In this document: in pieces, positions 1-47,090 of the stretch
Layout: every line of letters starts with the position of its first letter
Numbering within the stretch: the stretch's first letter is position 1
From: Solirubrobacterales bacterium
Lineage (GTDB): Bacteria > Actinomycetota > Thermoleophilia > Solirubrobacterales > Solirubrobacteraceae
Direction of reading: 5' to 3'
Assembly: GCA_019240655.1 (NCBI GenBank)
Contig: JAFAXX010000007.1
Coordinates: 1 to 47,090, forward strand
Length of the DNA stretch: 47,090 bases
Notes under the pieces: model-generated
Seen by the model: the letters and a program-made list of their open reading frames with translations, nothing else
Databases searched by the model: none
Told to the model about the DNA's origin: nothing
Made by a program: the position numbers and the translations under genes

Positions 1-121
1 GCAGCAATGGCTTGCCCACCTTCAGCGCCAGGTACAGGGCGGTGGCAAGGCCGCGGTCGGGCAGGTAGGCGGTATCCAGCAGCGCCTCCTCGAGCTCGTG
101 GATGTCGCGAAAGCCCTTCAC
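1..121 (-). CDS. MoxR/CoxD-type AAA+ ATPase, N-terminal fragment (runs off the window)
   Basis: Forty codons are visible on the minus strand from a GTG at 121. They include GLATALYLALKVGKPLL, the segment that precedes the Walker A loop in MoxR/CoxD-type AAA+ ATPases. The family helps mature multi-subunit enzymes, and CoxD acts on the Mo-Cu CO dehydrogenase. The gene is divergent from a Mo-hydroxylase operon, which fits such a maturation role (inference). The Walker motifs lie outside the window, and no strong ribosome binding site precedes the GTG, so the start is tentative. Confidence 0.7.
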   Translation of the reverse strand, partial: MKGFRDIHELEEALLDTAYLPDRGLATALYLALKVGKPLL

Positions 122-140
122 TCGGATCCCACTGTAGCCC

Positions 141-170
141 TTGAGAAATTTCCGCAGCGCGGCGTTAGAG
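141..170 (+). promoter_or_regulatory. Candidate sigma70-type promoter of the first Mo-hydroxylase operon
   Basis: TTGAGA (141-146) and TTAGAG (165-170) are separated by 18 bp in the gap between the divergent MoxR-type gene and the TTG start at 234. The spacing and similarity to consensus are reasonable, but no transcription data back it. Confidence 0.35.
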
Positions 171-233
171 TGTCGGCCGGCTGCCCTCTGAAGGGTCCTC
201 GTTCAGCACCCGACGCATTGAGAGGAGAGGTTC

Positions 234-1037
234 TTGCGCGCCAGCGACACTGAGTTGGCCATGCCGGCCTCGGCCGCGGAGGCGGTCGAGGCATTCGGCG
301 ACGGACGCGGTGTGACCGTCTTCGCCGGCGGCACCATCCTGATGCCGGAGATCACGCACGGCCGGTATCCCACGGGAGGGCGCACGCTGATGCTCACCCG
401 CGCCGGGCTCGAGGGCATCACCGGCGACGGCAGGATCGAGATCGGGGCGATGACGCGGCTGGCCGACGTGGCCGCGTCCGGCGTCGAGCCCCTGGCCTCG
501 GCCGCGGGCGACGTCGCCGACCCGGAGGTTCGCAGTCAGGCCACGCTCGGCGGCAACCTGTGCGCGCCCCCCGGCGCCGAGAGCCCGCGCGGCGATCTCC
601 AGGCGGCGCTGCTGGCCGCCGGCGCGAGCGTCCGCTCGGCCGGCGCCGGAGGTGAGCGCACCGATTCGATCGACGAGTTCCTGGGCCGCGCGCACAGCGA
701 GGCGCGGCTGGTGCTCGCCGTCGAGCTCGAGCGCCCGCGACGGGCGGCGTACCTGTCGCTGCGCCGCGCGCACGCCCACTCCTACGCGGTCATGGCGGTG
801 GCCTGCGCGGAGCTGGCCGACGGGATCCGCGTCGCGGCCGCCGGGGTCGGCCCCCGAGCGGTCCGCCTCGCCGCCGTCGAGCGGGCGCTGGCCGGCGGCG
901 CCGCGGCGGCGCAGGCGGCGGGCGCCGCAACCGACGGGGTCACCCCGCACGACGACGCGCTGGCGTCGGCGTGGTACCGAAGCCAGGTCCTCCCCACCCT
1001 GGTCACCCGAGCCCTCGAGCGGCTTCAAGGAGGCTGA
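234..1037 (+). CDS. Molybdenum hydroxylase FAD-binding (medium) subunit
   Basis: The 267-aa product belongs to the CoxM/XdhB family, the subunit that carries FAD and passes electrons from the 2Fe-2S subunit to an acceptor. The FAD motifs are visible as AGGT (residues 31-34) and TLGGNLC (104-110). The length is slightly below the usual 280-300 aa. The TTG start is chosen because AGAGGAGAGG lies just upstream. It is the first gene of an operon; the 2Fe-2S gene begins 2 nt after its stop. The substrate cannot be told from this subunit. Confidence 0.9.
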   Translation: MRASDTELAMPASAAEAVEAFGDGRGVTVFAGGTILMPEITHGRYPTGGRTLMLTRAGLEGITGDGRIEIGAMTRLADVAASGVEPLASAAGDVADPEVRSQATLGGNLCAPPGAESPRGDLQAALLAAGASVRSAGAGGERTDSIDEFLGRAHSEARLVLAVELERPRRAAYLSLRRAHAHSYAVMAVACAELADGIRVAAAGVGPRAVRLAAVERALAGGAAAAQAAGAATDGVTPHDDALASAWYRSQVLPTLVTRALERLQGG

Positions 1038-1039
1038 GC

Positions 1040-1576
1040 ATGGAACTGACCGTCAACGGCGTCACCCGCGCGATCTCGAGCCCACCGCTGACCTCGCTGC
1101 TCCAGGTGCTGCGCGAGGAGCTCGACGTCCTCAGCCCGAAGGCCGGCTGCCAGCAGGGCGGCTGCGGCGCCTGCACGGTGCTGCTCGACGGCGAGCCACG
1201 GCGCGGCTGCCTGGTGCCGGTGGCCGCGGCCGAGGGACACGAGATCACCACCGTCGAGGGCCTCGGCACGCCGGGAGACCTCTCGCCGATCCAGGCCGCC
1301 TTCCACCAGAAGTACGCCGCCCAGTGCGGCTACTGCACCGCGGGCATGTTGATGGCCTCACACGCGCTGATCAATCGAAACGGCGGCAGGGAGGTGCAGC
1401 GCGAGCAGGTGATCGAGGCGCTGAGCGGCCACATCTGCCGGTGCACCGGCTACGTCAAGATCGTCGATGCCGTGATCGCCGCCTCGCGCGGCGACGTCGA
1501 CGTCGAGAAAGAGCAAGGACTGCTGGTGGCGGAGCCCTCCGAGCCGGCGGTCGAACCAAAGGGGGCACCAGCATGA
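1040..1576 (+). CDS. Molybdenum hydroxylase 2Fe-2S (small) subunit
   Basis: The 178-aa product is a CoxS/XdhC-like subunit carrying two [2Fe-2S] clusters. The plant-ferredoxin-type cluster ligands are C37, C42, C45 and C57. The second cluster, in the helical domain, uses C96, C99, C133 and C135 (QCGYC and CRCTGY). An AAGGAGG site overlaps the end of the FAD gene and supports the ATG at 1040. The stop overlaps the start of the next gene (ATGA). The last ~25 residues are an acidic tail beyond the usual domain end. Confidence 0.93.
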   Translation: MELTVNGVTRAISSPPLTSLLQVLREELDVLSPKAGCQQGGCGACTVLLDGEPRRGCLVPVAAAEGHEITTVEGLGTPGDLSPIQAAFHQKYAAQCGYCTAGMLMASHALINRNGGREVQREQVIEALSGHICRCTGYVKIVDAVIAASRGDVDVEKEQGLLVAEPSEPAVEPKGAPA

Positions 1577-2964
1577 AAGCGGTTGGCGCAAGGCTTCCAC
1601 GCTACGACGGGCTCGCGCACACGACGGGCCGCACGGTGTACGTCGACGACGTGCGCGTCGCCGGCACCCTCGTCGCCAAGGCGCTGCGCTCGCCTCACCA
1701 CCATGCCGCGATCACGCGGATCGATACGAGCAAGGCGGAGAAGCTCCCGGGCGTGCGCGCGGTGGTCACCGCGGCCGACGTGCCCAAGAACGTCTACGGG
1801 CATCTCGAGGCGCTCGGCGTCCCGGCCGACGAGCCGCTCCTCGCCGACGGCGAGGTCCGCTACCGCGGTCAGCCGGTCGCCGCCGTCGCCGCCGAGGACG
1901 TCGAAACCGCGCACGAGGCGGTGGCGGCGATCGAGATCGAGTACGAGGAGCGTCCCGCCCTGTTCGACATCCGCAAGGGGCTCGATCCCGACGCGCCGTC
2001 GATCCACCAGTGGGGGCCGGTGTATCCGCATTTCGGGCCCTACAACCACCGGCGGGTGCGCAAGGGTGACGTCGAGTGGGCGTTCGAGAAGGCGGACGTG
2101 ATCGTCGAGGGCGCCTACCGGCCCGCGGCGATCGAGCACTGCCCGCTCGAGACCCAGATCGCGCTCGTGGTTCCCGAGGCCAGCGGGCGGCTGACCGTAT
2201 ACACGTGCACGCAGGCGATGTACTTCTCGCTCGGGGTGATCGCCGCGCACCTGCAGGTGCCGCTGAACCGGGTCAAGCTGATCGGCGGCACGGTGGGCGG
2301 CGGCTTCGGCGGCAAGGTCGACACGGCGGCTGAGACGATCACCTGCCTGCTGGCGCTCAAGGCGCACCGGCCGGTCAAGTGGCGCTGGACGCGGGAGGAG
2401 GAGTTCCTGGCCTCCTCGACGCGCGCCCCGTGGCACATCGAGATCCAGGACGCGGTCTCGAACGACGGCTGGATGCTCGGCCGGCGGATGCTCACCCTGC
2501 ACGACGCCGGCGCCTACGCGCGCTTCTCCCCCTACGGGCTGACCAAGCACGGGTTCCATCACACCGGCGCGTACACGATCCCGAACGTCCACTTCGACGG
2601 CTTCGTCGTGTTCACCAACCGCGTGCCGACCACGGCGATGCGCGGCTTCGGCGTGACCTCGGTGTCGATGGCGGTCGAGCTGCAGATGACACGGATCGCC
2701 GAGACCCTGGGGCTCAGCCCGTGGGAGCTGCGGCTGAAGAACGCCAACCGCATCGGTGACACGACCGCCAACCGGGTGGTAATGCAGGATCCCTCGACGG
2801 TGCCGGTGACGCTGGCCGCGGCCGAGCGGGTGGGCGAGCGGCTCGGGCCCGAGTACACCGCGATGACCCCCGCGCGCCGCAGCGGCGAGCTCCTGCCCGA
2901 GCACCTGGCCGCTCAGCAGGCGCCCGAGGGCGCGCATGTGCTTAGCAACGGAGGGAGGTCCTGA
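1573..2964 (+). CDS. Molybdenum hydroxylase large subunit, N-terminal half (split Mo subunit)
   Basis: The 463-aa protein covers the a/b hammerhead domain and first Mo-cofactor domain of the xanthine dehydrogenase family. GGGFGGK (residues 242-248) and RGFG (357-360) are the pterin and active-site loops. The usual large subunit is about 750-800 aa in one chain. Here it ends cleanly at a TGA that overlaps the ATG of a second gene encoding the rest. Both halves keep their motifs, so this looks like a genuine two-protein subunit, as in nicotinate dehydrogenase NdhL/NdhM of Eubacterium barkeri. The ATG at 1573 overlaps the 2Fe-2S stop. Confidence 0.9.
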   Translation: MKAVGARLPRYDGLAHTTGRTVYVDDVRVAGTLVAKALRSPHHHAAITRIDTSKAEKLPGVRAVVTAADVPKNVYGHLEALGVPADEPLLADGEVRYRGQPVAAVAAEDVETAHEAVAAIEIEYEERPALFDIRKGLDPDAPSIHQWGPVYPHFGPYNHRRVRKGDVEWAFEKADVIVEGAYRPAAIEHCPLETQIALVVPEASGRLTVYTCTQAMYFSLGVIAAHLQVPLNRVKLIGGTVGGGFGGKVDTAAETITCLLALKAHRPVKWRWTREEEFLASSTRAPWHIEIQDAVSNDGWMLGRRMLTLHDAGAYARFSPYGLTKHGFHHTGAYTIPNVHFDGFVVFTNRVPTTAMRGFGVTSVSMAVELQMTRIAETLGLSPWELRLKNANRIGDTTANRVVMQDPSTVPVTLAAAERVGERLGPEYTAMTPARRSGELLPEHLAAQQAPEGAHVLSNGGRS

Positions 2965-4058
2965 TGGCCAGGCACCAGGGTCGCGGGTTTGCGACGATCG
3001 AGTACCCCACCGGGATGAACCAGAACGGGGATCCGACCCAGGCCTGGATCAAGCTCAAGCCCGACGGACGCGTCGACGTCTTCTCGGGCACGGTCGACAT
3101 CGGCCAGGGCTCGAAGACCGTCCACACGCAGATCGTCGCCGACACGCTCGGCGTGCCCTACGACTGGGTGACGATGGACAACTCCAATACCGACTCCTCG
3201 GCGGTGTGCACCGGCACGTTCGCCTCGCGCGGGACGTTCATCGGCGGCAACGCGGTCCGCTTCGCCGCCGAGCGAGTGCGCGAGCGGATTCTCGACATCG
3301 CCTCCAAGGAGCTCGAGATCGATCCCGGCGACCTCGAGATCGCCGACGGCGAGGTGGTGGCCAAGGGCGCCCCGAACCGAAAGATCTCGGTCGCCGACGT
3401 GGCCGGGGCGGCGACCTACAACTACGGCGAGTTGATCTCGGGGCAGGGCACGGCGCTGAAGCCGTTCGCCGAGGTCAACGACGACGACGGGTCCGTACAG
3501 GCCGAGCCGCACTCGGCCGTCTCCTACGCCGCCTGCGTGGCTGACGTGGAGGTCGACGACGAGACCGGCGAGGTCACCGTCAGCCGCCTGGTCCAGGTGT
3601 ATGACGTCGGCCGGGCGATCAATCCGGTCCTCGTCGAGGGCCAGATCGAGGGCGGGGCGATGATGGGCCTCGGGCTCGGGCTGCTCGAGGAGTCCTATCC
3701 GCACTATCCCTCGGCCGAGCACCGCGGCGAGCAGTTCGGCGCCTACCTGGCCCCGGCGATCGAGGACCTGCCGGAGCTCGACAACGTGATCCTCGAGAAT
3801 CCCTCCGTCGACGGCCCGTTCGGGGCCAAGGCGATCGGCGAGATGGCCAACAACGCGCAGCCGCCCGCGATCGCGGCGGCGATCCACGACGCGGTCGGGG
3901 TCTGGGTGACCGAGTATCCGGCCACTCCGGAGCGCGTGCTACGGGCAATCAAGGCCCGGGCACAGCCGCGCCGCGAAGGCAAGCGGGTCATCTTCGACGA
4001 GGAGATCTCGTTGCGCACGGTCTCGGCCAACGGCGGCGCCGGCTTCCTGGAGGTCTGA
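2964..4058 (+). CDS. Molybdenum hydroxylase large subunit, C-terminal half (split Mo subunit)
   Basis: The 364-aa protein is the second Mo-cofactor domain of the xanthine dehydrogenase family. It starts with an ATG overlapping the TGA of the upstream half, which suggests translational coupling and one-to-one assembly. GQG (residues 47-49) is a pterin-binding loop. GAKAIGE, with E293, matches the catalytic glutamate motif. Together the two halves make 827 residues, near a full-length Mo subunit. It is the medium-subunit (NdhM-like) counterpart of nicotinate dehydrogenase. The substrate is unknown. Confidence 0.9.
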   Translation: MARHQGRGFATIEYPTGMNQNGDPTQAWIKLKPDGRVDVFSGTVDIGQGSKTVHTQIVADTLGVPYDWVTMDNSNTDSSAVCTGTFASRGTFIGGNAVRFAAERVRERILDIASKELEIDPGDLEIADGEVVAKGAPNRKISVADVAGAATYNYGELISGQGTALKPFAEVNDDDGSVQAEPHSAVSYAACVADVEVDDETGEVTVSRLVQVYDVGRAINPVLVEGQIEGGAMMGLGLGLLEESYPHYPSAEHRGEQFGAYLAPAIEDLPELDNVILENPSVDGPFGAKAIGEMANNAQPPAIAAAIHDAVGVWVTEYPATPERVLRAIKARAQPRREGKRVIFDEEISLRTVSANGGAGFLEV

Positions 4059-4462
4059 TGAGCACTGGTGAAGCCACCTCACCGTTTGCGGATTGGGAGG
4101 GCCGGGAACCGCTGTCGCTCTTCCCGCGGGTCTCGCTGCACTCGATCGGCGGCGAGCAGGTGCTGCTCTGCCGCGTGCGCTACGAGCCCGGGGCGGAAGT
4201 CCCGCGCCACTCCCACGAGCACACCGAGCAGGTGATGTACGTGTTCGAGGGCGAGGTCGAGATGACGGTCGGCTCGGAGCGGAGGACCCTGCGAGCCGGT
4301 GACACCGTGGTGGTCAACCGCGGCGTCGAGCACGAGCTGCGCTCCGCGGGCGGATGTCAGTTCTTCGAAGCGCTGTCGCCCGTCCCGCTCGACCACGTCG
4401 CCGACCCCGAGCGAGACCTGGTCCTCGGACCGGACGGCGGCAGCCGGCACGTCGAGCGCTGA
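4058..4462 (+). CDS. Small cupin-domain protein
   Basis: The 134-aa single-domain cupin has the metal-binding motif PRHSHEHTEQVMYVFEGE and a second motif GDTVVVNRGVEHEL, so the histidines for a metal site are present. It begins within the stop codon of the Mo subunit half and is therefore part of that operon. Small cupins next to catabolic enzymes often act as isomerases, dioxygenases or ligand sensors, and the sequence does not decide between these. The stop codon lies inside a 24-bp tandem duplication. Confidence 0.85.
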   Translation: MSTGEATSPFADWEGREPLSLFPRVSLHSIGGEQVLLCRVRYEPGAEVPRHSHEHTEQVMYVFEGEVEMTVGSERRTLRAGDTVVVNRGVEHELRSAGGCQFFEALSPVPLDHVADPERDLVLGPDGGSRHVER

Positions 4463-4494
4463 ATCTCGAAGCACGTCGAGCGCTGAATCCCGAA
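4447..4494 (+). repeat. 24-bp tandem duplication spanning the cupin stop codon
   Basis: Positions 4447-4470 and 4471-4494 are two adjacent copies differing at one base. Each holds the last cupin codons (HVER) and a TGA, so the stop has been duplicated without changing the protein. The second copy lies upstream of the tautomerase ribosome binding site. Confidence 0.9.
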
Positions 4495-4512
4495 ACCGAA
4501 AGGAAGGACACG

Positions 4513-4698
4513 ATGCCACTCATCGAGGTCAAGCTGTACGACACGCGGATCAACGAGGAGACGGTTCCGAAGCTGATCCAGAAGGTGACCGACGCGGTGG
4601 TCGAGTGCACGACCGAGAAGATCCGCGGTGAGACGCACGTGATCGTCGAGGGCATCCCGGCCAAGCAGTGGGGCACGGGCGGTAAGCCGCACGCCTAG
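4513..4698 (+). CDS. 4-oxalocrotonate tautomerase family protein
   Basis: The 61-aa protein begins MPLIEVKLYDT, so methionine removal would expose Pro-1, the catalytic base of the tautomerase superfamily. The length matches the 4-OT subunit, a small oligomer that isomerises 2-hydroxymuconate-type dienols. AAAGGAAGG precedes the ATG. As the last gene of the Mo-hydroxylase operon it suggests that ring-cleavage or enol intermediates arise in this pathway (inference). Confidence 0.85.
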   Translation: MPLIEVKLYDTRINEETVPKLIQKVTDAVVECTTEKIRGETHVIVEGIPAKQWGTGGKPHA

Positions 4699-4739
4699 CC
4701 GCCTCGCCGGGTCTCCGGCGGAGCTACCCTGAAGGCGAG

Positions 4740-4997
4740 ATGACCGAGGCCGAGATCCGGGGCTCGACGACGATCATCGAGTTGCTCAAGCGCTACCCGG
4801 ACGGACGCGCCGCCCGGCTGATGAGCGATCTGAACTGGGCCTGCGCCCACTGCGGAGGCGCCTTCCACGAGCCGCTGACGATGGCCGCCAAGCGCCACGC
4901 TCGCGATCCGATGGCGGTGCTCCACGCCTTCCGCGCGCTCGAGCAGGGCGGCCCGTCGCCCGACCAGGTCGAGGCGGCGCGGCGGATGGTCGAATAG
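4740..4997 (+). CDS. DUF1858-like small protein with CxxC
   Basis: The 85-aa product reads TIIELLKRYPDGRAARLMSD followed by a CAHCGG motif (C35, C38) and a helical end. This resembles the DUF1858 fold found alone and at the start of ScdA-like proteins. A TACCCT box (4725-4730) lies 9 nt before the ATG with no clear Shine-Dalgarno sequence, so it may be leaderless and separate from the upstream operon. The CxxC could bind a metal or act in redox; function is unknown. Confidence 0.7.
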   Translation: MTEAEIRGSTTIIELLKRYPDGRAARLMSDLNWACAHCGGAFHEPLTMAAKRHARDPMAVLHAFRALEQGGPSPDQVEAARRMVE

Positions 4998-5010
4998 CGC
5001 CCGCGCTGTG

Positions 5011-5617
5011 GACCGTCGAGTGGGGCCGCGCTGCGCGCGGCGTCCAGCCGGATGACGCGCGGCCGGCCCGGCCGTGGCGAGGCCGGATGCCGAGCGGGCC
5101 GTGCCGCGCGGCCGGCTACTCCGGGCGTTGTGCGTTCGAGTCGCTTTGGTCTCTCGGGTTGGGCTGCCGGCTGGCGCCTCAGCCCGCGGGCTGCGGGCGC
5201 AGCCCGGGTGGGTGAGCTGCCTGGTATTGGGGCGGTGAAGGGTGGGGTGCGGGGGCTTCGCCGACCATAACGTGGAAACGCGCGATGTCGGCACGGCGCT
5301 GTGTCACTTTACGGTCGTCCTGCGCCCACAACGTGAATCGCGCGAGGCACGACTGGCGCTCTTTCCACGTTATGGTCGTTCCCCGACCCTTCACTGCCAA
5401 ATACCGCGCAGTCCAACCAACGGGGCTGCGGCCGCAGGTCGGGCTGAGGCGCCAGCCGAAAGCAAAACCCGAGAGACAGGAAGCCACACGACCTGAAAAC
5501 GCCCGGAGTAGCCGGCCGCGCGGCACGGCCCGCTCGGCATCCGGCCTCGCCACGGCCGGGCCGGCCGCGCGTCATCCGGCTGGACGCCGAGCGCAGCGAG
5601 GCCCCTATGAGACGGTC
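5011..5617. repeat. Long inverted-repeat element (~250-bp arms, ~80-bp centre)
   Basis: The gap between the DUF1858-like gene and larE is one large imperfect palindrome. The outer segment 5038-5129 is identical over 92 bp to the reverse complement of 5498-5589. The arms continue inward with lower identity to GACCATAACGTGGAAA (5263-5278), matched by its complement at 5362-5377. They also extend outward to GACCGTC (5011-5017) and GACGGTC (5611-5617), so the right end covers the last codons of larE. No protein gene is convincing inside. It could be a MITE-like non-autonomous element or a regulatory palindrome; nothing proves mobility. Confidence 0.85.
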
Positions 5618-6417
5618 GTCACCGGCAGCGCGACGGGGCCATTGAGCGAGCCTGACCGGAACGGGCGGGGGCTGAGCTCGGCCTCGTGATAGCCCGCGGC
5701 GCGCACCGCAGCCAGCACCGGCTGTGGATCGCCGAGCGCCCGCGGCAGCTCTTCGGCGGCCAGCTCGACCCGTCCCCGCCGCCCCAGGTGACGAACCCGC
5801 AGGACGCGGAATCCCAGGGCCCTGACCGCCCGCTCGGCTCGATCGACCTGGGCAAGCGCCTGAGGGGTCACCGCCGTGCCGTAGGGCAGCCGTGAGGCCA
5901 GGCACGGCGAGGCCGGCTTCTCGGCGCTGGGAATCCGCAGCTCGCGGGCGAGCGCGCGGACTCGCTTCTTGCCGACGTTCGCCTCGAGCAGCGGGTGGCG
6001 GACTCCGTGCTCGGCGGCGGCGCGCAGCCCCGGCCGCCAGTCGCCGGCGTCGTCGGCGTTCGCGCCCGAGAGCACCACGGCGTACCCCTCGGCCCGGGCG
6101 AGCGCCCCCAGCCGGTCGTACAGCTCGGTCTTGCAGTGGTAGCAGCGATAGCGATCGTTGCGGCGATACTCCTCACGGGCCAGCTCGTCGGTCGTGATCA
6201 CGCGGTGGGCGATCCCGATCGCCGCCGCGACCGCTTGGGCGCCCGGCAGCTCGCCGGTGGCCAGAGCCGGCGACACGGCGGTGACGGCGACGGCGCGATC
6301 CCCGAGCGCACGCGCGGCGATCGCCGCCACCAGCGAGGAGTCGACCCCGCCCGAGAACGCGACCACGGCGCTGCCGAGCGGGCGAATCAGCTCCTCCAGT
6401 TGCGCGGTGCTCGTCAT
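5605..6417 (-). CDS. larE: ATP-dependent sacrificial sulfur transferase LarE
   Basis: The 270-aa enzyme of the PP-loop ATPase family adds sulfur to the pyridinium dicarboxylate mononucleotide during NPN cofactor synthesis. The PP-loop SGGVDSS (residues 22-28) is intact. C172 in SPCLASR is the conserved cysteine that gives up its sulfur in the Lactobacillus plantarum enzyme. CYHC (C92, C95) is also present. It is the third gene of larB-larC-larE; its ATG overlaps the larC stop. The last codons lie within the right arm of the long inverted repeat. Confidence 0.92.
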   Translation of the reverse strand: MTSTAQLEELIRPLGSAVVAFSGGVDSSLVAAIAARALGDRAVAVTAVSPALATGELPGAQAVAAAIGIAHRVITTDELAREEYRRNDRYRCYHCKTELYDRLGALARAEGYAVVLSGANADDAGDWRPGLRAAAEHGVRHPLLEANVGKKRVRALARELRIPSAEKPASPCLASRLPYGTAVTPQALAQVDRAERAVRALGFRVLRVRHLGRRGRVELAAEELPRALGDPQPVLAAVRAAGYHEAELSPRPFRSGSLNGPVALPVTTVS

Positions 6418-7607
6418 CTCAGCTCGCGCGCGGCGGCGAGCGCCGCGGACCAGACGAACTTTACCGGCGCACCGATCTCGCGGGCCAGCGCGGCGCAGTC
6501 GTCGTGCTCGGGGGCGACGTTGACCACGCGCCCGTCCAGACGGGCCAGCTTGATCCTCACCGCGTGCCCGTCGATCTCGACGGTGCGCTCCTCGCGCTCG
6601 AGCTCATACCGGCGCATCGGCACGATCCGGACTCCGAGCGCGCTCGTGTGCTCGAGCAGCGCCCGTGCCACCGCCGGCTCCGCGTCGGGGCGGGCGAGCG
6701 CGGAGAGGACGACGCCGGGCCGGCCCTTCTTCATCGTCACCGGCGCCGTCCACACGTCGAGCGCACCGGCGGCAAAGCAGCGCTCGACGGCATCGGGTAC
6801 GAGCTCGGGGATGAGGTCGTCGAGGTTGGTCTCGAGCACGACCACCTGCCCGCGGGGCTGAGCGCCCGGCGCGCCGGACGCGTCGCCGATCAGCACGCGC
6901 ACCAGGTTGGCGCGGTCGCGGAAGTCGGCCGTCCCGGCGCCGTAGCCGATCGCCCGCAGCGACATCGCCGGCAGCGCGCCCCAGCGGTCGGCCAGCGTGC
7001 TGGCAATTGCCGCGCCCGTCGGCGTGACCAGCTCCGCCTGCAGGTCGACGCCGAAGATCGGCGCGCCGACGAGCAGGGCCGCGGTGGCCGGTGCCGGCAG
7101 CGGCAGCACACCGTGAGCCGTGCGCACCACCCCGCCGCCGATCGGCAGCGGCGAGCACACGAGCGTGCTGACACCGAGATCGTCGAGCAGCGCGATCGCG
7201 CCGACCACGTCGACCAGCGTGTCCTCGGAGCCGAGCTCGTGGAAGTGGATGTCGTCGGGCGCCACGCCGTGGACCCTGCCCTCGGCCTCGGCCAGCCGCT
7301 CGAACACGGCTAGCGCCCGCTCTCGCACCCGGTCTGGGAGCTCCGCGTCGGATAGCCGGCGGCGGATCGAGCGCCAGCTGCGATGGGGATGGTCGTGGTC
7401 GTGAAGGTCGGGCGTCGGGAGCGCCACCTCGAGGTGCAGCGCGCCGACGCCGTGGCGCTGTACGCGGCTCACGTGGAGCTCGACCCCCGCGAGCCCGATC
7501 GAGCGGGGTACCTCACGCAGCGCGGTCTCGGAGGCGCCGGCGTCGAGCAGCGCGGCGATCAGCATGTCGCCGGCCAGCCCGCCGGCGCAGTCGAGGTAGG
7601 CGATCAC
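6414..7607 (-). CDS. larC: Pyridinium-3,5-bisthiocarboxylic acid mononucleotide nickel chelatase LarC
   Basis: The 397-aa protein inserts nickel into the pincer nucleotide in a CTP-dependent step. The start YLDCAGGLAGDM and the histidine-rich HDHDHPH (candidate nickel ligands) are typical. The C-terminal domain (ETNLDDLIPE, TMKKGRPG) is fused in one frame. In L. plantarum the gene is read by a programmed frameshift as larC1/larC2, whereas here it is continuous. The GTG at 7607 overlaps the larB TGA and is preferred over the much longer upstream open frame, which runs antisense through larB and beyond. Confidence 0.92.
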   Translation of the reverse strand: MIAYLDCAGGLAGDMLIAALLDAGASETALREVPRSIGLAGVELHVSRVQRHGVGALHLEVALPTPDLHDHDHPHRSWRSIRRRLSDAELPDRVRERALAVFERLAEAEGRVHGVAPDDIHFHELGSEDTLVDVVGAIALLDDLGVSTLVCSPLPIGGGVVRTAHGVLPLPAPATAALLVGAPIFGVDLQAELVTPTGAAIASTLADRWGALPAMSLRAIGYGAGTADFRDRANLVRVLIGDASGAPGAQPRGQVVVLETNLDDLIPELVPDAVERCFAAGALDVWTAPVTMKKGRPGVVLSALARPDAEPAVARALLEHTSALGVRIVPMRRYELEREERTVEIDGHAVRIKLARLDGRVVNVAPEHDDCAALAREIGAPVKFVWSAALAAARELR

Positions 7608-8362
7608 CCGCGGCCCCGGGCGATCCGCGCGGCGATTGTGCCCGCACCGAAGCCGTCGTCGATCCCGACCACGGCCAGGGACGCCGCGCACGAGGTGAGC
7701 ATCGCGTTCAGCGCCGTGCGCCCGCCGTCGGCGGTGCCGTAGCCGACCGAGGTTGGCACTCCGATGACCGGAGCGGCCACGAGGCCGCCCACCACGCTGG
7801 CCAGCGCCGCGTCCATCCCGGCCACCACGACCACGCAATCGGCCCGCTCGAGGTCGGGCAGGGCGGAGGCGATCCGGTGCAGGCCGGCCACCCCGACGTC
7901 CTCGTGCACGACGACCTCGGTGCCGAGCAACTCGGCGCGCACGCGCGCCTCGTGCACGACCGCGCCGTCGGAGGTGCCGGCGGAGACGATCGTCACCACG
8001 CCGCGCGGCTCGGGCACCGCCCGGGTCAGCCACACGAGGCGTGCTCGCTCGTGCTCGTGCGCGTCCGGGGCCACCTCGCGCACCGCCCGGCGCGCGTCGG
8101 CGTCGGCGCGGGTGACCAGCACGCTCCCGGCTCCGCCCGCCACCATCGCCTCGACGATCCGGGCAGTCTCGGCCGGCGTCTTGCCCTCGGCCAGCACCGC
8201 CTCGGGCGCGCCCTGGCGGAGCTCGCGATGGACGTCGGCGCGGGCGAAGCCGAGGTTTCGAAACGGCAGCCCGGCGAACTGCTCGAGCGCCGCCGACGGC
8301 TCGACCTCGCCACGGCGCACGCCCTCGAGCAGCGCCTCGAGCTCGTCTCGAAGTCCCGGCAT
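7604..8362 (-). CDS. larB: Pyridinium-3,5-biscarboxylic acid mononucleotide synthase LarB
   Basis: The 252-aa protein carboxylates and hydrolyses nicotinic acid adenine dinucleotide, the first step to the NPN cofactor. It has the PurE-like C-terminal domain with GTSDGAVVHEA, HEDVGVAGLHRI and VVVAGMDAALASVVGGL. The ATG at 8362 gives the usual short helical N-terminus (MPGLRDELEALL). An ATG six codons upstream (8380) is an alternative. It is divergent from the CoA-ligase operon, which ends in a LarA-like gene. Confidence 0.92.
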   Translation of the reverse strand: MPGLRDELEALLEGVRRGEVEPSAALEQFAGLPFRNLGFARADVHRELRQGAPEAVLAEGKTPAETARIVEAMVAGGAGSVLVTRADADARRAVREVAPDAHEHERARLVWLTRAVPEPRGVVTIVSAGTSDGAVVHEARVRAELLGTEVVVHEDVGVAGLHRIASALPDLERADCVVVVAGMDAALASVVGGLVAAPVIGVPTSVGYGTADGGRTALNAMLTSCAASLAVVGIDDGFGAGTIAARIARGRG

Positions 8363-8380
8363 CCCGGAGAGGGTACGCAT

Positions 8381-8417
8381 GGGGCGCCGTCGCGGGCGCG
8401 AGCATAGAATGCCGCCG
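8381..8417. promoter_or_regulatory. Overlapping divergent promoter between larB and the CoA-ligase operon
   Basis: TAGAAT (8405-8410) lies 7 nt before the ligase ATG at 8418, the distance expected of a leaderless start. On the other strand TATGCT (8406-8401) faces larB. The two boxes overlap, so the divergent transcripts could share control or compete. This is read from sequence only. Confidence 0.4.
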
Positions 8418-9986
8418 ATGGTTCTGGGCCGCGCGTTGAGCTGGACCGCCGAGCGATACCCGGAGCACACGGCCGTGGCCGGCGAGCGCCCGCTCACCTA
8501 CCGCGAGTGGGACCGGCGCACCAACCGCCTGGCCCGGGCGCTCGCGGAGCTCGGCGTGCGGCGCGGCGGGCGGGTGGCGATCGTCGCCGGCAACGGCGAG
8601 CCGCTGTCCAGCACGCACCTGGCGGCCAACAAGCTCGGCGCCGCGTCGGTCCCTCTCAACGTGCGCTACGCCGCCGACGAGCTGGCCTACTGCCTGAAGG
8701 ACGCCGAGCCGGCGGTGCTGCTGAGCGACGACTCCAGCGCCGATCTCGTCACCCGGGCGCTCGCGCAGCTCGAGGGCCCCGCGCCGGTGATCGTGCACGC
8801 CGGCGAGAACCCGCCCGAGGGCTGCCGGCATGGGCTCGAGCGGCTGATCGAGGCGGCCTCCGACGGAGCGCTGGACGTTCCCGTCGGGCCCGACGACATC
8901 AGCGTGATGCTGTACACGGCCGGTACCACCGGCCGGCCCAAGGGCGTCCCGCGCCGCCAGCACGCCGAGGTCTCGGCCGGACTGGCGCACACGATCCAGG
9001 CCAGATACGGGTTCGGCGAGGCGACCCTGTGCGCGATGCCCATGTACCACACGATGGGCCTGCGCTCGCTCGTCTCGATGGTGCTGGTCGGCGGCAAGCT
9101 AGCGTTCCTGCCCGCGTTCGCCGCCGGGCCCGCGCTCGAGGCGATCGCGCGGGAGCGGCTCACCGCGCTTTACCTGGTGCCCACCGCGTACTGGTCGCTG
9201 CTCCAGCAGGCGGGGGTGGAGCAGGCGTGCGCGAGCGTCTCGAAGCTGGCCTACGCCGGCGCGGCGATGACCGCCAACCTGACCGGCAAGCTGGCCGAGG
9301 CGGTTCGCCCCGAGGTATTCATCAACCACTACGGATCGACCGAGGTGTACACGTTCAGCGTCGAGGCCGACGCGGCGGCGCGACCGGGAAGCGCGGGCCG
9401 CCCCGGGCTGTTCACGCGCTTGCGCCTGGTCGAGCCGGATCCGGGGCGGCGGGTGGGCCCCGGCGAGGAGGTCGCCGCCGGCGAGACCGGCGAGATCATC
9501 GCCTCGCTCACCTCCGACGAGGCGTTTGCGGGCTACTGGCAGCGGCCCGACGCCAACGAGCGCGCGCTCCGGGACGGCTGGTACTTCACCGGCGACCTCG
9601 GCGAGGTGGACGAGGAGGGCAACCTGCACGTGTCCGGGCGTGTCGACGACATGGTGATCAGCGGCGGAGAGAACGTCCACCCGCTCGAGGTGGAGGACGC
9701 GCTCGCGCGGTGCCCCGCCGTCGCCGAGGTGGCGGTCGCCGGGCTCCCCGACGACAAGTGGGGACAGGCGGTGACCGCGTTCGTGGTCAGCCCCGGCGAG
9801 GGCGAGCCCGCCCGGCGGGCGGAGGAGATCGCCAAGTGGACGCGGGCCGAAAGCGGCCTCGCCGCGTACAAGCGCCCGAAGCGGATCGTCGTGCTCGACG
9901 AGATCCCCAAGAGCCCGGTGGGCAAGATCCTCCGGCGCGAGCTCGTCGCCGGTGAGTACGAGCCCCGCGGCGAGGCGGCGCCGTGA
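8418..9986 (+). CDS. AMP-forming acyl/aryl-CoA ligase
   Basis: The 522-aa member of the acyl-AMP-forming family has the ATP loop YTAGTTGRPKG (residues 166-176), the YGSTE motif, the hinge YFTGDLGEVDEEG and the catalytic lysine K503 in VGKILRR. It would convert a carboxylic acid to its CoA thioester in the cytoplasm. It opens an operon with Mo-hydroxylase subunits and an enoyl-CoA hydratase, so the acid is probably the pathway substrate or an intermediate. An ATG at 8409 is in frame but sits inside the probable -10 box. The stop overlaps the next GTG. Confidence 0.9.
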   Translation: MVLGRALSWTAERYPEHTAVAGERPLTYREWDRRTNRLARALAELGVRRGGRVAIVAGNGEPLSSTHLAANKLGAASVPLNVRYAADELAYCLKDAEPAVLLSDDSSADLVTRALAQLEGPAPVIVHAGENPPEGCRHGLERLIEAASDGALDVPVGPDDISVMLYTAGTTGRPKGVPRRQHAEVSAGLAHTIQARYGFGEATLCAMPMYHTMGLRSLVSMVLVGGKLAFLPAFAAGPALEAIARERLTALYLVPTAYWSLLQQAGVEQACASVSKLAYAGAAMTANLTGKLAEAVRPEVFINHYGSTEVYTFSVEADAAARPGSAGRPGLFTRLRLVEPDPGRRVGPGEEVAAGETGEIIASLTSDEAFAGYWQRPDANERALRDGWYFTGDLGEVDEEGNLHVSGRVDDMVISGGENVHPLEVEDALARCPAVAEVAVAGLPDDKWGQAVTAFVVSPGEGEPARRAEEIAKWTRAESGLAAYKRPKRIVVLDEIPKSPVGKILRRELVAGEYEPRGEAAP

Positions 9987-12442
9987 CGGTCACCGCGCCG
10001 CCCGCGGCGCCGCAGGAGACCGCCGGCCGCCACGTCGGTGCCGCGGTCGAGCGGATCGAGGACCCGAGGTTGCTGGTCGGCCGCGGAGGTTTCATCGATG
10101 ACCTCGATCCGATCCCCGGCGCGCTGGAGGCGGCGATCGTGCGCAGCCCCCACGCGCACGCCCGCATCACCGCCTTTGACGCCGCGAGGGCGCGGCGCGC
10201 GCCCGGCGTGCGCTGCGTGATCGGGCCGGCTGAGGTCGCGCAGATGCCGCCCTTCCCGCTGACCGTCAAGACGCCGATGCCCTACCGCCCGGCCGCCACC
10301 GACCGCGTGCGCTACGTCGGCGAGCCGGTCGCGGTCGTGGTCGCCACCAGCCGGCACCTGGCCGAGGACGCCGCCGAGCTCGTCGCCGTGGAGTACGAGC
10401 CGCTGACGGCGGTGGTCGACGTGCGCGCCGCGCTGCACCCGGACGCGCCCCGGCTCCACGACGAGGCCGACGGCAACCTCGCCACCGACCGGACGATGCA
10501 GTTCGGAGAGCTCGACGGCGCGTTCGCGAACGCCGACGCGGTCGTCGAGGGCAGCTTCTCGTTCCCGCGCTACTCCTCCACCCCGATCGAGACCTACGGC
10601 GTGGTCGCCCACTGGGAGCATGACGGCGCCGGCGACCAGGTCACCGCGTGGTGCAACTTCCACGGCCCGTTCACGATGCAGCCGGTGATCGCCGGCGCGC
10701 TCGGGCTCGCGCCCGGGCAGGTGCGCCTGATCGTCCCCGAGGACATCGGGGGGTCGTTCGGGATCAAGTCGGGCGTCTACGCCTACGTGGCGCTGCTGGC
10801 GATCGCCTCGCGCCACGCCGCCGCCCCGGTGCGCTGGATCGAGGATCGGATCGAGCACCTGCTCGCCAGCTCGGCCGGCAACGACCGCGAGATGGAGTTC
10901 GCTGCCGCCGTCGACCGGGACGGTCGGGTACGCGCGCTCCGTCTCGACCTGATCGACAACGTCGGGGCCTACCTGCGACCGCCGGAGCCGGCGACGCTCT
11001 ACCGCTGCTTCGGCAACCTGACCGGCGCTTACGCGATCGACGCGGTCGCGCTGCGCTCGCGCGCCGTGGTCACGAACAAGGCGCCGACCGGGCTGAACCG
11101 CGGCTTCGGCGGCCAGCAGCTGTACTTCGGCCTCGAGCGCCTGATGGACAAGATCGCCGCCCGCGTCGGCGTCGACCCGGTGCAGCTGCGCCGGCGCAAC
11201 CTGATCGAGCGCGATGCCTTCCCCTACTCGACGCCGACCGGAGGGCAATACGACTCGGGCGACTATGAGGCGGTCCTCGACCTGGCGGTGGCGCGCTCGG
11301 GCTATGAGGAGCTCTGCCGGCGCCGCGACGAAGGACGCCGCGACGGCCGCCTGCGCGGCGTCGGGATCGCCACGATCGTCGACCCCTCGGGGACCAACCT
11401 CGGCTACGTGAGCATCGCCACCCCGCCGGAGCGGCGCGTGCGCGGGCGCGAGAAGTCAGGCTCGACCGAGCACGTCCGCGTGTCGGTCGACGCCGGCGGC
11501 GAGGTCACCGTGATCCTCGGCTCGACGCCGCAGGGACAGGGTCACCGGACCGTGGCCCGGCAGGTGGTCGCCGATCGCCTCGGGATCGACGTTGAGCACG
11601 TGCACGCGCGGGTCGAGATGGACACCGCCACGACGCCGTGGACGGTCTCCTCGGGCAGCTACTCGAGCCGCTTCGCCCCGCTGACCACGAGCGCCGCGAT
11701 CGCCGCGGCCGACCGGGTCGCCGAGGTGCTCCGCCGGGCGGCCGCCGTGTTGCTCGAGTGCGAGGCCGGCGAGCTCGAGCTGGCCGGCGGCCAGATTCGG
11801 GTGGCCGCCGAGCCCGAGCGGGCGGTGCTCTTCCGCCATGCGGCTGGGCTCGTGCACTGGGACCCGGGGATGCTGGACGGCGAGGCGCTGCTCTACGCCG
11901 ACGCGGCGTACACGCCGCCCCAGTCCCGCCACGCGACGACCAACGACGAGATCAACTCCTCGCTCTGCTACGGCTTCGTGGCCGACGTGGTGGCGGTGGA
12001 GGTCGACCCCGAGACGCTCGAGGTCCGCGTCGAGGCGGTCACGTCGGTGCATGACTGCGGGACGGTCCTCAACCCGCTGCTCGTCGAGGGCCAGACCAGC
12101 GGGTCGATCGCCCACGGGCTGGGGGGCGCCACGCTCGAGGAGCTGCGGTACGGGCCGGACGGGCAGATGGTGGCCGCGTCGTTCATGGACTATCTCTGCC
12201 CGACGGCGGCCGAGCTCGGGTTCGAGGTCGCCTTCGACCACGTGGTCACCCCATCGCCGCACACGCCGCTCGGCGCCAAGGGAGCCGCGGAGGGGAGCAC
12301 GATGAGCATCCCGGTCGCGCTCGCCAACGCGGTCAGCGACGCGCTCGCGCCCCTGGGCGTCGAGATCGACCGGTTGCCGGTGCACGGCACCGTGATTCAC
12401 GAGCTGCTGGCCAACCGACAGAAAGGATCCGAATGGCGCTGA
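9983..12442 (+). CDS. Molybdenum hydroxylase large subunit (full length)
   Basis: The 819-aa Mo-cofactor subunit is of the xanthine dehydrogenase/CoxL family in one chain. Visible motifs are GGSFGIK (residues 256-262), RGFGG (373-377), TPQGQGH, and GAKGAAE with catalytic glutamate E770. It lacks the AYxCSFR loop of form I CO dehydrogenase, so CO oxidation is unlikely. The GTG at 9983 overlaps the ligase TGA, and its own end overlaps the enoyl-CoA hydratase start by 10 bp. The FAD and 2Fe-2S partners follow in the same operon. The substrate may be a CoA ester or a free aromatic or heterocyclic acid (inference). Confidence 0.92.
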   Translation: MTVTAPPAAPQETAGRHVGAAVERIEDPRLLVGRGGFIDDLDPIPGALEAAIVRSPHAHARITAFDAARARRAPGVRCVIGPAEVAQMPPFPLTVKTPMPYRPAATDRVRYVGEPVAVVVATSRHLAEDAAELVAVEYEPLTAVVDVRAALHPDAPRLHDEADGNLATDRTMQFGELDGAFANADAVVEGSFSFPRYSSTPIETYGVVAHWEHDGAGDQVTAWCNFHGPFTMQPVIAGALGLAPGQVRLIVPEDIGGSFGIKSGVYAYVALLAIASRHAAAPVRWIEDRIEHLLASSAGNDREMEFAAAVDRDGRVRALRLDLIDNVGAYLRPPEPATLYRCFGNLTGAYAIDAVALRSRAVVTNKAPTGLNRGFGGQQLYFGLERLMDKIAARVGVDPVQLRRRNLIERDAFPYSTPTGGQYDSGDYEAVLDLAVARSGYEELCRRRDEGRRDGRLRGVGIATIVDPSGTNLGYVSIATPPERRVRGREKSGSTEHVRVSVDAGGEVTVILGSTPQGQGHRTVARQVVADRLGIDVEHVHARVEMDTATTPWTVSSGSYSSRFAPLTTSAAIAAADRVAEVLRRAAAVLLECEAGELELAGGQIRVAAEPERAVLFRHAAGLVHWDPGMLDGEALLYADAAYTPPQSRHATTNDEINSSLCYGFVADVVAVEVDPETLEVRVEAVTSVHDCGTVLNPLLVEGQTSGSIAHGLGGATLEELRYGPDGQMVAASFMDYLCPTAAELGFEVAFDHVVTPSPHTPLGAKGAAEGSTMSIPVALANAVSDALAPLGVEIDRLPVHGTVIHELLANRQKGSEWR

Positions 12443-13215
12443 CCGGTGGAGAGTTCCGGCTGGAGCGAGAGCACGACGGACGCGTGGCCGTGCTTACCCT
12501 CTCGCGGCCCGACCGGATGAACGCGATCACCTGGGAGATGCGCGGCCAGATGCTCGAACGCTTCCGCGAGATCGACGCCGACGAGCAGATCCGCGTCGTC
12601 GTGATTCGCCAGGAGGGCGAGCAGTTCAGCCCCGGCGGGGACATCCCCGGGTTCATGGAGGTGGAGCCGCACGAGTTCATCGACCTCGGCCACAACCTGA
12701 CCGCGCCGGCGCGCAGCCCCAAGCCGGTGATCGTGGCGATCGACGGCTACTGCTTCGGCGCCGGGCTCGAGCTCTCGATGTCGTGTGACATCCGCGTGGC
12801 CACCCGCCGCTCGCAGTTCGGCCAGCCCGAGATCCGGCTGGGGATGATCCCCGGCAGCGGCGGCAGCCAGCGACTCGTCCGCTACATCGGCCGCTCGCGG
12901 GCCAAGTACTACATCATGACCGGCGAGCGCTTCTCGGCCGAGGAGGCCCACGCGTGGGGATTGCTCGCCTCGATCGTCGAGGACCGCGAGGGTCTCGAGG
13001 CCGAGGTCAGGCGGATCGTCGAGACGCTGCTCGGCCATTCGCCGCTGGCGCTGCGCATGGCCAAGGAGGTGATCGACGCCGGCGCCGACGGGCCGCTGCA
13101 GACCGGCATCGAGCTCGAGCGCAAGGCGTACTCGCTGCTGCGGGCCACGCACGACTTCGCCGAGGGCGTCGACGCCTTCGTCAACAAGCGAAAGCCCGAG
13201 TTCACCGGCTCGTGA
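12433..13215 (+). CDS. Enoyl-CoA hydratase/isomerase family protein
   Basis: The 260-aa crotonase-fold protein has the oxyanion-hole segment FSPGGDIPGF (residues 65-74). Both glutamates of classic hydratases are present, E113 in GAGLELSMSCDI and E133 in FGQPEIRLGMIPGSGG, with the usual 20-residue spacing. Water addition to an enoyl-CoA is therefore plausible. It lies between the Mo and FAD subunit genes, which ties CoA-ester chemistry to the hydroxylase. AAAGGA precedes the ATG, which overlaps the end of the Mo subunit gene. Confidence 0.9.
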   Translation: MALTGGEFRLEREHDGRVAVLTLSRPDRMNAITWEMRGQMLERFREIDADEQIRVVVIRQEGEQFSPGGDIPGFMEVEPHEFIDLGHNLTAPARSPKPVIVAIDGYCFGAGLELSMSCDIRVATRRSQFGQPEIRLGMIPGSGGSQRLVRYIGRSRAKYYIMTGERFSAEEAHAWGLLASIVEDREGLEAEVRRIVETLLGHSPLALRMAKEVIDAGADGPLQTGIELERKAYSLLRATHDFAEGVDAFVNKRKPEFTGS

Positions 13216-13219
13216 TCCC

Positions 13220-14068
13220 GTGAAGGCAGCGCCGTTTCGCTACGAGCGCCCGCTCGAGCTGGTCAGCGCGCTGACGCTGGTCCGAGACCCCGAGGCCAAG
13301 GCGCTCGCCGGCGGCCAGAGCCTCGTGCCGGTGATGGCGATGCGGCTCGCCCGGCCTCAGGTCCTCGTCGACCTGGCGCGCATCGGCGAGCTCGAGGGGA
13401 TCGAGCGGCGGGACGGCGAGCTGGTGACCGGCGCGATGGTCCGCCAGCGCACGCTCGAGCGATTTGCAGGGCTCGAGCACGAGCTCCCGCTGGTGGCCGC
13501 GGCGCTGCCGTACGTGGGACACCGCGAGGTGCGAAACCGCGGCACCGTCGGCGGCAGCATCGCCCACGCCGACCCCTCGGCCGAGCTGGCGCTGGTCGCC
13601 GCCACGCTACGGGCCCGGATCGAGGCGCGCAGCCTCGAGCGCGGGCGGGAGATCTCAGCCGCGGAGTTCGTCCGGGGTCCGTTCCAGACCGCGCTCGAGC
13701 CCGGCGAGCTCGTGACCGCGGTGCGCTGGCCGACGGCCGGGCCGGAGGACCGCTTCGCGTTCGCCGAGGTGGCCCGCCGCCACGGGGACTTCGCGCTGTG
13801 CGGGGTCGCGGTCCACCTACGCCGGGGGCAGGGACGGGTCGCGCTGGCCCGGGTCGGGCTGCTCGGCGTCGCGGCGGTGCCGGTGGTGCACGAGGTCGCC
13901 GAACAGCTCGACGGCGCGGCGGATCCCGCGGCGGTGGCGGCCGATGTCGCCGGGCAGCTCGAGCCGGCCGGGGACATGCACGCGAGCGCCGGCTACCGGC
14001 GGCGCCTGGCGCGCGTGCTCGTCGAGCGCTGCCTGCGCCAGGCCCTCGGAGGGCCGAGCGGTGGCTGA
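13220..14068 (+). CDS. Molybdenum hydroxylase FAD-binding (medium) subunit, second set
   Basis: The 282-aa CoxM-family subunit has FAD motifs AGGQS (residues 30-34) and TVGGSIAHADP (109-119), both closer to consensus than in the first set. It has the usual length. It starts with GTG 4 nt after the hydratase stop and overlaps the 2Fe-2S gene by 8 bp. It would carry electrons from the second Mo-hydroxylase to an unknown acceptor. Confidence 0.92.
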   Translation: MKAAPFRYERPLELVSALTLVRDPEAKALAGGQSLVPVMAMRLARPQVLVDLARIGELEGIERRDGELVTGAMVRQRTLERFAGLEHELPLVAAALPYVGHREVRNRGTVGGSIAHADPSAELALVAATLRARIEARSLERGREISAAEFVRGPFQTALEPGELVTAVRWPTAGPEDRFAFAEVARRHGDFALCGVAVHLRRGQGRVALARVGLLGVAAVPVVHEVAEQLDGAADPAAVAADVAGQLEPAGDMHASAGYRRRLARVLVERCLRQALGGPSGG

Positions 14069-15266
14069 GGTCAGGCTCACGGTCAACGGAACCGACGTGG
14101 CCCTCGAGGTCGAGCCGCGGCTCACGCTGGTTGACGCTCTCCGCCATCGCCTCGGCCTCACCGGGACCCACGTCGGGTGCGAGCACGGCGTATGCGGCGC
14201 CTGCACCGTGCTGCTCGACGGCGCCGCGGTGCGCTCGTGCCTGATGTTCTGCGTGCAGGCGCAGGGCCACGAGGTGACCACCGTGGAAGCGCTCGGGGAG
14301 GTCGACGACCTCCATCCGCTGCAGGCCGCCTTCCGCCGCCACCACGGGCTGCAGTGCGGGTTCTGCACCCCCGGTTTCCTGATGAGCGCCTACGAGCTCC
14401 TGCGCGAGGGCGCCGACGGGGGGCTCGGCGATGACCGGCTGCGGGAGGAGCTCTCCGGTGTGCTCTGCCGCTGCACCGGCTATGCCGGCATCGTCGAGGC
14501 AGTGCAGGAAGTGGCCCGCGAGTATCCGGACGGACTCCCCGCGCCGAAGGCACTCGGCCGGCCGATCACCGTGCGCCGGTCCGTGCCCCCGCCCGGGGAG
14601 GAGCAGGCCTTGGCGGCGGCGAGCGCGGCCGCCGCCGCGCGGGGACAGGCGGCCGGCGCGCAGACGCACGTCCAGGTCGCCGTGCCCGAGGGCGAGCCGA
14701 ACGAGACGGTCGCGGTGACCACGGCGATCTCGCCCTCGCCGGTGCAGACGTGGGAGCTGATGGCCGACTTCATGCGCCTCACCCGCTGCATGCCCGGCGT
14801 CGAGCTCAACACCGACCACGGCGAGGACACGTATTCGGGGCGCGTCGGCGTCCACCTGGGGCCGATGCGGCTGAGCTTCCAGGGCGCCGCGCGGGTGCTC
14901 GAGCGCGACGGCGAGCGCCGCCGCCTGCGGGCCGTCGCCTCCGGACGCGACGCCTCGGGCAGCGGCGTGCAGGCCGACGTGACGGTGAGCGCCGACCCCG
15001 GGGGCGGCGGCACGGGGACCGCGCTGCGCGCCGAGGCCAAGCTCTACCTGAGCGGCCGCGCCGCCCAGTTCGGCCGCTCGCTGGCCGGGGACGTCAGCCG
15101 CGGCCTGTTCACCGAGTTCGGCGCCTGCGTCGAGCGGACGCTGACCACCGGCGAGGCGGTGACGCCGCGCCGGCTTTCGGGCGCCGCGGTGGCGTGGCGC
15201 CTAGTCCGCGCGCGCGCCGGAGCGCTCTGGCGGCGCGTGCGCGGCCCGGAGGGCGACGCGCCGTGA
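14061..15266 (+). CDS. 2Fe-2S subunit fused to a CoxG/SRPBCC domain
   Basis: The 401-aa product has two parts. Residues 1-160 form a CoxS-type subunit with cluster ligands C40, C45, C48, C60 and C99, C102, C136, C138. After a Pro/Ala-rich linker (about 165-215), residues 216-365 resemble CoxG of the SRPBCC fold (ISPSPVQTWELMADF, MPGVELN, KLYLSGRAAQFGRSL). A basic C-terminal tail rich in Trp and Arg follows. CoxG is usually a separate membrane-anchoring or maturation protein for CO dehydrogenase-type enzymes. Fusion would tether the hydroxylase directly. The GTG at 14061 overlaps the FAD gene. Confidence 0.9.
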   Translation: MAEVRLTVNGTDVALEVEPRLTLVDALRHRLGLTGTHVGCEHGVCGACTVLLDGAAVRSCLMFCVQAQGHEVTTVEALGEVDDLHPLQAAFRRHHGLQCGFCTPGFLMSAYELLREGADGGLGDDRLREELSGVLCRCTGYAGIVEAVQEVAREYPDGLPAPKALGRPITVRRSVPPPGEEQALAAASAAAAARGQAAGAQTHVQVAVPEGEPNETVAVTTAISPSPVQTWELMADFMRLTRCMPGVELNTDHGEDTYSGRVGVHLGPMRLSFQGAARVLERDGERRRLRAVASGRDASGSGVQADVTVSADPGGGGTGTALRAEAKLYLSGRAAQFGRSLAGDVSRGLFTEFGACVERTLTTGEAVTPRRLSGAAVAWRLVRARAGALWRRVRGPEGDAP

Positions 15267-15285
15267 GCTGCCCGCCCTCCGGTGT

Positions 15286-15291
15286 TACCGT
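15286..15291 (+). promoter_or_regulatory. Possible -10 box before the LarA-like gene
   Basis: TACCGT sits in the 50-bp gap between the 2Fe-2S/CoxG gene and the LarA-like ATG, about 25 bp before that start. It may give the last gene a promoter of its own. A good GGAGGAGAG ribosome binding site follows at 15309-15315. Confidence 0.25.
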
Positions 15292-15316
15292 CTAGCCACC
15301 CGGCCCTGGAGGAGAG

Positions 15317-16732
15317 ATGCCCACCCTGAAGATCCCGTTCGAGTCGCTTGACCCGCTGACGATCGGCTCCGCCGGCGACGACAGCAAGGTGTACCGCGAG
15401 GAGCTCGAGCTCGACGTTCCCGAGCAGAACCTGATGGCGGCGATCTATCCGGAGGAGCCCCAGCCGGTTGCCGACGCCACCGAGGCCGCGCGCGCGGCGC
15501 TGGCCGAGCCGATCAGCGGACCGTCGTTTCGCGACCTCATCCGAGGTGGCAAGAGCGTCGCGATCGTGATCGACAACCAGTTCCGCCCCACCCCGACCTC
15601 GAAGCTGCTGCCCGCGGTGCTCGACCTGCTCGAGGCCGAGGAGGTCACCGACGCGTGCGTCATCACGGGCAACGGCAAGGTGTTCCCGCTGTCGGAGTCC
15701 GACGTGCAGCAGAAGGTGGGCCCTGAGAACCTCGAGCGCATGCGGCGGATGGGGATCGGCTTCTTCCAGAACGAGCCCCGCAACGAGGACGCCTATACCT
15801 ACCTGGGCGTGACCTCGCGCGGCACGCCGGTGTGGGTGCACAGCGAGGTGGCTCGGCGTGAGGTGAAGATCGCCATCGGCCACGCCCAGGCCAACCACTG
15901 GGGCTATGGCGGCGGCGGCAAGCTGATCATGCCCGGCGTGGCCAGCGACGAGACGATCGAGTGCAACCACTGCAACTTCACGATGTCGCCGCAGACCCAC
16001 TACGGCGCGCTGGCCGGGCCGATGCGCTCGGACATCGACGAGATCGCCACCATGACCGGCCTCGACTACACGCTGAACGTCCTCCTCGACACCCGGGGAC
16101 GGGTCCTCGAGATTGTCGGCGGTCCCCATCCGGCGGCCCACCGGCAGGCGATCGAGACGTTCAACGACATCTACGCTTACGAGAACCCGGTCAGCGAGAA
16201 GGGGCAGGCGGACATCGCGGTGTGCGGCGTGTTTGCCCCCACCGACCACCTCTTCTTCCACACCGGGTGGGGCTGCATGTCCTCGGACTTCGTGCTCAAG
16301 GACGGCGGCACGGTCCTCTACTGCTCGCCGTCGCCCGGCGTCCACACCGAGGTCGGCGACTTTCCCGGGCTGGCGCTGATGGACCTGATGAAGCCGTACA
16401 TGCCGCCGACTGCCGAGAACTACCAGCGCGTGCTCCGCGACATCCACCACCGCAAGATCCAAATGTGGGCCGGCTGCATCTGGGTGCCGATCTACGAGGT
16501 GATGACGCGCAAGCACCTGACGCTGGTCACACTCGAGGAGAACCTCGAGATGGCGGCCGACATCGGCATCGACGCCACGACCTCGCTCGACGGCGCATTC
16601 GCGGCGGCAATGGAGCGCCACGGCCCGGAGGCCAGGGTGATCGTGCTGCCCTACGCCCGCTACCAGCTGCCCCGCAACGCGATCCGGCTGGAGGCCGAGC
16701 CGTTCCGCTTCCCCCAGGAGGCGCTCCGCTAG
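15317..16732 (+). CDS. LarA-family (DUF2088) nickel-pincer nucleotide-dependent enzyme
   Basis: The 471-aa protein aligns with lactate racemase LarA. GGGGKLIMPG supplies K202, matching the lysine that binds the cofactor (K184 in L. plantarum), and ETIECNHCNF supplies H218, matching the nickel ligand H200. The 16-residue spacing is the same. IDNQFRPTP corresponds to the D-R-P substrate motif. The segment ITGNGK (116-121) falls where LarA has its TGxHR motif with catalytic H108, and no histidine is present. Candidates for H174 are H189 and H194. The length exceeds LarA (~425 aa). The reaction is probably not lactate racemisation. Confidence 0.85.
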   Translation: MPTLKIPFESLDPLTIGSAGDDSKVYREELELDVPEQNLMAAIYPEEPQPVADATEAARAALAEPISGPSFRDLIRGGKSVAIVIDNQFRPTPTSKLLPAVLDLLEAEEVTDACVITGNGKVFPLSESDVQQKVGPENLERMRRMGIGFFQNEPRNEDAYTYLGVTSRGTPVWVHSEVARREVKIAIGHAQANHWGYGGGGKLIMPGVASDETIECNHCNFTMSPQTHYGALAGPMRSDIDEIATMTGLDYTLNVLLDTRGRVLEIVGGPHPAAHRQAIETFNDIYAYENPVSEKGQADIAVCGVFAPTDHLFFHTGWGCMSSDFVLKDGGTVLYCSPSPGVHTEVGDFPGLALMDLMKPYMPPTAENYQRVLRDIHHRKIQMWAGCIWVPIYEVMTRKHLTLVTLEENLEMAADIGIDATTSLDGAFAAAMERHGPEARVIVLPYARYQLPRNAIRLEAEPFRFPQEALR

Positions 16733-16773
16733 CGCTCGCCGCCCGGGCCAACCCGCTGAAAGCGAGCACGCCG

Positions 16774-16807
16774 GCGGGCGGCGGCCCGCTCCGGGACCGC
16801 CGCCCGC
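16774..16807. terminator. Hairpin between convergent LarA-like and transketolase genes
   Basis: GCGGGCGGCGG (16774-16784) pairs perfectly with CCGCCGCCCGC (16797-16807) around a 12-nt loop. There is no T-tract on either strand. Its place between convergent stops suggests a shared bidirectional terminator. Confidence 0.55.
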
Positions 16808-16822
16808 GACGCCCAGAGAAAC

Positions 16823-18676
16823 TCAGGCGCGCGCGCCCGCGCCGGCCAGCTTGCGCACCGCCGCGACGATCGCCTCGGAATCGATCCCGGCGGCGTGCAT
16901 CAGCTCGCCCTGCTCGCCCGAGGTCGGCATGCCGGAGACCGCGAGCTTGACGAACGGCGGCTGTCCGCCGTCGGAGGCGATCGCGCTCAGCACCGCCTCG
17001 CCGAGGCCGCCCTCTGGCCAGTGGTCCTCGACCGTGATGATCCCGCCGGTCTCCCGGGCGGCCGCTCGCAGCGTCTCGGCGTCGATCGGCTTGATCGAGT
17101 AGCAGTCGATCACCCGGACCGTGGTGCCCTCCGACTCGAGCGCGTCGGCCGCCTTCTCGGCCTCCTCCACGGTCACGCCGCAGGCGACGATCGTGTACTC
17201 GTCGCTGTCGGTCGAGCGCAGCGTGCGGCTGCCGCCGATCCGGACCTCCTCGCCGGGGGCCGTGCGCACGCGGGTCTTGGGACGCAGCGTGCGCATGTAG
17301 GAGATGCCGGGCCGGTCGGCCATCTCGGCCACCAGGCGAGCGGTCTGGTTGGCGTCCGAGGGATGCAGCACCGTGCTGCCATGGACGGCGCGCAGCGAGG
17401 CGAAGTCCTCGAGCGCCATCTGCGACGGGCCGTCCTCGCCGATCGAGACCCCGGCGTGGGAACCGGAGAGCCGCAGGTTCGCGCGGGAGATCGCCGCCAT
17501 CCGGACGAAGTCGTACGCCCGCGTGAAGAACGCCGCGAACGTGGAGGCGAACGGGACCCAGCCGCGGACCTGGATACCCACCGCCGCCGCGATCATCTGC
17601 TGCTCGGCGATGAACATCTCGAAGTAGCGGTCGGGATGGGCCTGGGCGAACATCTCCGAGTGGGTCGAGTTCGAGACCTCGCCGTCGAGCGCGACCACGT
17701 CGCCCCGCATCGCCCCGAGCGCCTTCAGCGCCTCGCCGTAGGCCTGGCGGGTGGCCACTTCCTCGCCGGCCTCCCAGCTCGGAAGCTCGCCGCCCTCGAC
17801 CTCGAACCGGTGCGGGGAGCCGTCCTGCGAGGGCGCGGCCACGTGGACGGTGAGGTCACGCTCGCCGCCGAGCTCCTGGATCGCCTCCTCGGGGTCGTCG
17901 AGCGGCTTGCCGTGCTTGCCCGGCTGGTCCTCGACCGCCTTGACGCCCTTGCCCTTCTTGGTCCTGGCCAGGACCACGGTCGGGCGACCGGTCGTCTCCA
18001 GCGCCTCCCGGTAGGCGGCGTCGATCTCGCCCAGATCGTGCCCGTCGATCACCACCGGGTGGCAGCCGAACGCCTCGATCCGAGCCCGGTAGCCCTCCAT
18101 GTCCCAGCCGATCATCGTCTCCCGGGTCTGGCCCAGCCGGTTGACGTCGACAATCACCGTGAGGTTGTCGAGGCCGGCCCAGCCGGCGTGCTGGAAGGCC
18201 TCCCAGATCGATCCCTCGGCCATCTCCGAGTCGCCGCACAGCACCCACACCCGGTACGGCAGCCGATCGAGGTGCCTGCCCGCCACGGCGACGCCGACGC
18301 CGATCGGCAGGCCCTGGCCGAGCGAGCCGGTGGCCACGTCGGTGGGCGGGATCTCCGGGGTCGGATGGCCCTCCAGGCGGCTGCCGAAGCGGCGGAAGCT
18401 GAGCAGCTCCTCGTCGCTGATCGAGCCGGCCGCCTTGAGGATCGAGTAGTAGAGCGGCGAGGCGTGGCCCTTGGAGAAGATCAGATGGTCCCGGTGGGGA
18501 TCATCCGGGTGCTGGTAGTCGAGCTTCAGGTAGCCGTCGAGCAGGACCGCCATCAGGTCGGCGGCCGACATCGAGGAGGTGGGATGGCCCGAGCCGGCCG
18601 CGGCACTGCAGCGAACCGAGTCGACGCGGAGCTGCTGGGCCAGGTCGTGGCGGAAGTTCGCGTCGCCCATGGTCAC
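16823..18676 (-). CDS. tkt: Transketolase (single-chain, short type)
   Basis: The 617-aa enzyme transfers two-carbon units in the pentose phosphate pathway with thiamine diphosphate. The TPP motif begins GDSEMAEGSIWEAF and ends VDVN. SGHPTSSMSAADL, FSKGHASPLYY and the second-domain segment HAGVSIGEDGPSQMALED are typical. The length matches the short (animal/DXS-like) type rather than the ~660-aa bacterial type. The GTG at 18676 overlaps the transaldolase stop, so the two enzymes are coupled; an in-frame ATG lies two codons later. Confidence 0.95.
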   Translation of the reverse strand: MTMGDANFRHDLAQQLRVDSVRCSAAAGSGHPTSSMSAADLMAVLLDGYLKLDYQHPDDPHRDHLIFSKGHASPLYYSILKAAGSISDEELLSFRRFGSRLEGHPTPEIPPTDVATGSLGQGLPIGVGVAVAGRHLDRLPYRVWVLCGDSEMAEGSIWEAFQHAGWAGLDNLTVIVDVNRLGQTRETMIGWDMEGYRARIEAFGCHPVVIDGHDLGEIDAAYREALETTGRPTVVLARTKKGKGVKAVEDQPGKHGKPLDDPEEAIQELGGERDLTVHVAAPSQDGSPHRFEVEGGELPSWEAGEEVATRQAYGEALKALGAMRGDVVALDGEVSNSTHSEMFAQAHPDRYFEMFIAEQQMIAAAVGIQVRGWVPFASTFAAFFTRAYDFVRMAAISRANLRLSGSHAGVSIGEDGPSQMALEDFASLRAVHGSTVLHPSDANQTARLVAEMADRPGISYMRTLRPKTRVRTAPGEEVRIGGSRTLRSTDSDEYTIVACGVTVEEAEKAADALESEGTTVRVIDCYSIKPIDAETLRAAARETGGIITVEDHWPEGGLGEAVLSAIASDGGQPPFVKLAVSGMPTSGEQGELMHAAGIDSEAIVAAVRKLAGAGARA

Positions 18677-19776
18677 GCCGCCACGAGCTCGTTGCGCTTG
18701 CTCGCCACGCCGTCGAGCAGCTCCCTGAACGACTTGGCGAACTTCTCGACACCCTCGCGCTCGAGTACCTCGACCACGTCGTCGTACTCGATGCCCGCCT
18801 GCGCGAACTGCTCGAGCGTCCGCCGCGCCTCGTCGACGTCACGCTCGAGGGTGTCCTCGACGCGCCCGTGATCCTTGAAGTCCTCGATCGTCTCCCGCGG
18901 CATCGTGTTGACGGTGTTGCGGCCGATCAGCTCTTCGACGTAGATCACGTCGCGGTACTCGGGGTTCTTGGTCGAGGTCGAGGCCCACAGGCAGCGCTGC
19001 GGCGAGCCGCCGGCCGCCGCGAGCTCCTCCCACTCCGGTCCGCTGAACAATTCGTTGTAGGTCTGGTAGGCGAGCTTCGCGTTGGCGATCGCCAGCTTGC
19101 CCTTGAGCTCGTCGTGCCCTCCGATCTCCTCGAGCCGGCGATCCGCCTCGGTGTCGACGCGGGAGACGAAGAACGAGGCCACCGAGGCGACCTTGTGCAG
19201 GTCGCCGCCGGACTCGTGCAGGCGCCGCAGCCCCTTGAGGTACGCCTCGGCCGCCGCGCGGTGGCGCTCGAGCGAGAACAGCAGGGTGACGTTGACCGGG
19301 ATGCCGGCCGCGATCGTTTCCTCGATCGCCTGGAGGCCCTCCTGCGTGCCGGGAATCTTCACGAACAGGTTCTCCCGCTCGATCATGCCATGGATCCGCC
19401 GTGCTTCCTCAGCGGTCGCGGTGGCGTCGTGGGCCAGGTTCGGATCGACCTCGAGCGAGACCCAGCCGTCGCGGGTCGAGTCGCCCCGGTCGAACACCGG
19501 GCGCAGCAGGTCGCATGCTCCGCGGATGTCCTCGCGCGCCAAGGCCAGGAACACCTCCTTGGGATCGCTTTCGCTCTTCAGCACCTCCCGGAGCTGCTCG
19601 TCGTAATCGGTGCCTTCCGAGATCGCGCCCTGGAAGATGGTCGGGTTGGAGGTCAGCCCGACGATGCCGTCGTCGATCAGCCCGGCCAGCTCACCGTCGC
19701 GGACGAAGTCTCGCGCGATGAAGTCGAGCCACGGGCTCTGACCGTGGTCTTTGAGTTCGTGCAAACGTGTGCTCAT
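18673..19776 (-). CDS. tal: Transaldolase
   Basis: The 367-aa enzyme transfers dihydroxyacetone units in the pentose phosphate pathway. GLTSNPTIF near the N-terminus and NLFVKIPGT with the Schiff-base lysine K140 are diagnostic. The length fits the long actinobacterial form. GGGAGAG lies upstream of the ATG, and a TATTTT box about 35 nt upstream may be the promoter of tal-tkt. Transketolase follows with a 4-nt overlap. Confidence 0.95.
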   Translation of the reverse strand: MSTRLHELKDHGQSPWLDFIARDFVRDGELAGLIDDGIVGLTSNPTIFQGAISEGTDYDEQLREVLKSESDPKEVFLALAREDIRGACDLLRPVFDRGDSTRDGWVSLEVDPNLAHDATATAEEARRIHGMIERENLFVKIPGTQEGLQAIEETIAAGIPVNVTLLFSLERHRAAAEAYLKGLRRLHESGGDLHKVASVASFFVSRVDTEADRRLEEIGGHDELKGKLAIANAKLAYQTYNELFSGPEWEELAAAGGSPQRCLWASTSTKNPEYRDVIYVEELIGRNTVNTMPRETIEDFKDHGRVEDTLERDVDEARRTLEQFAQAGIEYDDVVEVLEREGVEKFAKSFRELLDGVASKRNELVAA

Positions 19777-19829
19777 CTGGGCTCTCCCGGGTTGGGCTTA
19801 CAAAATAGGGCTACCCGTAGTTCTGGACG

Positions 19830-20492
19830 CTACTCCGTGCTTTTCCCCTCGAGGATAAAAACCTGCAAATGCCGGGGCCCGTGGACGCCCTCGACGCGGT
19901 TCAGCTCAATGTCGGAGCTGGCCGACGGACCGGACACGAGGGTCACCGGGACCGCTTGCTCTGTGACCGCGGGACGCAGCCGGGAGATCGCCTCCGACAC
20001 CAGTGCGACGATCTGCTCCGCCTGGACCACGCAGATGTGGTGATCGGGGATGAGGGTGAGCAGGCGGCGGCCACACACGCCGTGACCGTCGAGCACGAGT
20101 GTGCCGGTCTCGGCGATGGCGGCGGCGCACCCGGTGAGCGCGCCGTCGATCGCGTCGAGTTCGCTCGGCGAGAGCCCGTGGTCATCGACCAGCTCGACGC
20201 CGGTGGGCCGCCACTCGTCCGGGACGCCCGGTGGCACGACGAGCCGGCGCACGTCCGTCTCGGCGCACACCGCGGCCACGGCCCCGGCGAGGTCGCCTGG
20301 CCGCACCCGCCGGACATCGGCGTGGTAGTCACGGATCCGCTCGGCGAAGCGTGCGACCAGCTCCTTGCCGGTCACCGCGCCGCCGCGCCGGTAGTCGCGG
20401 GGCACCGGCACATCAGCGGCGCCCTCGGCCTCGGGCACGTCGGCGAGCGCCGCCCGGATGCGGCCGAGGATCTCCTCGCGGGCGCCGCTCAC
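19830..20492 (-). CDS. lutC: LutC-like LUD-domain protein
   Basis: The 220-aa LUD-domain protein is the third component of the LutABC L-lactate oxidation complex. Visible signatures are ETGTLVLDGHGV, LIPDHHICVV and a C-terminal SGPSASSDIELNRVEGVHGP, which is strongly conserved in the family. The GTG at 20492 overlaps the lutB stop and gives the normal start SGAREEILGRIRAAL. It is last in lutA-lutB-lutC. Confidence 0.9.
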   Translation of the reverse strand: MSGAREEILGRIRAALADVPEAEGAADVPVPRDYRRGGAVTGKELVARFAERIRDYHADVRRVRPGDLAGAVAAVCAETDVRRLVVPPGVPDEWRPTGVELVDDHGLSPSELDAIDGALTGCAAAIAETGTLVLDGHGVCGRRLLTLIPDHHICVVQAEQIVALVSEAISRLRPAVTEQAVPVTLVSGPSASSDIELNRVEGVHGPRHLQVFILEGKSTE

Positions 20493-21901
20493 GAGCGCTC
20501 GCGCCACCAGTCCCGGAAGCTCTGCCTGGGCATCGGCCGCAGGTCTCGCGCCGAGCTCCAGCCGGCCAGCGGTCCCGGCAGCCGCTCGAGCTTGCCGCCG
20601 CGGGCCAGCGGCCACTGCGCCAGCCGCCCCGCCTTCTGTGCCGCCTCGTAGCGACGGCGGTCGGCGAAGACCCGGGCCAGCGCGCGCATCGACAGCGGCT
20701 CGGGCGAGAGGCGACGGGCCGACCGCGTGACCGCCTCATGGCGGAGGTGGACCAGCACCCGGGGGATGTCGATCGCGACCGGGCAGACCTCGTAGCAGGC
20801 GCCGCATAGGCTCGAGGCGTAGGGCAGCGAGCCGGCCCGGTCGAGCCCGGTGAGCATCGGCGTGAGGATCGCGCCGATCGGCCCCGGGTAGGTCGAGCCG
20901 TAGGCGTGGCCGCCCGTCCGCTCGTACACCGGGCAGACGTTCAGGCAGGCCGAGCAGCGGATGCACCGAAGGGCCTGGCGGCCGAGGGCGTCGGCGAGCA
21001 CGTTGGTGCGCCCGTTGTCGACGAGCACGAGGTGGAACTCCCGCGGCCCGTCGCCTTCGCTCACCCCCGTCCACAGGGATGTGTAGGGATTCATCCGCTC
21101 GGCGGTCGAGGACCGCGGCAGGAGCTGCAGGAAGACCTCGAGGTCCTGCCACGCCGGGATCACCTTCTCGATCCCCATCACGCTGATCAGGACCTCGGGC
21201 AGCGTCGTGCACATCCGGCCGTTGCCCTCGGACTCGACGACCGAGACCGTGCCGGTCTCGGCCACGGCGAAGTTGACCCCGCTGATCCCCACCCGCGACT
21301 GCAGGAACAGCGCGCGGAGATGTCGGCGGGCCACTTCGGCGAGCTCCCGCGGGTCGTTGGAGAGATCGTCGGGCGCCGCGGACAGCGTGCGGAGAAAGAG
21401 CTCGCGGATCTCCTCGCGGTTCTTGTGGATCGCCGGGACGAGAATGTGGGACGGCATGTCGTCGCCCAGCTGCACGATCAGCTGCGCGAGATCGGTCTCC
21501 CAGGCGCGGATCCCGCGTTCGGCCAGCGCCTCGTTCAGCTTCGTCTCCTCGGTGGTCAGCGACTTCGCCTTGACCACTTCCTCGGCGCCGTGCCCGGCGA
21601 TCACGTCGCCGACGATCCGATTGCATTCCGCGGCGTCCCGCGCCCAGTGGACGACGCCGCCCGCGCGCTGCACCGCCGCCTCGAGCTCGAGCAGATGCTG
21701 GTCGAGGTGACGGAGCACCCGCTCCTTGAGCGCGCGGCCGGCCTCCCGCAGCTCCTGCCAGTCCGGGAGCTCCCCCACCGCCTGGGCACGCTTGGCCCGG
21801 ATCGCATGAGTGGCGTGACCGAGGTTGTGGCGCAGCTGGCTGTTGGCCAGCGCCGCGCGGGCCGCCTGCGGGAACGGCGGATGGGCCGCCGCGTCGGTCA
21901 C
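20489..21901 (-). CDS. lutB: LutB-like iron-sulfur protein
   Basis: The 470-aa product joins an N-terminal LUD domain with a C-terminal two-[4Fe-4S] ferredoxin-type region. Ligands are CIRCSACLNVCP (C313, C316, C319, C323) and CGACYEVCP (C366, C369, C373). The fourth ligand of the second cluster is supplied by the CP of each motif in the usual crossed way. It carries electrons from lactate in the LutABC complex. The GTG at 21901 overlaps the lutA stop. Confidence 0.93.
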   Translation of the reverse strand: MTDAAAHPPFPQAARAALANSQLRHNLGHATHAIRAKRAQAVGELPDWQELREAGRALKERVLRHLDQHLLELEAAVQRAGGVVHWARDAAECNRIVGDVIAGHGAEEVVKAKSLTTEETKLNEALAERGIRAWETDLAQLIVQLGDDMPSHILVPAIHKNREEIRELFLRTLSAAPDDLSNDPRELAEVARRHLRALFLQSRVGISGVNFAVAETGTVSVVESEGNGRMCTTLPEVLISVMGIEKVIPAWQDLEVFLQLLPRSSTAERMNPYTSLWTGVSEGDGPREFHLVLVDNGRTNVLADALGRQALRCIRCSACLNVCPVYERTGGHAYGSTYPGPIGAILTPMLTGLDRAGSLPYASSLCGACYEVCPVAIDIPRVLVHLRHEAVTRSARRLSPEPLSMRALARVFADRRRYEAAQKAGRLAQWPLARGGKLERLPGPLAGWSSARDLRPMPRQSFRDWWRERS

Positions 21902-22650
21902 CGCCGCGCCTCGGTGTGGGCGAGGACCTCGGCGATGTGCATCGTGCGCACTCCGGCCCGCTGACGGGACAGGCCTCCGCCGATGTGCATCAGGCACGAG
22001 TTGTCGGCGGCCACGCAGATCTCAGCGCCGGTGTCGAGGATCGTCCGGATCTTGTCGCTCAGCATGGCGATCGAGGTGTCCGCGTTCTTGATTGCGAACG
22101 TGCCACCGAACCCGCAGCACTCCTTGGCCTCCGGGAGCTCGAGCAGCTCGAGCCCGCCCACCGCCCGCAGCAATCGCTGCGGCTTGTCATCGACCTTGAG
22201 CACGCGCAGGCTGTGGCAGGTGGGGTGATAGGTGACCCGGTGGGGGAAGAACGCGCCGACATCCTCGAGCTTCATCCGGTCCACCAACAGCTCGGTCAGC
22301 TCGACCACGCGGGGGCGGATGTCCGCCACGGCTTGCCGCAGCGAGGCGTCGCCGGAGAGCTCGGCCACCTCGGGGTAGAAGTCGCGCACCATTCCCACGC
22401 ACGAAGCCGAGGGCGATACGACCATCTCGCTGTCGGCGAAGGCGCGCGCGAACCGCCGCACGAGCGGGATCGTCTCCCGCGCGTAGCCGGTGTTGAAGTG
22501 CATCTGCCCACAGCACGTCTGCTCGAGCGGAAAATCGACCGCGACGCCGAGCCGCTCGAGCAGACGCACCACCGCCTGTCCGGTCGCGGGAAACAGGGTG
22601 TCGTTAAAGCAGGTGATGAACAGGGAGACCCGGCGCGGCGCGGAAGCCAT
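21898..22650 (-). CDS. lutA: LutA-like CCG-domain oxidoreductase
   Basis: The 250-aa protein has two cysteine-rich CCG domains, seen as TCCGQMHFNTG and ECCGFGGTFAIKN, as in LutA and GlpC/HdrB-type subunits that bind an iron-sulfur centre. It begins the lutABC operon. The ATG at 22650 gives the normal N-terminus (RVSLFITCFNDTLFP). TATCGT lies 8 nt upstream with no Shine-Dalgarno sequence, consistent with a leaderless transcript. Confidence 0.92.
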   Translation of the reverse strand: MASAPRRVSLFITCFNDTLFPATGQAVVRLLERLGVAVDFPLEQTCCGQMHFNTGYARETIPLVRRFARAFADSEMVVSPSASCVGMVRDFYPEVAELSGDASLRQAVADIRPRVVELTELLVDRMKLEDVGAFFPHRVTYHPTCHSLRVLKVDDKPQRLLRAVGGLELLELPEAKECCGFGGTFAIKNADTSIAMLSDKIRTILDTGAEICVAADNSCLMHIGGGLSRQRAGVRTMHIAEVLAHTEARR

Positions 22651-22723
22651 GGCCGCGCACGATACCCCCGCTGGGCCGCAGACGCCGACGTTTGCCCGCC
22701 GCGGCCGCGGGTAGCTCAGGCGC

Positions 22724-23017
22724 GTGGAACGGCGGGGGTTCAGGCGCGCGGAACGGCGGCGGTTCAATCGCGCGCGATTCGCGGCGGCGGCCGGTCTCTT
22801 CGCGTGGTCGGCGCAGCGGCGCTGGCGTGATTTGCCGCTCGAGCGCCGAAACCGCCTGCGAAGCCTGCTGCGTCGCTCCGGAGGGCGCCCGTCGCGGTTG
22901 TCCGAAGCCGAGCGCCGCGAGCTCCTCGACCTCGTGCGCGAGCTCCATGTGGCCGATATCGTGCGCGATGCGGCGGTCGAGGCCTCGCCGGGTGGGCGCT
23001 ACCGACGGCCGTACTGA
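22724..23017 (+). CDS. Small basic protein of unknown function
   Basis: The 97-aa product is arginine-rich at the start and has a structured second half, RRSGGRPSRLSEAERRELLD, ending in a short helical segment. It is divergent from lutA and convergent with the GH65 gene. No catalytic motif is visible, and I do not recognise a named family. The start is uncertain: a GTG at 22724 follows a repeated GGCGCGYGGAACGGCGG sequence, and later starts are possible. Confidence 0.55.
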   Translation: MERRGFRRAERRRFNRARFAAAAGLFAWSAQRRWRDLPLERRNRLRSLLRRSGGRPSRLSEAERRELLDLVRELHVADIVRDAAVEASPGGRYRRPY

Positions 23018-23028
23018 TCGCGGCCGGC

Positions 23029-25383
23029 TCAGGCTTCCCGGTGACGCAGCGGCGGCATGCGTCCGGGCGGCGGGCTCGGCGGTGTCCGCTCCGGGGCGCG
23101 CCGCAGCTCGCGGGTCTGGGGCGAGCCGCTGCCCACGGTCAGTTGCTCTCCGTGGTGGAGGATCTCCAACTCGTCGCCCGCGAGCAGTTCGTAGCGGGCC
23201 CGTTCGCCGTCGACCTCGACCCACAGCCGCCGGCCACGGTAGATCACACCGAAGCTCAGGCGCGTCAGCCGCGCGGGAAGCTGCGGCGCGAACGCGAGCG
23301 TGTCGCCGTCGTCGCGCAGGCCCCCGAACCCCGCGACCGCCGCCAGCCACGTGCCGGCGAGCGCGGCGAGGTGGACGCCGTCGCGCGTGTTGAACGCGAG
23401 GTCGCGCAGGTCGATGAACGCGGTCTCGCTGAGGTAGTCGTAGGCGAGCTCCAGGTGCCCGACCTCAGCCGCCACGATGGCCTGGACGCTCGCCGACAGC
23501 GAAGAGTCCCGGACGGTGATGCCCTCGTAGTAGTCGAAGTCGCGGGCCTTCTGCTCGGCGTCGAAGCAATCACCACACAGGTACAGCGCGAGCACCAGAT
23601 CGGCCTGCTTGCACACCTGACTGCTGTAGAGCAAATAGTTGTGGAAGTTCATCAGCAGGGGATAGTCGTCCGTCGGGATGGCTTCGAAGTCCCAGTTGCG
23701 ATAACGGGTGAAACCGTCCGACTGCGGGGTGACCCGAAGCTCGGGGTCGGAGGGGATCACCACCGCTTCGGCGGCGTCACGCCAGCTGGCGATCTCCTCC
23801 TGGCTGACGCCGAGCTCGCCCGCGCGCTTGTGGTGACGAAGCGCGAGCTGCGCCGCGACGCGCAGATTCCGGGCGGCCATCAGGTTCGTGTAGACGTTGT
23901 TGTCGACCAGCGCGGTGTACTCGTCGGGGCCGGTGACCCGGTCGATCCGAAACCCGCCGTCCGCGTCGTGATGGCCGAGCGAACGCCACAGCCGCGCGGT
24001 CGCCACGAGCAGCTCGAGTCCCGGCCCCTGCTCGAACTCGGCGTCCTCGGTCGCCCCCAGGTAACGGCGCACGGCATCGGCGATGTCGGCATTGATGTGA
24101 AACGCGGCAGTCCCGGCCGGCCAGTACCCCGAGCACTCCTGACCGCGAATCGTCCGCCACGGAAACGTCACCCCCTTGAGCCCGAGCTCCTCCGCTCGGG
24201 CCCGCGCGAGGTCGATGGTGGCATGGCGCCAGCGCAACGCATCGCGCGCGGCCGCGGGCGCGACGTAAGTCAGCACGGGGAGCGTGTAGGTCTCCATGTC
24301 CCAGAACGTGTGCCCGTCGTATCCGCTCCCGGTGAGGCCCTTGGCCGGGATCGCGCGCCCCTCGGCGCGGGCCGCCGCCTGGACAACATGGAAGATGGCG
24401 AACCGCATCGCCTGCTGCAGCGCCGGATCTCCCTCGAGCTGCACATCGGCGTGCTGCCACACGTCGTCGAGGTACTCGCGCTGGGTTCTCCGCAGCTCCT
24501 CCCAGCCGGTCCGCTTCGCGGCGGCCAGCGCGGCGTCGACCTGATCGCGCAGCGAGGGCATCGAACGCCGGCTCGACCAGCCGTAGGCGAGCAGCTTGAC
24601 CACTCGCAGCGTCTGCCCGGGCTCGAGCTCGGTGCTGATCGTCGTGCGCGCCAGATCGGGCTCGCTCTCGGACTCCGTCACCGTTCCTTCGGGTCCTTCC
24701 ACGATGTGGTCCATCGCCGCGGCGAGGCGGAGACCGCTCTCCCGCGCCCGGTGAACCAGGCGCGCTCGCAGCTCCCGGTGGGATTGGTGCTCGGCTTCCA
24801 GCGGCGCCTCGAAGGCCGCCGCCGCCCGGGGATCGCCCTCCCGCGCGGCCGGCGGCTCGTTGGCCACGAGCTCGGACTGCACGACGATCCGGGCAGCAGC
24901 GTCGACCGGCTCGACCTCGTACAGGATTGCGGCGACCGAGCGCTGCACAAAGGACACCAGACGCGTCGAGCGCACGCGGACATGGGCCCCGGCCGGGGAT
25001 ATCCACTCGACCTCCCGGCGCAGGACGCCCTCGCGGAAATCGAGCACGCGCTCGTGCGACAGCAGCGTGCCGTAGCGGATGTCGAAGGGCTCGTCGTCGA
25101 CGAGGAGCCGAATGACCTTGCCGTTGGTGACGTTGATCATCGTCTGGCCGGCCTCGGGATTGCCGTAGGCGGACTCCGCGTACGGCAGCGGTCGCACCTC
25201 GTAGAACCCGTTCAGGAACGTGCCGGAGGCTTCCGACGGCTCGCCCTCGTCGAGATTCCCGCGCAGGCCAATGTGCCCGTTGGAGAGCGCGAACAGCGAC
25301 TCGGTCTGGGCCAGCAGATCGAGGTGCAGCTCCCGCTCGGGCACGCTCCACGGCTCGACCGCCAAGGCCTTCGTCTCGATCAC
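23029..25383 (-). CDS. Glycoside hydrolase family 65 disaccharide phosphorylase
   Basis: The 784-aa protein has the GH65 layout: N-terminal beta-sandwich (LSNGHIGLRGNLDEGE), (alpha/alpha)6 barrel (SGYDGHTFWDMETYTLPVL) and C-terminal beta domain. The catalytic acid is E488 in VTGPDEYTALVDNNVYTN. GH65 phosphorylases split trehalose, maltose, kojibiose or nigerose into glucose and beta-glucose-1-phosphate; motifs here do not settle which. The GTG overlaps the stop of the beta-phosphoglucomutase gene, the expected partner. The pair resembles Rv3401/Rv3400 of Mycobacterium tuberculosis. Confidence 0.92.
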   Translation of the reverse strand: MIETKALAVEPWSVPERELHLDLLAQTESLFALSNGHIGLRGNLDEGEPSEASGTFLNGFYEVRPLPYAESAYGNPEAGQTMINVTNGKVIRLLVDDEPFDIRYGTLLSHERVLDFREGVLRREVEWISPAGAHVRVRSTRLVSFVQRSVAAILYEVEPVDAAARIVVQSELVANEPPAAREGDPRAAAAFEAPLEAEHQSHRELRARLVHRARESGLRLAAAMDHIVEGPEGTVTESESEPDLARTTISTELEPGQTLRVVKLLAYGWSSRRSMPSLRDQVDAALAAAKRTGWEELRRTQREYLDDVWQHADVQLEGDPALQQAMRFAIFHVVQAAARAEGRAIPAKGLTGSGYDGHTFWDMETYTLPVLTYVAPAAARDALRWRHATIDLARARAEELGLKGVTFPWRTIRGQECSGYWPAGTAAFHINADIADAVRRYLGATEDAEFEQGPGLELLVATARLWRSLGHHDADGGFRIDRVTGPDEYTALVDNNVYTNLMAARNLRVAAQLALRHHKRAGELGVSQEEIASWRDAAEAVVIPSDPELRVTPQSDGFTRYRNWDFEAIPTDDYPLLMNFHNYLLYSSQVCKQADLVLALYLCGDCFDAEQKARDFDYYEGITVRDSSLSASVQAIVAAEVGHLELAYDYLSETAFIDLRDLAFNTRDGVHLAALAGTWLAAVAGFGGLRDDGDTLAFAPQLPARLTRLSFGVIYRGRRLWVEVDGERARYELLAGDELEILHHGEQLTVGSGSPQTRELRRAPERTPPSPPPGRMPPLRHREA

Positions 25384-26123
25384 GCGCGTTCCATCAGTTG
25401 CGCGAGGTCCTGCACGACGACATCCGCGCCGCGACGCCGGAGCGCCTCCGCCTGTCCCGTGCGGTCGACGCCGACCACCCAACCGAACTCACCGGCGTGA
25501 CCGGCCTGCACGCCGGCCTGCGCGTCCTCGAACACAGCTGCTTGCGAGCGGTCGACCCCGAGCGCGCTCGCCGCAGCCAGGAACGTATCCGGCGCCGGCT
25601 TGCCGGCCAGGTGCTCGCGGTCGGCGACCAGGCCGTCGATCCGCGCCTCGAAGAGGTGATCGATGCCCGCGGCGACGAGCACGTCCCGGCAGTTGGTGCT
25701 CGACGACACCACCGCTCGCCGCAGCCCCTGCGCGCGCGCCTGCTCGACGAAGCGGACCGACCCCTCGTACGGCTCGACGCCCTGCTCGGCGATGAGCTTG
25801 TCCACGAGCTCGTTCTTGCGCGTGCCGAGGCCATTGATGGTGTCGGCCTCGGGCGGGTCGGACGGCGAGCCCATCGCGAGCGATATCCCGCGCGACTGCA
25901 GGAAAGACTCGACGCCCTCGAGCCGCGGCTTCCCGTCGACGTATTCGTCGTAGTCGGTCGGGCGGTCGAACTCGTGAAACGGCTCACCGGTGCGCTCTGA
26001 CCAGTGGCGCAGGAAGTCGTCGAACATCTCCTTCCACGCGTGCGCGTGGATGCCGGCCGTCTGGGTGAGCACGCCGTCGAGGTCGAACAGACAGGCGGTG
26101 ATCGTTTCCGGTAGATCCAGCAC
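25380..26123 (-). CDS. pgmB: Beta-phosphoglucomutase-type HAD phosphatase/mutase
   Basis: The 247-aa HAD protein has motif I FDLDGVL with D14 and D16, a cap domain (residues ~20-100), motif II VSSST, motif III lysine in AGKPAPDTF, and motif IV VFEDAQAGVQAG. It would turn beta-glucose-1-phosphate from the GH65 phosphorylase into glucose-6-phosphate. The start codon is GTG at 26123. It is first in the two-gene operon. Confidence 0.9.
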   Translation of the reverse strand: MLDLPETITACLFDLDGVLTQTAGIHAHAWKEMFDDFLRHWSERTGEPFHEFDRPTDYDEYVDGKPRLEGVESFLQSRGISLAMGSPSDPPEADTINGLGTRKNELVDKLIAEQGVEPYEGSVRFVEQARAQGLRRAVVSSSTNCRDVLVAAGIDHLFEARIDGLVADREHLAGKPAPDTFLAAASALGVDRSQAAVFEDAQAGVQAGHAGEFGWVVGVDRTGQAEALRRRGADVVVQDLAQLMERA

Positions 26124-26264
26124 GGCCGTCTCTCGCGTCTCCCAATCGAACCTCTCGTCATCGCCCGGCGCGCGATGCGCCTCGCAATCTGGCCATGCGC
26201 GCGCTGCGCCAGCCTAACTCACGTCGGCCTGACGCGGAGAGTCGAGGCCGGTAGCCTCACGCGC

Positions 26265-26669
26265 GTGCCCGATCGCGCCTTTGCCGTCGTCTATGCGCGC
26301 GAGGTCGCCCGGACAGTCAGCTTCTATGAGCAGCTCGGCTTCGAAGCTCACTTCCGCCTGCCCCCGGAAGGAGACGCCGGTTACGTCGGTCTCCGGCGCG
26401 GTGGCGCCGAGCTGGCCGTGGTCACCGCCGCGTCGCCGCGCGAGCTCATCGGCGTCGAGGTGGGTGAGCGCCCTCGCTTCGAGCTGTTCGTCTACGTCGA
26501 CGACGTCGATCGCTGTGTCGAGCGGCTGCGGACGACGGGCGTGGCGGTCCTGCGAGCGCCGCAGGACATGTTCTGGGGCGAGCGCGTCGCCTACGTCGCC
26601 GATCCCGAGGGCAATCCGGTCGCGCTGGCGGCCGCGCCGGGCACGCCAAGCCGTGGCAATCTCGCGTGA
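26265..26669 (+). CDS. VOC-superfamily (glyoxalase/bleomycin resistance-like) protein
   Basis: The 134-aa protein has the paired beta-alpha-beta-beta-beta VOC fold, shown by VVYAREVARTVSFYEQLGF and the second-half FELFVYVDDVDRCVERLR and YVADPEGNPVAL. Members are metal-dependent lyases, dioxygenases or drug-binding proteins. The role here is unknown. A TAGCCT box ends 7 nt before the GTG, which looks like a leaderless start. It lies divergent from pgmB. Confidence 0.85.
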   Translation: MPDRAFAVVYAREVARTVSFYEQLGFEAHFRLPPEGDAGYVGLRRGGAELAVVTAASPRELIGVEVGERPRFELFVYVDDVDRCVERLRTTGVAVLRAPQDMFWGERVAYVADPEGNPVALAAAPGTPSRGNLA

Positions 26670-26684
26670 ACGGGAGGGAAGGGC

Positions 26685-27170
26685 ATGCGTCGTCGGCTCG
26701 CCGTCGTACTGCTGGTCTGCGCAGGCGGACTGGTGCTGGTCACGAATGGAGGCGCCGCTCCGGCCGCGCCGCCGGCACGGCCGGTCAAGGTCCCGATCGT
26801 CGTCGTCAAGGCTCCTGACGGCGCGATAGCGGCCGCCGTCAAGCTCACCATCCACGGGCACACCTATGGGTTCTTGATCGACACGGGGGCCAGCGTCACG
26901 GTCGTGAACGGCCCACTCGCTCACCAACTCGGGCTCGCTCCGGTGGGCAAGCCGGTCAAGGTCAGCGGCGTCGGCTGTTCCTCGAGCGCCCGGATCGTCG
27001 ATCTCTCGGACTGGAAGCTCGCAGGCGTGACGCTGCCGGCGATCCGGGCGGCCAGCGTCAAGATCGCCGGGGCCGGCGGGACGGCGCTCGGACTGCTGGG
27101 CTCCGACGTCCTCTCGCGGTTCGGAGCGGTGACGATCGACTACCGCCGCGCGGTGCTCACGCTCGGCTGA
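26685..27170 (+). CDS. Secreted retropepsin-like aspartic protease
   Basis: The 161-aa product starts with a signal peptide (RRRLAVVLLVCAGGLVLVT, cleavage probably near A25). It then has a single retropepsin-type domain with FLIDTGASVTVV, catalytic D66 and the G-rich flap region. The C-terminal GLLGSDVLSRFGAVTIDYRR is also typical. Such domains work as homodimers. GGGAGGG precedes the ATG, and the gene lies 15 nt after the VOC gene. Confidence 0.85.
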   Translation: MRRRLAVVLLVCAGGLVLVTNGGAAPAAPPARPVKVPIVVVKAPDGAIAAAVKLTIHGHTYGFLIDTGASVTVVNGPLAHQLGLAPVGKPVKVSGVGCSSSARIVDLSDWKLAGVTLPAIRAASVKIAGAGGTALGLLGSDVLSRFGAVTIDYRRAVLTLG

Positions 27171-27184
27171 GCGTCTGGGCCGTG

Positions 27185-28225
27185 TCAGGGTGTGATGCGC
27201 GAGCGCCAGTCGCTCAGCGCAGCGCGGACGTGGCCGGGGCCGATGCGCTGGGCGCGCATGTCGGCGGCGTACTCGGCGGCGGTCTGTAGAGCGGCGAGAG
27301 TGAAGCGCAGGCTGTGGCCGGTCTCGTCGTAGAAGCCGATCAGCTGCTCGGTGACCTCGGGAGCGAGCACGGCCTGGGCGTCCGCGGCCAGCTCGTACTG
27401 CTCGAGGCGGTTGTTGACGATCGCGGGCAGCGCCTCGGGCGCCGTCGCATCGGTCAGCGTCGGAATCTCGATCACCCGCAGCTGCGCGGCGATCTGCGCG
27501 TAGGCGTAGCTGCCGGTGAACAGCGTCTGAATCGCGATCAGGCACGGGCTCTCGAGCTCGGCCACGAAGGCGCGCACGGGTCCGGTGAGGAACGCCTCCG
27601 CGACCTCGGGCTGGTCGGCGCCGCCGATCGCGGCCTCGGTGTCCTCGAGCACGAAGACGGGCTGCAGACGGCGAGCGACGAGGATCGTGATCAGCCGGTC
27701 GAGCCCGGCCAGGCGCTCGCTGGCCAGCCGGTTGCTGGCCAGTTCCTGGCGAAGCGTGCCGAGCTCGCCATGGACCTGGGCCGGGACCGGACCACCTCCG
27801 AGCGTGCCGCCACGCAGCCCGCCGGGGGTGCGGTGTTCGGTGTGCTGGTCGGCGCGGGCACGGCTGAGCGCGTCGCGCTGATAGCGCTCGAGGTCGAGGT
27901 CGTCGAGCGCCTGGCTGAGCGCCACGGCCGCCATCACCGAGACGCTGGTGGGGTCATCGGCGCCCGTGACCGGGACGCGGAGGGCGACGTGAGTGTCCGG
28001 CAGTCGCCCGCACACATAGGCAATCAGGCTCGACTTGCCCGCCCCGCGCGCTCCGACCACGCCGACCGGCTCGTCGTTACTCACCGCCTGGAGCGCCGCG
28101 GCTTCGTAGCCCTCACGGCCGGTCAAGCGGTCGAAGGGAACGTGATCGGCGGCGAGCTGGCTGAAGTGGCCGCGCGGACGAAATACGCCCTGAGCCGCGA
28201 TCAGCTCGATCAGCTCGACCGTCAC
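27185..28225 (-). CDS. P-loop AAA+ ATPase, second of a coupled pair
   Basis: The 346-aa protein has Walker A GARGAGKS (residues 58-65), a Walker B-like PVFVLEDTEA near 190, and a C-terminal helical lid (TGHSLRFTLAALQTAAEYA). A long charged insert (about 115-165) sits between them. It resembles Orc1/Cdc6-like or STAND-type regulators in general shape, but I do not recognise a named family. The GTG overlaps the stop of another ATPase gene, so the two are probably made together. No nuclease or membrane partner is adjacent. Confidence 0.75.
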   Translation of the reverse strand: MTVELIELIAAQGVFRPRGHFSQLAADHVPFDRLTGREGYEAAALQAVSNDEPVGVVGARGAGKSSLIAYVCGRLPDTHVALRVPVTGADDPTSVSVMAAVALSQALDDLDLERYQRDALSRARADQHTEHRTPGGLRGGTLGGGPVPAQVHGELGTLRQELASNRLASERLAGLDRLITILVARRLQPVFVLEDTEAAIGGADQPEVAEAFLTGPVRAFVAELESPCLIAIQTLFTGSYAYAQIAAQLRVIEIPTLTDATAPEALPAIVNNRLEQYELAADAQAVLAPEVTEQLIGFYDETGHSLRFTLAALQTAAEYAADMRAQRIGPGHVRAALSDWRSRITP

Positions 28226-29205
28226 CGCGGCAGGGAGGGGCGGTAGACGGCCCGCGGCCGGCCGGGTCCGGCGGCGCGCTCGGTCTCGGCCCGGACGAGA
28301 CCGTGGTCCTGGAGCTGGCGAAACAGCTGGTTCAGCCGCGCGCGCGACACGCCAAGGGTTCGCTGCAAGTCCTCGTCCGAGGGGCTGGCCTGCCCGCGCT
28401 CGAGGAGCTCGGCCATCAGCATGCCCGCCGGTCGCCCCTGCTCGGACGCACGGTCGACGAGCAGCCCCCGCGCGTCGAGCATGCTCGCCGGGTCACGCCC
28501 GTTCACGAGTGCGTCGCTGAGGGCCCTCACCGCCTCCCGCGGGCTGCCCCGTGCCGCCGTCGCGGCGGCCGCGATCACCTCGGGTGGCGCGTCCGGGTCG
28601 GCGCGGCGGTCGAGCAGCTCGATGAGCTCGTCCGCCGACCACGGCGCGAGTTCGACCACCGTGTCGAAGAAGGCATCCGCCGGCGGCCTGAGCGCGGTCG
28701 CGCGGTCGGCATCCTCGAGCGCCAGAACCCAGCGATGCGGCTGCTGCCAGAGCACGTCGCGCATCCGCCCGAACAGCTCGAAGCACGCCGGCGCCGAGGC
28801 CGACCCGTCCACGAGCACGACCGACGGCGGCGCTTCCCCGATCTCGCCGAGGAGCGCCTGCAGCACCCGAGACGCCCCCGCCAGCGGACTGTCGGGCCGC
28901 CGGAACGCCTCGGCCGTGAGGGGGGCGCCCGCGGCGGGCGGCTCGGTGAGCGCGTCGCGGATTCGGGACGCCAACTCGAGGACGTCGTCGACCGCGGTCG
29001 CATCGGCGAAGGCCACCGGCTCGGCGCGGTCGCGCAGGACGAGCTGCAGCCGGCGCAGCAGCGAGGTCTTGCCGACACCGCGCGGGCCGAGCACGGCGAC
29101 GTTGAGCCGCCGTTTGACCGCGCGCAGCACCGGATCCCAGGCCCGCGGCGGCACGAACAGCCGTGTGTCGGCAAGGTTGTCGTAGAGAGGACGCGATCCG
29201 ATCAT
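28222..29205 (-). CDS. AAA+ ATPase with C-terminal winged helix, first of a coupled pair
   Basis: The 327-aa protein has Walker A GPRGVGKT (residues 40-47), an acidic Walker B-like VLALEDADRA, and a C-terminal winged-helix segment TLGVSRARLNQLFRQLQDHG followed by a basic tail. The layout suggests ATP-controlled DNA binding. The ATG at 29205 has AGGA upstream. The upstream gap is unusually AT-rich and holds a perfect inverted repeat. With the next ATPase it forms an undescribed two-gene unit. Confidence 0.75.
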   Translation of the reverse strand: MIGSRPLYDNLADTRLFVPPRAWDPVLRAVKRRLNVAVLGPRGVGKTSLLRRLQLVLRDRAEPVAFADATAVDDVLELASRIRDALTEPPAAGAPLTAEAFRRPDSPLAGASRVLQALLGEIGEAPPSVVLVDGSASAPACFELFGRMRDVLWQQPHRWVLALEDADRATALRPPADAFFDTVVELAPWSADELIELLDRRADPDAPPEVIAAAATAARGSPREAVRALSDALVNGRDPASMLDARGLLVDRASEQGRPAGMLMAELLERGQASPSDEDLQRTLGVSRARLNQLFRQLQDHGLVRAETERAAGPGRPRAVYRPSLPR

Positions 29206-29230
29206 TGTCCTAACGAATCTTACAGAAAGA

Positions 29231-29256
29231 AACGATAGGAACAGCAATTTATCGTT
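29231..29256. promoter_or_regulatory. Inverted repeat upstream of the ATPase pair
   Basis: AACGATA (29231-29237) and TATCGTT (29250-29256) are perfect inverted copies 12 nt apart, in AT-rich DNA 26-52 bp before the ATG at 29205. It may be an operator for a dimeric regulator, possibly the winged-helix ATPase itself. A hairpin function is also possible. Confidence 0.45.
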
Positions 29257-29271
29257 GGTCACCGAAAGCCG

Positions 29272-29301
29272 GGCCCCTGGGCCTCCCCTGGGGCAGGGGG
29301 C
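29272..29301 (-). terminator. Possible hairpin terminator of the acyl-CoA ligase gene
   Basis: GGCCCCTG (29272-29279) pairs with CAGGGGGC (29294-29301) with one mismatch around a GC-rich loop, immediately after the ligase stop on the minus strand. There is no T-tract. Confidence 0.3.
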
Positions 29302-31026
29302 TCAGCGCGATCGCGACGCCACGTAGAGCTCCTCGATGTCGCTCGCGTACTTTTCGTGGATCGGCTTGCGCTTGAGCTTCATCGTCGGCGTCAGCTCGTC
29401 GCCGCCCGCCGGCCACTCTGCCGCCAGCACCTTGAAGCGCTTGATCTGCTCGACGTTGCTGAGCCGTCGATTGGCTCGTTCGACGCCGGCTTCGATCTCG
29501 GCGAGGAGCTTCGGCTCGCCGGCGAGGTCGGTGGCCGATCGGTGACCAAGACCGGCGTCGCGGGCGAAGGCCGCGGCGGCATCGGCATCCAGGACGATGA
29601 GGGCGACGTTGTAGGGGCGCCGGTCGCCGATGGCGACGGCGGAGCCGATCAGCGGCGTCGCCGTCTTGAGCTCGCTCTCGATCAGGGCCGGCGACATGTT
29701 CTTGCCGGCCGCGTTGATGATGAGCTCCTTCTTGCGATCCACGATCGACAGGTAGCCGTCCTCGTCGAATCTGCCGATGTCCCCCGAGCGGAGCCAGCCG
29801 TCCGCGGTGAACGCCTCGCGCGTGAGGTCCTCGCGCCCGCGGTAACCGGGTGTGACACAGTCGCCTCGGACTTCGACCTCGCCGTCGGCGGCCAGGCGCA
29901 TGTCCACACCCGGCACCGGCGGCCCGACGGTCCCGATTTTGATGCGGGTAGCGGGATTGCACGCGCCGATCGCCGTCGTCTCGCTCATGCCGTACAGCTC
30001 CGCGAGTGGCAGGCCGATGGCGTGGAAGAACTCGATCACCTCCCGCGGCGTGGGGGCCGCCCCGACGTTCAGCGCCCTGAGGCGGTCAAGGCCGAGCCGT
30101 TCTCGTAGGGAGATGAGGACCCGTTCGTCCGGCGCCGGACCGTCCTCGCCGCGCAGGCGGGCCAGGCCACGGTCGATCGAGTCGCGCAGCGGCTGATCGG
30201 CATCGGCCTCGATCGCCGCCTTGAGCTTCTCGAAGATCCGCGGGACGGCGAAGAACCATGCCGGCCGTACCTCGGGAAAGGCTGCGACAACCTGCCTCGC
30301 GTCCGGGAGGCACGTCACCGTGAAGCCGTGCAACATCGGGAAGTAGTGCGAGCAGTTCCGCTCGGCGATGTGCGCCATCGGCAGGTATGAGACGACCGCC
30401 GCGTTGGTCGGAAACCCGATGACCTCGCCGTATGCGCGCGCCGTGAAGACCATGTTGCGGTGCGTGATCTGGACGCCCTTCGGATCACCGGTCGTCCCGG
30501 ACGTGTAGATCAGCGTCAGCACGTCGTCGGGCCTCACGGCGCGCCACGCGGCGTTGAAGTCGAGGTCGGTGCCGTCGCCGCGGGCCTCGAGGTTCGCCAG
30601 CGCCTCGACGCCGATCACCTCGTCGGTGTGCAACCTGTGGCGGAAGCCATCCTCCACGACCGCCACCCGGGCGCCGGCGTCGCGCACGACGAACTCGATC
30701 TGTTCGGGCGCGGCGGTGTTGTAGACCGAGAACGGCACGACGCCGAGGTGCATGGCCGCTGCGTCGACGAGGTGGAACTCCGGACGGTTGGTCAGCATCA
30801 GTGCCAGGGTGTCGCCGCGTCGCAGCCCGAGCGAGTGCAGGCCCCCCGCGAGTCTCCGAACGCGCTCGCCGTACTCGCGCCACGTGAGCCGTGCGGCGTC
30901 GCCCAGCGTCCGTAGGGCGATGACGTCACCATGATCGGCGACGGTTCGCTGAAACGCCGCGCACATCGTCCTCGCGGCGCCCGCACCGTCGTCGTGTGCC
31001 GCGTGCTGTAGCTCGCTCGTCGCCAT
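29302..31026 (-). CDS. Long-chain acyl-CoA synthetase (FadD15-like)
   Basis: The 574-aa AMP-forming ligase has YTSGTTGDPKGVQITHRN, the LYGMSETTAIG motif, the hinge LRSGDIGRFDEDGYLSI and a C-terminal catalytic region with TPTMKLKRKPIHEKY. The layout, including SYLPMAHIAERN, is that of membrane-associated long-chain acyl-CoA synthetases. GGAGGGG precedes the ATG at 31026. It stands alone between the ATPase pair and the tRNA-flanked island. Confidence 0.92.
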   Translation of the reverse strand: MATSELQHAAHDDGAGAARTMCAAFQRTVADHGDVIALRTLGDAARLTWREYGERVRRLAGGLHSLGLRRGDTLALMLTNRPEFHLVDAAAMHLGVVPFSVYNTAAPEQIEFVVRDAGARVAVVEDGFRHRLHTDEVIGVEALANLEARGDGTDLDFNAAWRAVRPDDVLTLIYTSGTTGDPKGVQITHRNMVFTARAYGEVIGFPTNAAVVSYLPMAHIAERNCSHYFPMLHGFTVTCLPDARQVVAAFPEVRPAWFFAVPRIFEKLKAAIEADADQPLRDSIDRGLARLRGEDGPAPDERVLISLRERLGLDRLRALNVGAAPTPREVIEFFHAIGLPLAELYGMSETTAIGACNPATRIKIGTVGPPVPGVDMRLAADGEVEVRGDCVTPGYRGREDLTREAFTADGWLRSGDIGRFDEDGYLSIVDRKKELIINAAGKNMSPALIESELKTATPLIGSAVAIGDRRPYNVALIVLDADAAAAFARDAGLGHRSATDLAGEPKLLAEIEAGVERANRRLSNVEQIKRFKVLAAEWPAGGDELTPTMKLKRKPIHEKYASDIEELYVASRSR

Positions 31027-31088
31027 GCGCGTCCCCTCCAACGTTGGACGCCGGAGACTACCGCGACGGCCGTCGCCGAGCCGGGATC

Positions 31089-31117
31089 GCGGGACCTCGA
31101 CTCGAACCGGAGACACC
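31089..31117 (-). other. Partial copy of the tRNA-Phe 3' end (candidate attachment-site remnant)
   Basis: These 29 bp match the 3' part of the tRNA-Phe gene (33740-33768) at 25 positions in the same orientation, covering the variable loop, the T-loop GGTTCGAGTC and part of the acceptor stem. The T-stem pairing is broken, so it is not a functional tRNA. Its place as a direct repeat of the tRNA 3' end is what integration of a mobile element at tRNA-Phe would leave. Confidence 0.55.
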
Positions 31118-31135
31118 CCGGCTTCCGCCGGCTCC

Positions 31136-31175
31136 AGCTGGAGCGCGAGGACTTCAGCTGGAGCGCGAGGACTTC
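31136..31175. repeat. Perfect 20-bp tandem duplication
   Basis: AGCTGGAGCGCGAGGACTTC occurs twice head to tail (31136-31155 and 31156-31175), beside the tRNA-Phe remnant and outside any gene. Confidence 0.95.
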
Positions 31176-31198
31176 AAGCGAGCCGACCGGGATTCGGG

Positions 31199-31432
31199 TT
31201 ACGCCGCCGGCGCGAGCTCCGCTTCGTCGGGTGCGCGCTGGCGGCGCAGCTCGATCAGCACGGGCGCTGGAGAACCGCGCCGCCGGCTACCGCGGTGCGG
31301 CGACGAGCCATGGTTCGAGATGTCGTGGATGTAGCTCGCCACGACCGCGTCGTACACGAGCTTCTCGGCTCGTCTCCGTGTGAGGCCGCGATCTTGGCGG
31401 CGGGTGGTGACAGGGAAGGTGGGATTCGTCAT
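31199..31432 (-). CDS. Small protein coupled to the MFS exporter
   Basis: The 77-aa product starts with an ATG that overlaps the exporter's TGA, so it is very likely translated with it. It has a basic N-terminus, then a segment RRRAEKLVYDAVVASYIHDIS that looks like an amphipathic helix pair, and a basic, low-complexity end. I do not recognise a named family. It may be an accessory to the exporter (inference from coupling only). Confidence 0.6.
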   Translation of the reverse strand: MTNPTFPVTTRRQDRGLTRRRAEKLVYDAVVASYIHDISNHGSSPHRGSRRRGSPAPVLIELRRQRAPDEAELAPAA

Positions 31433-32937
31433 GCGGCTTCTTGCTCCAGTTCGAAGGAGGTGGCGATGGCCGTGTCGTCTGGCGCGGGCGCGAGCTCGAG
31501 CTCGGCCCGCACCTGGCGCGGCCGTAGGAGGACGAGGGCGAGCGCGCCGCCGGCGGCGATCGCTCCGGCGCCGACCAGGAACCCGAGGTGGTAGCCACTG
31601 ATCAGCGAAGCGGTGAGGGTGTGGTGGTGGGTGGACAGGAGGCCTTTCGTGTGGTTCGCCGCGATCGTGCTGAGGACGGCGAGCCCGAGCGCTCCGCTGA
31701 TCTGCTGCGAGACATTCGTGATGCCGGAGCCGAGGCCGGCGTCGGCGGCCGGGATGTCGGCCATGGCGATCGTCAACAACGGCATGAAGGCGTTGCCGAT
31801 GCCAAGGCCGATGGCAAAGCAGGCGAAGAACACCGTCGGGAAAAACGCGGTGTGCGGCCCTACGGTGCTGAACAGCAGCAGTCCGGCAACCGCCGAGGCC
31901 ATGCCCGCCACGAGCACGGAGAGTGGGCTGAAGCGCTGGACCAGGCGTGCGGTGATGCCGCGCGACAGTGCGGCCACCGTGAGCGTCCACGGCAGGAAGG
32001 CGGCGCCGGTCTGGATGGCGCTGTAGTGACGGACGTGCTCGAGGTACAGAGTCCCGAGGAAGAACGTCGAGTACATGCCGGTCACCAGGAAGCCCCGGAT
32101 CAGACTGGCGTTGAGTAGGCCGCTGACCCGGAGGATCCGCAGCGGCATGATTGGGTTCTCGAGTCGGGCCTCCAGGGCCAGAAAGCCGGCCAGCAGGATC
32201 GCGGCGAGGGCACCGAAGCCGAGGGTCGGACGCGACACCCAGCCGTGAGCGGTCGCCTCGACGATCGCATAGATGGCGCTCATGAGCGCGACCGTCACGA
32301 GCACGGAGCCGAGCCAGTCGACTCCGTGGTGCAGGCCGCGACCGATGTCGGCGCGAATGAGACGCTGCGCGAGCGCGAAGGTGGCGAGGCCGATGGGCAG
32401 GTTGACGAAGAACACCCAGTGCCAGCTGAGCGCCTCGGTGAGCAGACCGCCGGCCAGCAGGCCGATCGACCCGCCGGCCACGGAGACGAACACGTAGGCG
32501 CTCATCGCGCGAGCCCGCTCGGTGGCGTCGGGGAACTCGATGACGATGATGGCGAGGATCACCGAGGCCTGGGCGGCGGCCCCGACGCCTTGCACGAACC
32601 GCGCGGCGATCAGCATCGCCTGGGTTGACGCGATCCCGCAGGCCAGGGAGGCGAGGGTGAAGAGCGTGAGGCCGGCGAGGAACACGCGCTTGCGGCCAGC
32701 CAGGTCGCCGAGCCGGCCAAAGAGCAGCAGCAGGCTGCCGAAGGTGATGAGGAAGGCGTTGACGATCCAGGTCAGGTTCGCCTGGCTGAAACCGAGGTCG
32801 TGCTGGATTGCCGGCAGGGCGACGTTCACGATCGTCACGTCGAGGACGATCATCAGCTGGGCCAGGCAGACGACGAGGAGCGTCGGCCACCGGCGGCTGT
32901 TCGAGGATGGGGTGGCAACGGTGCGGAGGAGGTGCAT
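31429..32937 (-). CDS. MFS drug exporter, DHA2 (14-TM) family
   Basis: The 502-aa membrane protein starts with the DHA2 signature around VLDVTIVNVALPAIQHDL (motif D1), then GRLGDLAGRKRVF (motif A) and a motif-C-like segment in TM5 (VFVSVAGGSIGLLAGG). Fourteen hydrophobic segments are apparent. Members are proton-coupled exporters of drugs and dyes. The ATG at 32937 is chosen because a GTG further upstream lies inside the operator. A divergent TetR gene and three operator-like palindromes point to substrate-induced expression. Confidence 0.92.
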   Translation of the reverse strand: MHLLRTVATPSSNSRRWPTLLVVCLAQLMIVLDVTIVNVALPAIQHDLGFSQANLTWIVNAFLITFGSLLLLFGRLGDLAGRKRVFLAGLTLFTLASLACGIASTQAMLIAARFVQGVGAAAQASVILAIIVIEFPDATERARAMSAYVFVSVAGGSIGLLAGGLLTEALSWHWVFFVNLPIGLATFALAQRLIRADIGRGLHHGVDWLGSVLVTVALMSAIYAIVEATAHGWVSRPTLGFGALAAILLAGFLALEARLENPIMPLRILRVSGLLNASLIRGFLVTGMYSTFFLGTLYLEHVRHYSAIQTGAAFLPWTLTVAALSRGITARLVQRFSPLSVLVAGMASAVAGLLLFSTVGPHTAFFPTVFFACFAIGLGIGNAFMPLLTIAMADIPAADAGLGSGITNVSQQISGALGLAVLSTIAANHTKGLLSTHHHTLTASLISGYHLGFLVGAGAIAAGGALALVLLRPRQVRAELELAPAPDDTAIATSFELEQEAA

Positions 32938-32979
32938 ACGGCGTCCCAACTTGTCGAGCGTTTGATTTCGAGCTAAACT

Positions 32980-33035
32980 GGAGGGCACCTCCGAAATATC
33001 TGGAGGCTTCCTCCGGTTACGATACGGAGGCCTCC
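32980..33035. promoter_or_regulatory. Three evenly spaced TetR-type operators
   Basis: GGAGG-GCA-CCTCC (32980-32992), GGAGG-CTT-CCTCC (33002-33014) and GGAGGCCTCC (33026-33035) lie in the gap between the divergent MFS and TetR genes. Their centres are about 22 bp apart, two turns of DNA, so dimers would bind on the same face. A TACGAT box (33018-33023) for tetR lies between sites two and three. Confidence 0.75.
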
Positions 33036-33057
33036 TTCGTTTGTCAAGGAGAAATTC

Positions 33058-33675
33058 GTGTCCACGACTGATTCGCCGTCCTCGATCCAGCTCGAGCGCC
33101 CCCGACGCGCCGATGCTCTCCGTAACTACGAGAAGGTCCTCGCGGCCGCGCGCGAAGCGTTTGCCGAAGGGGAGGAGTCGACTTCGCTCGAGGAAATAGC
33201 TCGCCGGGCCGGCGTGGGGATCGGCACGCTGTACCGCAACTTCCCCAACCGCCAGGCTCTCCTCGAGGCGCTCTACATCAACGAGGTGGAGGAGGTCAGC
33301 AGCGCGGCGGCTAAGTTCGCCGACACCGGACGCGATCCCTGGGAGTCATTCGCCGCCTGGTTTGACCAGCTGAGCGGCTACCTCGCCACCAAGCGCGCCC
33401 TGTCCGCCGAGCTTCTGAACTACCTGGAGCCGACCGCTCCGCTTTTCCAGAGCTGTCGCGCGTCGCTGTACGAATCGGGCGCCCCGCTGCTCCGGCAAGC
33501 TCAGGACGCCGGCGCCGTTCGTCCCGACGTCGACATCGCCGACGTCATGCAGATGGTCCTGGGCATCGGCAAGATCCCCACCGGGGACCGCGCCCAGGTC
33601 CAGCACCTGCTGCGCATCGCGCTGGACGGCCTGCGCTACACCCCGCAGAGCCAGCCTGCCCGCCGACCGAACTGA
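33058..33675 (+). CDS. TetR-family transcriptional regulator
   Basis: The 205-aa protein has a TetR-type N-terminal helix-turn-helix, IARRAGVGIGTLYRNFP (about residues 49-65), and a variable ligand-binding C-terminal region. AAGGAG precedes the GTG. It is divergent from the MFS exporter with three palindromes between, so it probably represses the exporter and itself until a ligand binds. The ligand is unknown. Confidence 0.92.
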   Translation: MSTTDSPSSIQLERPRRADALRNYEKVLAAAREAFAEGEESTSLEEIARRAGVGIGTLYRNFPNRQALLEALYINEVEEVSSAAAKFADTGRDPWESFAAWFDQLSGYLATKRALSAELLNYLEPTAPLFQSCRASLYESGAPLLRQAQDAGAVRPDVDIADVMQMVLGIGKIPTGDRAQVQHLLRIALDGLRYTPQSQPARRPN

Positions 33676-33737
33676 GCTGCGCCGCGCGGCGCAGCTCAGT
33701 TCGCGCCTGCGCGTCATATCTGCAGGGCCTCGACGAA

Positions 33738-33810
33738 TGGCGAGACCCGGACTCGAACCGGGGACACCACGATTTTCAGTCGTGTGCTCTACCAGCTGAG
33801 CTATCTCGCC
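33738..33810 (-). tRNA. tRNA-Phe (GAA)
   Basis: A full cloverleaf can be drawn: acceptor GGCGAGA/TCTCGCC, D-arm GCTCAGCTGGTAGAGC, anticodon stem CGACT/AATCG... with anticodon GAA, a variable loop GGTGT, and T-arm CCCGGTTCGAGTCCGGG. The discriminator is A, and CCA is not encoded. The 5' 35 bp overlap the end of the upstream protein gene on the same strand. Confidence 0.95.
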
Positions 33811-34861
33811 CTGGTGGCGCGATGCTAGCGGCTCCGCCGCCGCGGCCGAGAGCCAAGAAACGCATCACCCGATCGCCGTCGGCGAGCAGCTCCGTGACGT
33901 CCCCCTGGCTGAGCTGGGCGAACGGCTGAAGCTCGACCGCGCCGCCGGCGATCCGCCAGCTTGCCACCGCCCGGCCGCGCACGAGCGCGAACGGACGGAA
34001 CAGCCCGCCGGTGACGATCGCGGCATCGTGGCCGTCGAGGATCGCCTCCCGGGAGCGCCAGCCGAGCAGGACGGGCTCGAACGCCCCGAGCAGGCGCGGT
34101 CTTGGCAGCGCTGCCGCCGCCGGCCGGCGGGCCAGGTCGGTCAGGCCGTCGGGCCGTTCGCGGAGCTCACCGGCGATCGCGCTCAGCCCGCGATGGGCAT
34201 CGCGAAGCGGGAGGCCGGCCCAGCGGGCGAGGTCACGGTCGCTGCTCGGGCCATGGCCGGCGAGGTAGCGGCGGGCGAGCTCGGCCAGGGCGCGGTCGCG
34301 CTCCACGGGCGCCGGCGCGCCCAGCCACGCGCGCGTGAGCGCATAGGCCTGCTCGCGACCGGCCATCGGGCCGCGCACGGCCACGCCCCGCAGGGACGCC
34401 AGGAACAGAAGGTGCACGAGCGCCTGGCCCGCGACGGGGACCCCGTCCCGGGCGATGCGCTCGCGGAGCTGCAGGCGCGTGAGCGGGCCGTCCTCGCTCA
34501 GCGAGCGCTCGATCACCGCCACGGCGCGGTCGGCGGCGGCCGGCGCGACCCCCGTCTGGGCCAGGCGGCGGGCGCTGCCGGCCCGCAGCGGCGGCGTCAG
34601 CAGGGCGTGAAGCCAGCCATAGTCCTCACGGCGAACCAGGTGCAGGGTCCCACGATTCAGCCAGCTGACCACGAGCGAGCGATCGACGGTCAGCGCCCGA
34701 TCGACGTCGGCCGCCGTCACGCCGGCGCTGCGCGCGCGGACCGCCAGCCGCGCCCCGCGCGGGTCCTGCGCCTGCACGGCGAGGAGGCGCGCGGCCACTT
34801 CGGTGGCGCTCCGCGCGGGCGTCCCGGCGAGCAGCTGCGCGGTGAGCCGTTCGCGGATCAT
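33776..34861 (-). CDS. Winged-helix (HTH_42) AlkZ-like DNA glycosylase homologue
   Basis: The 361-aa protein belongs to the HTH_42 family, built from winged-helix repeats. VQAQDPRG near the N-terminus supplies Q30-A-Q32, matching the QxQ catalytic motif of Streptomyces AlkZ, which excises azinomycin-type crosslinks; E. coli AlkX has QxD. FEPVLLGWRSREAILD is another family mark. The ATG at 34861 faces sixA divergently. The reading frame runs on into tRNA-Phe, and its stop TGA (33778-33776) overlaps the anticodon. The last ~12 residues are encoded by the tRNA and are unlikely to be conserved. Confidence 0.8.
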   Translation of the reverse strand: MIRERLTAQLLAGTPARSATEVAARLLAVQAQDPRGARLAVRARSAGVTAADVDRALTVDRSLVVSWLNRGTLHLVRREDYGWLHALLTPPLRAGSARRLAQTGVAPAAADRAVAVIERSLSEDGPLTRLQLRERIARDGVPVAGQALVHLLFLASLRGVAVRGPMAGREQAYALTRAWLGAPAPVERDRALAELARRYLAGHGPSSDRDLARWAGLPLRDAHRGLSAIAGELRERPDGLTDLARRPAAAALPRPRLLGAFEPVLLGWRSREAILDGHDAAIVTGGLFRPFALVRGRAVASWRIAGGAVELQPFAQLSQGDVTELLADGDRVMRFLALGRGGGAASIAPPGRDSSAGRAHD

Positions 34862-34907
34862 GCCGCGCGCAGTATGCCGTGGCCGCGCGCGCGACAATCC
34901 GGCCGGG

Positions 34908-35444
34908 ATGCCCCTCACGCGGCGGCTCTACATCGTGCGGCACGCCAAGTCGAGCTGGGACGACCCCGGCCTCGACGACCACGAGCGGCCGCTCGCACCC
35001 CGCGGCCGGCACGCCGTCGAGCTGATGGCCGAGCACCTGCGTGCCGAGGCGATCCGGCCGGCGCTGGTCCTGTGCTCGAGCGCGCGGCGGACGCGGGAGA
35101 CGCTCGCAGGGCTGGGCCTGGAGGCCGAGGCAGTGATCGAGCCGGAGCTCTACGGCGCGAGCGCCCTGGAGGTACTCGCGCGGCTGCGGCGAGTGGCCCC
35201 CGCCGCCCAGTCGGTGATGGTCATCGGGCACAACCCGGCCATGCGGGAGCTCGTGGTCGGCCTAGCGGAGGCCGAGGGAAAACGCCAGCGGGCGGAGCTG
35301 GCGGCGCTCGCGGCAAAGTTTCCCACCGGCGCGATGGCCACGCTGTGCTTCGATTGCCCGTGGCCGGAGCTCCGCCCCGGGCAGGCCCGCCTGACCGCGT
35401 TCGTCCGTCCCAGGTCGCTCCCGCGTGACTCCGGGCTCAGCTGA
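34908..35444 (+). CDS. sixA: SixA-like phosphohistidine phosphatase
   Basis: The 178-aa histidine-phosphatase-fold protein has YIVRHAKSSWDD, with the catalytic RH, and VMVIGHNPAMRE, with the second histidine. The SW after RHAKS marks the SixA/MSMEG-type subgroup. It probably removes phosphate from a phosphohistidine protein or small molecule. GACAAT lies 9 nt before the ATG, with a weak GGCCGGG. The last 8 bp overlap the convergent helicase gene. Confidence 0.85.
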   Translation: MPLTRRLYIVRHAKSSWDDPGLDDHERPLAPRGRHAVELMAEHLRAEAIRPALVLCSSARRTRETLAGLGLEAEAVIEPELYGASALEVLARLRRVAPAAQSVMVIGHNPAMRELVVGLAEAEGKRQRAELAALAAKFPTGAMATLCFDCPWPELRPGQARLTAFVRPRSLPRDSGLS

Positions 35445-37701
35445 GCCGCTGCAGCAATTCAAGCGCTCCCCGCTTGGACAGCGGCTCGTTCAGGTTCCCG
35501 CACTTGGGCGACTGCACGCACGAGGGGCAGCCGGCCCGGCACGGACATTCGCCGATCAGGCGCTGGGCGTCGCCGACCAGCCGCTCGAACTGATCGAACC
35601 CGCGGCGGGTGATCCCGACGCCGCCCGGGTGGCCGTCGTAGATGAAGATCGTCGGCACGAGCGTCTGGGGATGGGCGTTGGTCGAAAGCCCGCCGATATC
35701 CCAGCGGTCGCACATGGCGATGAGCGGCAGCACCGCGATCTGACCGTGCTCGAGGGCGTGAAGCGCACCGAGCAGGTGCTCGGCCGGGAACGGCTCGGCG
35801 GCGATCAGCTCGTCGAGCTCGTACCACAGCGCCCGGGTGGGGAACTCGACCGTGGGCAGATCGAGGGTCTGAAAATCGATCACCTGATGGTCCTGAAGAC
35901 CCTTGCGCTGGTAGCCGAGGACGGTTTCCGAGTAGGCGATCTCGCCGAAGCTGAGCGTCACCCCGCGCGTCCGGCGCTGCTCGAGCAGGCGTTCGATGTA
36001 GATCATGCTCTCGCGCTTGGCCTGCGTGAAGTAGTCGCCGGTGAACGGCTCGAGCAGCGCGCGGCGGCTGCCCAGGTCGAGTTCGAGCACCCGGTAGGAG
36101 CGGCCGAGGTGCAGGTAAACGGCGCCGTCGTGGATCGTCGCGTACGCCCGCGCCGCCTCGACGGTGCCGAGCACCTCGCCCGAGCTGACGTCGATCAGGA
36201 GGAAGCTGTCTGCCGAGGCCGATCGCAGCGCTACGCGGGCGGCCGGATAGTCGTCGGCACGCCGAGGCACGTAGCCGGTCGCACGCTCGCGGAGCAGGCC
36301 GGCTTCGGCCAGCTCGCGCGCGGCGGCGCCCCACCCGGCGCCGAGAATCGGCTCGTCGGCCTCGGTGAGCGGCGCTTCGTGAGCCGCGCAGAGCAGGTGC
36401 TCGGCGTAGATCTCCGGGCTCTCGGGGTCGAGGATGGCGGCCTCGACGGGCCGGCGGAGGAATTCGCCGGGGTGACGGCAGAAGAACTGGTCGAGGGCAT
36501 CCTCGCCGGCGATGTACACCGCCAGGCCGCGCCCGCGCCGGCCCGCCCGTCCCCACATCTGCCGGAGGCTGGCCACGGTACCGGGGAAGGTCACGCAGAT
36601 CGCGGCGTCGAGCTCGCCGATATCGATCCCGAGCTCCAGCGCGTCGGTGGCTACCACGCCGAGCAGCTCGCCGGTGGTCAGCCGGCGCTCGATGTCGTGA
36701 CGCTGCGCCGGCGTGTAGCCGCCGCGGTAGGGCGAGATCCGCTCGGCCAGCTCCGGCTCGAGGCGGTCCACCGCGTGGCGGAGGATCAGCTCCACGCCCT
36801 TGCGGGATTTCATGAAGCAGATCGTTCGCGCGCCGGCGGTGATCAGCTCGGAGAACAGCTCGGCCGCCTCGTACAGGGCCGAACCGCGGGTACCGAGCTC
36901 CTCGTCGAGCAGCGGCGGGTTCCACATCGCGACGCGGCGCTCGGCCCGCGGCGCGCCGTCGTGGTCGAGCAGGTGAAAGGGGGTGAGGCCGGTCAGGCGC
37001 TCGGCCAGCTCGAGCGGGTTGGCGATGGTCGCGCTCGCGAGCAGGAAGCGTGGCTCGGTGCCGTGGATCGCGGCGACCCGGCGCAGCCGCCGCAGGACGT
37101 TCCCGACGTGGGAGCCGAACACGCCGCGGTACACGTGCGCCTCGTCGACGACCACGAAGGCCAGGTTGGCAAGCAGGTCGCCCCAGGCCGCGTGGTGAGG
37201 CAGGATCCCGACGTGGAGCATGTCCGGGTTGGTGATGATCAGGTTGCTTCGCTTGCGGATCGCCGCCCGCTCGCCGCGCGGGGTGTCTCCGTCGTAGATC
37301 GCGGGGCGAATCGCCTTGGTGAGGCCGAAGGCGCCGAGCGCCCGTGCCTGGTCCTGGGCGAGCGCCTTGGTCGGATAGATGTAGAGCGCCCGCGCGGTCC
37401 GGTCGGTGCTCAAGACCGCGAGTGTCGGCAGCTGAAAGCACAGCGACTTGCCCGATGCGGTCCCGGTGGTGATGATCGTCGGCCCATCGAAGGCCTTATC
37501 CAGGGCCTCGGCCTGATGGGTGTAGAGCGAAGTCACGCCGGCGCGCTCGAGCGCGCTCCTGACCGGGCCGGTGAGTTCTCCGGGCAACGAAACGAGGCGC
37601 GCGGAGCGCGCCCCATAAACATCGTCGTGAACCAGTCGCTCGTCGGCGCGGCCACCCTCCAGCAGCGCGGCCCACGGCTCGGTCTCTCGGAGCGCCGACA
37701 T
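35437..37701 (-). CDS. DEAD/DEAH-box helicase of the Hrq1/MrfA (YprA) type
   Basis: The 754-aa superfamily 2 helicase has Walker A TGTASGKSL, DEAH in VVDEAHVY, motif III SATIANP, and motif VI QMWGRAGRRGRG. The C-terminus carries the cysteine cluster CPCRAGCPSCVQSPKCGNLN, the zinc site of the DUF1998/MrfH domain seen in yeast Hrq1 and Bacillus MrfA. These enzymes repair crosslinks such as mitomycin damage. The gene lies two positions from the AlkZ-like crosslink glycosylase homologue. Confidence 0.93.
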   Translation of the reverse strand: MSALRETEPWAALLEGGRADERLVHDDVYGARSARLVSLPGELTGPVRSALERAGVTSLYTHQAEALDKAFDGPTIITTGTASGKSLCFQLPTLAVLSTDRTARALYIYPTKALAQDQARALGAFGLTKAIRPAIYDGDTPRGERAAIRKRSNLIITNPDMLHVGILPHHAAWGDLLANLAFVVVDEAHVYRGVFGSHVGNVLRRLRRVAAIHGTEPRFLLASATIANPLELAERLTGLTPFHLLDHDGAPRAERRVAMWNPPLLDEELGTRGSALYEAAELFSELITAGARTICFMKSRKGVELILRHAVDRLEPELAERISPYRGGYTPAQRHDIERRLTTGELLGVVATDALELGIDIGELDAAICVTFPGTVASLRQMWGRAGRRGRGLAVYIAGEDALDQFFCRHPGEFLRRPVEAAILDPESPEIYAEHLLCAAHEAPLTEADEPILGAGWGAAARELAEAGLLRERATGYVPRRADDYPAARVALRSASADSFLLIDVSSGEVLGTVEAARAYATIHDGAVYLHLGRSYRVLELDLGSRRALLEPFTGDYFTQAKRESMIYIERLLEQRRTRGVTLSFGEIAYSETVLGYQRKGLQDHQVIDFQTLDLPTVEFPTRALWYELDELIAAEPFPAEHLLGALHALEHGQIAVLPLIAMCDRWDIGGLSTNAHPQTLVPTIFIYDGHPGGVGITRRGFDQFERLVGDAQRLIGECPCRAGCPSCVQSPKCGNLNEPLSKRGALELLQRLS

Positions 37702-37736
37702 CGCGATTCAGTATGGCTGCTACGGTCGCGCGCTCG

Positions 37737-38549
37737 ATGCGGTGCGTGTATATCGATATGGACGGGACGCTGCTCGGGCCGGGAGCGTCGCTCCTGCGCG
37801 GCGCCGACGGACGGTTCTCGCTGCTCGGCGTGCGGGCGCTCGAGGCCTGCTGGCGCGCCTCGGTCGAGGTTGTGCTGTTCTCCGGCCGCAAGCAGGCGAG
37901 CGTGTTCGAGGGCTCGCGGCTGATCGGCTCGGCGGCGTACATCTTCGAGCTCGGGTGCGGGCTCGTGATCGACGACGAGCTCGAGTGGCTGACCGGCGGA
38001 GTCGAGCCGACCGCCGAGCGCGGGTCGATCTTCGATCAGATCGAGGCCTCCGGCGCGCCGGCGCTGTTGCTCTCCCGCTACGGCGACCGGCTCGAGTACC
38101 ACACGCCGTGGTCGTACGGTCGCGAGGTCTCGCACCTGTTCCGGGGGGCGGTCGACTTGGACGAGGTGGCGTTGCTGCTCGCCGACGCGGGCGTCGGGTG
38201 GCTGCGGTTGGTCGACAACGGCGTCATTCGCGAGCACGCCGGGCGGTTCCCGGGCGTGCCGATCGTCCACGCCTACCACCTGATTCCGGCGGTCGCCTCG
38301 AAGGCGCGGGCGGTGGCGCGGCACATGCAGGCCCGGGGGTACGGCGCTCAGGAGTGCATCGCAGTCGGCGACTCACGCGAGGACCTCGAGACCGCGTCGG
38401 TGGTCGGGACGTTCTGGCTCGTCGGCAATGCGCTCGAGCGCGATCCGACGCTGGCGTCGGAGCTGACGGACGCGGGCGTGCGGGTCGCCTCGGAAGGTTA
38501 CGGCGCCGGGGTGTACGAGGCGGTCGTGACCACGCTGGCCGGGGGTTGA
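37737..38549 (+). CDS. HAD-superfamily (Cof/MPGP-like) phosphatase
   Basis: The 270-aa protein starts with motif I YIDMDGTLL and has a type C2 cap region (about 80-190), KARAVARHM as motif III and AVGDSREDLETA as motif IV. It resembles the mannosyl-3-phosphoglycerate/sucrose phosphatase branch; the substrate is unknown. TACGGT lies 10 nt before the ATG at 37737. An in-frame ATG at 37713 would add eight residues. It is divergent from the helicase. Confidence 0.85.
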   Translation: MRCVYIDMDGTLLGPGASLLRGADGRFSLLGVRALEACWRASVEVVLFSGRKQASVFEGSRLIGSAAYIFELGCGLVIDDELEWLTGGVEPTAERGSIFDQIEASGAPALLLSRYGDRLEYHTPWSYGREVSHLFRGAVDLDEVALLLADAGVGWLRLVDNGVIREHAGRFPGVPIVHAYHLIPAVASKARAVARHMQARGYGAQECIAVGDSREDLETASVVGTFWLVGNALERDPTLASELTDAGVRVASEGYGAGVYEAVVTTLAGG

Positions 38550-38565
38550 GCCAGGCGAGTCGCCG

Positions 38566-38705
38566 CGCCAGGCGGCGCGCCGATTAACCATCGCTAGATA
38601 ACTAGGGTGACACCCTGCGCGGATCCGGAGTCATCCACGCAGCCAAGCGCGGCGGATCGTCGAGCACTTTCACCAAGCGCGGCGCCGCCTGGCCGCGGTG
38701 TCACT
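38566..38705. repeat. Nested inverted and direct repeats in the 38550-38790 gap
   Basis: CCAGGCGGCGC (38568-38578) is inverted at 38682-38692, and GTGACACC (38607-38614) is inverted at 38697-38704. CCAAGCGCGGCG occurs twice as a direct repeat in between. The right edge reads TGTCACTTTCCGGT (38699-38712), like the centre of the long palindrome at 5302. The rest of the gap up to 38790 holds no gene I can support. Confidence 0.65.
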
Positions 38706-38790
38706 TTCCGGTTCTCCCACAGCGAATAAGGTAAATGAGCTACGTGTGCGTTACACGCCTCGTCACCTTGCGGCGGTTACGTTCACTCCG

Positions 38791-38985
38791 CTAGCCGCGG
38801 CTTCCTGCTGCGCCGCCCGTCGCTCCGTTTGTCCGCTCGGCCTCGTCGGCATCGCCCACGGCCCAGCTGAGCCGCTCGACGAGCTGCGCCGCGAAGTGTT
38901 CGCTTTCGAAGTCGGAAACGTTGATGCGTTCCCGGAGCATTACCGCGCCGTCCCCTTGGTCAGCCGTCACCGTGATGTGGGGCAT
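38791..38985 (-). CDS. Small hypothetical protein
   Basis: The 64-aa product begins MPHITVTADQGDGAVMLRER and continues VSDFESEHFAAQLVERLSWAV. It looks like a small alpha/beta protein and I know no function for it. The ATG at 38985 is favoured over an upstream start because AAGGAG lies 8 nt before it. It is downstream of, and on the same strand as, a decayed fragment of the 39603 gene. Confidence 0.6.
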   Translation of the reverse strand: MPHITVTADQGDGAVMLRERINVSDFESEHFAAQLVERLSWAVGDADEAERTNGATGGAAGSRG

Positions 38986-39094
38986 CGGATCTCCTTCTCG
39001 ATCATGGACCAACCCGAGCCTCGCAGCTCTGGTTTCAGCCGCAGTAAAGATCTCGTATCTCGTATGTGGATCCGCCAAGGTCTGCGCCGGGACG

Positions 39095-39197
39095 TCACGC
39101 TATGCCGCCGGCCCGGGACTGCGCGGCCTGATCTTCGCGGACGATCGCCTCGGCCAGCTCGCGCCGCCTCGGCGAGCTCCCCGAACCCGTCCGCCAC
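39095..39197 (-). pseudogene. Frameshifted fragment related to the end of the 39603 gene
   Basis: Read with one frame change, this minus-strand stretch gives VADGFGELAEAAR then ELAEAIVREDQAAQSRAGGIA and a TGA. The intact gene ends VADAFGELSEAAGHLADAV, then TREDTANQP and a short basic tail. The match and the shared stop position point to a decayed paralogue of that C-terminus in the opposite orientation. Confidence 0.6.
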
Positions 39198-39287
39198 CGT
39201 GTGGGCGCATAACCCATCGGCAGCGACGGCCGGCGAGCCTGCCGCGCGCGCTCCACGCTAGATCTCAGAGGATCCGTCCGAGAGTCA

Positions 39288-39305
39288 ATTACACTCAGTT
39301 GTAAT
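39288..39305. promoter_or_regulatory. Operator-like palindrome overlapping the HTH gene start
   Basis: ATTACA (39288-39293) and TGTAAT (39300-39305) are perfect inverted copies 6 nt apart. The second half overlaps the ATG at 39304. A dimer bound here would block initiation, so autoregulation by the HTH protein is likely (inference). Confidence 0.55.
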
Positions 39306-39606
39306 GGATGGGGTCGACGATGAGTTCCTGACCGTCGCGGAGATCGCCGAGCGGCTCAAGCTCAACCAACAGACCCTGCGCAACTGGATAGAGCAGGGCC
39401 AACTCCCCGCCATCAGGATCGGCCGCCGCGTACGTATCCGACGCTCGGACTTCGAGCGCCTCGTGGAGGAGGGCTATAGCGGCCGTGCCCGCGAAAGCCC
39501 CGCCCAACCGGAGGGCCCAAGCGCGGAGGACTTCTGGAGCGGCGAGGCTATCGGCATCGCCCATCCGCCTCGGCCACACAACGATGAGCCGGAGGACGAG
39601 GCATGA
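39304..39606 (+). CDS. Excisionase/MerR-type helix-turn-helix protein
   Basis: The 100-aa protein has a winged HTH at the N-terminus, FLTVAEIAERLKLNQQTLRN followed by WIEQGQLPAIRIGRRVRI, as in excisionase-family DNA-binding proteins. The C-terminal half is acidic and proline-rich and carries AEDFWS (residues 74-79). No ribosome binding site is seen and the start lies in a palindrome, so it may be leaderless. Its last codons overlap the next ATG. No integrase is nearby, so it is more likely a local regulator than an active excisionase. Confidence 0.85.
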   Translation: MDGVDDEFLTVAEIAERLKLNQQTLRNWIEQGQLPAIRIGRRVRIRRSDFERLVEEGYSGRARESPAQPEGPSAEDFWSGEAIGIAHPPRPHNDEPEDEA

Positions 39607-40073
39607 GCTTCGAGACCGACCTCGACCGCGAGCGGGCGCGGATCATGCGCGCGGTTCGCCAGGCCGGTAACAGCTGGGCCGAGGCGATGCGCGCGCACAA
39701 GCTCGCGCCCCCTGACCTCGGCTTCGCCTCGAGGCTGCGGACCCTGGCCGGGGCGGCCGCGGAGGAGCAGATCGCCTGGGAGCATGCCCACGCCGCCGGC
39801 CTGCTGTGGCGACCGATTCCCGGCGCCGAGCACGCCGAGCCGCCGTACGAACTGCGTCCCGCCACCGGACGACGCGGCCCGACCGAACTGTGGTCGCGCT
39901 TCGACGCAGCAGTCGCAGGACTGAACCGCGCGATCACCGGCAGCGACGCGGCCGCGGTCGCCGACGCGTTCGGCGAACTGTCAGAGGCCGCCGGCCACCT
40001 GGCCGACGCCGTGACACGCGAGGACACCGCTAACCAGCCGGCAGCCCGGACTCGCGCCAGAGGCGCGGCATAG
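39603..40073 (+). CDS. Hypothetical helical protein coupled to the HTH gene
   Basis: The 156-aa product starts at an ATG overlapping the HTH gene stop. It is mostly helical, with a charged N-terminus (DLDRERARIMRAVRQAGNSW), a central proline-rich loop, and a C-terminal helix pair (FGELSEAAGHLADAVTRED). I do not recognise a named family. A frameshifted relative of its C-terminus lies about 500 bp upstream in the opposite direction. Coupling suggests it works with the HTH protein. Confidence 0.75.
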   Translation: MSFETDLDRERARIMRAVRQAGNSWAEAMRAHKLAPPDLGFASRLRTLAGAAAEEQIAWEHAHAAGLLWRPIPGAEHAEPPYELRPATGRRGPTELWSRFDAAVAGLNRAITGSDAAAVADAFGELSEAAGHLADAVTREDTANQPAARTRARGAA

Positions 40074-40200
40074 CGCGGCCGCGACCGGCGAAGCGCGACG
40101 CGGTACCGCTGCTATTCGCTGCCGTCGGGACACATGATCGTCCTGGTTCCGGATAACCCAGAAGTACAGATCGGACCTAACGCGGAATTCCGCCTTCGAT

Positions 40201-40293
40201 TCAGTCGCGCACCGTCGGCTGGTTCATCCTCCGCGCCGCCGCGACCTCGGCGACCGTGAGAAACGCGCCGTCGAGATCCACTCGAAGAGTCAT
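40201..40293 (-). pseudogene. HTH-gene relic with a Trp-to-stop change
   Basis: From an ATG at 40293 the minus strand reads FLTVAEVAAARRMNQPTVRD, then TGA, then IEGGIPR and a TAG. The intact HTH protein at 39304 reads FLTVAEIAERLKLNQQTLRN, then W, then IEQGQLP. The stop thus replaces the conserved tryptophan codon (TGG to TGA). No similarity continues past IPR. Confidence 0.7.
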
Positions 40294-40297
40294 GTCG

Positions 40298-40340
40298 TTG
40301 TCCAATTGAGACAAACTGGAACCAATCCAGCGCGTATACT
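40298..40340. promoter_or_regulatory. Operator-like palindrome and promoter before the 40397 gene
   Basis: TTGTC (40298-40302) and GACAA (40310-40314) are inverted copies around CAATTGA. A near-perfect -10 box TATACT lies at 40335-40340, 56 bp before the GTG at 40397. The site also faces the HTH relic, so it may be the old operator of that gene now controlling the membrane protein. Confidence 0.45.
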
Positions 40341-40396
40341 ACCCGGCCACTGAGGACGGGAGCGGCCGGGCCGGCCGAGAAAGGGCTGCAAAGGGC

Positions 40397-41470
40397 GTGG
40401 ATTGGGAGCCACCCGAGGCTGGCGGGGAGGAGACGCGGTCGGACGGCGACGTCGTGCCCTTCCCGCGCGACTGGCTTGGTCCGCGCGAGGAACTCGTGCC
40501 GTTCGGACCCTCGGCGAGACGCACGGAGGAACACCGGGCGCTCGACGACGGCGGTTTCTCGCCCCTGCGCGCGGAGGACTTCTGGAGCGAGAGTTCCGCG
40601 GCGATTCACGGCGCTCTCGAGGCGCCCGCGGCATCTCAGGACCACCGCCAGGTGGAGCCCCCGGCGAGCCACGGATTCTCAGCCGGGCCGCCGACCGCGC
40701 CGGCGCCGACTCCGCCGGCCACGCGGAAACGTTTGAACGCAATGAACGCCCGACGTGCCGCCCGGCGGCGTGGAGCAGCCATCGCGCACCTCGCCGCGAC
40801 GGCCGCCCGGGTGTCGGGAAGCTGGACTCGCCGCGTGCCCGCCCGGGCTCGCATTGTGGTGCGTCGGCGCCCTCTCGGCTCGCTCGACCGACGTCGTCTG
40901 GCGCCGGCCGCGGTGGTCGTGAGCCTGACCGCGGGCGCGGCGGTGGCAATTCCGGCGCTCAGCTCTCCCTCCCCGCCACGGCCGAGCACGAGCCCGAGTT
41001 CTCCTACTGTGCTGAGCGAGCTCGTCTCTCCCCCGCCGGGTCTCGACTTCGCGCACGTCGCCAATCGCGTGCTGGCGGAAAGCCACCGCGATCGGGCCGC
41101 GCACCCGCGACGCTCCGTCCGGTCGCACCCAGGGCATTCCACTCCCGCGGCTGCCAGCGTGAACCTCACCGTCTCGAGCGTTCGCGCGGCGGTGACCGCG
41201 CCTCCACGGATCAACACGGCGGTCTCGTCGACCGGCGCGGTCGGCGCCCCTTCGGTTGCGGTGGCACCGGCCGACACGAGCGCGCTCGGCACGGCCGCGG
41301 AGAGCCGCAATGCGGGCCGCCCCAGCAGCATCACTGGCGCCAGCAGCAACAGCACGACCGACGGCACCAGCGGAGCGACCTCTGCCCGGTCATCCGTGTC
41401 CGCCCCGGCAGCTTCCCCGTCCGGTCCCGCCGGACCGGGCGCGCCATTTGCCCCGGGTCACCTCGGATGA
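40397..41470 (+). CDS. Single-pass membrane protein with disordered extracellular tail
   Basis: The 357-aa protein has an acidic/proline-rich cytoplasmic part with PFPRDWLGPREELVPFG and AEDFWS (residues 59-64), a very basic stretch (about 112-170), one membrane segment (about 170-190, PAAVVVSLTAGAAVAIPAL), and a Ser/Thr/Ala/Pro-rich tail to the end. AAAGGG precedes the GTG. The pattern resembles an anti-sigma factor or wall-linked anchor, but no domain supports either. The AEDFWS codons are identical to those in the HTH gene. Confidence 0.7.
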   Translation: MDWEPPEAGGEETRSDGDVVPFPRDWLGPREELVPFGPSARRTEEHRALDDGGFSPLRAEDFWSESSAAIHGALEAPAASQDHRQVEPPASHGFSAGPPTAPAPTPPATRKRLNAMNARRAARRRGAAIAHLAATAARVSGSWTRRVPARARIVVRRRPLGSLDRRRLAPAAVVVSLTAGAAVAIPALSSPSPPRPSTSPSSPTVLSELVSPPPGLDFAHVANRVLAESHRDRAAHPRRSVRSHPGHSTPAAASVNLTVSSVRAAVTAPPRINTAVSSTGAVGAPSVAVAPADTSALGTAAESRNAGRPSSITGASSNSTTDGTSGATSARSSVSAPAASPSGPAGPGAPFAPGHLG

Positions 41471-41589
41471 GGCTGACCTCGGGACGAATGCAACAAGTGT
41501 GCAACAGCACCGTAAACACGGAGACACTCAGCGCGCGACCAAGTCCGCGCATGTGCTCAGATCGAGTCGGACCAGGAAGAGAGGCCTGA

Positions 41590-42102
41590 ATGAATCGAAT
41601 TCTGCGACACATCCGCGCTAACGCAATCGCGTACCTCGCGCTTTTTGTCGCGCTTGGCGGCACCGGCTACGCCGCCTACAGCCTGCCCGCCGCCAGCGTC
41701 GGCGAGCGACAGCTGAAAAACCACTCGATCGACCCGGTCAAGTTCGATCCAAAGTTCATCGCAGGCACTGTGCGGGCGTGGGCCGTCGTCGCGTCCAACG
41801 GGCGGGTCGTTGCCGGCGGGGGTGGGCCGAAGGTCTCCGCAGACGCGCCGTATCCCGGCGCGTTCGAGGTTCGTTGGGGCGCTCGCTTCCCGTCGGTGTG
41901 CGGCACCACGGGCAGCATCGATAGTAGCCATTCTCCAACTACGGAACAGATCCCCGTCCCGGGGAATGCCGCCGCCTCGTTCAGTGCTGGGTACGCAACT
42001 GCTTATAGCTCTGGAGGCAGGCCGAGCGCAACGTTCGTATACACCTACGACCAACGCGGACAACTCACGCCGCTCGGGTTCGATGTCGTCGTCATCTGCT
42101 GA
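41590..42102 (+). CDS. Secreted or anchored protein of the 'ALFVALGGTGYA' type
   Basis: The 170-aa product opens with a short basic stretch and a hydrophobic segment (NAIAYLALFVALGGTGYAAY, residues 11-30), followed by LPAASVGERQLKNHSIDP. This N-terminal pattern recurs in exported proteins of Thermoleophilia. The rest is beta-rich and ends VVVIC. GAAGAGAGG lies upstream of the ATG. Function is unknown. It stops 8 nt before the next gene start. Confidence 0.75.
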   Translation: MNRILRHIRANAIAYLALFVALGGTGYAAYSLPAASVGERQLKNHSIDPVKFDPKFIAGTVRAWAVVASNGRVVAGGGGPKVSADAPYPGAFEVRWGARFPSVCGTTGSIDSSHSPTTEQIPVPGNAAASFSAGYATAYSSGGRPSATFVYTYDQRGQLTPLGFDVVVIC

Positions 42103-42110
42103 GGGCGACG

Positions 42111-44222
42111 GTGCGCATTCCAATGCAACTTCGAATGAGCCACACGTTGCGCATAGCGTTTGCTGCGGCAAGTATGTACCTGGCGGTGACCACCGGAGTT
42201 TCCTACGCGGGCTATTACTACGTGAACGATTGCAGCTATTACGGAAACAGCGCTCCTGATTTTCGACCTTCGTCCACCGCCGCGCATTTAAGCCCATCGA
42301 ACGAGTGCTTGGTTTCGAGCGGTGCCGCGTCCCGTTCTCTCGAAATCAATGAGGAAGGCGGCGCGGTTCACCACGGATATGGAGCCGAGTGGTCGACCAC
42401 AACACCTTCTCCATTGATCCAAATAGTCAGTATCAATACTCCGGTCAATCTGGTTCTAGTCGACTGTGCGCTAAAGGCAGACGGGTTCACCGCGGAGTAT
42501 TTCTGGGGCGCCGGCGGCCAGAAGTACGGGACGCAATCGATTAGTTACGTCAACGGCTGCGCGGGCGGCGTCGGCTACGCCGATGGGATCAGCCGCGCAA
42601 TTCAACCGTCACGCTACGCAGGCTGGGACATCGGCTGCTGGCTGGAGACAGTGTGCCAGTCGAAGACGAGCAGCGAACGCCTCCTCGCGATAAACGGCAT
42701 CCGACTCGAGGCCCAGGAAAGCACCGGCCCTTCCCTTCTCGCCGCCCCCGCCACGAACCTCTACTACCACTCGGGATGGGTGCGCGGCGTCTGGCCGCTC
42801 ACGCTGTACGCCAGTGATCCCTCGGGCGTCTGCACGATGGCGACCATCATTGACGGGCTGACGGTGTCGAGTTGGGCGGACCCAAGCCCGGACCACAGCG
42901 CGTGGACGCAGTGCCACGGGTCCGCGCTTCCTGGCAGCCTCGATACGACCAAGTACGCCGACGGCCACCACTCTCTGTCGTACGCGGCCTCGAACTCTGC
43001 CGTGGTTGCGAGCACGGTTACGCGCACGGACGCCTCGCGGAATCCCGTGCTCATCGACAACGCGCCGGTCGGGGTCAGCTTGAGCGGCCCAGCCGACGCG
43101 CTGTCTACGGCGGGGACTCAATACGTCACGGCCACGGCGTCAGCAGGCCCAAGCGGCGTTGCCGGAATCGCTTGCACGATCGACGGATCCCCGTATCAGT
43201 GGCATGCCGGCGCCAGCGCGGCTCTCCCAGTACAGGGCCTGGGGCAGCACCGCGTCACCTGCTACGCGCAGAACAACTCGGTCAACGTGGACGGCGCCGC
43301 CGCGACATCGGCGCCGCAGGGCTGGACCATCACCATCCGCCGTCCGACCGAGCTCGGCATCGGCTTCACGCGACTGGTGGACGCGCTCCGATGTGGGCGG
43401 GTGCGCGTGCGCGTGCGGATTCCAGGTGCGTGGGTGACGGTGCAGCGGAAGCACCGCCGAGTTCGGGTCCGACGACCCGCCCGCTACCGCACCACCACGG
43501 TCATGCGGTGCCACCCCCGAACCGCGCGACGACGGGTGGTCGTCTGGAAGACGGTGACGAGGCACGGGCAGAAGGTCCGCGTGAAGATGATCGAGACCGA
43601 GCACGTGGTTCTCCCGCCACACTGGGTCAGCTCTACGACTCAACGGCTCGCGTTCGGCGCCGGCGCCACGATCAACGGCTGGCTCGGAACGTCGGATGGC
43701 ACTGCGCTGGCGGGGCAGCCAGTCTCGATCCTTGCTGCTCCCGATGACGGCCGCCAAACCTTTGCACCGATCGCGCAGGTGACAACTCGCACAGACGGCA
43801 GCTGGACGGTTCGCCTGCCCGCCGGGCCCTCACGACGGATCGAGGCGAGCTACGGCGGGCGCGCTGATGCCGAGCCCGCGATATCCGGTCAGGTGCAAAC
43901 GAGCGTTCTCGCCCGCGTGGTGTTGAAGATACGGCCGTCACGCACACACTGGGGCGGCCAGATCAAGATCAGCGGTCGCCTGCTTGGGGGCTATGTACCG
44001 GTTGGCGGAGAGCTCGTCGTGTTGTGGATCGGCTGGCCCGGAGGATCGACGGAGATCGGTCATCTGTACGCAGGCGCCAACGGGCGTTTCTCAAGCCCCT
44101 ACACGTTCCTGCGCGGCAACGGCACCGAGACCTACAAGCTCTGGGCCGCGACGGCGCGGGAGAGCGACTACCCATTCGCGCCGGCACGCTCGCCGGCGGT
44201 GGCGGTCACCGTAGCCGGCTAA
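42111..44222 (+). CDS. Large secreted protein with Ig-like domains and an arginine-rich middle
   Basis: The 703-aa protein has a signal peptide (about residues 1-31), a cysteine-containing beta-rich domain (32-210), two Ig-like stretches (about 211-420; TGPSLLAAPATNLYYHSGW, DNAPVGVSLSGPADAL), a strongly basic segment (about 428-503; RVRVRVRIPGAWVTVQRKHR), and two C-terminal Ig/carboxypeptidase-regulatory-like domains (510-703). GAGGG precedes the GTG. The first third is visibly less GC-rich than its neighbours. It may be a surface adhesin or matrix protein; no enzyme motif is seen. Confidence 0.75.
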   Translation: MRIPMQLRMSHTLRIAFAAASMYLAVTTGVSYAGYYYVNDCSYYGNSAPDFRPSSTAAHLSPSNECLVSSGAASRSLEINEEGGAVHHGYGAEWSTTTPSPLIQIVSINTPVNLVLVDCALKADGFTAEYFWGAGGQKYGTQSISYVNGCAGGVGYADGISRAIQPSRYAGWDIGCWLETVCQSKTSSERLLAINGIRLEAQESTGPSLLAAPATNLYYHSGWVRGVWPLTLYASDPSGVCTMATIIDGLTVSSWADPSPDHSAWTQCHGSALPGSLDTTKYADGHHSLSYAASNSAVVASTVTRTDASRNPVLIDNAPVGVSLSGPADALSTAGTQYVTATASAGPSGVAGIACTIDGSPYQWHAGASAALPVQGLGQHRVTCYAQNNSVNVDGAAATSAPQGWTITIRRPTELGIGFTRLVDALRCGRVRVRVRIPGAWVTVQRKHRRVRVRRPARYRTTTVMRCHPRTARRRVVVWKTVTRHGQKVRVKMIETEHVVLPPHWVSSTTQRLAFGAGATINGWLGTSDGTALAGQPVSILAAPDDGRQTFAPIAQVTTRTDGSWTVRLPAGPSRRIEASYGGRADAEPAISGQVQTSVLARVVLKIRPSRTHWGGQIKISGRLLGGYVPVGGELVVLWIGWPGGSTEIGHLYAGANGRFSSPYTFLRGNGTETYKLWAATARESDYPFAPARSPAVAVTVAG

Positions 44223-44295
44223 CGGGCGAAGCGAGCGGCTTCCGTGAGAGACCGGCAATGCACTCAGCCTGTCCACGCGGTGTGGATCTGACCGG

Positions 44296-45318
44296 CTATT
44301 TCGGTGTCGCGCGCCGACTCCGAGAATCGCCGACGGTGACGGGGGCGTGCTCGCTGCGGGCGAGCTCCATCCCATGGTGGAGCATGGCTGCGAACACCAC
44401 CAGCCATATCGCGACGCCCGGCCAGATCCAGATGCGGCCGAAGTCGGTTATTGCCGGAACATGTGCGGCGACGCCGACGTCGATGCTGCAGACCGAACAC
44501 ATGCCAACCGGGAACACGGTCGCCCACCGCCGCACGTCGTATGCCGGTCGCAGTCGCACCGACTCGGTTACGAGAAGGACCGGCAGCCAGGCGATCGTCA
44601 GCGCCCACAACGTAGTCGAGACCGCTTTCAGCGTTCCGGTGAGAGCGCTCAACTCGTGCAAGCGGTGGGCGGCGAGGGTGATCCGCCCGGCGGCGAGCGT
44701 GGAAATCGCCAGTGCACCACCGGTGATCCAGTGATCGCCGCGGCCGACGAGGAGCTGACGCACGTCGAACCGGGAGATCACGAACCCGTAGAGGGCCAGG
44801 CCGAGTACGAACGGCGCGAGGGCCGCGTAGCACAGCCAGTCGGCGCGCCCAGCGGCGGCGAGCGCGGCGGAGAGCACGGCGAGCGATTCGCTCGAGACGG
44901 TTAGCATCAGCGACACCCCCACCGTTGGTGTCACCCAATGCGCGAGCACCGGTCTGAGCAGCGCGAGCCAGAGCGCGAATGCGATCGCCAACAGGACGAT
45001 CGCGGCCAAGCTCCAGCCCAACTGTACGAGGCCGGTACCGAGAACCGCCGTCGCGGCGACGCCGGTCAGCGCGGCCGGAGAGCGGGCCTCCCGGCGGACG
45101 CGCTCGAGACCGCGGGCCAGACGGCCCGCGAGCAGTGCGCCCAGCGTAATCCAGGCAAGCGCGGCGATTGCCAGCAGGATCCGCGAGAGCGTCTGGCGGT
45201 GGTCGAGCGAGAGACCGATCGCGACGATCCCGGTGCCCATCACGACCGCGCCGGAGGCGGGGGTGATCGCGGCGAAGATCAAGTCGAGGACACCCACGGT
45301 TCGCTTCCCCAAGCTCAT
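44296..45318 (-). CDS. TDT/SLAC1-family membrane transporter or channel (TehA-like)
   Basis: The 340-aa protein has about ten hydrophobic segments and starts with SGAVVMGTGIVAIGL, the first-helix motif of the tellurite-resistance/dicarboxylate transporter (TDT) family. Members include TehA, Mae1 and the plant SLAC1 anion channel. The substrate is unknown. The ATG at 45318 is preferred; an in-frame TTG at 45330 would add four residues. It is convergent with the secreted-protein gene. Confidence 0.85.
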   Translation of the reverse strand: MSLGKRTVGVLDLIFAAITPASGAVVMGTGIVAIGLSLDHRQTLSRILLAIAALAWITLGALLAGRLARGLERVRREARSPAALTGVAATAVLGTGLVQLGWSLAAIVLLAIAFALWLALLRPVLAHWVTPTVGVSLMLTVSSESLAVLSAALAAAGRADWLCYAALAPFVLGLALYGFVISRFDVRQLLVGRGDHWITGGALAISTLAAGRITLAAHRLHELSALTGTLKAVSTTLWALTIAWLPVLLVTESVRLRPAYDVRRWATVFPVGMCSVCSIDVGVAAHVPAITDFGRIWIWPGVAIWLVVFAAMLHHGMELARSEHAPVTVGDSRSRRATPK

Positions 45319-45525
45319 GAGGTCAACCAACCGATCACGCGCATGAGCGGCTCAAGCTTCTGCGGTCCGGGGACCGGCCGGTCGGGTGGACGATGCTGAA
45401 GAGGTATTGGTTCATGGCGGCTTCTCTCGGGCACTCTCATTCGAGCCGCTCGTTCTGGTGCATTGGTCGCGCTCTGTACCTAACGGCCGGCCTCCAGATC
45501 GACATCAACCATGGAGGATTTCGTG

Positions 45526-45768
45526 ATGGCTGACCAGAAGAACCCGGACCCCTCGCAGGAGGTCGTCGACTACGTCGCCGACCGCGCCCCCGAGCTCGAC
45601 CCGCGTGAGGTCGCCGCGTTCATGCAGGAGCATGCCAAGCCCGCCGACGAGTCCGAGTCCCATCTCGGATGGGCAGTCCGGGTGATGCGCGAGCGCGGGG
45701 AGGCGGAGTTCGGCGAGGGCCTGCCAGTGGACCGGGTCGTCCAGCAGATGCGCGAGCGCAAGCGCTGA
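45526..45768 (+). CDS. Small acidic protein of unknown function
   Basis: The 80-aa product is charged and helical (VVDYVADRAPELDPREVAAF, then GWAVRVMRERGEAEFGEGLP). No named domain is evident. GGAGG at 45513-45517 lies 8 nt before the ATG at 45526, which decides against the upstream ATG at 45511 that would put the site inside the gene. It stands alone. Confidence 0.7.
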   Translation: MADQKNPDPSQEVVDYVADRAPELDPREVAAFMQEHAKPADESESHLGWAVRVMRERGEAEFGEGLPVDRVVQQMRERKR

Positions 45769-46151
45769 GACGGGCTCTGAAGCGCCGCGCCCGCCGGCGG
45801 CCTGCGGCCTGCGGTCAGGACTTCGGCGGCAGCGGCCTGGTTTGACGCCGCGCGCCACCCAGCGGCCACCTGGCGTCTAGTCATCGCTTCGTTGCTCGCT
45901 GGTCAGGGAGCTCTCCGTGCTAACCGGCCACTGGACCTCGCGGGTCGTTGGTTGACGAAGGGCCGTCCGCGCCCTCATCCGAGGCGTCGCGCTCCTGATT
46001 TTCTCGTGCGCGACGCGGTTCGGGCAGACCGCGGTTTGCACGCTTACCGGTCCACACAGAAATCCGTCAATGCGGTTACGAGTCGTGCACGATCCGCTGG
46101 CGCATCGTGGTATCGAAGAACAAGCGAATTTTCGACCGTAAAGGAGGAATC
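45769..46151. other. Gene-free gap of about 380 bp
   Basis: I see no convincing gene here. A minus-strand open frame (45877-46167) has no ribosome binding site and low-complexity content. The last bases hold AAAGGAGG (46140-46147), the ribosome binding site of the next small gene. No RNA structure was recognised. Confidence 0.5.
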
Positions 46152-46340
46152 GTGTTCGATGAACCACTCATCGACCCCACCGCCGGCGAGCGGGCGCGCG
46201 AGATCAGTCTGCACCCCGAACGGCCGCAACGCGTGATGGACCCGACCGATCCTCGATCGGGCGCGGACGCGCCACGGGTCGCCTCGCTCGAGGCGAAGGA
46301 CGACGAAGCGGCTGAGAGCGGAGGTTCCGTGCGGCGCTAG
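46152..46340 (+). CDS. Small hypothetical protein
   Basis: The 62-aa hydrophilic product (FDEPLIDPTAGERAREISLH, then acidic and Ser-rich) has no recognised domain. A strong AAAGGAGG lies 4 nt before the GTG, which supports translation and excludes an upstream in-frame GTG. Its TAG overlaps the stop of the convergent Crp/Fnr-type gene through a CTAG palindrome. Confidence 0.5.
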   Translation: MFDEPLIDPTAGERAREISLHPERPQRVMDPTDPRSGADAPRVASLEAKDDEAAESGGSVRR

Positions 46341-47090
46341 CCGCTCGCAAGGAAGCCGTCCAGGCCAGGGTCGCCCTCGGGGCTGCCGTCGGTCTCACGG
46401 CCGGCGTCTCTCTCACCGCCGCCGTCGGCCTCAGGGCCGCCGTCGCCCTCACGGCCGCCGTCGGCCTCAGGGTCGCCGGCGCCCCCGGGCCTCGACCCCC
46501 TCTGGCTTCGCATGTCCCGTAGCTGGCTGGGCGGTTCGCGGCTGAGCAGCCAGGTGTTGTCTTCATGCCGCCGCCTGACCAGGCCAGCATCGTCCAACCG
46601 CTTGAGCGCAACCGTCACCGACGGACGCTGGGCTCCCACCATCTCGGCGAGGTCGGAGTGCGACAGCGGTAGAGGCACGTGGGTTCCCTCGGGAGTAACG
46701 CGCCCGAAGCGGTCGGCCAGGTGCCAGAGCAGAGCCAGCAAGCGCGCATCCACATGGCGCAGGCAGTGGATCGCGACGTTGAAGGCAAGCGTGTGGGCTC
46801 GCTCCGCGGCGCGCGCGGTGAAGGCCTCGATCAGAGCCGGCCAGTGGACGATCGTGGCTAGGAAGCGGCGGTCCAGCCGCGCGAGCCGAATCTCCCGGAT
46901 CACCCGCCAACTTACCTCGAAGGGAAGAGGGGCGTTTTGGCCGAAGTCGTCCCACGGCCGCAGCACGGCGCCCGGGCCTACCAGCTCCCCGCAGTGCCGA
47001 CCGGCCACCGCGACGCGGCGGATCAGCAGCCCGTCGAGGACGAGCAGGCCAAGCAGGCCGTTCCCATCAAAAAGGCCACGATGAGGGTCG
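46337..47090 (-). CDS. Crp/Fnr-family regulator, N-terminus outside the window
   Basis: About 250 codons are visible. The first part, GLLVLDGLLIRRVAVAGRH, then GELVGPGAVLRPW, is the end of a cyclic-nucleotide-type beta-roll. A long helix follows, then a Crp-type winged helix, PLSHSDLAEMVGAQRPSVTV followed by ALKRLDDAGLV. The last ~55 residues are a repetitive acidic tail (GGREGDGGPEADGGGERDAG) not found in ordinary Crp proteins. The ligand is unknown because most of the sensor domain is missing. Confidence 0.85.
   Translation of the reverse strand, partial: DPHRGLFDGNGLLGLLVLDGLLIRRVAVAGRHCGELVGPGAVLRPWDDFGQNAPLPFEVSWRVIREIRLARLDRRFLATIVHWPALIEAFTARAAERAHTLAFNVAIHCLRHVDARLLALLWHLADRFGRVTPEGTHVPLPLSHSDLAEMVGAQRPSVTVALKRLDDAGLVRRRHEDNTWLLSREPPSQLRDMRSQRGSRPGGAGDPEADGGREGDGGPEADGGGERDAGRETDGSPEGDPGLDGFLASG

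Follow-up and report, generated by a model that had tools for sequence, protein, structure and literature searches.

Why should an enzyme of the LarA type, which depends on the nickel-pincer cofactor NPN, be encoded in one operon with a CoA ligase, a molybdenum hydroxylase and a member of the enoyl-CoA hydratase (ECH) family? As far as the portions of PMC7583248 and PMC12611868 drawn on here go, the NPN enzymes of known activity racemise or epimerise 2-hydroxy acids, and the role of LarA homologues lacking the catalytic residues is left open. The question is raised by the window, i.e., the whole 47,090-nucleotide stretch of contig JAFAXX010000007.1, from a Solirubrobacterales soil bacterium, that was analysed. 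The genes of concern are the following.

234..1037, plus strand: FAD subunit of mo2, a second Mo-hydroxylase, with FAD_binding_5 and CO_deh_flav_C domains
652..2964, plus strand: a single ORF for the mo2 [2Fe-2S] part and the first Mo-binding half (similarity beginning near 1031), with Mo domains, the 2Fe-2S part assigned by clustering with family F3
2964..4058, plus strand: second Mo-binding half of mo2, split as in nicotinate dehydrogenase (MoCoBD_2; best PDB match 3hrd_B)
4058..4462, plus strand: cupin (Cupin_2), overlapping the mo2 stop codon
4740..4997, plus strand: 85-aa CxxC protein resembling DUF1858, which accompanies this larA subfamily almost constantly
5605..6417, minus strand: larE, which transfers sulfur in NPN synthesis (TIGR00268 score 297.9 bits, over the cut-off)
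6414..about 7601 (start codon approximate), minus strand: larC, nickel insertion (TIGR00299 and NF052512 above cut-offs)
7604..8380, minus strand: larB (AIRC domain; 75–78% to LarB of L049, L050 and L077)
8418..9986 (alternative ATG 8409), plus strand: HmfD-type 2-furoyl-CoA synthetase (46–48% to its Geobacillus, Dinoroseobacter and Cupriavidus hmf counterparts)
9983..12442, plus strand: HmfA-type Mo subunit of 2-furoyl-CoA dehydrogenase (47–49% to hmf operons; 79% in same-genus G010)
12433..13215, plus strand: HmfE-type 2-oxoglutaroyl-CoA hydrolase of the enoyl-CoA hydratase family (44–49% to hmf ECH proteins)
13220..14068, plus strand: HmfB-type FAD subunit (37–45% to hmf FAD subunits)
14061..15266, plus strand: HmfC-type [2Fe-2S] subunit with a fused CoxG domain (Pfam; GTG start)
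15317..16732, plus strand: LarA-like NPN enzyme, catalytic residues replaced

The six genes from 8418 to 16732 (CoA ligase, Mo subunit, ECH, FAD subunit, [2Fe-2S]-CoxG fusion and LarA-like) lie where an earlier note on this DNA had placed them, and form the one-direction operon it described, with junctions, in order, of a 4-bp overlap, a 10-bp overlap, a 4-bp gap, an 8-bp overlap and a 50-bp gap. On the minus strand, opposite to the CoA-ligase operon, are larE, larC and larB, and as only 37 bp separate the start codons of larB and the ligase gene, the divergent, head-to-head layout is confirmed; it is also found in L049, L050, L053 and L077. The range 8418..16732 proposed for the system is right for the genes within it, but omits the CxxC gene (4740–4997), larE, larC and probably mo2. 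The larA gene (15317–16732) is the single Lar_N gene detected in the whole genome. The HmfC-CoxG fusion is shared with Streptomyces and Saccharopolyspora (48–50% over 368–399 aa). Relatives of the mo2 [2Fe-2S]/Mo ORF occur in L066 (48% identity) and L072 (42%), and one adjoins hmf in L135; mo2 (234–4058) is probably part of the same system. Besides the window, four loci (L066, L070, L072 and L135) have mo2 together with larA or hmf.

What, then, is the operon for? That no described pathway would fit it, as had been thought, does not hold, as a single operon uniting a CoA ligase, a three-subunit Mo-hydroxylase and an ECH-family hydrolase has the content of the hmf operons, whose products (hmfABCDE) take 2-furoate to 2-oxoglutarate. 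The yardsticks here were three plasmid operons of hmf gene content (Geobacillus, Dinoroseobacter, Cupriavidus), not experimentally studied Hmf sequences, and to these all five window proteins are 37–56% identical. The HmfA-type subunit is 47–49% identical to the plasmid large subunits, which are mutually 49–55% identical; for the ligase the figures are 46–48% and 48–59%, and for the ECH protein 44–49% and 51–71%. By sequence, the ligase, Mo enzyme and ECH protein belong to a 2-furoate operon of the hmfABCDE type, their distance from the yardsticks being little greater than that among the yardsticks themselves. In relatives, hmfA stands out at 45–49% identity, with a clean gap to the next paralogues at 41% or less, and the MFS protein adjoining larA in Streptomyces is 44–48% identical to three hmf-operon MFS proteins. 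UbiD and UbiX are encoded near two of the yardstick operons, and UbiD on the plasmid that carries the third. Against the assignment, the ligase and ECH protein are slightly further from the yardsticks than these are among themselves. Aerobic CO dehydrogenase was considered and rejected, the NCBIfam CODH models scoring far under cut-off. The ECH protein had been taken for an ordinary hydratase; that, too, is rejected in favour of an hmf-type 2-oxoglutaroyl-CoA hydrolase, as its hmf counterpart is described.

Is larA beside such an operon an accident of one genome? The class sample comprised 399 genomes, the bacterium's own included; from equal totals and shared handles, the larA, hmfA and CxxC counts are taken to refer to the same 399, and the 179 genomes of the Lar_N survey to lie within them. 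This LarA subfamily is present in 15 of the 399, and hmfA in 13 of those 15 against 4 of the 384 larA-free genomes (both 13; larA only 2, namely G286 and G333, where hmfA was not found; hmfA only 4; neither 380; Fisher p = 2.9e-19, with related genomes counted as independent). Any Lar_N protein was detected in 70 class genomes, 7 of them with this subfamily, and none of the other 63, many of which have weak Lar_N matches, is among the 17 genomes with hmfA. Of public genomes with larA, 39 of 42 have hmfA or the remainder of its operon, no hmfA having been found in those of L047, L057 and L062. In 24 of 44 public loci hmfA adjoins larA, and for 15 of 18 of the other loci it is elsewhere in the genome, at 45–49% identity (in G785, beside a second larA). 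Directly after hmfABCDE comes larC or larC-larE-larB in 6 of 12 loci examined, and some genomes have larC-larE-larB there while larA sits elsewhere. The larA-hmf association is real and far above chance, and the functional tie between Mo and NPN enzymes that the earlier note supposed, and that absence of the combination from related genomes would have refuted, is borne out by its recurrence in dozens of genomes. Among the genomes with hmfA only, G362 carries the CxxC gene, at the end of a contig, which also speaks for the coupling. Operons of the hmf type without larA exist: in G010, of the same genus, neither larA nor larB adjoins the operon. In the hmfA tree, larA-linked sequences occur in several lineages with the larA-free ones of Cupriavidus and Dinoroseobacter branching among them, and this interleaving makes larA look peripheral, not tied to a different hmf substrate. 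Separately, the idea of larA as a plasmid trait was discarded, with only two weak, distant plasmid matches.

Coupled to larA, too, is the small CxxC gene: in the class sample all 15 genomes with larA have it, against 1 of the 384 others, and so do 38 of 42 public larA genomes. It was not found in those of L061, L069 (a 5.7-Mb chromosome record), L070 and L074, and so goes with larA as a rule but is not obligate. At E 0.01 the protein matches no Pfam family. In a permissive scan (E up to 10) 15 of 23 members match DUF1858 (PF08984) weakly, with a best E of 7.6e-5, and the window member scores 15.4 bits against a cut-off of 32.2; a PDB profile search gave weak matches only (2k5e, 0.0026; a zinc-finger protein, 0.0019). 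We know of no link between DUF1858 and NPN, and none appears in the titles and abstract openings of the DUF1858 literature surveyed.

Does the LarA-like protein itself resemble a racemase? The two-domain LarA fold is present, and NPN-binding R90, K202 and H218 (equivalent to R75, K184 and H200) are kept in all 36 rows of the residue comparison (the window and 35 of the 44 loci). By alignment, however, the acid/base apparatus is gone: the D72 position is N87 in 35 rows (H in one), that of H108 is V122 in 34 (I in two), and those of H174 and K298 are N193 and W318 in 36 of 36. The lactate-racemase substrate contacts Y294 and Q295 are also replaced, most carboxylate and 2-OH contacts are gone, and Trp/Phe stand in place of polar substrate contacts. 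Histidines H194, H311 and H315 are invariant, as are several Arg/Lys/His in the subfamily rows. In the structure model the active-site loops 192–201 and 308–316 fall under pLDDT 50, so the equivalences rest on profile alignments, in which there is one gap beside the H174 position. The NCBIfam LarA models (LarAH5, 6, 10, 14/15/16, NF033504) gave at best 201 of 500 bits, below cut-off; on these scores and the residue losses, lactate or malate racemase was rejected. With all four catalytic residues and most alpha-hydroxy-acid contacts missing, epimerisation of a hydroxy intermediate, the role first suggested for the nickel enzyme, is not the best reading; nor does the hmf route, as described, include a step that inverts a hydroxy acid.

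The reading we favour, with a probability of roughly 0.6, is a cluster for furan-carboxylate catabolism, with the NPN enzyme at the entry converting a precursor to 2-furoate by non-racemase chemistry. LarB, LarC and LarE would supply NPN to the one LarA-like enzyme, mostly paired with the small CxxC protein. Candidate precursors are furan and tetrahydrofuran carboxylates and compounds derived from sugar acids, and the 2-furoate formed would be carried to 2-oxoglutarate by HmfD, HmfABC and HmfE. In many other hmf clusters the prenyl-flavin decarboxylase pair HmfF/HmfG stands at this entry, and that is the position the NPN enzyme would most likely occupy; the near-absence of HmfF-type UbiD from larA genomes speaks for this, though it is confounded by lineage. 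What the sequences show is the hmf identity, the coupling of larA to hmf and to the CxxC gene and, by alignment, the residue losses, whereas entry position, substrate, reaction and the part played by the CxxC protein are what we infer; retention of the NPN-binding residues with loss of those that shuttle the 2-OH proton would point to hydride or metal-ligand chemistry other than 2-hydroxy-acid racemisation. More tentatively, and with the odds somewhat against it, this may be a new class of NPN enzyme, of LarA fold without racemase acid/base residues and usually with a CxxC partner, that makes furoate from a furan-type or cyclic-ether 2-carboxylate and replaces the prenyl-flavin decarboxylase. 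With the alpha-oxygen in a ring there is no hydroxyl proton for the enzyme to move, and this would account for the loss of both catalytic histidines and for Trp/Phe in place of polar contacts. Neighbours in some lineages (GlcDEF-like, IlvD/Edd, FAH, SDR) are also compatible with hydroxy-acid or sugar-acid substrates.

Could the enzyme nevertheless be an epimerase or racemase, its active site rebuilt for a 2-hydroxy (sugar) acid from which GlcDEF-like, IlvD/Edd, SDR or TPP enzymes would make a furan or 2-oxo acid entering the same route? We think this doubtful, though there is something to be said for it. What we take, from their Pfam domains, to be glcD-glcE-glcF-like genes separate larA from hmfA in Acidimicrobiia-type loci (L040, L043, L045, L048, L081), IlvD/Edd dehydratase and SDR genes are upstream of larA in L023, AP_endonuc_2, FAH (2,4-didehydro-3-deoxy-L-rhamnonate hydrolase-like, below cut-off) and SDR genes are in other loci, and the three invariant histidines could serve as bases. 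However, such neighbours are lineage-specific whereas hmf is general, as a guide to substrate the sugar-acid, GlcDEF-like and TPP genes yielded no consistent pathway, and both the six replaced positions and the lack of an inversion in the hmf route count against it.

The distribution of HmfF invites another thought, that the NPN enzyme substitutes for it directly, forming 2-furoate either by decarboxylating 2,5-furandicarboxylate or by taking the C6 carbon off 5-hydroxymethyl-2-furoate. HmfF-type UbiD is in 26 of 37 plasmid hmfA records and 1 of 39 larA genomes (G789, near its hmf operon), an anticorrelation confounded by lineage; a search of the window and of 59 loci gave no UbiD or UbiX match, and the several invariant Arg/Lys/His would suit the proposal. 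Against it, three larA-free hmf relatives (G010, G011, G084) also lack HmfF, and of the HMF-oxidising genes tested, those that turned up near larA were just GMC-like ones (L059, L063) and, at a few loci, aldehyde dehydrogenases. To our knowledge decarboxylation by NPN is without precedent, and on balance direct substitution is unlikely. On 11 of the 37 plasmid records there is neither larA nor HmfF.

Action within or after the hmf route, e.g., on the 5-oxo-furoyl lactone or, in repair or salvage, on a side product such as 2-hydroxyglutarate, would accord with the existence of hmf without larA and with the lactone hydrolase of known clusters being unassigned or merely putative, but known LarA substrates are unlike CoA esters and the Cupriavidus, Dinoroseobacter and Geobacillus hmf plasmids do without larA, making it improbable. 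That larA is a chance neighbour or hitch-hiker serving a separate lactate- or malate-type substrate is scarcely credible, as, though 20 of 44 loci, many of them on short contigs, showed no hmfA next to larA, the two co-occur genome-wide even where unlinked, larCEB lies behind hmf operons, genomes with other LarA types hold no hmfA and the hydroxy-acid-binding residues are lost.

Entry into the furoate route remains the reading preferred. The furoate set is already known in kind; its coupling to an altered LarA-like enzyme suggests a new use of the rare NPN cofactor, and may provide a new way into catabolism for furans, which are of relevance to biomass and FDCA technology. With a furoate pathway, a usual partner protein and named isolates that have this subfamily (Streptomyces iranensis DSM 41954 and Saccharopolyspora subtropica), the question of the residue-lacking LarA homologues becomes testable.

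How does all this compare with known systems? With DUF1858 (PF08984) the small companion protein has its CxxC pattern in common. To the lactate and malate racemases LarA_Lp, Mar2 and LarA_Ip the LarA-like protein is 17–27% identical, but it lacks their D72, H108, H174, K298, Y294 and Q295, and has its usual CxxC partner and furan context. Like the single-histidine homologues LarA_Bw and LarA_Sp (9q3j, 9q3k), it has Asn aligned with His174; those, however, keep the first histidine and a glycolysis-gene context, whereas the window protein has neither histidine, is distant in sequence and is in a furoate context. Compared with the hmfABCDE systems of Cupriavidus basilensis HMF14, P. pseudoalcaligenes and P. 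umsongensis GO16, the window locus is without HmfF/HmfG (UbiD/UbiX), has the order D-A-E-B-C with CoxG fused to HmfC, and adds larA, the CxxC gene and larBCE. Yet the five proteins are common to both, larA-linked loci share the MFS or Liv transporters and the CoxG domain with those systems, and behind larA in many relatives the order is hmfA-B-C-D-E, just as in them.

The earlier note had placed one operon at 8418-16732 with larB-larC-larE divergent from it, and both arrangements were borne out: genes for a CoA ligase, a Mo subunit, an ECH-family protein, a FAD subunit, a [2Fe-2S]-CoxG fusion and a LarA-like protein stand in series, and larB-larC-larE, for synthesis of the nickel-pincer nucleotide (NPN), lie head to head with them. 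The features concerned are as follows.

234-4058, a split, nicotinate-dehydrogenase-like hydroxylase (mo2)
4740-4997, the gene for a small CxxC protein, 10 kb from larA
8418-16732, the operon from CoA ligase to LarA-like gene
15317-16732, the LarA-like gene (larA)

The assembly, of which the window is one entire contig, comprises 4.06 Mb (91.5% complete, 4.4% contamination), and in a search of that genome larA was the sole Lar_N gene found. No NCBIfam LarA model scores above cut-off with its product, the best reaching 201 of 500 bits.

What is the Mo enzyme for? In a tblastn search of plasmids, the top matches to its Mo subunit come from Geobacillus kaustophilus, Dinoroseobacter shibae, Cupriavidus and Paraburkholderia, at 45-49% identity, and in four gene surroundings retrieved the order is Mo-FAD-2Fe2S-AMP ligase-ECH, with UbiD, UbiX, GMC oxidase, LysR, MFS or Liv genes variously present. 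That gene content is the content of the hmf cluster, whose functions (hmfA-F) are given in PMC12064950 and PMC6678421, and, as judged by sequence, the Mo/ligase/ECH part of the window is a furoate operon. Its identity to three plasmid hmf operons is 47-49% for Mo (49-55% among those three), 37-45% for FAD (37-50%), 56% for 2Fe-2S (47-66%), 46-48% for the ligase (48-59%) and 44-49% for ECH (51-71%), so that ligase and ECH fall slightly below the inter-operon range. The Streptomyces MFS gene adjoining larA is 44-48% identical to its counterparts in three hmf operons. CoxG is fused to HmfC in the window, Streptomyces and Saccharopolyspora, whereas in the Geobacillus plasmid operon it is a gene of its own, under the same match to the Cupriavidus HmfA query (H98) as the Mo subunit.

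Is the company of larA and hmfA peculiar to this contig? Among 399 genomes of the class, the window's own included, the larA subfamily occurs in 15 (the others 70-85% identical to the window), hmfA at E ≤1e-150 in 17, and both in 13 (G000, G241, G262, G270, G272, G280, G292, G294, G320, G339, G347, G388, G389), for which Fisher p = 2.9e-19, uncorrected for relatedness. The two with larA and no hmfA, G286 and G333, have it on short contigs; G010, G011, G084 and G362 have hmfA without larA, and the last of these carries the CxxC gene, at the edge of a contig. Of 396 genomes sampled across the phylum, only the window's own gave a larA match at E ≤1e-40. As a control, any Lar_N protein was present in 70 of 179 class genomes (the same draw, as far as handles show), seven being this subfamily, and none of the 63 with other Lar_N proteins, many of them weak matches, is one of the 17 hmfA genomes. 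In four genomes of the same family, whose LarA is distant at 25-28% identity, no hmfA match exceeds 39%. Other Lar_N kinds are common in the class, some resembling Lar_N very weakly.

A scan of public genomes gave 44 larA loci, 62-85% identical to the window, from Thermoleophilia, Acidimicrobiia, Streptomyces, Saccharopolyspora, and Alpha- and Gammaproteobacteria, in 42 genomes going by the record titles, as L060/L067 and L066/L071 share bins. Each of those two MAGs has two subfamily larA copies; in L066/L071 one accompanies hmf and the other the second Mo enzyme. By a criterion of at least 44% identity over at least 400 aa, hmfA is in 24 of the 44 loci. It was also found in the genomes of 15 of 18 further loci, at 45-49% (677-764 bits, next paralogues ≤495 bits), one of which, G785, is the already counted genome of L071; a genome-wide search found none for L047, L057 and L062. 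With L065, whose contig has hmfB, C, D and E, hmfA or the remainder of the operon is in 39 of 42 public genomes (24 + 14 + 1). Twelve hmf loci were fetched from such genomes, L130 being L071's own, and in six (L134-L137, L139, L140) larC-larE-larB directly follow hmfABCDE, in L135 larC alone before the contig end. These are proteobacterial MAGs with larA on another contig, so the link between the genes for NPN synthesis and hmf holds even when larA is elsewhere. Other genes among the loci include a heliorhodopsin gene between larA and larE (L030 6596-7405, G280), a weak, below cut-off NicO-like nickel transport gene directly after larE (L034 12114-12836, a larA/hmf locus), and GlcDEF genes resembling glycolate oxidase, which stand between larA and hmfA in the Acidimicrobiia-type L040, L043, L045, L048 and L081. 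One cluster, L053 (CAMDVX010000025.1), is on a record titled Bifidobacterium breve MAG, a label that is probably wrong.

In the hmfA tree the window groups with Streptomyces and Saccharopolyspora (100/100), the alphaproteobacterial larA-linked L071, L076 and L080 group with Cupriavidus and Dinoroseobacter, and Thermoleophilia plus Acidimicrobiia form a separate group with the larA-free G011 inside; in the larA tree the window's nearest rows are L077, L038 and L039. Thus larA and larBCE look like a cassette joined to differing hmf lineages. G010, of the same genus, has an hmf operon (L103) 69-82% identical to the window's. No match to larA or larB was found on its 8.9-kb contig, which extends 464 bp past the 3′ gene and 1.6 kb past the ligase, and neither larA nor a CxxC gene in its whole genome. 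Set against window 5605-16732, in which larA and larBCE are closest to relatives of the L077 type and hmf groups with Streptomyces, an operon with neither larA nor larB at either side suggests cassette gain.

In 37 of 44 loci the small CxxC gene comes downstream of larA on its strand, with 6-558 bp between the alignments. The seven exceptions include two contig ends, L061 and L075. Of the seven genomes three have the gene elsewhere, and a genome search at E ≤1e-5 found none in those of L061, L069, L070 and L074, which leaves it in 38 of 42 public genomes. In the class it is in 16 of 399, namely all 15 larA genomes and G362 (Fisher 2.6e-26). The proteins show a weak resemblance to DUF1858, seen in 15 of 23 members with an E of 7.6e-5 at best, and all 23 rows share C30, C33, E39, R47 and H48. 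The CxxC protein is thus a usual, not an obligate, companion, and in the proteobacterial L069, L070 and L074 larA may function without it.

The mo2 family also occurs no more than about 10 kb from larA in L066, in L072 and, as one half at the edge of the locus, in L070; in L135 it adjoins hmfABCDE and larC. mo2 is probably part of the same supercluster. In L107 (Yoonia) the family accompanies MoxR, VWA, lactonase-like amidohydrolase, isochorismatase, SDR and FAH genes.

Where might a nickel enzyme enter this route? According to PMC6678421 and PMC12064950, HmfD converts furoate to furoyl-CoA, which HmfABC hydroxylates; the product is opened to 2-oxoglutaryl-CoA, from which HmfE frees 2-oxoglutarate. 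LarA-NPN, usually with the CxxC protein, would supply furoate from a putative precursor. That the residues for proton shuttling and 2-OH binding are gone speaks against simple racemisation, and favours either a substrate lacking a free 2-OH or some other NPN chemistry. Any novelty claimed rests on literature searches, which within the collection searched gave no paper with nickel-pincer nucleotide and furan together nor, among the matches listed, any linking LarA/DUF2088 or nickel-pincer to furoic or furfural.

The known hmf systems offer a comparison in the decarboxylase HmfF. Among the best 37 of 98 plasmid hmfA matches (H62-H98, at least 46.6% identity to the query), 26 records carry an HmfF-type UbiD (at least 51% identical to that of D. 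shibae), and a plasmid search for larA at E ≤1e-20 matched only two records, neither of them among these 37. Among 39 larA genomes (38 public and the window's own) there is one such UbiD, at 58% beside the hmf genes of G789, the others reaching ≤38%. Three larA-free relatives with hmf have no HmfF-type UbiD either, and so lineage confounds the contrast between HmfF and larA. We infer for larA a peripheral, entry-type role, like that of HmfF.
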